33,327 bases of DNA from Bacteroidales bacterium (lineage in GTDB: Bacteria; Bacteroidota; Bacteroidia; Bacteroidales; P3). A program made the position numbers and the translations under genes. The notes beneath the pieces were generated by a model. It worked only from the letters and a program-made list of their open reading frames with translations. It was not told where the DNA came from and made no database searches. The stretch lies in assembly GCA_017522105.1 (NCBI GenBank), contig JAFXAA010000023.1:1-33327 (forward strand). Direction: 5' to 3'. Shown here piece by piece: positions 1 to 33,327 of the stretch (its first letter is position 1; every line of letters starts with the position of its first letter).

Positions 1-97
1 ATAAATATATATTATATATATAAATAGTATTTAGTGGGTGGGGGGTAGTATAAAAAACAACTGTCCCAACCGTCCTACTGTCCCAGGTTATATTTTT

Positions 98-128
98 TTT
101 GCCGATTCAGAATTATTGTGTATCTTTG
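98..128 (+). promoter_or_regulatory. Bacteroidota-type promoter of adk
   Basis: TTTG at 98-101 and TATCTTTG at 121-128 are separated by exactly 19 bases, which fits the Bacteroidota housekeeping sigma consensus (TTTG, N19, TAnnTTTG). The adk start codon follows 22 bases after the -7 box, giving a short leader. The upstream 1-97 is AT-rich at its left end and holds no supported gene. Confidence 0.85.
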
Positions 129-150
129 CAGTTGCAAAATATAAATAATT

Positions 151-804
151 ATGATTAATATTGTTATCTTCGGTGCACCGGGGGCGGGGAAGGGGACCCA
201 GGCAAAGCTGCTGGCAGAGAAATACGACTTCCTGCATATTTCAACCGGTGACCTGCTGCGGCAGGAGGTGGAGCTGCAAACCCCGATGGGACAACGCGCA
301 CAGGCCATCATGAACCGTGGCGACCTGGTGGGCGACGACATTGTGGTGTCGCTGCTGGGGCGCGCGCTGGAGCTGCGGTCGACGCTGCCGGACCCCGACG
401 CTGCGCTCGACCCATGGGACGTGGAGCGGCACGGCCGTCCGCACCGTCCGGAGGGCTGCATCATAGACGGTTTTCCGCGTACGGTGTCGCAGGCGCAGAC
501 GCTGGAGTTCCTCTTCGGGCGCTTGAAGAGAAAGATAGACTGTGTGGTGGCCATCGATGTGCCGAGAGACGAGCTGGTGCGTCGCATCCACGAGCGCGCC
601 GCCATCAGCGGCCGGGCCGACGATACCGAGGAGGTCATCCGACACCGCCTCGACCTCTACGACCAGCAGACCATGCCGGTGCTCGACTACTACCGCGTGT
701 CGGGCCTGCTGGTGACCGTCGACGGCCGCGGCGAGATCTCCGAGACCAACAGCCGCATCTGCCAGACTCTCGAACTGGTGATGCACTTGAAAGCCAAAAG
801 GTAA
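151..804 (+). CDS. adk: Adenylate kinase with a family-unusual insertion
   Basis: Cytosolic enzyme interconverting ATP + AMP and 2 ADP. The P-loop GAPGAGKG lies at residues 8-15, the AMP-binding HISTGDLLR at about 29-37, GFPRT at 107-111, and the short LID segment with GRADDTEE near 154. The LID is the zinc-free short type. The protein has 217 residues, whereas Bacteroides Adk has about 189. The excess is largely an insertion of about 20 residues at roughly 78-102, rich in Pro, Asp and Arg, between the AMP-binding helices and GFPRT. The ATG at 151 is the first start after a consensus promoter. The gene appears monocistronic, because tdh downstream has its own promoter. Confidence 0.95.
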   Translation: MINIVIFGAPGAGKGTQAKLLAEKYDFLHISTGDLLRQEVELQTPMGQRAQAIMNRGDLVGDDIVVSLLGRALELRSTLPDPDAALDPWDVERHGRPHRPEGCIIDGFPRTVSQAQTLEFLFGRLKRKIDCVVAIDVPRDELVRRIHERAAISGRADDTEEVIRHRLDLYDQQTMPVLDYYRVSGLLVTVDGRGEISETNSRICQTLELVMHLKAKR

Positions 805-808
805 GTAT

Positions 809-841
809 TTTGACGATTATTGAATTTATTTTGTATCTTTG
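809..841 (+). promoter_or_regulatory. Promoter of tdh
   Basis: TATCTTTG at 834-841 matches the Bacteroidota -7 box. TTTG at 809-812 lies 21 bases upstream, slightly longer than the ideal 19. The tdh start at 924 leaves a leader of about 75 bases. Confidence 0.7.
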
Positions 842-923
842 CGCTTGTCATTGTGGGGCTTCTGTGCCGTGCAATGATATGATATATTGTGAGATATAAC
901 GAACAAACAAAAAATAGATAACA

Positions 924-1871
924 ATGAAAAAGATACTTATCGTCGGTGCCGGCGGCCAAATTGGCAGCGAGCTGACACGTAACTTGAGAGACATCTATGG
1001 CGACAGCAACGTAGTGTGCAGCGACCTGCGTCCGCTGAAGGGCGACCCCTACGAGCGCGGCCCCGTGGAGCGAATCGACAGCACCCAGATCATGCAGATA
1101 GCCACTGCCGTGAAGCAGTACAACATCGACACCATCTACAACTTGGCGGCCATCCTGAGCGCCACGGCCGAGCTCAACCCCATGCTGGGTTGGAACGTAG
1201 GCATCGGCTCGTTGGTCAACTGCCTCGAGGTGGCCCGCCTCTTCGGCTGCGCCGTCTTCACGCCGAGCAGCATCGGCGCCTTCGGCCCCTCGACGCCGCA
1301 TGTCAACACCCCGCAGGACACCATCCAGCGCCCCAACACCATCTACGGCGTCACCAAGGTCACCGGCGAGCTCCTCTCCGACTACTACTACACCCGCTTC
1401 GGCGTCGACACCCGCTCGGTCCGCTTCCCGGGCCTGATCAGCTACCAGACCCTCCCCGGCGGCGGCACCACCGACTACGCCGTCGAGATCTACTACGCCG
1501 CCGTCAAGGGCGAGAAGTTCGTCTGCCCGCTGAAGAAAGGCACCCTCATGGACATGATGTACATGCCCGACGCACAGAAGGCCATGATTGACATCATGGA
1601 GGCCGACCCCAGCAAGCTGGTGCACCGCAACAGCTTCAACGTCACCGCCATGAGCTTCGGTCCCGAGACCATCTACGAGGTCATCAAGAAGCGCTACCCG
1701 CAGTTTGAGATGGTCTACGAGCCCGAGCCCATCAAGCAGGCCATCGCCGACTCCTGGCCCGACAACATGGACGACAGCTGCGCCCGCAAGGAGTGGGGCT
1801 GGAACCCGCAGTACGACCTGGAGCGCATGACCGACGACATGATCCTCAACCTCAAGAAGAAACTGCTGTAA
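924..1871 (+). CDS. tdh: L-threonine 3-dehydrogenase, SDR type
   Basis: Probable NAD-dependent oxidation of L-threonine to 2-amino-3-ketobutyrate in the cytosol. The Rossmann motif GAGGQIG is at residues 8-14, the active-site segment PSSIGAFGPSTP near 113-124, and the YxxxK pair at Y141/K145 within YGVTK. Family-typical stretches PGGGTTDYAVEIYY, MMYMPDAQ, IADSWP and EWGWNPQYDLERM follow. These separate this SDR-type threonine dehydrogenase from ordinary sugar epimerases, which share the fold. At 315 residues it is full length for the family. The start fits a MKKILIVG N-terminus preceded by an A-rich leader. Its usual partner, the ketobutyrate CoA ligase (kbl), is not in the window. An intrinsic terminator follows at 1936. 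Confidence 0.88.
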   Translation: MKKILIVGAGGQIGSELTRNLRDIYGDSNVVCSDLRPLKGDPYERGPVERIDSTQIMQIATAVKQYNIDTIYNLAAILSATAELNPMLGWNVGIGSLVNCLEVARLFGCAVFTPSSIGAFGPSTPHVNTPQDTIQRPNTIYGVTKVTGELLSDYYYTRFGVDTRSVRFPGLISYQTLPGGGTTDYAVEIYYAAVKGEKFVCPLKKGTLMDMMYMPDAQKAMIDIMEADPSKLVHRNSFNVTAMSFGPETIYEVIKKRYPQFEMVYEPEPIKQAIADSWPDNMDDSCARKEWGWNPQYDLERMTDDMILNLKKKLL

Positions 1872-1935
1872 TTTTTTAGTAGTTAAGTAGACAGTAGATA
1901 AGTAGATAAGGCAATACTGATACAAACCCCAAGCG

Positions 1936-1973
1936 AAGGCTGCCGACCGAAAAGATTGGCAGCCTTCTTTTTC
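1936..1973 (+). terminator. Intrinsic terminator after tdh
   Basis: AAGGCTGCC (1936-1944) pairs perfectly with GGCAGCCTT (1958-1966) and is followed by a T-rich run. It lies about 65 bases past the tdh stop. Confidence 0.85.
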
Positions 1974-2053
1974 GTAAAAAATGTTAAAACCAGCCCCCGC
2001 CGACGCTCCATTTATAATATCAGGATTATTATATATGTAGCGAAGCGCTTTTA

Positions 2054-2551
2054 ATGGCAGACGACAGGACATCACGGTATAGCGAGTTCGACGCGCTGAT
2101 GGCGCGCCACCAGAGGCTCATCAAAGGCCTCTGCTGGTGGTATGCCGGAGGCAACGCCGACCGTGTGGCCGACCTCATGCAGGAGGTGATGGCCGCCTTG
2201 TGGCATTGGCGCCACACGCTGCGCCCCGGCGCCACAGCGCTGCAGGAGCGCGCCTGGGTACACATACGCTGCCGCAGCGTCTTCGAGCACATGCGCCGGC
2301 GCCAGCAGGTGGAGACGGTGGCCATAGAGGCCGTGCAGGATGTGGCCGAAGAGCCGCCGGCAGGACGCGAACAGATAGACCACCTGTCGGCCGACCTCTC
2401 GGCGGCGGAACAGCAACTGTTGGAGCTGGTGCTCGACGGCTACACCGACGGCGAGATAGGCGAGACCATGCGCCTCGCGCCCGGCGAGGCGGCGAGGATG
2501 CACGCTGCGGTGATAGAGAAAATGAAACAGAAAGCAAGGATAACAGAGTAG
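2054..2551 (+). CDS. ECF-like sigma-70 family RNA polymerase sigma factor
   Basis: Small 165-residue protein with the two-domain layout of an extracytoplasmic-function sigma factor. A region-2-like segment sits at about residues 10-75, with DLMQEVMAALWHWR near 39-52 in the place of the core-binding helix. A region-4 helix-turn-helix sits at about 112-160 (LSAAEQQLLELVLDGYTDGEIGETM...), which reads as the -35 recognition domain. Region 2 is degenerate, so its targets cannot be inferred. The two genes downstream encode small membrane proteins, the usual position of anti-sigma partners, so this could be a membrane-stress circuit. No TAnnTTTG promoter is seen upstream. That would fit autoregulation from a non-housekeeping promoter, but this is inference. 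Confidence 0.8.
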   Translation: MADDRTSRYSEFDALMARHQRLIKGLCWWYAGGNADRVADLMQEVMAALWHWRHTLRPGATALQERAWVHIRCRSVFEHMRRRQQVETVAIEAVQDVAEEPPAGREQIDHLSADLSAAEQQLLELVLDGYTDGEIGETMRLAPGEAARMHAAVIEKMKQKARITE

Positions 2552-2583
2552 TTAAGTAGAAGGTAGTTAAGACAAATGAGCTT

Positions 2584-2916
2584 ATGATGGACGAAAAAGA
2601 GATAATACAACTGATTGAGGCCGAGCAGGCGCGGCGCCGAAAGGCCGACGAGGAGCACCTGCGCCACCTTGTCGAGCGGCACACCGACGGCCTCGGCCCC
2701 TGGTGCGCCCGCCGTCGTGCGGTGGTGCGTGCCATCGCTATGGCGCTGCTCGTGCTGCTGCCGACGGGCTGGTACATGATGCTGCCCCAGCGGACGGACG
2801 ACCGGCAGGTGCTCTGCAACGTGCGCGGCGATGAGGCGCTGGTGGTCAACCGCGTCTGCAGCGTCGTGGGCAACTGTGCCGACCGGCAGGTAATCAATAT
2901 AATGGACATGAGATAG
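2584..2916 (+). CDS. Small single-pass membrane protein, candidate anti-sigma partner
   Basis: 110 residues. A charged cytoplasmic N-terminus of about 45 residues (DEKEIIQLIEAEQARRRKADEEH...) is followed by one hydrophobic segment at about 48-67 (AIAMALLVLLPTGWYMML) and a short C-terminal tail with three Cys. I do not recognise a named domain. A helical cytoplasmic head plus one membrane segment, directly downstream of an ECF-like sigma gene, is the usual anti-sigma arrangement, so that role is inferred from context only. ATG codons at 2584 and 2587 are both possible starts. The stop overlaps the next gene by one base. Confidence 0.6.
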   Translation: MMDEKEIIQLIEAEQARRRKADEEHLRHLVERHTDGLGPWCARRRAVVRAIAMALLVLLPTGWYMMLPQRTDDRQVLCNVRGDEALVVNRVCSVVGNCADRQVINIMDMR

Positions 2917-3470
2917 TGATGAAGAAACACGCGCTCATATACATCGGAGTTTTGCTGCTGCTTCTGGCTGCGGTGACGGCCTTCAGGATGCGTTCCGCCG
3001 AGCCGGAGGGCAGCGAGCTGTACCAGCGCTACAAAGATGTGCCTGGTGTGCGCGTGGGCTTCGTCGAGAACTTCCCCGTCAGCGACAGCACATGCTGCGA
3101 TGTCACCGTCTTCGAGGCCTTGACCGACGAGGGGTGGGAGTGGATGCTGGACGAATTCCATCTGCATGAGATGTTTGCCGAATGGAAGCGCATGGACTCC
3201 ATAGCGGTGGCTACTGACGGCCACAAGCCGGATCCGGCATACAGCCTCAACCTCTGGGTCTCGGCGCCGAACCACCCCGAGGTGAGGGGCAGCCTCCTGG
3301 CCGACCCCGGGGCCGACAGCAACGACTGGGTCATCGCCTCGCGCGCCTTCCGCTGGATAGCCGCCTTCCACACCCACAACGAACAACAGCAGAATGGCGT
3401 AGTATACGAATACATGAGGCGTGCCATCAATCAGGAGCGGCCTCCGTATGGCACCTGGAAAAGAAAATGA
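2916..3470 (+). CDS. Hypothetical membrane-anchored periplasmic protein
   Basis: 184 residues. The N-terminal hydrophobic segment (about residues 7-23, LIYIGVLLLLLAAVTAF) is a membrane anchor or an uncleaved signal. The remaining roughly 160 residues are soluble and rich in Trp and acidic residues, with segments such as DEGWEWMLDEFHLHEMFAEWKRMDS. No family is recognised. The start is either GTG at 2916, overlapping the previous stop by one base, or ATG at 2919; ATG is preferred. Tight packing behind the sigma factor and the small membrane protein suggests a three-gene unit in which this is the extracytoplasmic sensor or effector (inference). Confidence 0.6.
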   Translation: MMKKHALIYIGVLLLLLAAVTAFRMRSAEPEGSELYQRYKDVPGVRVGFVENFPVSDSTCCDVTVFEALTDEGWEWMLDEFHLHEMFAEWKRMDSIAVATDGHKPDPAYSLNLWVSAPNHPEVRGSLLADPGADSNDWVIASRAFRWIAAFHTHNEQQQNGVVYEYMRRAINQERPPYGTWKRK

Positions 3471-3521
3471 TACAATAAATATACAATAATCGCGTTATCA
3501 ATCACATAAAGTTATAAAAAC

Positions 3522-5039
3522 ATGAAGAAGATTCTACTGTTAGGATTGATGGGTCTGATGGGCCTGTTTGGCTCCAGGGCTCATGGGCAGATGATTATCG
3601 ACATGTGGAATATGACCACGGGGGTCGACACCACGCTGTGGTACGACATCGACGGTGTGGACTCGGTGATTATCACCGCGGGCGACAAGACGTCGGCCCG
3701 GTCGGGCCTAGTGAATATAGGCTTCCCCTTCACGCTGGGTGTGTCGACCTACAGCCAGTTTTCGACCAATATCAACGGCACGGTGCGTCTGGGCAGTACG
3801 CAGTTGTCGGCCGGTGGCAGCTATTCGAACGCCTTGAACCAGAATAACGGCCCCAAGATAGAGCCGTTCGGTTACCAAGGTCGTTTCGACAACAACTGTT
3901 ATACACGTATGGCGCTGCTGGGCACCGCTGGGCACCGCGTGCTGGTGGTGGAGACAAGGATGAAAGACTACAGTTACTTCAGCGACTCTCTGTATGTGAG
4001 TTTCCAGGTGCAGCTGTTCGAGGCCGGTGGCCTGCGTGTGGTGTACGGCGAGGCCGACTCAGGGGCGGTGTATACCACCACTTCCGCACGCTTGCAGAAC
4101 GGTGTGTCGGCAGGAGTGAATAGCAATAACAAGGATATCATCTTCATCGACTTCGCCACCCACGAGGCGGTGCGCCTCAACACCACTTGCTCGCTTTACA
4201 ACACCGCGGAGTTGTGGCCCGAGAAAGGCCGCTGGTACAACCTGGAGCCCGACGCCTCGCCCTGCCCATATCCAGGCAACATCACCGTGGTGAGCAATAA
4301 TCCCGACAGCACGGTGCTCAGCTGGCCTGCGGTGGCAGGCGCAAGCTACCACCTTACGATTGCCGAAGTAGGTCTCAACACAATCCTCACCGACACCTTT
4401 ATCTGCCTCACGGACATGCTCAACGGCGGCGCCATCTATAACGGTACACTGCAGACAATGTGCGCCGACGGCAGCGAGAGCTACCGCGTGCGTGAGTTCT
4501 CGTTCACCACCGCCTGTGGCACGGTGCATCAGATGCCGTGGATGGACGACTACCAGCTGGCCGCCGGCGACGCCTGCTGGCAGAAGCCCTACACCACCAG
4601 CGCCCGCAGCTGGCGACGCGTGTCGAGCGGCAACAACTACTATATGAGTGTGCCCAACGGCTACCATACAACAACCTACAACGAGTGGCTTGTGTCGCCG
4701 TCCGTGGTGCTGCCCGACACGGTGGGCCTCACGCTGGGCTGGTGGTATAAGAGCAGCAAGATCAGCAATGTGGCGCCGCAAGTGCGGGTGCGCCTGCTGG
4801 TGTGCGACACCAGCGACGAGGTCGACACCTCGGCTGCATGGGTGACGCTATGCACGATAGACCAATACGAGCAGTATTTCCAGCAGCATTACGCTATTCT
4901 CGACGCCTGGGCGGGCCACCGTGTGCGTGTGGCCTTCCAGCGCGTGGGGCAGGGTGGGGGAACCTGCGACGTGGACAATGTGGGCATCGAGGTGTGCATG
5001 CAACCGTCGGTGGTGCTGGAAGCAGCGGCCAGGGTGTAG
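3522..5039 (+). CDS. N-terminal part of a giant T9SS adhesin-like protein, ended by in-frame TAG
   Basis: 505 residues. A signal peptide (residues 1-23, MKKILLLGLMGLMGLFG then SRAHGQ) leads into a beta-rich domain of about 220 residues. An FN3-like domain follows at about 247-330, and then the first jelly-roll ('choice-of-anchor J', cleaved-adhesin-like) module, opening with MPWMDDYQ and ending with an FQRVGQGGGTCDVDNVGIEV segment. The frame stops at TAG 5037-5039 shortly into the following Ig-like module and continues in the same frame from 5040 to 9140. As it stands this product would lack the T9SS sorting tail and would not be anchored through that system. It is best read as the first quarter of one gene of about 1,870 codons. 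Confidence 0.85.
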   Translation: MKKILLLGLMGLMGLFGSRAHGQMIIDMWNMTTGVDTTLWYDIDGVDSVIITAGDKTSARSGLVNIGFPFTLGVSTYSQFSTNINGTVRLGSTQLSAGGSYSNALNQNNGPKIEPFGYQGRFDNNCYTRMALLGTAGHRVLVVETRMKDYSYFSDSLYVSFQVQLFEAGGLRVVYGEADSGAVYTTTSARLQNGVSAGVNSNNKDIIFIDFATHEAVRLNTTCSLYNTAELWPEKGRWYNLEPDASPCPYPGNITVVSNNPDSTVLSWPAVAGASYHLTIAEVGLNTILTDTFICLTDMLNGGAIYNGTLQTMCADGSESYRVREFSFTTACGTVHQMPWMDDYQLAAGDACWQKPYTTSARSWRRVSSGNNYYMSVPNGYHTTTYNEWLVSPSVVLPDTVGLTLGWWYKSSKISNVAPQVRVRLLVCDTSDEVDTSAAWVTLCTIDQYEQYFQQHYAILDAWAGHRVRVAFQRVGQGGGTCDVDNVGIEVCMQPSVVLEAAARV

Positions 5040-5051
5040 GCCGGCGACACG

Positions 5052-8000
5052 GTGGCGGTGCCTTCCGTGCTGGCCCGCGGCGTGCTGAGCAACCCTGTCT
5101 ACGACTGGTATTCCACGATGGAAGACCAGGGTCTGGCCACACGAATTGCCGCCGCCGACACGCTGCGGCTGGTCTATCTGGCTTCGGGTGTCGACACCGT
5201 CACCCTGACGCTCACCACCGACTACGGCACCGCCACGGCCACGGCGGTGATTGTGGTAAAGGACTGCCGGCCGGTGACGCTCTTCCCGTGGAGCGAGGGC
5301 TTCGAATATGGTCTCGACTGCTGGGAGACACCGACGGGCTATCGCAGCTGGACCACCACCGACAGCTACGAGCACGGTGGGGCCTACTGCCTGAAGTCGA
5401 ACACAACCAGTAGCCAGAGCAGTCTCATCGTCTCGCAGGCGGTCGTGGTACCGTCGGATGCCTATATGCTGCGGTTGGGGCTTTGGGGCAGATTGATAGC
5501 CAGCAGCACCTCGGTCTACAGCAATGTCCGACTATTGGTCGCCGGGGCCGACTGTAGCGATTGGAGCACCGCCACAGAGCTTGGCACAGCGAGCGTCAAT
5601 GTGCAATACCGCTACTTCGAGTTCCCGCTCGATGCCTATGCGGGCCAGACAGTGCGCTTCGGACTTCGACATACGGATGCAAACAGGGGTGCTTATGTCG
5701 ACGATATATCCATACGCTACACGCGCGAGCCTGTCGTCAGCCTCGCCACGTCGGCAGAGCGGCTCTACGGCGAGGACACCGTCACCGCATCGGTGACCCT
5801 CACTGAGGGCGACACGGTGGGCATCAGCTACCTGTGGTCGTCCACCATGGCCGACCACGGACCGGCCGACTATATCGGCGGCGGGGCACAGATGCGCATC
5901 GCCTATCATGACACAGGGCTTGACACCCTTGTGGTCACCGTCAGCAATGCCTATGGCTCGGCCACGGATACCGCTGTAGTGCGCGTGTGCGCTGTGCAGG
6001 ATACCCTGCCGTATGTGGCCGACTTCGGCAACGACCTGCCCTGCTGGCAGGTGCTCGACGGCACGTGCAGCGTCCACAGCAGCGGCTACCTGAGCTTCGA
6101 GGACTGGCCCACCGCGGTGGCCACGCCGCCGGTGTGGATACCCGACGACGGCAATGTGGTGCTGGAGTACGATTGCGCCTACAGCTTCTACTACGGCAGC
6201 ACGATGGTGATGGTCACCACCGACATGGTCTCCTTCGACACCCTCAGCGTCATCCCCTTCACCAACGGTACCCATCCCAGCACCCGCATACCCCTTGGCG
6301 CCTATGCCGGACAACGCATCCGCGTGGTCTTCAAGGCCACGGGTCAGTTCCTGCAGTACTACCTGACCCATGTGAACATACGCTATGCCCTCGAGCCGGT
6401 TGTGCAGGCCGTGGCCGACGACGACTACTTCCCCGGCACGCCGGTGACCCTCACGGCCTCGCTGCTGGAGGGCGACACCGTGAACCTCACCTACTCGTGG
6501 GCCTCCGCCATGACCCAGCGCGGCGACGCCACGCTGACCTTCGACGGCGGTCCGCAGGCGACCCTCGTCCCATCGGTTGGCGGTCCGGACACCGTCACCG
6601 TGTGGGCCACCAACAACTACGGCACCGACAGCACCACCATAGTGGTCAATATCAAGCCCTGCGCCACAGTGGACTCGCTGCCGTGGGTGGAGGACTTCAG
6701 CAACCAGTTCACCTGCTGGTGGCAGCCCGCGGGGAGCCAATGGTCGCCTGACAATACAGGCATTATGGCGTGCGTTATCAACAGCCCGACGACGGGCGAC
6801 AACTGGCTCATTTCGCGCGCCATCGACCTGCCCACGCTGCCCTCGGCAGAAGGCGAGGGCATGCAGCTGTGGTGGGATGCCGCCGCCATCTATGCCAACA
6901 GTCATACCTACAGCGTATGGATCACCACGGGTGACTACCGCGACACCGGCAGCTACACTCAGCTTGCCACCTACAGCGGGAACCTGCCTACATACAACAG
7001 CGGCTGGCGCACCCCACGTGTGGACCTCAGCGCCTATGCGGGAGATACGGTACACCTGGCTTTCCGCTACCAGACGCAGTATTACGAGGTCTCCAGCATT
7101 CCCGGCATCCTGGCCATCGACAGCGTGCGCATCTTCGACACGCGGCCTCCGCAGGTCGCCATCGTGCCGCCCGCGCGCTGCTTTGTGGACGACACGGTGG
7201 CCTACTGCCCCGAACACGTCCACGGCGTCCGCAGCGGCATGACTCGCACCTGGCGTTCCACCATGGCACTGCAGGGGCTGGCCACGACATGGGTCGTCGA
7301 CTCGCTCTTCTATGTGGTCTACCATGCCGCCGGCTACGACACCGTCAGCCTTGTAGCCACCAACGCCTACGGCAGCGACACGGCCATGGCGTGGCGCCAG
7401 GTGAAGGACTGCCCTGCCGTCACGGTGCCGTGGTATGAAGACTTTGAGGTAGTCAACCCCTGCTGGTCAGGGTCGTGGACGCCAGACTACATTACATACA
7501 CGTGGCTCGATTCCACCTCCCACGTGATGCGTTCGACGCCCAACAGCTGGTATGCTTCGCCGTGGATTGACCTGCCCGACACCACGGGGCTGCAACTGAT
7601 GTGGAACAAGAATGGCAATGCCAATAGCTTCATGAAGATATTCGTTTCGCCTACAGGCAGCATTGAGCCTGCCGACTTCACCGACACCCTCCTTTACAGA
7701 GAAACCCCCAACGGGTTTGACTCGCTGCCGCTCGATGCCTATGCCGGACGGCGAATCCGCGTAGCCTTTGCGCAGCTGGCGAGCAGCAACAACTCCGACT
7801 CCTACGTCCTCGACGATGTCCGCGTCGACTATAACCGCGCTGCGCCGCAGGTCTCGCTCACGGCCCCGCTCTTTGCCACATCCTTTGGTGACGCCATTAC
7901 GGCTACGGCCACCCTGGGCAACATTGCCCCGGGAGTTACATACAGTTGGAGCTCCACCTTTGGAGTGGTGACCGCCATGGGCGCCCAATGCCGCATCAGC

Positions 8001-9140
8001 TATACTGTGGCGGGTGAAGATACCATCACGGTCGTTGTCAGCAACCCCTACGGCAGCGACACCGCATTGGCAGTGGTGACGGTGTACGATTGTGGCAGCA
8101 TGACGACGGTACCATTCTTTGAAGACTTCAGCAACATTACAACCACCACATATCGTGTCCGTGGATGGCTGCCTCCCTGCTGGAATGCAACTTGGAACGG
8201 CGACACTCTCGGCCTTGCTCCGCATGTCATCACCACGGGTGGATACCAATGGATAGGCGACATACCCGACAACGCCCTACTGATGCAGGCCGGCACCTCG
8301 ACAGGTTATGGTTCCCTGGCCGAAGTGGTGCTGCCTCGCTTTGCCGACAGTCTGCATCGCCTAATGATGGCCTTCGACTACCGCTTCGAGATCAACACCG
8401 GCACCCTTGTGGTAGGCTACTACGACGACACAGTCTTTACCGCTGTGGACACCCTAGCGAGACACACCGGCAATTATCGTCGCGACACGGTGTCATTCGC
8501 CATGCACAGCATTGCCAACAATCCCCACATAGCCATACGCTGGCAAAGCAATAACGGCTCATTTTTTGCTGTCGTCATAGACAATATAGAAGTATTTGTA
8601 GACAGCACACTCATTCCGCTAACGCCAGACACCGTCTGGCGCACGGTCACAGTACACATGCTGCTAGATAATGGCGACACCCTCTTCGAGGCTGACGTTG
8701 TCTCCGTGACAGGAGCAGGCAGTTATCCCGACAGCACTCTGGTGACACTCACCGCCTACTATGATAATTACTACCCCTATTTCTGGTATTGGGTGACACC
8801 TGCCAACGACACACTGTATGACAACCCCTACAGCTTCGTCGTCACCTCCGACACCGTCATCAACGCCATCTTCGGTCCCATGTGCGTGGGTATCGACGGC
8901 ACGGAAAGCGCTGCGCCCGATGTCGCCATACACCCCAACCCTGCCACAGGCGATGCCTATGTAAGTGTCGGTGTACCCTCGACAGTCACTGTCGTCGACC
9001 TGCAGGGCCGCACGGTGCTGCAGCCGACGCACGTGGCCTCCACGCTCTGCATTCAGCAGGGCACACTGCCGAAGGGCATCTACTTCGTCAGCGTCAGCAA
9101 CAGTGTCGGCACCGTGGTGAAGAAGCTCGTCATACAGTAG
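5052..9140 (+). CDS. C-terminal part of the giant T9SS protein (repeated Ig-like/jelly-roll modules and sorting tail)
   Basis: Same frame as 3522-5039. The nominal GTG at 5052 is inside a domain, and there is no signal peptide, so this is a gene continuation and not an independent gene. It carries most of the first Ig-like module and four further ones, starting near 5730, 6400, 7150 and 7850. These alternate with five jelly-roll modules opening with FPWSEGF (about 5283), LPYVADF (6007), LPWVEDF (6676), VPWYEDF (7424) and VPFFEDF (8107). A domain resembling divergent InlB-type beta repeats lies at about 8650-8870. The end is a type A T9SS sorting domain (IHPNPATGDAYV..., LQGRT, GIYFVSVSN, KKLVIQ), used to cross the outer membrane and become surface-anchored. 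Likely role: surface adhesion or glycan binding. A terminator follows at once. Confidence 0.85.
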   Translation: MAVPSVLARGVLSNPVYDWYSTMEDQGLATRIAAADTLRLVYLASGVDTVTLTLTTDYGTATATAVIVVKDCRPVTLFPWSEGFEYGLDCWETPTGYRSWTTTDSYEHGGAYCLKSNTTSSQSSLIVSQAVVVPSDAYMLRLGLWGRLIASSTSVYSNVRLLVAGADCSDWSTATELGTASVNVQYRYFEFPLDAYAGQTVRFGLRHTDANRGAYVDDISIRYTREPVVSLATSAERLYGEDTVTASVTLTEGDTVGISYLWSSTMADHGPADYIGGGAQMRIAYHDTGLDTLVVTVSNAYGSATDTAVVRVCAVQDTLPYVADFGNDLPCWQVLDGTCSVHSSGYLSFEDWPTAVATPPVWIPDDGNVVLEYDCAYSFYYGSTMVMVTTDMVSFDTLSVIPFTNGTHPSTRIPLGAYAGQRIRVVFKATGQFLQYYLTHVNIRYALEPVVQAVADDDYFPGTPVTLTASLLEGDTVNLTYSWASAMTQRGDATLTFDGGPQATLVPSVGGPDTVTVWATNNYGTDSTTIVVNIKPCATVDSLPWVEDFSNQFTCWWQPAGSQWSPDNTGIMACVINSPTTGDNWLISRAIDLPTLPSAEGEGMQLWWDAAAIYANSHTYSVWITTGDYRDTGSYTQLATYSGNLPTYNSGWRTPRVDLSAYAGDTVHLAFRYQTQYYEVSSIPGILAIDSVRIFDTRPPQVAIVPPARCFVDDTVAYCPEHVHGVRSGMTRTWRSTMALQGLATTWVVDSLFYVVYHAAGYDTVSLVATNAYGSDTAMAWRQVKDCPAVTVPWYEDFEVVNPCWSGSWTPDYITYTWLDSTSHVMRSTPNSWYASPWIDLPDTTGLQLMWNKNGNANSFMKIFVSPTGSIEPADFTDTLLYRETPNGFDSLPLDAYAGRRIRVAFAQLASSNNSDSYVLDDVRVDYNRAAPQVSLTAPLFATSFGDAITATATLGNIAPGVTYSWSSTFGVVTAMGAQCRISYTVAGEDTITVVVSNPYGSDTALAVVTVYDCGSMTTVPFFEDFSNITTTTYRVRGWLPPCWNATWNGDTLGLAPHVITTGGYQWIGDIPDNALLMQAGTSTGYGSLAEVVLPRFADSLHRLMMAFDYRFEINTGTLVVGYYDDTVFTAVDTLARHTGNYRRDTVSFAMHSIANNPHIAIRWQSNNGSFFAVVIDNIEVFVDSTLIPLTPDTVWRTVTVHMLLDNGDTLFEADVVSVTGAGSYPDSTLVTLTAYYDNYYPYFWYWVTPANDTLYDNPYSFVVTSDTVINAIFGPMCVGIDGTESAAPDVAIHPNPATGDAYVSVGVPSTVTVVDLQGRTVLQPTHVASTLCIQQGTLPKGIYFVSVSNSVGTVVKKLVIQ

Positions 9141-9165
9141 CCAACCCCTATACTATCAACACACT

Positions 9166-9200
9166 ATGCGCCACCGTCCGAGGTGGCGCATTTCTTTTTT
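9166..9200 (+). terminator. Terminator of the T9SS adhesin-like gene
   Basis: ATGCGCCACC (9166-9175) and GGTGGCGCAT (9182-9191) form a perfect 10-bp stem with a 6-base loop, followed by TTCTTTTTT. Confidence 0.9.
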
Positions 9201-9231
9201 GCGCCTATGTGGAAAAATCTTTGTATCTTTG
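9198..9231 (+). promoter_or_regulatory. Promoter of the C69 dipeptidase gene
   Basis: TATCTTTG at 9224-9231 is a perfect -7 box. The nearest TTTG (9198-9201) is 22 bases upstream and lies in the preceding terminator's T-run, so the -33 element is weak. The start codon lies 33 bases downstream of the -7 box. Confidence 0.7.
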
Positions 9232-9263
9232 CACCCAGAAAATCAGATAAAACAACACACAAT

Positions 9264-11024
9264 ATGAAAGTCAACCGTATTTTAGCAGCAGGCTTTCTGG
9301 GCGTAGCCCTCTTTGCGGCCAGCACCGCCGACGCCTGCACCAACTTCCTGTTCACCAAGGGTGCCACCTGCGACGGCAGCACCATGATCACCTACGCCGC
9401 CGACAGCCACACCCTCTACGGCGAGCTCTACTACCGCAAGGCGGCCACCTACCCCGCCGGCACCATGTTCCAGGTCGTCGACTGGGACACCGGCACCAAG
9501 CTCATCCAGATCCCCCAGGTGGCGCAGACCTACAGCGTCGTGGGCAACATGAACGAGCACCAGCTGGCCATCGGTGAGACCACCTACGGCGGCCGCGCTG
9601 AGCTGGCCAAGGAGATTGAGGGCGGCATCGACTACGGCTCGCTCATCTACCTCACCCTGCAGCGCGCCCGCAACGCCCGCGAGGCCATCCAGGTCCTCGC
9701 CGGCTTCATGAAAGACTACCCCTACCACAGCGAGGGCGAGAGTTTTTCTATCTGCGACCCCAACGAGGTGTGGATCCTCGAGCTCATCGGCAAGCGCCCC
9801 GGCACCGTGAAGCCCGAGCTGGCCAAGAAGCTCAAATACAAATACACCGACGGTGCCGTGTGGGTGGCACGCCGGATCCCCGACGGCTACGTCAGCGGCC
9901 ACGCCAACCAGGCCCGCATCACCCAGTTCCCCCAGGAGCCCAAGAAGTTCCAGAAGGCCAAGGGCAAAGGCCTCCACAGCGTCATCAGCAGCAAGCACCT
10001 CGACTACCTCTTCGAGCCTGAAGTGGAGTGCGTCTACAGCTCGGAGGTCATCACCTACGCCCGCGCCTGCGGCTGGTACGACGGCAAGGACGAGGACTTC
10101 TCTTTCTGCGACACCTATGCCCCGCTGACCTTCAGCGGCCTGCGCGGCTGCGACGCCCGTGTCTACGCCATGTTCAACCGTGTGGCCAGCGGCATGCAGC
10201 GCTATGAGAAATACGCCATGGGCGACGCCAACGCCGAGCGTCTCCCCCTATGGGTCAAGCCCGACCGCCAGGTCAGCCTGCACGAGGTGATGAACCTCAT
10301 GCGCGACCACTATGAGGGCACCTCCATGGACATGACCAAAGACCTCGGCGCAGGCCCCTTCAACTGCCCCTACCGCTGGCGTCCCATGGGCTTCGAGGTT
10401 GACGGCCACTCCTACATCCACGAACGCGCCACCTCCACCCAGCAGACCGGCTTCAGCTTCGTGGCCCAGTGCCGCAGCTGGCTGCCCGCCAAGGTCGGCG
10501 GCATCCTCTGGTTCGGCGTCGACGACACCTACTCCACCGTCTACTGCCCCATGTACTGCGGCATCACCAAAATCCCCGAGTGCTTCCGCCAGGGCAACGG
10601 CGACATGCTGACCTACAGCGAAACCTCCGCCTTCTGGCTCTTCAACCGCGTCACCAACTTCGTCTACAGCCGCTACAGCGACATGATTAAAGACCTGCAG
10701 AAAGTGCAGACGCAACTTGAGAAAGACTATATCCGCGACGTGCGCAAGTTCGACGACCGCGCCAAGCAGAGCGACGGCGACGCCCTCGCCGAGCAGCTCA
10801 ACGACTTCTCCAACCGCGCCGCCGAGCGCATGATGAAAGAGTGGAACAATCTTGACCGCTTCCTCCTCGTCAAATACATCGACGGCAACATCAAGAAGGA
10901 AAAGGACGGCAAGTTTGAGCGCACCGAGACCGGCAACGCGGTCTTCCCCGAGCAGCCCAGCTACCGCCAGGAGTGGTACCGCATGATAGTCAAAGACCAC
11001 GGCGACGTCATCCGCGAGAAATAA
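9264..11024 (+). CDS. C69 family dipeptidase, secreted
   Basis: 586 residues from the ATG at 9264. The open frame extends further upstream, but only through the promoter and terminator, so the upstream start is rejected. Residues 1-24 form a signal peptide, and the mature end would begin at Cys25 (ACTNFLFTKGATCDGSTMITY). The C69/PepD family is an Ntn-hydrolase family in which this Cys is the nucleophile exposed by processing. Conserved family stretches include NEHQLAIGETTYGGR, LIYLTLQRARNAREAI, SFSICDPNEVWILELIGK and WVARRIPDGYVSGHANQARI. The C-terminal helical tail of about 100 residues is charged. The likely role is periplasmic or surface dipeptide hydrolysis in peptide nutrition. It is flanked by its own promoter and terminator. 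Confidence 0.92.
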   Translation: MKVNRILAAGFLGVALFAASTADACTNFLFTKGATCDGSTMITYAADSHTLYGELYYRKAATYPAGTMFQVVDWDTGTKLIQIPQVAQTYSVVGNMNEHQLAIGETTYGGRAELAKEIEGGIDYGSLIYLTLQRARNAREAIQVLAGFMKDYPYHSEGESFSICDPNEVWILELIGKRPGTVKPELAKKLKYKYTDGAVWVARRIPDGYVSGHANQARITQFPQEPKKFQKAKGKGLHSVISSKHLDYLFEPEVECVYSSEVITYARACGWYDGKDEDFSFCDTYAPLTFSGLRGCDARVYAMFNRVASGMQRYEKYAMGDANAERLPLWVKPDRQVSLHEVMNLMRDHYEGTSMDMTKDLGAGPFNCPYRWRPMGFEVDGHSYIHERATSTQQTGFSFVAQCRSWLPAKVGGILWFGVDDTYSTVYCPMYCGITKIPECFRQGNGDMLTYSETSAFWLFNRVTNFVYSRYSDMIKDLQKVQTQLEKDYIRDVRKFDDRAKQSDGDALAEQLNDFSNRAAERMMKEWNNLDRFLLVKYIDGNIKKEKDGKFERTETGNAVFPEQPSYRQEWYRMIVKDHGDVIREK

Positions 11025-11045
11025 ACACGCCGCGCAGCAACCCAC

Positions 11046-11080
11046 GGGCGGCCACGACACCGGTGGCCGCCCTCTTTTTT
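11046..11080 (+). terminator. Terminator after the C69 dipeptidase
   Basis: GGGCGGCCAC (11046-11055) pairs perfectly with GTGGCCGCCC (11063-11072), followed by TCTTTTTT. Confidence 0.9.
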
Positions 11081-11102
11081 GCACAACGAAAACAACCAAG
11101 AC

Positions 11103-11432
11103 ATGAACTGGATAATACTCATCGTCGCCGGCCTCTGCGAAGTGGGCTTCGCCTTCTGCCTCGGCAAGACCAAAGGGCTCGCCGGCCTCCCCTACTGGGA
11201 GTGGATGGCGGGCTTCGCCTTCTTCTACGTCCTCAGCGCCGTGCTCCTCTCCAAGGCCACCCAGACACTGCCCATAGGCACAGCCTACCCCGTCTGGACG
11301 GGCATCGGTGCTGTGGGCTCCGTCCTCCTCGGCATCTTCGTCTTCCACGAGCCCGCCACCTTCTGGCGCCTTTTCTTCATCACCACCCTCATAGCCTCTA
11401 TCATAGGCCTCAAGATGCTCTCCCCGGAGTAG
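11103..11432 (+). CDS. Small multidrug resistance family exporter, Gdx/SugE type
   Basis: 109 residues from the ATG at 11103. The upstream in-frame ATG at 11079 is too close to the preceding terminator T-run (ends 11080). Four hydrophobic helices span about residues 2-20, 30-48, 56-76 and 84-103. Glu13 (MNWIILIVAGLCEVG) is the conserved substrate- and proton-binding carboxylate. The third-helix signature PIGTAYPVWTGIGAVGSVL matches the SugE/Gdx branch more than EmrE. That branch exports guanidinium and some quaternary ammonium compounds in exchange for protons. The protein works as an antiparallel inner-membrane dimer. No TAnnTTTG promoter and no guanidine riboswitch were recognised in the 22 bases between terminator and start. 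Confidence 0.85.
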   Translation: MNWIILIVAGLCEVGFAFCLGKTKGLAGLPYWEWMAGFAFFYVLSAVLLSKATQTLPIGTAYPVWTGIGAVGSVLLGIFVFHEPATFWRLFFITTLIASIIGLKMLSPE

Positions 11433-11456
11433 TCCTCAGGCCTCGACCCTCTATGT

Positions 11457-11492
11457 CCCCCATCGACGGATAAACCGTCGAAGGGGTCTTTT
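11457..11492 (+). terminator. Terminator after the SMR gene
   Basis: CCCCATCGACGG (11457-11468 region) pairs with CCGTCGAAGGGG (11475-11486) with one mismatch and a short ATAAA loop, then TCTTTT. Confidence 0.75.
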
Positions 11493-11502
11493 CTGCATGC
11501 AT

Positions 11503-11591
11503 CCCCTACGGAGCCCCTACGGAGTCCCTACGGCCGTTCTTCAGTGGAAGGCCGTAGGAGAGCCGTAGGGACTCCGTGGGGGCTCCGTACC
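11503..11591. repeat. Intergenic palindromic repeat, copy 1
   Basis: A GC-rich element built of an 11-base tandem unit (CCCCTACGGAG, twice, then TCCCTACGGCC) that folds back on its inverted partner (AGCCGTAGGGACTCCGT, GGGGGCTCCGTAC). The left 48 bases (11503-11550) are identical to 23715-23762. The hairpin stem is about 27 bp with a single mismatch in the outer part. It sits in the gap downstream of the SMR gene terminator. No ORF is supported inside. Confidence 0.85.
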
Positions 11592-11637
11592 GGCCCGGTG
11601 GCGGCAGGCACGGCAATTAACATTTTTTTGTATTCGC

Positions 11638-11669
11638 CTTGCAAAAATTTGGAAATATGTGTATATTTG
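11638..11669 (+). promoter_or_regulatory. Promoter upstream of the small secreted ORF and second T9SS gene
   Basis: TATATTTG at 11662-11669 matches TAnnTTTG. CTTG (11638-11641) lies 20 bases upstream. The first start codon downstream is at 11724. Confidence 0.6.
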
Positions 11670-11723
11670 CGGGGGGGAAAGAATATGGCTCAAGGTACAT
11701 AATGTTAACAAAAGCAAAGGATT

Positions 11724-11930
11724 ATGAAAAAAATATTACTGTTTTGTGTGCTGATGTCCATCATATTGGTGCCAGTGTCGGCGCAGCTGAACGTCAGCCT
11801 GTACACCAAAGACGGTACTAATGAGAACGGTGTCAACACCGTGACGCGGTGCGTGGATGCCAACCGCGATGTACAAATCGCCAGGCTGGATCTCTCACAG
11901 ACAAGAATGTTCAAATCAATGACAATATGA
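11724..11930 (+). CDS. Small secreted protein of unknown function
   Basis: 68 residues. A clear signal peptide (residues 1-21, MKKILLFCVLMSIILVPVSAQ) is followed by about 47 residues (LNVSLYTKDGTNENGVNTV...) without a recognised domain. AAAGGATT just before the ATG could aid initiation. The stop overlaps the next start as ATGA, so the two genes are probably co-translated. It may be the truncated head of an older secreted protein, because no mature domain of normal size remains. That is inference, and no frameshift partner was identified. Confidence 0.5.
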   Translation: MKKILLFCVLMSIILVPVSAQLNVSLYTKDGTNENGVNTVTRCVDANRDVQIARLDLSQTRMFKSMTI

Positions 11931-13201
11931 AAAAAACAATTGTTTTATTGGCTGTTCTCGCAGCAGGTGTCATAAACGTTGCGAATGCTGCGAACGACAC
12001 TATTAGATATGGCGACTCATGCTACTATCTGTTCAACGAGATTCCTTACCCTTTTGTGTCGGATGAACAACCTATTTGGGACAGCACAGGCACAAATTAT
12101 ACAATTGAAGCATGTAATCTTCAGCCATATCAAGGCGGCCCCGGAATATACGATGGTGCAAAACTTTATGTGGGGAAGTCTCCGGATACGGTGTATGGCG
12201 TGGCCGCGACAATGCGGGTGCATCCTGACGATGACTCTGTCACGTCCGTGTATACAGCCTATCTTTTCAAGTACGTCAACGCGCAGATGATTTTGATAGA
12301 CAGCTCGGCGGCGTATTCAAAGAAAAACGTATTCGTATATACTGCAACAGGCAGGCATGATGGATTGACTTACGAAACATGTGTATCAAGCCTGGAGTTT
12401 TACTTCTCGCAACCGTATGTAGTAGTGGACTCGTTTGCAGTTGGCATAAAGAAAAAGACACCTCCCTCGTCACCCGTTGCCCACTATGATTTAGCAAGAA
12501 TAGGAGTTAGGGTTACGGGGCCAGCTGATTTTGATTATTTTGGGGAAAAATTATATTACTCGCCATCCAATACTTTCATTGCCCAGGGCTGGTGTGGATA
12601 TTTTTTCCCCATTGTACAGCCGGAGCGGATAGGGTGCGAGGCGGAGGAGGCCGAGGTGGTTGAGAGAGGTGATGACTATGCCGTGCTGGAGTGGGAGATG
12701 GGTGGCGACAGCTGCCAGCTGTCGGTGGCGCCGTACGATGTGGCGGCGGACTCGGGGCTGGTGTTCGACCTTACGACGACCAGCCACACGGTCTCGGGGC
12801 TTGACACGGGAGTGTACTATGCCGCGCGGCTGCGTACGCAGTGCCGCCACCATTGCCACATACACACGGACACGGTGGTGTGGAGCGGCTGGGGTGCGCC
12901 GACGCTGTTCTACCTCGGCAGCGAGGAGCCGGACACGTCGGGCATAGGCATCCGCAGGGTGGAAGAGGCGGTGGAGTTCAGCGTGACGCCTAATCCGGCG
13001 CGTGGCACGGCGACGGTGCGCTGCGAGGCGGGGCTGCGGGGCGTGGAGGTGGTCTCGGCCACGGGTTCCACGGTGCTGAGCCTCGGCGGCGGCGGTGCGC
13101 AGGCCTGTGTGCTGGACCTCACAGGCCTGGCCAAGGGCATTTACATAGTGCGCATCACCACGCCGCAGGGCACCGCCGTGCAGAAGCTGGCGGTGGAGTG
13201 A
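11927..13201 (+). CDS. T9SS type A sorting domain protein with FN3-like domain
   Basis: 424 residues from ATG 11927. The open frame begins earlier, but the signal peptide MKKTIVLLAVLAAGVINVANA starts here. The N-terminal region of about 210 residues is beta-rich and unrecognised. An FN3-like module follows at about 245-330 (ERGDDYAVLEWEMGGDSCQLSV..., DTGVYYAARLRTQC). The type A sorting tail (about 345-424) carries VTPNPARGTATV, GLRGVEVVSATGST and LAKGIYIVRITT and ends KLAVE. The product should cross the outer membrane through the T9SS and be surface-attached or released. Base composition changes sharply near 12615: the upstream part is clearly AT-richer than the GC-rich FN3/sorting part. This suggests the N-terminal domain was exchanged. 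Confidence 0.85.
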   Translation: MKKTIVLLAVLAAGVINVANAANDTIRYGDSCYYLFNEIPYPFVSDEQPIWDSTGTNYTIEACNLQPYQGGPGIYDGAKLYVGKSPDTVYGVAATMRVHPDDDSVTSVYTAYLFKYVNAQMILIDSSAAYSKKNVFVYTATGRHDGLTYETCVSSLEFYFSQPYVVVDSFAVGIKKKTPPSSPVAHYDLARIGVRVTGPADFDYFGEKLYYSPSNTFIAQGWCGYFFPIVQPERIGCEAEEAEVVERGDDYAVLEWEMGGDSCQLSVAPYDVAADSGLVFDLTTTSHTVSGLDTGVYYAARLRTQCRHHCHIHTDTVVWSGWGAPTLFYLGSEEPDTSGIGIRRVEEAVEFSVTPNPARGTATVRCEAGLRGVEVVSATGSTVLSLGGGGAQACVLDLTGLAKGIYIVRITTPQGTAVQKLAVE

Positions 13202-13271
13202 GTGCGCGTTGTGGACAGATGTTAAAGTTTGGTTAAAAAACCACCGCTCGAAATAGGCCGTACAGTGTGGG

Positions 13272-13315
13272 CACCCTCTTTCCCTGGCGCGGAAATGGGG
13301 GTGGTGTCTTTTGTG
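13272..13315 (+). terminator. Probable terminator after the second T9SS gene
   Basis: An imperfect stem, CCCTCTTTCC (13274-13283) with GGAAATGGGGG (13291-13301), has a 7-base loop and is followed by TGGTGTCTTTTG. The stem has mismatches and the T-run is short. Confidence 0.4.
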
Positions 13316-13377
13316 TGGTTGAGCCGATTGGTTTTCTCCATGTAATAATTTTATGCGCGTATAATATAAAAAAGTTG

Positions 13378-13385
13378 TATCTTTG
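13378..13385 (+). promoter_or_regulatory. Promoter -7 box before pth
   Basis: TATCTTTG immediately upstream of pth. No TTTG is seen at the ideal distance. It is likely the main promoter for the long plus-strand run of genes that ends at 23702. Confidence 0.65.
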
Positions 13386-13403
13386 CAGTTTAAAACAGAA
13401 TGG

Positions 13404-14090
13404 ATGGGACTGCTTGATAGACTTATATCCATTTGGAAACAAAAGGATTGCAAGGGAACAACGGAAGAACCTGTGGCTAAATATCTGATAGTGGGACTGG
13501 GCAATGTGGGTGCCGAATACGAGGGCACACGCCACAATGCGGGCTTCATGGTGGTCGACGCGCTGGCCAAGGAGGCCGAGGCGCAGTGGAGCCTGGAGCG
13601 CCACGCCTACCGCACGGAGATGCGCCACAAGGGGCGTGTGCTGGTGCTCATCAAGCCCACCACCTATATGAACCTCAGCGGCAAGGCCGTGAAATACTGG
13701 CTGCAGGCCGAGAAGGTGGAGTTGGAGAACCTGATGGTGGTGGTCGACGACCTGGCCCTCGACCCCGGTATCGTCCGCATCAAGAAACAGGGCGGCGCCG
13801 GCGGCCACAACGGGCTGACGGACATCGAGGCGGCCTTGGGGACGCCCAACTACATCCGCATGCGGATGGGGGTGGGCGACAAGTTCAGCCGCGGCCGTCA
13901 GGTGGACTATGTTCTGGGGCGCATGGAGGGTGAGGACCTGGCAAGGATGGAGGAGGCCGTGAAGACGGCGTGCGGCGCCATCAAGTGCTACGCCACGCAG
14001 GGCATAGACCGCACCATGAACCTCTACAACAAGAAAGGCAACGCCCACGGCGCCGGCACGGAGCCAAGGGTCGAAGGAACGAAGGCATAA
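13404..14090 (+). CDS. pth: Peptidyl-tRNA hydrolase with N- and C-terminal extensions
   Basis: Releases peptides from prematurely dropped peptidyl-tRNA in the cytosol. The core begins KYLIVGLGNVGAEYEGTRHNAGF, with the catalytic His at residue 44 counted from ATG 13404. PTTYMNLSG, VVVDDLALDPG and GGAGGHNGL, the substrate-binding Asn and Asp segments, are intact. From 13404 the protein has 228 residues and an N-terminal extension of about 25 (MGLLDRLISIWKQKD...). A GTG at 13473 would give the standard N-terminus (VAKYLIVGLGN) and about 205 residues. The C-terminal tail (NAHGAGTEPRVEGTKA) is also extra. ATG 13404 is preferred because it lies 18 bases after the -7 box. coaX follows after 13 bases. 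Confidence 0.9.
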   Translation: MGLLDRLISIWKQKDCKGTTEEPVAKYLIVGLGNVGAEYEGTRHNAGFMVVDALAKEAEAQWSLERHAYRTEMRHKGRVLVLIKPTTYMNLSGKAVKYWLQAEKVELENLMVVVDDLALDPGIVRIKKQGGAGGHNGLTDIEAALGTPNYIRMRMGVGDKFSRGRQVDYVLGRMEGEDLARMEEAVKTACGAIKCYATQGIDRTMNLYNKKGNAHGAGTEPRVEGTKA

Positions 14091-14103
14091 CATAGAGAAA
14101 GCG

Positions 14104-14781
14104 ATGAATCTGACACTTGACATAGGCAACACGGCTGTGAAATGGGCCACCTTCGAGGGGCGCACGCTGTTGGAGCAGGGACACGACCTGCCCACCGACA
14201 AGCTGACCGAGGCCGAGGCCGTGCTGGCCTGCGCGAGCGGCAAGGTGCCGGAGACGGCGTATGACCTTCCGCTGCTGACGGCGGAGCGCACGCTGCCCAT
14301 ACGCCTTGGCTACAAGACTCCGCAGACGCTTGGCGCCGACCGCATAGCGGCGGCCTGCGGCGCCTGGAGCCTGCACCGCGGCGAGGCATGCCTGGTGATA
14401 GATGCCGGCACGTGCATCACCGTGGACTTCATAGACGACGGCGGCACCTATCACGGCGGCGCCATCATGCCGGGCTTGCAGATGAATTTGCAGGCGCTGC
14501 ATACTTTTACGGCGAAATTGCCGTTAGTGGATATTACGGGTGTCACCAAGGCGCCTGTGCTGGGCCGCACGACGGAGGAGAGCATCGTGGCCGGAACGCT
14601 GGGAGCCACACTGTTGGCCTTGGCGGGCTATGTGGCCGCCTACCGCGAGAAGAGCCCCGCACTGCGCGTGTTGCTCACCGGAGGCGACGCCCCGCGCCTG
14701 GTGGCAGCGGGAGCCTCGGGATGGGAACACCAGCCGCTGCTGACACTCATGGGACTGAATGAGATATTGTTAAACGAATGA
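14104..14781 (+). CDS. coaX: Type III pantothenate kinase
   Basis: First step of coenzyme A synthesis: ATP-dependent phosphorylation of pantothenate. It has the ASKHA-fold motifs DIGN at residues 6-9, GADR at 77-80, DAGTCITVDF near 100-109, GGAIMPGLQMNLQAL near 118-132, the TEESIVAGTLGA helix, and LTGGDA as the second phosphate loop. At 225 residues it is slightly shorter than typical (about 240-255), but all motifs are present. Its stop overlaps the start of the next gene as ATGA, so the two are translationally coupled. Confidence 0.93.
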   Translation: MNLTLDIGNTAVKWATFEGRTLLEQGHDLPTDKLTEAEAVLACASGKVPETAYDLPLLTAERTLPIRLGYKTPQTLGADRIAAACGAWSLHRGEACLVIDAGTCITVDFIDDGGTYHGGAIMPGLQMNLQALHTFTAKLPLVDITGVTKAPVLGRTTEESIVAGTLGATLLALAGYVAAYREKSPALRVLLTGGDAPRLVAAGASGWEHQPLLTLMGLNEILLNE

Positions 14782-16100
14782 GAAACAAGATACTGATAAT
14801 AGGCATTGCTTTTCTGGCGGCTTTGACAGGCCAGAGTGCCGACGCGCAAAACAGTTTCAACCTGCCCTATTCGCAATATGGGCTTGGCAGCGTGGAGCAG
14901 CCGTTCAACATGCCGATGGCGTCAGCGATGGGAGGGGTGGTGTACACGCGCTCCAACAGCAATGCCATCAACCCCTTCAACCCAGCCTCGTACGGTGGCA
15001 TAGGGCTTGAGAGCTTTGTGTTCGACATGGGCCTCAACGTGCAGATGAACCGCCTGACGAGCGACGGGCGCACTGTCAAGTCGGCCGACGGCAACGTGGG
15101 CTACCTGGCCGTGGGGTTGCCCATCACGCGGTGGTGGAAGATGGCTGCGGGGCTGATGCCGTACTCTTCAGTGTCCTACGTCACAAGAATACCCGCCACG
15201 ACTGGCGGCATGGCCACGCAGTTTGAAGGCCGAGGCGGCGTCAACCAGATATTCGCCGGTATGGCTTTCAACGTGCTTGACGGCAAGAAGGACAAGTTGC
15301 AGGCTGGTTTCAACGTGAAGTACCTGACGGGAAGTGTGGTAAGGCTGATGTCGTACACCACCACGGACACGTCGCTCCACCTCATCAACTCGCGCCACGC
15401 CCAGGAACTGAGGCTCAGCAATGTGTTGCTGGACTTCGGTGTGCAGTACCGTCGTGCGCTGGGTGAGAAGTACACGCTTGGTGCAGGCGTGGTGTACAAG
15501 CCGTATATGGACATGCAGGTCAAGGAAGTGTCGTTGATATACACGTACCACGCCACCTCCGAGGCATTGCTCGATACGGTGTTCCCTGCCAGCGGCGAGG
15601 ATGCAGAACTGCGCAGTCGCCTGGAGCAGGCGCATACTGTCGGGGTGGGGGTGAGCCTGGAGCGCAACGGTTTGTGGCAGGTGGCTGCCGATGCAGCCTT
15701 CTCCGGATGGCAGGGTTTGCGCCATACACCTGTGGCCGGTCGTAGCGTCTTTGGCGAGAGTCCCATGCGCGGCGGAGCCTACAGCCGCTATGCCGTGGGC
15801 TTTGAGAAGCTGGTAAACGCGGAGGCCTCCAACTACTTCGGCCGTATGGGCTGGAGCGCGGGTGCCAGTATGGAGCAGGGTCTGCTCTACCTGACAATGC
15901 CTAATGGCGAGAGCCGTGTGGATCGTTGGAGCATCGGTGCTGGAGCCACGTTGCCAATGCGCCGCGGCCGTTCGCTGCTCACCATCAGCGTGGGCTACAG
16001 CAGCATGGGTGACAAGGCTGTGATGCAGCGCCGCTGCGTGACATTCGGCGTGGCCGTGAGCAGCTGCGAACGCTGGTTTGTGAAACGCAAATACAATTAA
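14778..16100 (+). CDS. Outer-membrane beta-barrel protein of the coaX-lptC locus
   Basis: 440 residues. A signal peptide (1-23, ending SADAQ) precedes a long series of alternating amphipathic strands with frequent aromatic girdle residues, typical of an outer-membrane barrel. The opening NSFNLPYSQYGLGSVEQPFNMPMASAMGG and the stretch AINPFNPASYGGI resemble the transport-type (FadL/OmpP1-like) barrels of Bacteroidales. In that group such a gene lies between coaX and the TPR/lptC pair. The substrate is unknown. The start is fixed by the ATGA overlap with coaX. The C-terminal strand SSCERWFVKRKYN is not a classical Phe-ending barrel strand. Confidence 0.75.
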   Translation: MRNKILIIGIAFLAALTGQSADAQNSFNLPYSQYGLGSVEQPFNMPMASAMGGVVYTRSNSNAINPFNPASYGGIGLESFVFDMGLNVQMNRLTSDGRTVKSADGNVGYLAVGLPITRWWKMAAGLMPYSSVSYVTRIPATTGGMATQFEGRGGVNQIFAGMAFNVLDGKKDKLQAGFNVKYLTGSVVRLMSYTTTDTSLHLINSRHAQELRLSNVLLDFGVQYRRALGEKYTLGAGVVYKPYMDMQVKEVSLIYTYHATSEALLDTVFPASGEDAELRSRLEQAHTVGVGVSLERNGLWQVAADAAFSGWQGLRHTPVAGRSVFGESPMRGGAYSRYAVGFEKLVNAEASNYFGRMGWSAGASMEQGLLYLTMPNGESRVDRWSIGAGATLPMRRGRSLLTISVGYSSMGDKAVMQRRCVTFGVAVSSCERWFVKRKYN

Positions 16101-16168
16101 GGCAGCAATAAAAAGGCCGCAGGCGATACTAAAGCATAAAGTACGAAACAAACAAAAAAGAAATAACA

Positions 16169-17527
16169 ATGAAAACACTCAGAACTTTAACCATCGGAAC
16201 TCTCTTGGCAGCAGCAGCGTTGCCCGCCGTGGCTCAGATGGAGAAATGGGGGTGCAACGACGAGGCGCTCCAGAACCCGCAGCCCATGATGGAGGCGGTG
16301 TCGCTCTACCAGGAGAACGTGAAACAGTATAAGGCATCGAAGGACCAGCGCTACCTGCAGGAAGCCTATCCTCAGTGGAAGACCATCGTGGCCAACTGCC
16401 CAAAGCAGAGCAAGAACCTCTACATCAACGGTGCCAATATCCTGAAGGTGATGATTGCCAACGCCAAGACCGAAGAGGAGAAGAAGGCTTACATAGACGA
16501 AATGATGGCCATGTATGACACACGTATTGCCAAATACGGCGAGGCTGCCAAATATACCGCCAAAAAGGCCAACGAGCTGGAGGAGATACTCAAGGAGGAC
16601 GGGCTGCAGCAATACTACGCCCTCTACAGCGAGGCGGTGAAGATTGGCGGCGATGACCTGGAGGCTGCCTACCTGGTGAAATACATGGAGGCCACCATCA
16701 ACTATGTGCGCGCCGGCTATGCCGAGCCCACCTTGGTGGTCGACAACTACGATATAGCCAGCGACCTGCTGGAAGACGAGTTGCAGAAGAACGCCGCCGA
16801 CAGCGTCAAGGCCGCCACCATACGCGGCTATATCGCTGGCGTCGAGGCTGCATTCTCGCCTTACGCCACATGCGACCAGCTGGTGGAGATATACAGCAAG
16901 AAGTTTGAGGCTGACCCCGAAAATGTCGACCTGTTGAAGAAAATCACCGGCATCATGATGCGCAAACGTTGCACAGACCAGGATCTCTTCTTCCGCGCCA
17001 CGGAGAACCTCTACCGCTTGGAACCCAGTCCTGCCACGGCAATGCGTATGGGTCAGATGTGCATCTCCAAGAAACAGTATGGCGACGCTGTCAAGTACCT
17101 GAACGACGCCATTCAGGGTGTCAGCGGCAAGGACAAGTACAACGCCTACCTCTTCCTCGGCTATGCCCACAGTGGCGCCAACAACTACAGCGCTGCACGT
17201 ACGGCCTACAACAATGCCGCCGCTGCCGATGCCACGAAGGGTGAACCCTATATGAGGATAGCAATGCTTTATGGCTCCACGTTCCGCACTGCATCGGAAG
17301 ACAACGTTGGCGGGCGCAGCGCATACTGGGCTGCGGTGGACAAGCTGCAGCGCTCCAAGGCGGTGGAACCTACCGAAGAGAATATAGAGGCTTGCAACCA
17401 ACTCATTAACAGCTACTCGGCTCACTACCCCTCGAAGACTGACGCCTTCATGGCTGGCATGGAGAACGGACAGCGCTTCACGGTGCCGGGATGGATAGGT
17501 GAAACAACAACGGTAAGAACACGTTAG
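16169..17527 (+). CDS. Secreted tetratricopeptide repeat protein
   Basis: 452 residues with a signal peptide (1-22, ending LPAVAQ). The mature protein is almost entirely helical. The N-terminal part (residues 23-150) has long helices with Lys/Glu. TPR-like units are clearest at about 280-370, for example SPATAMRMGQMCISKKQYGDAVKYLNDAI and NAYLFLGYAHSGANNYSAARTAYNNA. TPR scaffolds bind partner proteins, and the partner here is unknown. Its fixed place between an outer-membrane barrel and lptC suggests an envelope-assembly role (inference). There is a 68-base gap before it without a -7 box, and lptC follows after 5 bases. Confidence 0.8.
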   Translation: MKTLRTLTIGTLLAAAALPAVAQMEKWGCNDEALQNPQPMMEAVSLYQENVKQYKASKDQRYLQEAYPQWKTIVANCPKQSKNLYINGANILKVMIANAKTEEEKKAYIDEMMAMYDTRIAKYGEAAKYTAKKANELEEILKEDGLQQYYALYSEAVKIGGDDLEAAYLVKYMEATINYVRAGYAEPTLVVDNYDIASDLLEDELQKNAADSVKAATIRGYIAGVEAAFSPYATCDQLVEIYSKKFEADPENVDLLKKITGIMMRKRCTDQDLFFRATENLYRLEPSPATAMRMGQMCISKKQYGDAVKYLNDAIQGVSGKDKYNAYLFLGYAHSGANNYSAARTAYNNAAAADATKGEPYMRIAMLYGSTFRTASEDNVGGRSAYWAAVDKLQRSKAVEPTEENIEACNQLINSYSAHYPSKTDAFMAGMENGQRFTVPGWIGETTTVRTR

Positions 17528-17532
17528 GCAAC

Positions 17533-18117
17533 GTGAGTACATACAACAACGTCAAGCCGATAGGGGCGTGCCGATGGGTTACGCTCCTATCGGCTTGTCT
17601 GATTATGGCGATGCCAACGGCCTGCAAGAGCGACAAAGACATGCTTCCGGAGGATTGGAGCGATTCTGCCAGCCAGCAGGTGCGCGACGCGCGCATACAG
17701 CGCACCGAGGGCGGCAAACTGCAGCTTGAGCTCAATGCTCCGCTCATACAGAAATTCGAGCGGCCAGTGGCCAAAACCTTATACAGAAGCCTCGGCGGAA
17801 AAAGGGTGTCGATGATGTTGTACGAGAACGGAGTGGAGAAAAAAACATTCATAGAGGCCGACTATGCTGTCTCGTATGATGACCGCGACCTGATGGAGGC
17901 TCATGACAGCGTGGTGGTGATAGATTTCAATGCCGGCGATACCATATACCTGCAGGACCTGATATGGAATTCTGCGGAAGACCGCATATACTCCGAGCAT
18001 CCTGTACGTGCCAAGAACGGCAACCGCATCACCTTGGGCGACGGGTTTGTGAGCGATCAACGCTTGGAGAACATGCAGATTATCCGCCAACGCGGAGTGA
18101 TAGAATTTGAAGACTGA
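17533..18117 (+). CDS. lptC: LPS export periplasmic protein LptC
   Basis: 194 residues. LptC receives lipopolysaccharide from LptBFG in the inner membrane and passes it to the periplasmic LptA bridge. The N-terminal hydrophobic segment (about 14-30) ends in PTACKSDKD, a loose lipobox that could give a lipoprotein anchor at Cys31. The LptC beta-jellyroll follows, with RIQRTEGGKLQLELNAP, FIEADYAVSYDDRDLMEAHDSVVV and IWNSAEDRIYSEHPVRAKNGNRITLGDGFVSDQRLE. The last of these is the characteristic C-terminal LptC stretch. The GTG at 17533 is chosen because it keeps the complete signal. lpxD starts 5 bases after the stop. Confidence 0.88.
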   Translation: MSTYNNVKPIGACRWVTLLSACLIMAMPTACKSDKDMLPEDWSDSASQQVRDARIQRTEGGKLQLELNAPLIQKFERPVAKTLYRSLGGKRVSMMLYENGVEKKTFIEADYAVSYDDRDLMEAHDSVVVIDFNAGDTIYLQDLIWNSAEDRIYSEHPVRAKNGNRITLGDGFVSDQRLENMQIIRQRGVIEFED

Positions 18118-18122
18118 ACAGA

Positions 18123-19136
18123 ATGCAACTTACTGCTAAAGAACTGGCCCGCAAGGTGAATGGCACCATAGAGGGCGACGAGAACACCAAGGTATGGAAG
18201 CCTTGCAAGATAGAAGAGGGCTGTGAAGGGGGAATTACTTTCCTCGGCAACCCCAAGTACACGCACTACATCTATGAGAAGCAGGCGTCGATAGTCATTG
18301 TACGCAAAGACTTCGTGCCGGAGCACCCCGTGGGGTCTACCCTCATACGTGTAGATAACCCGTATATAGCTGTGGCCGTGTTGTTGCATACCTTCAACGA
18401 GCGCACCAAACCGCCCAAGGGACGGTCGTGGCGCAGCCACGTGGGACGCGGCAGTCATGTTGGCAAGCGCTGCTACATGGGGCCGTATGCCGTAGTGGGG
18501 CGCCATACCCAGATAGGCAATGACGTGAAGATATACCCCAACGCATGTATTGGAGACAACTGCAAGATTGGCGACGGCACAATAATCTACGCTGGCGTGA
18601 AAATTTATGAGGGTGTAGAGATAGGACGCAACTGCATCATCCATGCCGGTGCTGTGATAGGCGCCGACGGGTTCGGCTTCGCGCCCACAGGCGACGGTGG
18701 CTGGAACAAGATTGACCAGATTGGCAACGTAGTGCTGGAGGATAATGTGGAAGTTGGCGCCAACACATGCATAGACCGTGCCACCATGGGCTCCACCATC
18801 CTGCACCAAGGTGTTAAAGTGGACAACCTATGCCAGGTGGCACACAACGTGGTCATAGGGCGCAATACCGCCATGGCGTCGCAGGTGGGCATAGCTGGCA
18901 GTTGCAAAGTCGGCGAAGAATGTATCATTGCCGGCCAGGCAGGATTGGTGGGCCACATATCCGTTGGCGACCATGTCACTATCGGCGCCCAAAGCGGCGT
19001 GACCCATTCTGTGGCCGACAATGCCACCATCTTTGGCAGTCCTGCCACCGATGCGCCCAAACGCCGCAAGATAGAGGTGCTGCTGCGCAACATTGACAAG
19101 ATTGTGGAACGCATAGACAAGCTTGAGAGCAGATGA
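18123..19136 (+). CDS. lpxD: UDP-3-O-acylglucosamine N-acyltransferase
   Basis: Third step of lipid A synthesis: transfer of a 3-hydroxyacyl chain from ACP to UDP-3-O-acylglucosamine. The N-terminal uridine-binding domain (about 1-100) has ITFLGNPKYTHYIYE. A left-handed beta-helix of hexapeptide repeats spans about 105-300 (IGDNCKIGDGTIIYAGVKI and similar). The catalytic His is His241 in CQVAHNVVIG. GAVIGADGFGFAP and CIDRATMGST are LpxD signatures. The C-terminal helix (about 310-337) supports the trimer. In many Bacteroidota lpxD is followed by an lpxC-fabZ fusion. Here an SGNH gene overlaps its stop (ATGA) instead. Confidence 0.95.
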   Translation: MQLTAKELARKVNGTIEGDENTKVWKPCKIEEGCEGGITFLGNPKYTHYIYEKQASIVIVRKDFVPEHPVGSTLIRVDNPYIAVAVLLHTFNERTKPPKGRSWRSHVGRGSHVGKRCYMGPYAVVGRHTQIGNDVKIYPNACIGDNCKIGDGTIIYAGVKIYEGVEIGRNCIIHAGAVIGADGFGFAPTGDGGWNKIDQIGNVVLEDNVEVGANTCIDRATMGSTILHQGVKVDNLCQVAHNVVIGRNTAMASQVGIAGSCKVGEECIIAGQAGLVGHISVGDHVTIGAQSGVTHSVADNATIFGSPATDAPKRRKIEVLLRNIDKIVERIDKLESR

Positions 19137-20611
19137 AAGCCCGGACAATACTCCTCGTCTTTGCCATAGTGATAGTGGCGCTTTGGGGTCTGACATTCCT
19201 CTTCCCTCGCGATGGTATCACCATCGGTAACCTGCACCTCCGTTTCCCTACGCTCCATTCCCTTGCCGAGACGCCGACCACCGCTGACATCGATGTCACA
19301 CCCGACAGCGTCCCCGGCCAGATGAAGCTGGAAGATTCCATCACCTTCTACCATAAGCTGGTGGATAGCGGCGCCATCCGTTTCTGGCTGCCGGAGCCTC
19401 ATTATTTTGACGCCTTCTGGCAGGCTGTGGAACATGCTGTTGCCAACAACCGCACCGTGCGCATTATGCACTACGGCGACTCGCAGATAGAAATGGACCA
19501 CATCAGCTCACGCCTGCGAGCCTATATGCAAAGCACCTATGGCGGTGGTGGCCCGGGTATGCTTCCTTTCAAGACCATTACCCCGACCATGACGGTGCGG
19601 CAGAGCAACAATGGCGACCTCGTCCATCTTGCTTCTTTCGGCGACAGTCTTGCCATCCGCAGCCGTGGCAACTACGGCCTCATGATGCAGAGTTTCCGCC
19701 TTGAGGGCGGCAGCGCTACGGTGACGGTCAAAAGCGCCAGCAGCAACCGTGTGGACGATGCCGCCAAGCGGTTTGAGCATGTTCGCCTTGTGGCCAACAA
19801 CCACGGCGGTCTTGTGGCCGATTTCACCGACCTCAAGAACAAACGTAACAGCCAGAAACAGAAAGCGCCAAAAGGTGTGGGGGCACTTGTGTGGCACACC
19901 GACACGGTGACCAACGGCATCAGGCTGAGTGTCAGCGGCTCCGCAGACCTCTATGCCATCACTGTCGATGCAGGAAATGGTGGCGTGGCCGTGGACAACA
20001 TACCCATGCGCGGCTGCTCCGGGCAGCAGTTCACTCTTGTCAATGAAGACCTTCTCTCTGCTGCCTACGCCACGCTCGACGTGGGTCTGATAATACTCCA
20101 GTTCGGTGGCAACTCGGTGCCATACATCCGCGACTCTGCCGCCATTTCAACCTACTGCCGCTCCATCGGCAAGCAGATTGCCCATGTGCGTCGTTGCTGT
20201 CCCAATGCAAAACTGCTATTCATCGGTCCTTCGGACATGAGCAAACGCATACGTGGCCAGTTGCAGACCTACCCCATCATCCCGCCGTTGATTGACAGCC
20301 TCATAGCCACAGCAACAGCCAACGGAGCTGCCTACTGGAGCATCTACCACGCCATGGGAGGCCTCAACACCATGCCGCAGTGGACGCGACAAGGCCTTGC
20401 CGGCAACGACTACATCCACTTCTCGCAGAAGGGGGCTGACAAGATGGGCGACCTTCTGGCCGAAGCCTTCGACAACAGCCACAAACTCTACACGCTTGAG
20501 CAACGTTGGGAGCAGCTGCACCCCAAGAAAACAACAACTGTAGTGAAAAAACAGGCTTCCAAGAAGAACAGGAAGGCACGACGCAGCCGCAGGAAAGGAG
20601 GCCGTAGATGA
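19133..20611 (+). CDS. Membrane-anchored SGNH/GDSL hydrolase-like protein, acyl-transfer partner
   Basis: 492 residues. One N-terminal membrane segment (about 4-24) is followed by a periplasmic SGNH fold. Block I is HYGDSQIEMDH with Ser117 as nucleophile. A block III-like LQFGGNSVPY lies near 320-330, and block V is GNDYIHFSQKG with Asp426 and His429. The domain between is enlarged by a beta-rich insertion at about 165-300. Such proteins act with MBOAT membrane proteins as O-acetyl transferases or esterases of wall or exopolysaccharide (PatB/AlgJ/AlgX type). The MBOAT gene two places downstream supports this pairing. The highly basic tail (KKNRKARRSRRKGGRR) is unusual. The start overlaps lpxD and the stop overlaps the next gene, both as ATGA. 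Confidence 0.8.
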   Translation: MKARTILLVFAIVIVALWGLTFLFPRDGITIGNLHLRFPTLHSLAETPTTADIDVTPDSVPGQMKLEDSITFYHKLVDSGAIRFWLPEPHYFDAFWQAVEHAVANNRTVRIMHYGDSQIEMDHISSRLRAYMQSTYGGGGPGMLPFKTITPTMTVRQSNNGDLVHLASFGDSLAIRSRGNYGLMMQSFRLEGGSATVTVKSASSNRVDDAAKRFEHVRLVANNHGGLVADFTDLKNKRNSQKQKAPKGVGALVWHTDTVTNGIRLSVSGSADLYAITVDAGNGGVAVDNIPMRGCSGQQFTLVNEDLLSAAYATLDVGLIILQFGGNSVPYIRDSAAISTYCRSIGKQIAHVRRCCPNAKLLFIGPSDMSKRIRGQLQTYPIIPPLIDSLIATATANGAAYWSIYHAMGGLNTMPQWTRQGLAGNDYIHFSQKGADKMGDLLAEAFDNSHKLYTLEQRWEQLHPKKTTTVVKKQASKKNRKARRSRRKGGRR

Positions 20612-21837
20612 AGAAAAGCCTTGTCTTCGCCGTTCTGGCGCTCCTCGCCACCCACCTTTTCATGGCGCAGGCACAGGATGTACCGTACAAGAAATACATC
20701 AAGTACAGCGCCAACGTGCTGCATTTCGACAGTGCTTCGCCATCCATGAACCGTCTCTTCAACCGTTGGCAGACTCTCCAATCCTCGCGCCAGGGCAACC
20801 TCAACATTGTACACATAGGAGCCTCGCATGTGCAGGCCGGCAGCCTCACCAACACTGTGCGCTGCCTCATCCTTGCCGACAACCCCGGGCTTGTGGGTTC
20901 CAGAGGCATGATTTTTCCGTATTCCGCCGCCGCCCGCTGCAACAACCCCGCCGACTACCGCGTGCAATGTCCACAGAAAGTCATTCTCACGCGCAATGTC
21001 TACAAGGACTACGCCTATCCGCTGGGCTTGTGTGGCATAGCGGTCACCGCTGCCGACACCCTCACCGAGATGGCCATCAAGCTCAACGAGCCGCGTGTCG
21101 ACTATGCCACTACCCGCATTGTCCTCCTCGGCCACAGCGAACAGGGTGTCGTGCCACGCCTGCGCCTTGACAACCGCGAGGTCTACCCCTCCTACATCGA
21201 CAACACCACCGACCGCTACCTCTTCAATCTCGGCCAGGCAGTGGACTCCTTCTGCATCGTGCTTCCTTGCCGCGAGGGCGACCGATTCACCGTCAGCGGC
21301 ATTCTCCTCGACAACCGGCATCCTGGCTTCTCCTACCATTCCATCGGCGTCAATGGCGCCTCGGTCAGCGACTATCTGCGCTGCCGCCACTTCGTGCGCG
21401 ACCTCCGGCTGCTCCACCCAGACGTTGTGGTCTTCGGTATCGGCATCAACGATGCCTCCGGCACCTCGTTCGACACCGCAGCCTTCCGCCGCAACTACCT
21501 CCAGCTCATAGACTCTGTGCGTGCTGTCAACCCCGACTGCACCTTCATCTTCTTCACCAACAACGACAGCTTCCGCGAGGCCGGTCGCCGACACTATGCG
21601 GTCAACACCAACGGTGCACTGGCACGCGATGTCTTCTACCGCCTTGCCCACGACACCGACGGCGCCGTCTGGGACCAATACGAAGTGATGGGCGGCCTCG
21701 GCTCGATGGAGAAATGGTATAAGGACGGCCTTGCCCAGAAAGACCGTGTGCACTTCACCACCGCTGGCTACCAACTCGTAGGCACACTCTTCTATCAGGC
21801 CCTCGTCGACGCCATCAAGAAACACAAAACCCGGTGA
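20608..21837 (+). CDS. Secreted SGNH hydrolase-like protein with altered block I
   Basis: 409 residues with a signal peptide (1-22, ending MAQAQ). The SGNH order is recognisable. Block I is HIGASHVQAG, where the usual GDS is GAS but the nucleophile position Ser73 is kept. Block III is VVVFGIGINDAS (Asn281, Asp282). Block V is KDRVHFTTAGYQLVG with Asp379 and His382. The catalytic Ser/Asn/Asp/His set is therefore present. It is a paralogue-like neighbour of the preceding SGNH gene and overlaps it (ATGA). It also overlaps the following MBOAT gene (GTGA). It probably hydrolyses or transfers acyl groups on a surface glycan in the periplasm. Confidence 0.8.
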   Translation: MKKSLVFAVLALLATHLFMAQAQDVPYKKYIKYSANVLHFDSASPSMNRLFNRWQTLQSSRQGNLNIVHIGASHVQAGSLTNTVRCLILADNPGLVGSRGMIFPYSAAARCNNPADYRVQCPQKVILTRNVYKDYAYPLGLCGIAVTAADTLTEMAIKLNEPRVDYATTRIVLLGHSEQGVVPRLRLDNREVYPSYIDNTTDRYLFNLGQAVDSFCIVLPCREGDRFTVSGILLDNRHPGFSYHSIGVNGASVSDYLRCRHFVRDLRLLHPDVVVFGIGINDASGTSFDTAAFRRNYLQLIDSVRAVNPDCTFIFFTNNDSFREAGRRHYAVNTNGALARDVFYRLAHDTDGAVWDQYEVMGGLGSMEKWYKDGLAQKDRVHFTTAGYQLVGTLFYQALVDAIKKHKTR

Positions 21838-23702
21838 ACGACATCCTGCTATACTTCTCGAAGCTCTTCAGCTTCGACAGCTCCCATCCTCTGCTCTTCA
21901 CCCAGATACATTTCTGGGTCTTCTTCCTCATCGTCTTCGCTTTCTATACCCTCTTTTGCACTGGCCGTTCCCTGCCCCGCCATCGCCGTGTGGCTCGCAA
22001 CGGCTACCTCTTCGCTGTCAGCCTCTTCTTCTACTACAAGACCTCTGGCCTCTTCGTGCTGCTGCTTGTCTTCTCCACGCTGCTCGGCTGGCTGCTTGGC
22101 ATCCGCATGGATGCCAGCCCTTCGCAGCCCCGTCGCAAGGCTCTGATGGCCACTGGTGTCACCATCAACCTTCTTGTCCTCTGCTATTTCAAGTACGCCT
22201 ACTTCTTCACCGACCTCTACAATGCCACTTTCGGCACCTCGCACGTCGTTGTCAACCACCTGGCTCTCTGGGCCAACAACGCCTTTGGCACCAACCACTT
22301 CGACGCCTCTGTCATCCTCCTCCCCGTGGGCATCTCGTTCTTCACATTCCAGAACATCAGCTACATCGTGGATGTCTACAAACGCAAGATCGCCCATGTG
22401 GGCAACATCCTCGACTTTGGCTTCTACACCGCTTTCTTCCCGCAACTCGTCGCGGGCCCCATCCTCCGCGCCGACCAGTTCGTCCCGCAGCTTTACCGCC
22501 CCTTCTTCCTCGGCCGCAGGCAGTTCGGAATAGCGGTTTTTTGGATTGTCAACGGCCTCATCAAAAAGCTCGTCCTCAGCGACTACCTGGCCGTCAACTT
22601 TGTCGACCGCGTCTTCGACAATCCGTCGCTCTACACTCCCTTTGAGAATTTCTCCGCCCTGCTGCTCTATTCCATGCAGGTCTATGCCGACTTCTCGGGC
22701 TACACCGACATTGCCATCGGCGTGGCAATGATGATGGGTTTCTACCTGCCCACCAACTTCAATTCGCCCTACAAGGCCACCAACCCCAGCGACTTCTGGC
22801 GCCGCTGGCACATGTCGCTCTCCAACTGGCTTCGCGACTACCTCTACATTCCCCTTGGCGGCAACCGCCACGCGGGCTTCCTGTCCTACTTCATCCTCGC
22901 CGCCATCCTCGCCATAGCAGCGTTCCGGCTGCGAAACCTCGCTTTCAGCATCGTTGCCGCCGTCGTCGTCCTCGCCGTCGTGCTGCTCTACTTCCTGCGT
23001 CCGCCGCACCGCCGCGAGCTCGGCACCAATGTCAACAACATGGACACCATGCTCCTCGGCGGCCTGTGGCACGGCTCGTCGCTCAACTTCATCACCTGGG
23101 GCGGCCTCAACGGCATAGGCATACTCGTCTACAAATGGTGGAAAAAACAGGGCTGGATAACCCATATCCTCACCCTCGCGGCCACGTCAGCAATACTGCA
23201 TCTGCTCAAGGCCACCGTCGGCGGCCCACTGCTCAACATGTTGTGGTTCATCGCCTTCGTGTCATTCGTTGTCTACACTCTGCTGCACCTCCTGCCGCAG
23301 CAAGCCCGTGGCACACAGCGTGCATGGGTGGCATGGACCACTCTCCTCACCTTCATCTTCATCTCTTTCACGCGTCTGTTCTTCCGCAGCGGCACCAACC
23401 TCGACCCCGCCGAAGCCAACGAGGTGGCTTGGATGACAGCCTCCCTCATGGTGGGGCAGATTGGCTCTCACTGGCAGCTCGACCAGATTCCAACCATTAT
23501 TGCCCACTACTGGGCTCCTTTCCTGCTCTTCGTCCTTGGCATGGTGGTGCACTGGCTGCCAGTACGCTTCAAGCGTCGCTACCGTCTCTGGTTTGCGCAG
23601 ATGCCTCTGTGGCTTCTCGTTACGGTTGTCGTAGCCACCGTTGTGGTGCTCTACCAGTTTGTCACCGCCGACCTCCAGCCGTTCATCTATTTCCAGTTCT
23701 GA
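21834..23702 (+). CDS. MBOAT family membrane-bound O-acyltransferase
   Basis: 622 residues and strongly hydrophobic, with about 12 or more membrane segments. Signature stretches are PVGISFFTFQNISYIVDVYK near 163-182, FFPQLVAGPILR near 202-213, and RWHMSLSNWLRDYLYIPLGGNRH around residues 325-347. The catalytic histidine is His413 in LLGGLWHGSSLNFITWGGLNG. The family moves acyl groups across or within the inner membrane (AlgI, DltB, PatA). With two periplasmic SGNH proteins this forms a complete three-gene O-acylation cassette. The target could be peptidoglycan, exopolysaccharide or LPS; the link to lpxD favours the last (inference). An extra loop with paired membrane segments at about 345-395 separates the two signatures. 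The GTG start overlaps the previous stop. Confidence 0.93.
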   Translation: MNDILLYFSKLFSFDSSHPLLFTQIHFWVFFLIVFAFYTLFCTGRSLPRHRRVARNGYLFAVSLFFYYKTSGLFVLLLVFSTLLGWLLGIRMDASPSQPRRKALMATGVTINLLVLCYFKYAYFFTDLYNATFGTSHVVVNHLALWANNAFGTNHFDASVILLPVGISFFTFQNISYIVDVYKRKIAHVGNILDFGFYTAFFPQLVAGPILRADQFVPQLYRPFFLGRRQFGIAVFWIVNGLIKKLVLSDYLAVNFVDRVFDNPSLYTPFENFSALLLYSMQVYADFSGYTDIAIGVAMMMGFYLPTNFNSPYKATNPSDFWRRWHMSLSNWLRDYLYIPLGGNRHAGFLSYFILAAILAIAAFRLRNLAFSIVAAVVVLAVVLLYFLRPPHRRELGTNVNNMDTMLLGGLWHGSSLNFITWGGLNGIGILVYKWWKKQGWITHILTLAATSAILHLLKATVGGPLLNMLWFIAFVSFVVYTLLHLLPQQARGTQRAWVAWTTLLTFIFISFTRLFFRSGTNLDPAEANEVAWMTASLMVGQIGSHWQLDQIPTIIAHYWAPFLLFVLGMVVHWLPVRFKRRYRLWFAQMPLWLLVTVVVATVVVLYQFVTADLQPFIYFQF

Positions 23703-23714
23703 TTTTCCACCGAG

Positions 23715-23814
23715 CCCCTACGGAGCCCCTACGGAGTCCCTACGGCCGTTCTTCAGTGGAAGACCGAAATTCGGCCGTAGGGGCTCCGTAGGGGGGCCGT
23801 AGGGACTCCGTACC
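23715..23814. repeat. Intergenic palindromic repeat, copy 2
   Basis: Same element as 11503-11591, with the first 48 bases identical. The right half differs: ACCGAAATTCGGCC, then GTAGGGGCTCCGTAGG, then GGCCGTAGGGACTCCG. The right half thus carries two complementary arms. It fills the gap between the convergent MBOAT and DUF2723 genes, where a long hairpin could stop transcription from both sides. Confidence 0.85.
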
Positions 23815-23827
23815 GAATCCACGGTGT

Positions 23828-25600
23828 TTATTGTCCGCTGTTATCCCCTATACCCATCAGCTTCAGGTTCTGCCTCCAGGTGGCCAGGAAGCGCTCGGAC
23901 ACGGGGTCTATGTATTCACCTTCCCCGATGTGCCACTCTATGGAGTCGGCTATGTGTCGCAGCAGGGGGGCTGCATCGTTAACGCCGCCGCCGTTGGGCA
24001 GCAGGCGCCAGCAGAATCCCTCGCAACGCAGACGGCCCTCATATAGGTGTCCGAAGCGGTCCACAAAATACTGTGAGAAATAGACGGGGCGCTGCCCAAT
24101 ACTACTGTCAATCAGGCCAAGTGTGGCCACGTAGCCGCCAAGGTTGATGTTGCACACTTCGATGTCAGTGCGTTGGCGTTCAACATGCTGCAGGTACCAC
24201 AGTGGGAAGGTGTCGTTGTCGCCAAGGGTGACGAGCAGTGCACCGTTGTCGCAAGACTGCAGATGGTTCGTGGCGATGTCGTGCACCGCGTGCGCCGCGT
24301 GCCTGTCATGGTCGCTCCAGTTGCCTGCTGCCATGCTCAACGGTGCCAGCAGAAGGATGAACGGCGCAGCCTTGCGCAGCCATCCCGCACGCCATCTTCC
24401 TCTCTCCACTTCCTGCATTCCTTTCTCCGCCCCAACGCCAATCCACATGGCGAAAGCATAGAACGACAGCACGTAGGCGTAGTCGCGCTCGCGCGGTTCA
24501 TAGCAGGGGTGGTTGAGGTAGATGTTCAGCACGGGACCGCCAAAGAGGAAGAGCAGCATGACGGCCCAGAAGCCCCATCGGCTGCGCCGTCGGTGGCACA
24601 GCAACCCCCATAGGCCCAGCAGGAAAGGTAGCACGAAGACCACCACGCGGTGGCTCTTCAGGTTTTCGCGCCCTATGAAGTTGTACATCAGATAGCGGCC
24701 GTACATGTAGCCGAGTTGATAGTTGACGTAGTAGACGGTGTTGCCGGCCACACCGTCTAAGCCGTAGCTCCAGTCGTGCCAGTTGGTCTTGTCGCGCTCG
24801 CGCCACATGCGTGGGTACAGCGGCGCCTTTGCGTATTGCTCGCGCCGCAGGTACTTGGCGAAAGCCTCCGCCGTCGACGGGTTGCCCTCGTTGATGGGCG
24901 GGTTGGCGGCGGCGCGCAGCGGAACAATGAGGTATGGTGTCAGGCCCAGGCAGAAGAAAAGTACCGCAGGAGGCAAAATGCGTCCCCAACGGCGATGCTT
25001 TGTCAGCGGTGGCAGCACTATCAGCGCCAGGGCGGGCGCTGCGAGCAGGGTCATCAAGTGCACGCCGGTGCCCAGACCCAGCAGGAGCGCCAGGAGCGAG
25101 AGCAGGTGGGCGTCGCCTGTGCGACGGTAGCGCAGGGCCAGCCACACGTCCATGGCGCAGAAGAGCATGGCCAGGCTGTAGACCTCGCTTTCGGCAGCCG
25201 AAAACCATGCTGTGTCGCAGAACAGGAAACACAAAGCCCCAATGGAGGCAGGCAGGCGGCGGCAGCCCAGCTCGCCGAGGCTGAGGTACAGCAGGCCTAC
25301 GGTGAGGCCTCCGGCAAGGGCCGAGAGGGCGTTGCTCATCGGGGCCACGAGCATCGGGTCGCCGAAAGAAAGCAGCATGAACAGGTGTGCGAGGAGTTGG
25401 TAGACAGGTGCTCCGGGCGGGTGACCTACCTGAAGCAGCCACCCAGTGGCTATAAACTCGCCGCAATCCCACCACGACGCCGACCGGTCCATAGTGAGCA
25501 GGTAGACGCCAATGGAGAAGGCTGTAAGCAGAAGGAAGAGGTGCTTGGCGCACCATGTCGGCAACCTCCAGGCTTCCCCTTGTCTTCTCGCCGTCTTCAT
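23828..25600 (-). CDS. DUF2723 family polytopic membrane protein, short form
   Basis: 590 residues. The N-terminal signature is SASWWDCGEFIATGWLLQVGHPPGAPVY, with Asp45 and Glu48 after the first membrane helix. This matches the DUF2723 family, which is related to GT-C (protein O-mannosyltransferase-like) enzymes where an acidic pair sits at this position. About ten membrane segments cover residues 20-400. The soluble tail retains CDNGALLVTLGDNDTFPLWYLQHVE and DIEVCNINLGGYVATLGLID. Bacteroidota members are often near 1,000 residues, so this lacks a large C-terminal region but ends cleanly. It lies one base behind lptE, suggesting glycosyl transfer at the envelope (inference). Confidence 0.83.
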   Translation of the reverse strand: MKTARRQGEAWRLPTWCAKHLFLLLTAFSIGVYLLTMDRSASWWDCGEFIATGWLLQVGHPPGAPVYQLLAHLFMLLSFGDPMLVAPMSNALSALAGGLTVGLLYLSLGELGCRRLPASIGALCFLFCDTAWFSAAESEVYSLAMLFCAMDVWLALRYRRTGDAHLLSLLALLLGLGTGVHLMTLLAAPALALIVLPPLTKHRRWGRILPPAVLFFCLGLTPYLIVPLRAAANPPINEGNPSTAEAFAKYLRREQYAKAPLYPRMWRERDKTNWHDWSYGLDGVAGNTVYYVNYQLGYMYGRYLMYNFIGRENLKSHRVVVFVLPFLLGLWGLLCHRRRSRWGFWAVMLLFLFGGPVLNIYLNHPCYEPRERDYAYVLSFYAFAMWIGVGAEKGMQEVERGRWRAGWLRKAAPFILLLAPLSMAAGNWSDHDRHAAHAVHDIATNHLQSCDNGALLVTLGDNDTFPLWYLQHVERQRTDIEVCNINLGGYVATLGLIDSSIGQRPVYFSQYFVDRFGHLYEGRLRCEGFCWRLLPNGGGVNDAAPLLRHIADSIEWHIGEGEYIDPVSERFLATWRQNLKLMGIGDNSGQ

Positions 25601-25601
25601 C

Positions 25602-26105
25602 TCACCAGTTGACCACGGCTTTGTTGAAAATGTCCTCGCACAGTTCGGTGACTATCTCGTTCATCAGGTTGCTCTCCACTGCCGAAAAGTCAAGCGTGGC
25701 GGCATAGTCGCGGTAGCGCGAGAACTGCTGCTCGAAGTCGGCTTCGGGGTCCTTGGTGTTGACGAACTTCACTTTGACGGTGATAGTGAGACGGTTCATG
25801 GAGACTTCGTCGCTGGCCGAGAGGGCCGAGGCGCGCGTGTCATAGCCAGTGATTTCGCCGCTGACCTGCAGGTCGCCGTCGCTTGTAGTGACGTCGAGGG
25901 TGGTCTGGCTGGCGAACATCTGCATCAGTTCGTCGGTGAGCTTCTGGCTCAGCTGGGGGTTCACCGTGGGGGCATAGTTGGGGAAGGTGGCCACGGAAAT
26001 GGTTTTTGCACCTTGCGGTATGGAGGCTCCGGTGAAAGAGTATCCCCCCGTGCATGCCGCCAGCATCAAGCAGCAGGCCAGGCTAATAATCGCGCGAGTC
26101 TTCAT
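25602..26105 (-). CDS. lptE: LPS assembly lipoprotein LptE
   Basis: 167 residues. The signal ends in a proper lipobox, LMLAAC with Cys18, followed by TGGYSFTGASIPQGAKTISVATFPN, the typical Bacteroidota LptE opening. The body has two long helices and beta strands (NPQLSQKLTDELMQMFASQTTLDVT, DLQVSGEITGYDTRA). LptE plugs the LptD barrel in the outer membrane and helps insert LPS. Its start lies inside the end of the preceding 56-residue gene (23-base overlap). The following DUF2723 gene begins one base after its stop. With lptC at 17.5 kb, two parts of the Lpt bridge lie within 9 kb. Confidence 0.9.
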   Translation of the reverse strand: MKTRAIISLACCLMLAACTGGYSFTGASIPQGAKTISVATFPNYAPTVNPQLSQKLTDELMQMFASQTTLDVTTSDGDLQVSGEITGYDTRASALSASDEVSMNRLTITVKVKFVNTKDPEADFEQQFSRYRDYAATLDFSAVESNLMNEIVTELCEDIFNKAVVNW

Positions 26106-26253
26106 CGATGCGTTGTTCGTCCTCCAGTTGCCACAGCAGGAAACTTGTCTCCTGCTGTATGTAGTTCAGCACGGCTATTTTGGTGATGAGGTCGGGTACG
26201 GCCGCCACCTCGCCGATGAGTTTGTCTATCTTTTCTTTGAAGGCTAAATCCAT
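26083..26253 (-). CDS. 56-residue protein of unknown function overlapping lptE
   Basis: Reading from ATG at 26253, the product opens MDLAFKEKIDKLIGEVAAV and ends ...LWQLEDEQRIDEDSRDY. It is a helical, acidic, soluble peptide without signal or membrane segment. It has good coding character, sits between the arginase-fold gene (19-base gap) and lptE (overlap of 23 bases in another frame), and fills an otherwise unexplained gap. No family is recognised. Translational coupling to lptE is likely, because the lptE start lies within its last codons. Confidence 0.65.
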   Translation of the reverse strand: MDLAFKEKIDKLIGEVAAVPDLITKIAVLNYIQQETSFLLWQLEDEQRIDEDSRDY

Positions 26254-26272
26254 ATTTTTCTGTTTTTTGTTG

Positions 26273-27451
26273 TTATCCGTTCATGCGGTTGTAATAGTGC
26301 CACCACAACTCGGGTATCTCGTTCTCCATGGCGCGCTGGTAGTCGCTGTAGTGGCAGGGGATGAGGGTGTGGCGCTGGTAGCGCTCCCGGCGCTCGCTGT
26401 CGTCGCAGGGCACCTCCATCCACCAGCGGTCGCTGCGCAGGCTTTTGTAGAAGACTATGTCCATGCCGTGGTCGCGCAGTTCAACAGTGAAGCGTTTGTA
26501 GTGCTGTTTGTCGTGCGTTGGGAAGTCGCCGATGCGGTAGTGGAAACCCTCTATGAAGAACCACACGGCGTGGGCCAGCATGTGTGCTGTCTGCCCATCG
26601 CGGTCGCGGTTGGGCAACATCTCGAAGATGCCTAAACATGAGGTCTTGTCGCTCATGCCTGCAAAACGCGCTATCTGGCACAATTGCTCGCCGTAGAGAC
26701 CGTGTGGCGAGGGGTTGGCGTTGGCAGGGGCATCGCTTTGTCGCACGGCGCTGATGTCCACGGCCACCACGTCGCTGTAGCGCACCAGTGGCTCGGCTTG
26801 CTCCATGTTGGCTTGTAGTTCGCCTACGCGCGTAGTGCTGAACTTAAGCTCCTCCATGAGCTTCACCATTTCCTGTCCTACAAAGTAGGTTTGGTAGCCC
26901 ATGGCAACGTAGTCAAAAAGGTAGTTGGGTTGCTGCAGAATGATGTGTTGCAGGTAGTTGCTACTGTTTATTTGGTCGCCGCCGTCGAGGTTGAACCGCG
27001 CATCTACAGAGCAGATATTGATGACACGCCCCAGTACTTCGTAGGCTTTGTAGATAGGGAAGACGAGGTCGTCGCTGCCACCGAGAACTATCAGGGTGAT
27101 GCCTTGCTCCAACAGGTGCTGGAAGGCTTCGATGACGGCGAAATAGGTGTCGCGTGGCGTGGCGCCGCAGGCTATGTTGCCGAGGTCGGCAAGCTGCATG
27201 TCGTCGTGCGGCTTGGCAAGGCGGTAGAGGTAGTGCCTTATCTGGTTAGGGGCGGCGGCACATCCTCGGTTGTACACCGAGGCCCTGTCTTCAGGCACAC
27301 CCACCAGCGCCAGCTTGATGCCGTCGAGTTGTGGGAAACCGCCCTCGGTGGTGTATGCATGTATGTCGTCGCCCAGCATGGGGTGGAACTGCTCGCTGCG
27401 GTAGCCTACGGCGGACATGTCTATTGGCTCAAAATAGGTGCTTATATCCAT
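26273..27451 (-). CDS. Arginase/formiminoglutamase-fold protein with lost metal ligands
   Basis: 392 residues with the ureohydrolase fold. The order of the family's metal motifs can be followed, but the ligands are changed. GGDH is replaced by GGSDD (124-128), DAHxD by VDARFNLD (149-156), and DxDxxDP by DISAVRQSDAP (232-242). A dimanganese centre is therefore unlikely in its normal form. Related Bacteroidota proteins are usually named formimidoylglutamase, and I recall some lying near gliding/T9SS genes; that is unchecked memory. The C-terminal part (about 300-392) is Trp/Tyr-rich. It is the first gene of a minus-strand operon with the 56-residue protein, lptE and the DUF2723 gene. No TAnnTTTG box was found upstream. 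Confidence 0.8.
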   Translation of the reverse strand: MDISTYFEPIDMSAVGYRSEQFHPMLGDDIHAYTTEGGFPQLDGIKLALVGVPEDRASVYNRGCAAAPNQIRHYLYRLAKPHDDMQLADLGNIACGATPRDTYFAVIEAFQHLLEQGITLIVLGGSDDLVFPIYKAYEVLGRVINICSVDARFNLDGGDQINSSNYLQHIILQQPNYLFDYVAMGYQTYFVGQEMVKLMEELKFSTTRVGELQANMEQAEPLVRYSDVVAVDISAVRQSDAPANANPSPHGLYGEQLCQIARFAGMSDKTSCLGIFEMLPNRDRDGQTAHMLAHAVWFFIEGFHYRIGDFPTHDKQHYKRFTVELRDHGMDIVFYKSLRSDRWWMEVPCDDSERRERYQRHTLIPCHYSDYQRAMENEIPELWWHYYNRMNG

Positions 27452-27502
27452 TCTGATGCTTGTTGTTTGCCTTTTAATAACGCAGTAGGGCGCGGTTTAT
27501 TG

Positions 27503-27520
27503 TGTTTCTGTGCAGAAACA
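27503..27520. promoter_or_regulatory. Short palindrome upstream of the arginase-fold gene
   Basis: TGTTTCTG and CAGAAACA are perfect inverted arms with a 2-base centre. The site lies about 52 bases before the start codon, between that gene and the tRNA terminator. An operator is possible but unproven. Confidence 0.4.
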
Positions 27521-27551
27521 ATAAAAGCGGCGCACCAGAATGGTGCGCCGC
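27520..27551 (-). terminator. Terminator after the tRNA cluster
   Basis: Inverted arms GCGGCGCACCA (27527-27537) and TGGTGCGCCGC (27541-27551) form an 11-bp stem. On the minus strand it is followed by TTTTATTG, ending tRNA-Arg transcription. Confidence 0.85.
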
Positions 27552-27559
27552 TGCGAGAG

Positions 27560-27633
27560 TGACCCTGCTGCGACTCGAACGCAGGACCTAGAGTTTAGAA
27601 GACTCTCGCTCTATCCAGCTGAGCTACAGGGCC
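27560..27633 (-). tRNA. tRNA-Arg, anticodon TCT
   Basis: 74 bases with a 7-bp acceptor (GGCCCTG with CAGGGTC, one G-U pair), D-loop AGCTGGAT, anticodon loop CTTCTAA in an AGAGT/ACTCT stem, and T-loop TTCGAGT. TCT reads AGA. CCA is not encoded. tRNA-Pro lies 4 bases upstream. Confidence 0.95.
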
Positions 27634-27637
27634 AGTG

Positions 27638-27712
27638 TCGGGACACCCAGATTCGAACTGGGGATCTCCTGCTCCCAAAGCAGGCGCGATAACCGGACTA
27701 CGCTATATCCCG
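27638..27712 (-). tRNA. tRNA-Pro, anticodon TGG
   Basis: 75 bases. The acceptor is CGGGATA/TGTCCCG, the anticodon loop TTTGGGA sits in a CCTGC/GCAGG stem, and the T-loop is TTCGAAT. TGG reads CCA. CCA is not encoded. Confidence 0.95.
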
Positions 27713-27724
27713 TTGTGATGCTAT

Positions 27725-27751
27725 AAAAAAAGACGCCTTCGGGCGTCTTTT
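27725..27751 (-). terminator. Hairpin terminator between tRNA-Ser and tRNA-Pro
   Basis: GACGCC-TTCG-GGCGTC (27732-27747) is flanked by an A-run on one side and TTTT on the other, so it can act in both directions. It would end or attenuate transcription leaving tRNA-Ser, leaving tRNA-Pro/Arg to read-through or a separate start. Confidence 0.75.
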
Positions 27752-27841
27752 GGCGGAGAAGGGGGGATTCGAACCCCCGGTACCCTAATCGAGTACGACA
27801 GTTTAGCAAACTGTTGGTTTCAGCCACTCACCCACCTCTCC
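27751..27841 (-). tRNA. tRNA-Ser, anticodon GCT, with encoded CCA
   Basis: 91 bases including CCA (27751-27753). The acceptor is GGAGAGG/CCTTCTCC (one G-U pair) with G73. The D-arm reads GTGAGTGGCTGAAACC. The anticodon loop TTGCTAA in an ACAGT/ACTGT stem gives GCT, which reads AGC. A long class II variable arm (TACTCGATTAGGGTA) and T-loop TTCGAAT follow. The other two tRNAs here lack a genomic CCA. Confidence 0.95.
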
Positions 27842-27856
27842 GTGGTTTTCTTGACT

Positions 27857-27892
27857 AAAAAGCACCGCTTTTTCTCTCTCGAAAAGCGGTGC
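27857..27892 (-). terminator. Terminator-like hairpin overlapping the tRNA promoter
   Basis: GCACCGCTTTTT (27862-27873) and GAAAAGCGGTGC (27881-27892) form a stem of about 11 bp. On the minus strand it is followed by TTTTT. The right arm touches the tRNA -7 box, so transcripts starting at that promoter contain only part of the stem. Confidence 0.6.
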
Positions 27893-27922
27893 AAAATTAC
27901 AAACATTTTTAATACTGGCAAA
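27892..27922 (-). promoter_or_regulatory. Promoter of the tRNA cluster
   Basis: Reading the minus strand: TTTG (27922-27919), 19 bases, TAATTTTG (27899-27892). This is a perfect Bacteroidota promoter about 50 bases upstream of tRNA-Ser. Confidence 0.85.
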
Positions 27923-28253
27923 ATATTTTTTCATTCAGTCTCTTTGTTTAGCCTACATTGTATTGATTATTAGACTGAAAAACTTATAACTATTTACTAT
28001 ATGGACTGCAAATGTTGTACTGTAGATGTGACGGTGAACATGTATTTTGGGCTATATTGGAGCAAAACCAACTTTCCGTTCTCGTCATGGACATGCTTGA
28101 TAGCTTGACTATGGAGAACATGTACTTTCGCTTAAATATAAAATATGGTTAAGGTTGTTGCCGAGTAGCCTGTGATGATAACCTCTGGAATACGGGCTTT
28201 TTTATCCGTGTTCCAATTGGTGCAAATGATGGTGATTTGCTCCGCGGTTGTGT
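27923..28253. other. AT-rich intergenic region without a supported gene
   Basis: About 330 AT-rich bases between the tRNA promoter and the aldose epimerase stop. The near-identical words GAACATGTATTTT (about 28034) and GAACATGTACTTT (about 28112) recur. A short plus-strand frame of 35 codons starts at 28001 without coding support. Low GC and scattered peptide-like stretches on the minus strand (ARIPEVIITGYSA) might be decayed sequence. No RNA gene or terminator is convincing. Confidence 0.4.
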
Positions 28254-29162
28254 TTACATGACATCGATGCTGTAGGAGAAGGCGTAGCGCTCGGCGGGGG
28301 CGAGGCGATGGATGTACTGCCGCTGCGAGATGTCGCCCGCGAAGCCCTGCGCATCGCAGATGCCGCACCAGGGCTCCAGGCACACGAAGGGGCAGCCCAC
28401 CTTGTGAGGCGCCCAGATGCCGTAGGCCTCGGCCTGCGGGCAACTGACCCGCAGCACAGGGCGCATTTCCTTGTCGCACAGCTCGGCGCAGGCCACCTGC
28501 CCGCCCTCGAACATCAGCGCGTCGTGGGCGAAGGTGTCGCCGGTGATGGACATCATCTGCTCGACCGTCAGAGGTTCCTCCAAGGGCACGCGGTTGCCGT
28601 CGGCGAGACCTGAGACGACAACGGGTCTTACCGGCCGACCGTCACGGCCGTAGTAGCGCACATAGCCGTGCACGGCATCGTCGGCCCGGTAGTCGGGCAG
28701 CAGGAAGCCCGGATGGGCACCGATCTGGAACCAGGCGTCGCGCACGTCGCGGTTCTCCACAGTCCATACGGCCTCTACCGTACTACCAACGAGGCGATAG
28801 TCAACCGCCAGCCCTAGACGATAGGGGTATGTGTTTGACTCCGCCAATGAGTCAACGGTTGTCTGCGGCAGGGCGAACGTGACGTGTGCGTCCCCATCCT
28901 CACACCCCCTCATTTCCGCGTTCACACACTCAAACTCGCTGTCGCGGGCATAGCCGTGCTGCTTCATGGGGTAGGTGCTGCCATTAACGTGTAGCTCGTT
29001 GTTGTAGGGTTTCCCCACGGCGGGGAAGAGTATCGGCGCGTGGCGGTTCCAGTAGGTGGGGTCGCCCGTCCACAGCAGTTCGCGCCCCTGCTTCCGCAGG
29101 CTAACCAGTTCGGCCCCGTGTGTTGCGACTTCGAGGGTCAGAATATCGTTGCAGAGAGTCAT
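28254..29162 (-). CDS. Aldose 1-epimerase family protein (galactose mutarotase-like)
   Basis: About 302 residues from ATG 29162 (MTLCNDILTLEV). Alternative starts are 29174 and 29213, but 29213 lies upstream of the -7 box and 29174 would leave almost no leader. The galactose-mutarotase fold is indicated by GAELVSLRKQGRELLWTGDPTYWNRHAPILFPAVG, KQHGYARDSEFE with the first catalytic His, and FQIGAHPGFLLPDYRADDA with the second His. A late acidic segment CLEPWCGI is the probable catalytic Glu region. It interconverts alpha and beta anomers of a hexose in the cytosol. It resembles the LacX-like branch more than GalM. It is monocistronic. Confidence 0.88.
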   Translation of the reverse strand: MTLCNDILTLEVATHGAELVSLRKQGRELLWTGDPTYWNRHAPILFPAVGKPYNNELHVNGSTYPMKQHGYARDSEFECVNAEMRGCEDGDAHVTFALPQTTVDSLAESNTYPYRLGLAVDYRLVGSTVEAVWTVENRDVRDAWFQIGAHPGFLLPDYRADDAVHGYVRYYGRDGRPVRPVVVSGLADGNRVPLEEPLTVEQMMSITGDTFAHDALMFEGGQVACAELCDKEMRPVLRVSCPQAEAYGIWAPHKVGCPFVCLEPWCGICDAQGFAGDISQRQYIHRLAPAERYAFSYSIDVM

Positions 29163-29183
29163 TGTCTTGTCCATTTGTGGCTG

Positions 29184-29214
29184 CAAAGATACGAAGAATA
29201 ATTTAAACGGCAAG
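29184..29214 (-). promoter_or_regulatory. Promoter of the aldose epimerase gene
   Basis: Minus strand: CTTG (29214-29211), 19 bases, TATCTTTG (29191-29184). It fixes the start codon at or downstream of 29174. Confidence 0.8.
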
Positions 29215-29322
29215 GATTAATTGTGACAGCACGCCCTCGGATGGGATGTCGTGCAGGGTCAGTCCTGCCAATGGATACAGCAGACTTGATGCAATTTCTT
29301 TAAGCAATCCAAAAAATATTCG

Positions 29323-29330
29323 TACTTTTG
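29323..29330 (+). promoter_or_regulatory. Promoter -7 box of the DUF2798 gene leader
   Basis: TACTTTTG followed by CAGCCG fits TAnnTTTG. No clear -33 element. It would produce a leader of about 165-190 bases containing the hairpins and direct repeats described at 29410. Confidence 0.65.
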
Positions 29331-29409
29331 CAGCCGATTCCGGTGAGCGTGTCGGTAGCCGGAACATGGTGTGAATCTGTAAGAACCATGCAAGTTGGGC
29401 ACATGGTCG

Positions 29410-29479
29410 CGACCGAAAGGGAGCAACCATACAATATACGGTTTCGACCGAAAGGGAGCAACCATATAATGTATGGTTT
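29410..29479 (+). repeat. Two tandem 35-bp repeats in a 5' leader
   Basis: Units 29410-29444 and 29445-29479 both start CGACCGAAAGGGAGCAACCA and end GGTTT, with three substitutions between them. The second half of each unit is an inverted repeat. In unit 2 AACCATA pairs with TATGGTT perfectly. Further CATGGT/ACCATG arms lie just upstream (29373-29408). Confidence 0.85.
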
Positions 29480-29525
29480 AACTTAATGGTTTTTACAAAT
29501 GAAGTCACAAAATTAGATTCAGCAT

Positions 29526-30149
29526 TTGGTGTATGCTTTGATCACGGTGGTCATCACCGTCCACGCGTTTGTTTTCTACAGTTTGTATGTCGTCGAGGGC
29601 GACGCCTTGATACAGGCCACCGGTGCGACGTCGGTCCTGCAGGCCATCGACAGCCAGGGCGGCGTCTACATGTTCGGCACCCACCTTCCGATATGGCTGG
29701 TGATTGTTGTCGAGACGGTGTGCGCTTTTCTGCTTGCGGTATGTGTGGGCAGTCCGTTGGCGTTCCGCCTGGCCAGCCGCAAGTTCGACCCGCGCCGCAA
29801 CCACCCGATGATCTTCGAGTCGGCCGTCATTACGGCCACCGTCTGCCTCATGTGCCCCTCGATGAGCCTGCTGGCTGATGTCTTCTATTATCCTTATTAT
29901 GAGGGGTTCGACGTTGTCGACTTCCTCTGCCGCTGGTTCCGCCTGGTGTGCTACAACCTGCCCTTTGCCTACTTCTCGCAGATGTTCTTTGTGCAGCCGT
30001 TTGTGCGGTTTGCCATCCACCGGATTTTCCCGGCCGACATCGCGCAGCGCGACGAGCGTAACGCCACTAAGACGGTCAAACCGGCCGACGAGACCGAGGC
30101 CATCGCCGACGTGATCATCCGCGAAAAGGAGATCGCCGCCGGCAAGTGA
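29526..30149 (+). CDS. DUF2798 domain membrane protein, start disrupted by TAG
   Basis: 207 residues from the TTG at 29526, or 206 from GTG 29529. Four membrane segments lie near residues 2-22, 52-78, 96-118 and 138-160. The halves resemble each other, as in DUF2798: MIFESAVITATVCLMCPSMSLLADVF, then WFRLVCYNLPFAYFSQMFFVQPFVRFAIHRIF. The natural start seems to be ATG 29499. It gives MKSQN, then TAG, then IQHLVYALITVV, a plausible family N-terminus interrupted at codon 6. The usable start is therefore uncertain. The charged tail (AIADVIIREKEIAAGK) is cytoplasmic. Function unknown. Convergent with yraN. Confidence 0.75.
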   Translation: MVYALITVVITVHAFVFYSLYVVEGDALIQATGATSVLQAIDSQGGVYMFGTHLPIWLVIVVETVCAFLLAVCVGSPLAFRLASRKFDPRRNHPMIFESAVITATVCLMCPSMSLLADVFYYPYYEGFDVVDFLCRWFRLVCYNLPFAYFSQMFFVQPFVRFAIHRIFPADIAQRDERNATKTVKPADETEAIADVIIREKEIAAGK

Positions 30150-30169
30150 CTCTGGAAAGCGGTGGGGAA

Positions 30170-30589
30170 TCAGTAGTTGAATACGTTGAAGGCGTCCTTC
30201 GTGTGGCGGATTTCGGCATTGGCGCCGCTGCCGACGATGGCGATGATGTCGAAGCGCAGGGGTTCGGTGCGGTGGTAGCGGCGGACGTAGTTGTTGGCTA
30301 CGCGGATGATGTTCTGCCGCTTGCGGTGGTCGACGGCCTGCTCGGCGGTGAAGCGCTCCTCGCTGGTGCGGGTCTTCACCTCGATGACGGCCAGCTCGCC
30401 GTGGTCCAGCGCAATGATGTCCACCTCCTTGTGCTCCTTGCGGTAGTGCCGCTCGAGGATGACACACCCCTGCTCCTCCAGGTACCGCGCTGCCATCTGC
30501 TCCCCCGTCTCGCCGAACTCCTTGGCCTCCTGCCGACTCTCCACGCTCCGCTCCTTCGCCGGCGCAAACTGGAATTTCACTTGTGCCAT
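30170..30589 (-). CDS. yraN: YraN/UPF0102 family endonuclease-like protein
   Basis: 139 residues. The Holliday-junction-resolvase-like nuclease fold is indicated by GETGEQMAARYLEEQGCVILERHYR, then KEVDIIALDHGELAVIEVKTR. The catalytic Asp57, Glu70 and Lys72 match the D...ExK pattern of PD-(D/E)XK enzymes. HRKRQNIIRVANNYVRRY follows, as usual in the family. The N-terminal extension of about 25 residues is longer than common. Cellular role is unsettled in the family. It converges on the DUF2798 gene with a 20-base gap and has a -7 box at 30621-30628. Confidence 0.9.
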   Translation of the reverse strand: MAQVKFQFAPAKERSVESRQEAKEFGETGEQMAARYLEEQGCVILERHYRKEHKEVDIIALDHGELAVIEVKTRTSEERFTAEQAVDHRKRQNIIRVANNYVRRYHRTEPLRFDIIAIVGSGANAEIRHTKDAFNVFNY

Positions 30590-30620
30590 AGTTAATAAGA
30601 TATTACATTATTTCCAGCTG

Positions 30621-30628
30621 CAAAGATA
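30621..30628 (-). promoter_or_regulatory. Promoter -7 box of yraN
   Basis: CAAAGATA on the plus strand is TATCTTTG on the minus strand, 32 bases before the yraN start. No matching -33 element is seen at 19 bases. Confidence 0.65.
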
Positions 30629-30809
30629 CGAAGAATAATTCAATTAGTGGAGTAAGCGACCGAAATATCAGTTATATGGACAAATAGTCCGTAAAGAAAA
30701 AGTTCGTACGAAATGAAATACAAAGCCGATGCCAGTACGTAACAAGACAACGTCGACGGATATATGTTATTAATCCAATATATATACAGCCAAGAACATC
30801 CCGAATTAG

Positions 30810-31071
30810 ATAGGCATCATTTCCATTGTGTGGGCGACCAATGCGACGCGCTACATCGTGCGCAAGCGCATCTAAGAAATACGTTGTGGTGCTCTACACC
30901 AACGCCTACGCGCTGCTCAACCCCGACCGCCGCGAGGCCGCCGACCTCGTCAAGCGGATGCAGGAAGACCTCGAATACTTCCGCCGCCACGCGATGCCCG
31001 ACCCGAATCGTTCGCGCGACACGAAACCCGACGGCGACGACGAGCCGCAGCCCGCCACGCCCGCCGAATAA
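30810..31071 (+). pseudogene. Frameshifted remnant of a small protein gene
   Basis: One frame reads IGIISIVWATNATRYIVRKRI and stops at TAA 30873-30875. The next frame (from 30874) reads KKYVVVLYTNAYALLNPDR, then REAADLVKRMQEDLEYFRR, to a stop at 31071. Removing one T at 30873 joins the two into a sensible chain (VRKRI-KKYVVV). The joined product would have an N-terminal hydrophobic stretch and a charged helical tail. The usual open frame starting at 30826 begins with a low-complexity stretch, so it is probably not native. The 5' part is also truncated (TAG at 30807). Family unknown. Confidence 0.5.
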
Positions 31072-31085
31072 CCATGCAATCTTGC

Positions 31086-31276
31086 CCCGCATCATTGCGC
31101 GGATATGAAACAAAGCTGCAAAACGGCCTTGCGATGATGCGAGGCCGTTTTGTATTGTTGAAAATGCCTTTTGCAATGATGCGGGGCCATTTTTCAACGC
31201 TGCAATGCCCCGTGCAATGATGCGAGACCGTTTTACACGACTGCGGGAGGGTTTTGCGATGATGCGAGGCTTAATT
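31086..31276 (+). repeat. 42-bp periodic repeat array
   Basis: Four copies of TTGCRATGATGCGAGGCCGT-like sequence start at 31129, 31171, 31212 and 31254 (period 41-42), joined by unlike 18-19-base spacers. An inverted relative (CCGCATCATTGCGCGG) begins near 31087. It does not encode a supported protein. It fills the gap between the frameshifted remnant and the RNA promoter. Confidence 0.75.
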
Positions 31277-31374
31277 GCACAGAAACCGCAAATTATCGCC
31301 GCCCTGTGAGGCGACATTTTTAGGCAAAATAGCTCTTACGCGATTTTTCTTCTCGCCATTACAATAATTTTTCG

Positions 31375-31382
31375 TATTTTTG
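31375..31382 (+). promoter_or_regulatory. Promoter -7 box of the structured RNA
   Basis: TATTTTTG followed by CAGCCGATTTCG. Its downstream context TTGCAGCCGAT resembles that at 29327 (TTTTGCAGCCGATTCCG). Confidence 0.7.
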
Positions 31383-31386
31383 CAGC

Positions 31387-31577
31387 CGATTTCGAAGATG
31401 AAATCACGAGGCGTTATGCCCTTTCTTGCTGACGGAAACGTGAGAAACTTCTGGGATATGCAAGGATGGTATGACGGTTCGCGTGTTTAGCGTGGGCTGT
31501 TTCCATTTCTACATATCAAGGTAATTCTCACGACCTCCGTCAGAAGAAGTGGTATACAGGACCACGCTTCTTTTGTT
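31387..31577 (+). ncRNA. Candidate structured non-coding RNA of about 190 bases
   Basis: It begins just after a -7 box and ends in a terminator-like hairpin. Visible pairings: GATTTC (31388-31393) with GAAATC (31400-31405); CTGACGG (31429-31435) with CCGTCAG (31537-31543); and, directly inside it, CGTGAGAA (31439-31446) with TTCTCACG (31525-31532). The last two form a long arm with a small asymmetric internal loop and a large apical part. The 3' hairpin GAAGTGG/CCA-CG-CTTC (31546-31570) is followed by TTTTGTT. No ORF is supported inside. It does not match tmRNA, RNase P or SRP RNA signatures known to me. The size and single long arm would allow a 6S-like RNA, but I cannot confirm that. It could also be a leader of the next gene. 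Confidence 0.5.
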
Positions 31578-31603
31578 ATGTTAATCCGCTCAACTTTGGT
31601 ACT

Positions 31604-31629
31604 GGGGCGAGCGAAAAAGGTTGCGCCCG
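31604..31629 (+). promoter_or_regulatory. Hairpin in the leader of the unknown gene cluster
   Basis: GGGGCGAGC near 31604-31612 and GTTGCGCCC at 31620-31628 can pair around an A-rich loop, 20-45 bases before the likely start codon. It could influence initiation. Confidence 0.35.
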
Positions 31630-31650
31630 TCACGTATTAGGGATATGCTT

Positions 31651-32109
31651 ATGGCAACACAAGAAGACATTGGGGGCGAGGTGAGAATGATTGGCCTAAA
31701 CGACCCCAAGAACCTACTCCGATTCGTGGAGAATCCTTACAACTTTGACGCTCTTGTCAAGTTGAAAGACAACTACACAGGCAATTGGAGAGACAAGATT
31801 GTCGCTTTCTGCGACACTCTCAAAGAGACCTACGATGTGGAACACATCAAACAAGAGGCAACCACCGCCCTGCAATCGCAGACAAAAATGCAAAAGTTCT
31901 TCTCCAACATTGTCCTATTCGTTTTCATAGCAGTTGGAATGGGTGTTGCATGGTGGCAACTATTCAATCTTTGGACGGGTATTTTGCTCGCTGTTGCGCT
32001 TCTCGTATGTTTCGTTATCGGGAATGATGCGGCCATGAAAGAAACCAAAAAGTTTTTCTCTGGCGACACATTGCGCATAGTGGATGATTTTAACAAGATA
32101 ACCAAGTAA
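31651..32109 (+). CDS. Hypothetical protein with two C-terminal membrane segments
   Basis: 152 residues from ATG 31651 (MATQEDIGGEVRMIGLND). ATG 31645 is also possible, and AGGG lies about 9 bases before 31651. The N-terminal 85 residues are soluble and charged (FVENPYNFDALVKLKDNY, then WRDKIVAFCDTLKETYDVEH). Two hydrophobic stretches follow at about 92-108 and 112-128, then a short basic/acidic cytoplasmic tail. No family recognised. It is clearly AT-richer than the chromosome core seen elsewhere in the window. First of three unknown genes spaced 12 and 2 bases apart, behind the structured RNA. Confidence 0.65.
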   Translation: MATQEDIGGEVRMIGLNDPKNLLRFVENPYNFDALVKLKDNYTGNWRDKIVAFCDTLKETYDVEHIKQEATTALQSQTKMQKFFSNIVLFVFIAVGMGVAWWQLFNLWTGILLAVALLVCFVIGNDAAMKETKKFFSGDTLRIVDDFNKITK

Positions 32110-32121
32110 AACCAACAAATC

Positions 32122-32538
32122 ATGGCAAAGAATAAAACAGAAGAATCCAATCAAGGATTTCAGAAGAAGGGCAAGAAACTAATCATTTGTATGATTGCGG
32201 CATTGTTCATCTGCCCCATCATTTGCGACCATAACGATGTCCTGTGGTTGGTAAGCGGAGCGGGGAAAGTGTCGCTTCCTTCATATTCTTCCTGGAAGAA
32301 GGGTGTTTATGGCCAAGATGATAAAGTTTACCTGTTCTCAACCTATGGCGGACATCACAGCGGAACGCTTACTGTTACTTTTGCTGATATGCCTGTAAAG
32401 TTCAAAGGAAACAAAATGTATGATAAGGCAGGGGAATATGTCGGAAAGATTAGAAAGAAAGCCAATGGTGACATTGTAATCTACGCAAGTGATATGCCTA
32501 GTTATGATATAGACGGCACCTACAAAAAAGTAAAATAG
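32122..32538 (+). CDS. Hypothetical single-pass membrane protein
   Basis: 138 residues. A basic N-terminus (MAKNKTEESNQGFQKKGKK) is followed by one membrane segment at about 20-35 (LIICMIAALFICPIICDH). The extracytoplasmic domain is rich in Gly, Tyr and Lys (SWKKGVYGQDDKVYLFSTYGG, KFKGNKMYDKAGEYVGKIRKK). No family is recognised. A-rich spacer sequence AAAACCAACAAATC precedes the ATG. AT-rich like its neighbours. Confidence 0.65.
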   Translation: MAKNKTEESNQGFQKKGKKLIICMIAALFICPIICDHNDVLWLVSGAGKVSLPSYSSWKKGVYGQDDKVYLFSTYGGHHSGTLTVTFADMPVKFKGNKMYDKAGEYVGKIRKKANGDIVIYASDMPSYDIDGTYKKVK

Positions 32539-32540
32539 CA

Positions 32541-32864
32541 ATGGCTGAAAAGATAATATTTCCATCCGTCGAATTCAGTGTTATGGTTAATTGGATTGGA
32601 GTAAATGCCCCGCCAATTACCGTACCAACATTACGTGGGCGCAGTTTTATCACAGCAAACTGTCCCAATGCGAGAACCATTCATATCACAGGGAGTACAG
32701 GGGAAAAGCGTAATTTCAATGAGACATATTGGAGAAAAATCTGCCATATCATCGACACGGCAGAGCGCCCATGGATGACATCAACTTACACGGACAAATC
32801 GGTTCCTGACTATTATTTCGCTCCGAGTGTGCCAGCCCTGTGTAAAGCGTATTTTGAGAGATAA
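32541..32864 (+). CDS. Hypothetical small soluble protein
   Basis: 107 residues without signal or membrane segment. Beta-type N-terminal part (KIIFPSVEFSVMVNWIGVN), then RGRSFITANCPNARTIHIT and YWRKICHIIDTAERPWM. No recognised domain. It starts two bases after the previous stop, so it is probably co-translated. A terminator-like hairpin follows. Together with the two genes before it, it may form a small accessory module. Confidence 0.6.
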   Translation: MAEKIIFPSVEFSVMVNWIGVNAPPITVPTLRGRSFITANCPNARTIHITGSTGEKRNFNETYWRKICHIIDTAERPWMTSTYTDKSVPDYYFAPSVPALCKAYFER

Positions 32865-32881
32865 TAGGAAACCATCCAACA

Positions 32882-32918
32882 AGAAAAGCGAGACCAATCG
32901 GCCTCGCTTTTCTGCTTA
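32882..32918 (+). terminator. Bidirectional terminator before the nifJ 3' end
   Basis: AGAAAAGCGAG (32882-32892) pairs perfectly with CTCGCTTTTCT (32903-32913). The arms carry A- and T-runs, so the hairpin can stop transcription from both the unknown cluster and the convergent oxidoreductase gene. Confidence 0.8.
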
Positions 32919-32934
32919 TTAGTGTGTCGCACTA

Positions 32935-33327
32935 TTACATCTCCGAGAGTTTCTTGTAGCCCTCGTAGCGCAGTTTGGCGTTGCGCTCGGTGGCGACGAA
33001 GAGTTCTTCGGCCTCCTGGGGGAAGGTCTTCATCAGCGAGTTGTAGCGGACCTCGCCCATAATGAAGTCGCGGAACTTGCTCCAGTCGGGCTCCTTCGAG
33101 TCGAGGTGGAAGCCGTTCTTGCCAGCCTCTTCCTCGGCGGGGTTGAAGTGCCAGAGGTGCCAGTAGCCGCACTCGACGGCTTTCTTCTCCTCGTTCTGCG
33201 TGCGGCCCATACCGATCTTGATGCCGTGGTTGATGCAGGGGGCGTAGCAGATGATGAGCGACGGGCCGTGGTAGGCCTCGGCCTCCTTGATGACGTTGAA
33301 GTACTGGGCCTGGCTGGCGCCCATAGC
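32935..33327 (-). CDS. nifJ: Pyruvate:ferredoxin (flavodoxin) oxidoreductase, C-terminal fragment (window edge)
   Basis: The last 130 codons of a much larger gene (about 1,180 residues in the family) that continues beyond the window on the right. The segment MGASQAQYFNVIKEAEAYHG, then PSLIICYAPCINHGIK, GMGRTQNEEKKAVECGYWHL and FNPAEEE, is the end of the thiamine diphosphate-binding domain and tail of single-chain pyruvate:ferredoxin oxidoreductase. CINHGI carries the conserved Cys that ligates the proximal iron-sulfur cluster region. The enzyme oxidises pyruvate to acetyl-CoA and CO2 with reduction of ferredoxin, indicating an anaerobic metabolism. The C-terminus is complete (stop at 32935-32937). 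Confidence 0.93.
   Translation of the reverse strand, partial: AMGASQAQYFNVIKEAEAYHGPSLIICYAPCINHGIKIGMGRTQNEEKKAVECGYWHLWHFNPAEEEAGKNGFHLDSKEPDWSKFRDFIMGEVRYNSLMKTFPQEAEELFVATERNAKLRYEGYKKLSEM

Follow-up and report, generated by a model that had tools for sequence, protein, structure and literature searches.

An in-frame TAG (positions 5037–5039) splits a long reading frame of an uncultured rumen Bacteroidales species, and raises the question of whether it separates two genes, is read as a sense codon, or breaks a single gene, and, if the last, how recently. The window (the whole stretch of DNA analysed, 33,327 nucleotides) is an entire contig of a 2.28-Mb draft genome in 38 contigs (92.26% complete, 0.24% contamination), which is probably a metagenome bin. 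Translation of 3522–9140 gave this TAG as the single internal stop, with no second stop or frameshift elsewhere in the gene, bearing out the description of 3522–5039 and 5040–9140 in an earlier note, made by a model from the sequence, as one frame. The Ig-like module motifs quoted there were likewise located: ARV-stop-AGDTV (residue 503), ERLYGEDTV (746), DYFPGTPV (968), RCFVDDTV (1219) and TSFGDAI (1453). The features are as follows, with related genomes denoted by G numbers and their loci by L numbers:

3522..5039, + strand: 5′ part of the interrupted gene, 505 codons, with a signal-peptide-like start (by eye), an N-terminal domain, a jelly roll, the first residues of an Ig-like module, and the TAG
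about 4578–4985, + strand: one choice-of-anchor-J jelly roll in the 5′ part (NCBIfam; model of the G007 equivalent)
5037..5039, + strand: the in-frame TAG, opposite sense codons in all 17 distinct relatives aligned
5040..9140, + strand: 3′ part in the same frame, 1366 codons, with additional modules (jelly-roll and Ig/PKD-like) and a T9SS type A sorting domain
8928..9137, + strand: T9SS type A sorting domain, PF18962 / TIGR04183 (Pfam and NCBIfam profiles)
4245..8621, + strand: central block, G007-like and with no blastn match to G008, containing the TAG (blastn and protein blocks)
5325..5711, + strand: divergent jelly-roll module that follows the first of the Ig-like modules (search of 120 genus genomes)
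9138..9140, + strand: the gene's own terminal stop, a TAG common to G008, followed by a terminator-like hairpin (by eye)

The jelly roll before the stop scores 33.2 bits against the NCBIfam choice-of-anchor-J model (cut-off 30); beyond the stop lie three further choice-of-anchor-J stretches, a PKD domain and the sorting domain (NCBIfam/Pfam), the last scoring 35.7 bits for PF18962 (cut-off 27) and 41.9 bits for TIGR04183 (cut-off 23). Neither Pfam nor NCBIfam detected a peptidase domain in 3522–9140. The gene thus has the C-terminal sorting domain of a T9SS type A cargo, but its signal-peptide-like start and sorting domain do not share one uninterrupted frame, as the TAG separates them. The product is a large modular T9SS-type surface protein, probably an adhesin or a binding protein.

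A structure model of the G007 segment equivalent to the stop region (mean pLDDT 85.5) predicts a jelly roll and, after it, an Ig-like domain; residue 168, the counterpart of the stop in the alignment, falls in a short strand (166–168) with which the Ig-like domain begins. The best Foldseek match (2c9a; E 2.9e-9) is the MAM-Ig pair of the animal receptor phosphatase mu, in which a jelly-roll domain also precedes an Ig-like domain; however, as identity is 12% and the two domains together superpose poorly (rmsd 12.3, TM 0.41–0.43), we regard this as a resemblance of fold and do not claim common descent. The cleaved adhesin domains K1 (4itc) and K3 (3m1h) of Kgp rank 9 and 17 among the PDB matches, with TM scores by target of 0.69 (rmsd 3.3) and 0.67 (rmsd 3.6), respectively; similar scores are reached by jelly rolls of the MAM, ephrin-receptor and carbohydrate-binding kinds. 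The Pfam match of the jelly roll is InhA-like MAM, the cleaved-adhesin Pfam model giving no match at E 0.001, and a sequence profile search of solved structures returned nothing at E 0.1.

The arrangement of the gene in relatives was examined at 30 loci, using residues 401–505 before the stop and the first 230 after it as the two test pieces. Both pieces lie in one open frame at 26 of these loci, representing 17 distinct genomes; at the four loci that were dropped (L021, L022, L023 and L071) the downstream piece alone passed the cut-off. The open frames of the relatives reach 2342 codons in G007, 2084 in G008 and 2048 in G012. Eight of the relatives carry names, all of uncultured Bacteroidales or Bacteroidetes, with six labelled RUG, which we take to denote rumen genomes, and one from red deer. 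As the frame is open across the site in all 17, the aligned sequences indicate that the stop is no gene boundary and that one gene is interrupted; it is also more than chance, since in related species a single open frame encodes this protein. The natural boundary between two genes that the earlier note had named as grounds for abandoning its reading was found in none of them. An in-frame GTG at 5052, just 3′ of the TAG, could in principle allow the 3′ part to start anew there or nearby, but we consider two separate genes barely credible: besides the single gene of the relatives, the 3′ part would lack a signal peptide, and no motif of the TAnnTTTGCA promoter type (at most one mismatch) occurs in 880–9223, the whole gene likewise having none close upstream.

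The residue in the column aligned with the stop varies considerably among the 17 genomes (R in six, H in four, D and M in two each, and Y, N and Q in one each), with the more distant alignments uncertain; many residues are thus tolerated at the position. The proposal that an aromatic residue belongs at this position consequently stands for the sister modules of the same protein and fails for the orthologues. An ancestral Tyr, also proposed, is plausible, as Tyr is found in the nearest orthologue (alone among the 17) as well as in sister module 2, but it is not established, given how variable the column is.

The stop codon usage of the genome indicates how TAG is read. The genome yielded 29 sorting-domain matches (28 above the cut-off), and the terminal codon of each T9SS gene, taken as the first in-frame stop after the match, is TAA in 19, TGA in six and TAG in four, the present gene among the last. 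Release factor RF1 is present (497 bits, cut-off 423), and none of the 43 tRNA genes found, which were matched one by one with ARAGORN calls, has a CUA anticodon, although in a genome that is 92% complete a tRNA could be missing. TAG is thus an ordinary terminator in this genome, and recoding is rejected on the tRNAs, RF1 and terminal stops together. Nor is there an unusual RNA fold in the 104 bases from the stop onward (z -0.55 against shuffles), giving no structural signal for readthrough, and whilst a programmed readthrough site should be conserved, none of the 17 relatives has a stop here. The earlier note had allowed that the stop might be tolerated by readthrough and had proposed a search for an amber suppressor tRNA; the search produced no candidate, and the tolerance it was meant to explain finds no support. 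Functional readthrough yielding a short periplasmic and a long surface form would account for the constraint that persists downstream of the stop, but in view of these observations is very improbable. The comparison with crAss-like phages, in which genetic code 15 with TAG read as Gln is reported (PMC9523058), goes no further than an in-frame TAG in a Bacteroidetes-linked sequence: here a single TAG interrupts a gene of the host, other genes end in TAG, and the tRNAs found include none with a CUA anticodon.

Lone in-frame stops also occur within large related frames of other drafts of the genus, at least as a TAG in G020 (L152) and a TAA in G025 (L063); among the matches listed there is in addition one in G126 with one TGA, and the three together give no rate. 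That the stops are of three kinds speaks for ordinary mutation or error over a mechanism specific to TAG.

The age of the stop was assessed from substitutions on either side of it. Relative to G007, dN/dS is somewhat higher 3′ of the stop (0.445 for the first 1209 aligned codons, a stretch that includes the divergent module) than 5′ of it (0.318). When changes were assigned to lineages, the ratio of nonsynonymous to synonymous changes after the stop was similar in the window and G007 lineages: 43/47 versus 63/51 for codons 218–1180 with G012 as outgroup (p 0.32), and 18/22 versus 20/30 for codons 218–690 with G010 (p 0.67). For the first 90 codons after the stop the corresponding counts were 14/8 versus 17/13 with G012 (p 0.78) and 7/12 versus 16/11 with G010 (p 0.23). 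Before the stop, at residues 245–505, the window lineage has an excess of nonsynonymous changes (22/15 versus 19/33 with G012, p 0.052; 21/12 versus 19/32 with G010, p 0.025), which may hint at a changed constraint there and is not the pattern to be expected had the 3′ part long been silent.

When neutral evolution was simulated with 47 synonymous changes, 5.1–6.1 further stops were expected, whereas none is seen (P 0.000–0.017 for kappa 1–4). With the lineage counts, this absence of decay 3′ of the stop rules out an old pseudogene, and the earlier claim that the remainder of the gene has not decayed is supported by both measures. Since a recent stop would postdate most of the divergence from G007, the selection test excludes an old stop only; a recent one is compatible with the data, as 30–59% of runs with 5–10 synonymous changes show no further stop. 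The stop is therefore either very recent or an assembly error, the two leading explanations, both of them offered by the earlier note.

Very probably, then, a single nonsense codon interrupts an otherwise intact modular T9SS surface-protein gene, having arisen as a very recent mutation, as a strain variant caught in the consensus, or as a base error of the assembly. A real recent nonsense mutation in this strain, with the surface protein lost or reduced, is to our minds just on the probable side: TAG is a normal stop in this genome, the gene has no other lesion, and surface genes of this kind vary strongly within the genus. A base error or a mixed-strain consensus, with the TAG absent from the dominant strain and the gene intact, is a serious contender that we hold somewhat short of probable. 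It is favoured by the fragmented draft, presumably binned from a metagenome, by the isolation of the TAG in a constrained gene, and by the lone stops in at least the three other drafts named above. Against it, substitution errors are rare in assembled short-read contigs, and of the 26 T9SS genes for which a verdict was reached in this genome, the present one alone is interrupted. The other 25 have an in-frame start resembling a signal peptide (23 recognised by script and two by eye); of the remaining three among the 29, one runs off its contig and two are unsettled in the stretch taken.

Were the stop real, translation would end with residue 505, shortly past an entire jelly-roll domain, and that strain would lose the surface protein. 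The signal-peptide-like start lies 5′ of the TAG and the sorting domain 3′ of it; in agreement with what had been proposed for the truncated product, it would be exported to the periplasm without the domain required for the outer-membrane step. As residue 505 falls just behind a whole domain in the model, such a periplasmic fragment could be stable. Bacterial surface-protein genes are known to occur as nonsense alleles and pseudogenes, which the present gene resembles in having one premature stop and being otherwise intact; unlike a slippage switch, the site has no run or short tandem repeat (by eye). A literature search for premature stop codons or pseudogenes in metagenome-assembled Bacteroidetes found no paper. 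Taken alone, the stop is probably a private mutation or error that changes little, and it serves as a caution that recoding is only weakly supported when a draft genome offers a lone in-frame stop.

More informative than the stop is the mosaic composition of the gene that contains it, which the earlier note had overlooked. In a blastn comparison with loci of four relatives, G008 matches the window at 51–3157 (91.5% identity), 3522–4244 (95.3%) and 8622–11024 (91.3%), and has no match between 4245 and 8621; G007 matches at 3587–5324 (83.9%) and 5712–8584 (91.7%). Protein identity in 40-residue blocks gave the same picture, with G012 reaching up to 97% in some blocks and exceeding G007 in some. 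Identity therefore changes sharply within the gene, 3522–4244 and 8622–9140 being G008-like and 4245–8621 G007-like and in places G012-like. Over a background region at 14104–23702, G008 has 81% identity and G007 70–78%, although a conserved epimerase reaches 88% in G007, 90% in G019 and 93% in G012. As identity to G007 in the middle of the gene exceeds this background, the middle is best read, from these identities, as exchanged between species, leaving direction and donor aside; the 4.4-kb middle may have more than one source. The TAG falls within this middle, in the initial portion where similarity is lower, and precedes the divergent module at 5325–5711 by 285 bases.

This module sits between two G007-like stretches. 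A search with 5280–5699 of 120 genus genomes, outside this genome, yielded no close match (34% identity for the best-scoring hit, 40% for a lower-scoring one), and hence no donor for the module.

An assembler chimera in the middle, which a draft genome with two changes of identity inside one gene might suggest, is improbable: it would have to be a double chimera in frame at both ends, the middle is 84–92% identical to G007 and not about 99%, and identity to other relatives such as G012 also shifts block by block. On the preferred reading of an exchange between species, the gene would have been assembled with its ends conserved and its module-bearing middle replaced, and sets of adhesin modules would pass between rumen Bacteroidales species. 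The signal, the sorting tail and the flanking genes would stay put during the exchange, a pattern comparable with that reported for surface-protein domains of P. gingivalis (PMC5266723). There, the cleaved-adhesin domains of gingipains undergo domain rearrangement and allelic exchange, and the mosaic formed by variants of these domains and other surface proteins does not track the SNP-based phylogeny. Like the gingipains (PMC5266723), the product is a Bacteroidales surface protein with repeated jelly-roll domains, probably of an adhesin, but Pfam and NCBIfam show no peptidase domain, jelly rolls and Ig-like modules alternate, and the exchange would be between species of an uncultured rumen genus. 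It is conceivable, though we think it quite unlikely, that an evolutionary switch exists, of which the nonsense allele represents one state and in which surface proteins of the genus are silenced by point stops and restored or altered when homologous exchange replaces the middle of the gene; silent and active alleles would then circulate together in the rumen genus.

The end of the gene looks like a real one, as G008 shares its terminal TAG (9138–9140) at the homologous junction and in both genomes the next feature is a hairpin with a T run (at about 9166–9200 here; by eye in both). In the window, 627 open codons follow this TAG in the same frame, into the next gene; a readthrough fusion was considered and the open stretch taken as chance, since G008 has a further in-frame stop soon after its TAG, the hairpin follows in both, and the real start of the next gene probably lies further on.

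The genes flanking the G008 copy within its locus are in the same order as in the window, with 90–99% protein identity and one exception at 53%. Upstream of the gene, 2054–3467 contains a sigma-factor-like gene (Sigma70_r2) and two small genes with no Pfam match, the second of which is the exception, at 53% identity to its syntenic G008 copy when its neighbours have about 95%. Several repeats were also observed in the window. Two related GC-rich inverted-repeat elements built of CCCCTACGGAG units lie at 11491–11601 and 23696–23817; at 31116–31270 a unit of about 41 bases is repeated in tandem, the copies having related cores of the GATGATGCG-like type. Short AGTAGTTAAGTAGA-type repeats are located outside the long genes, at 1878–1923 and 2547–2579, with more copies in the four related genomes searched.
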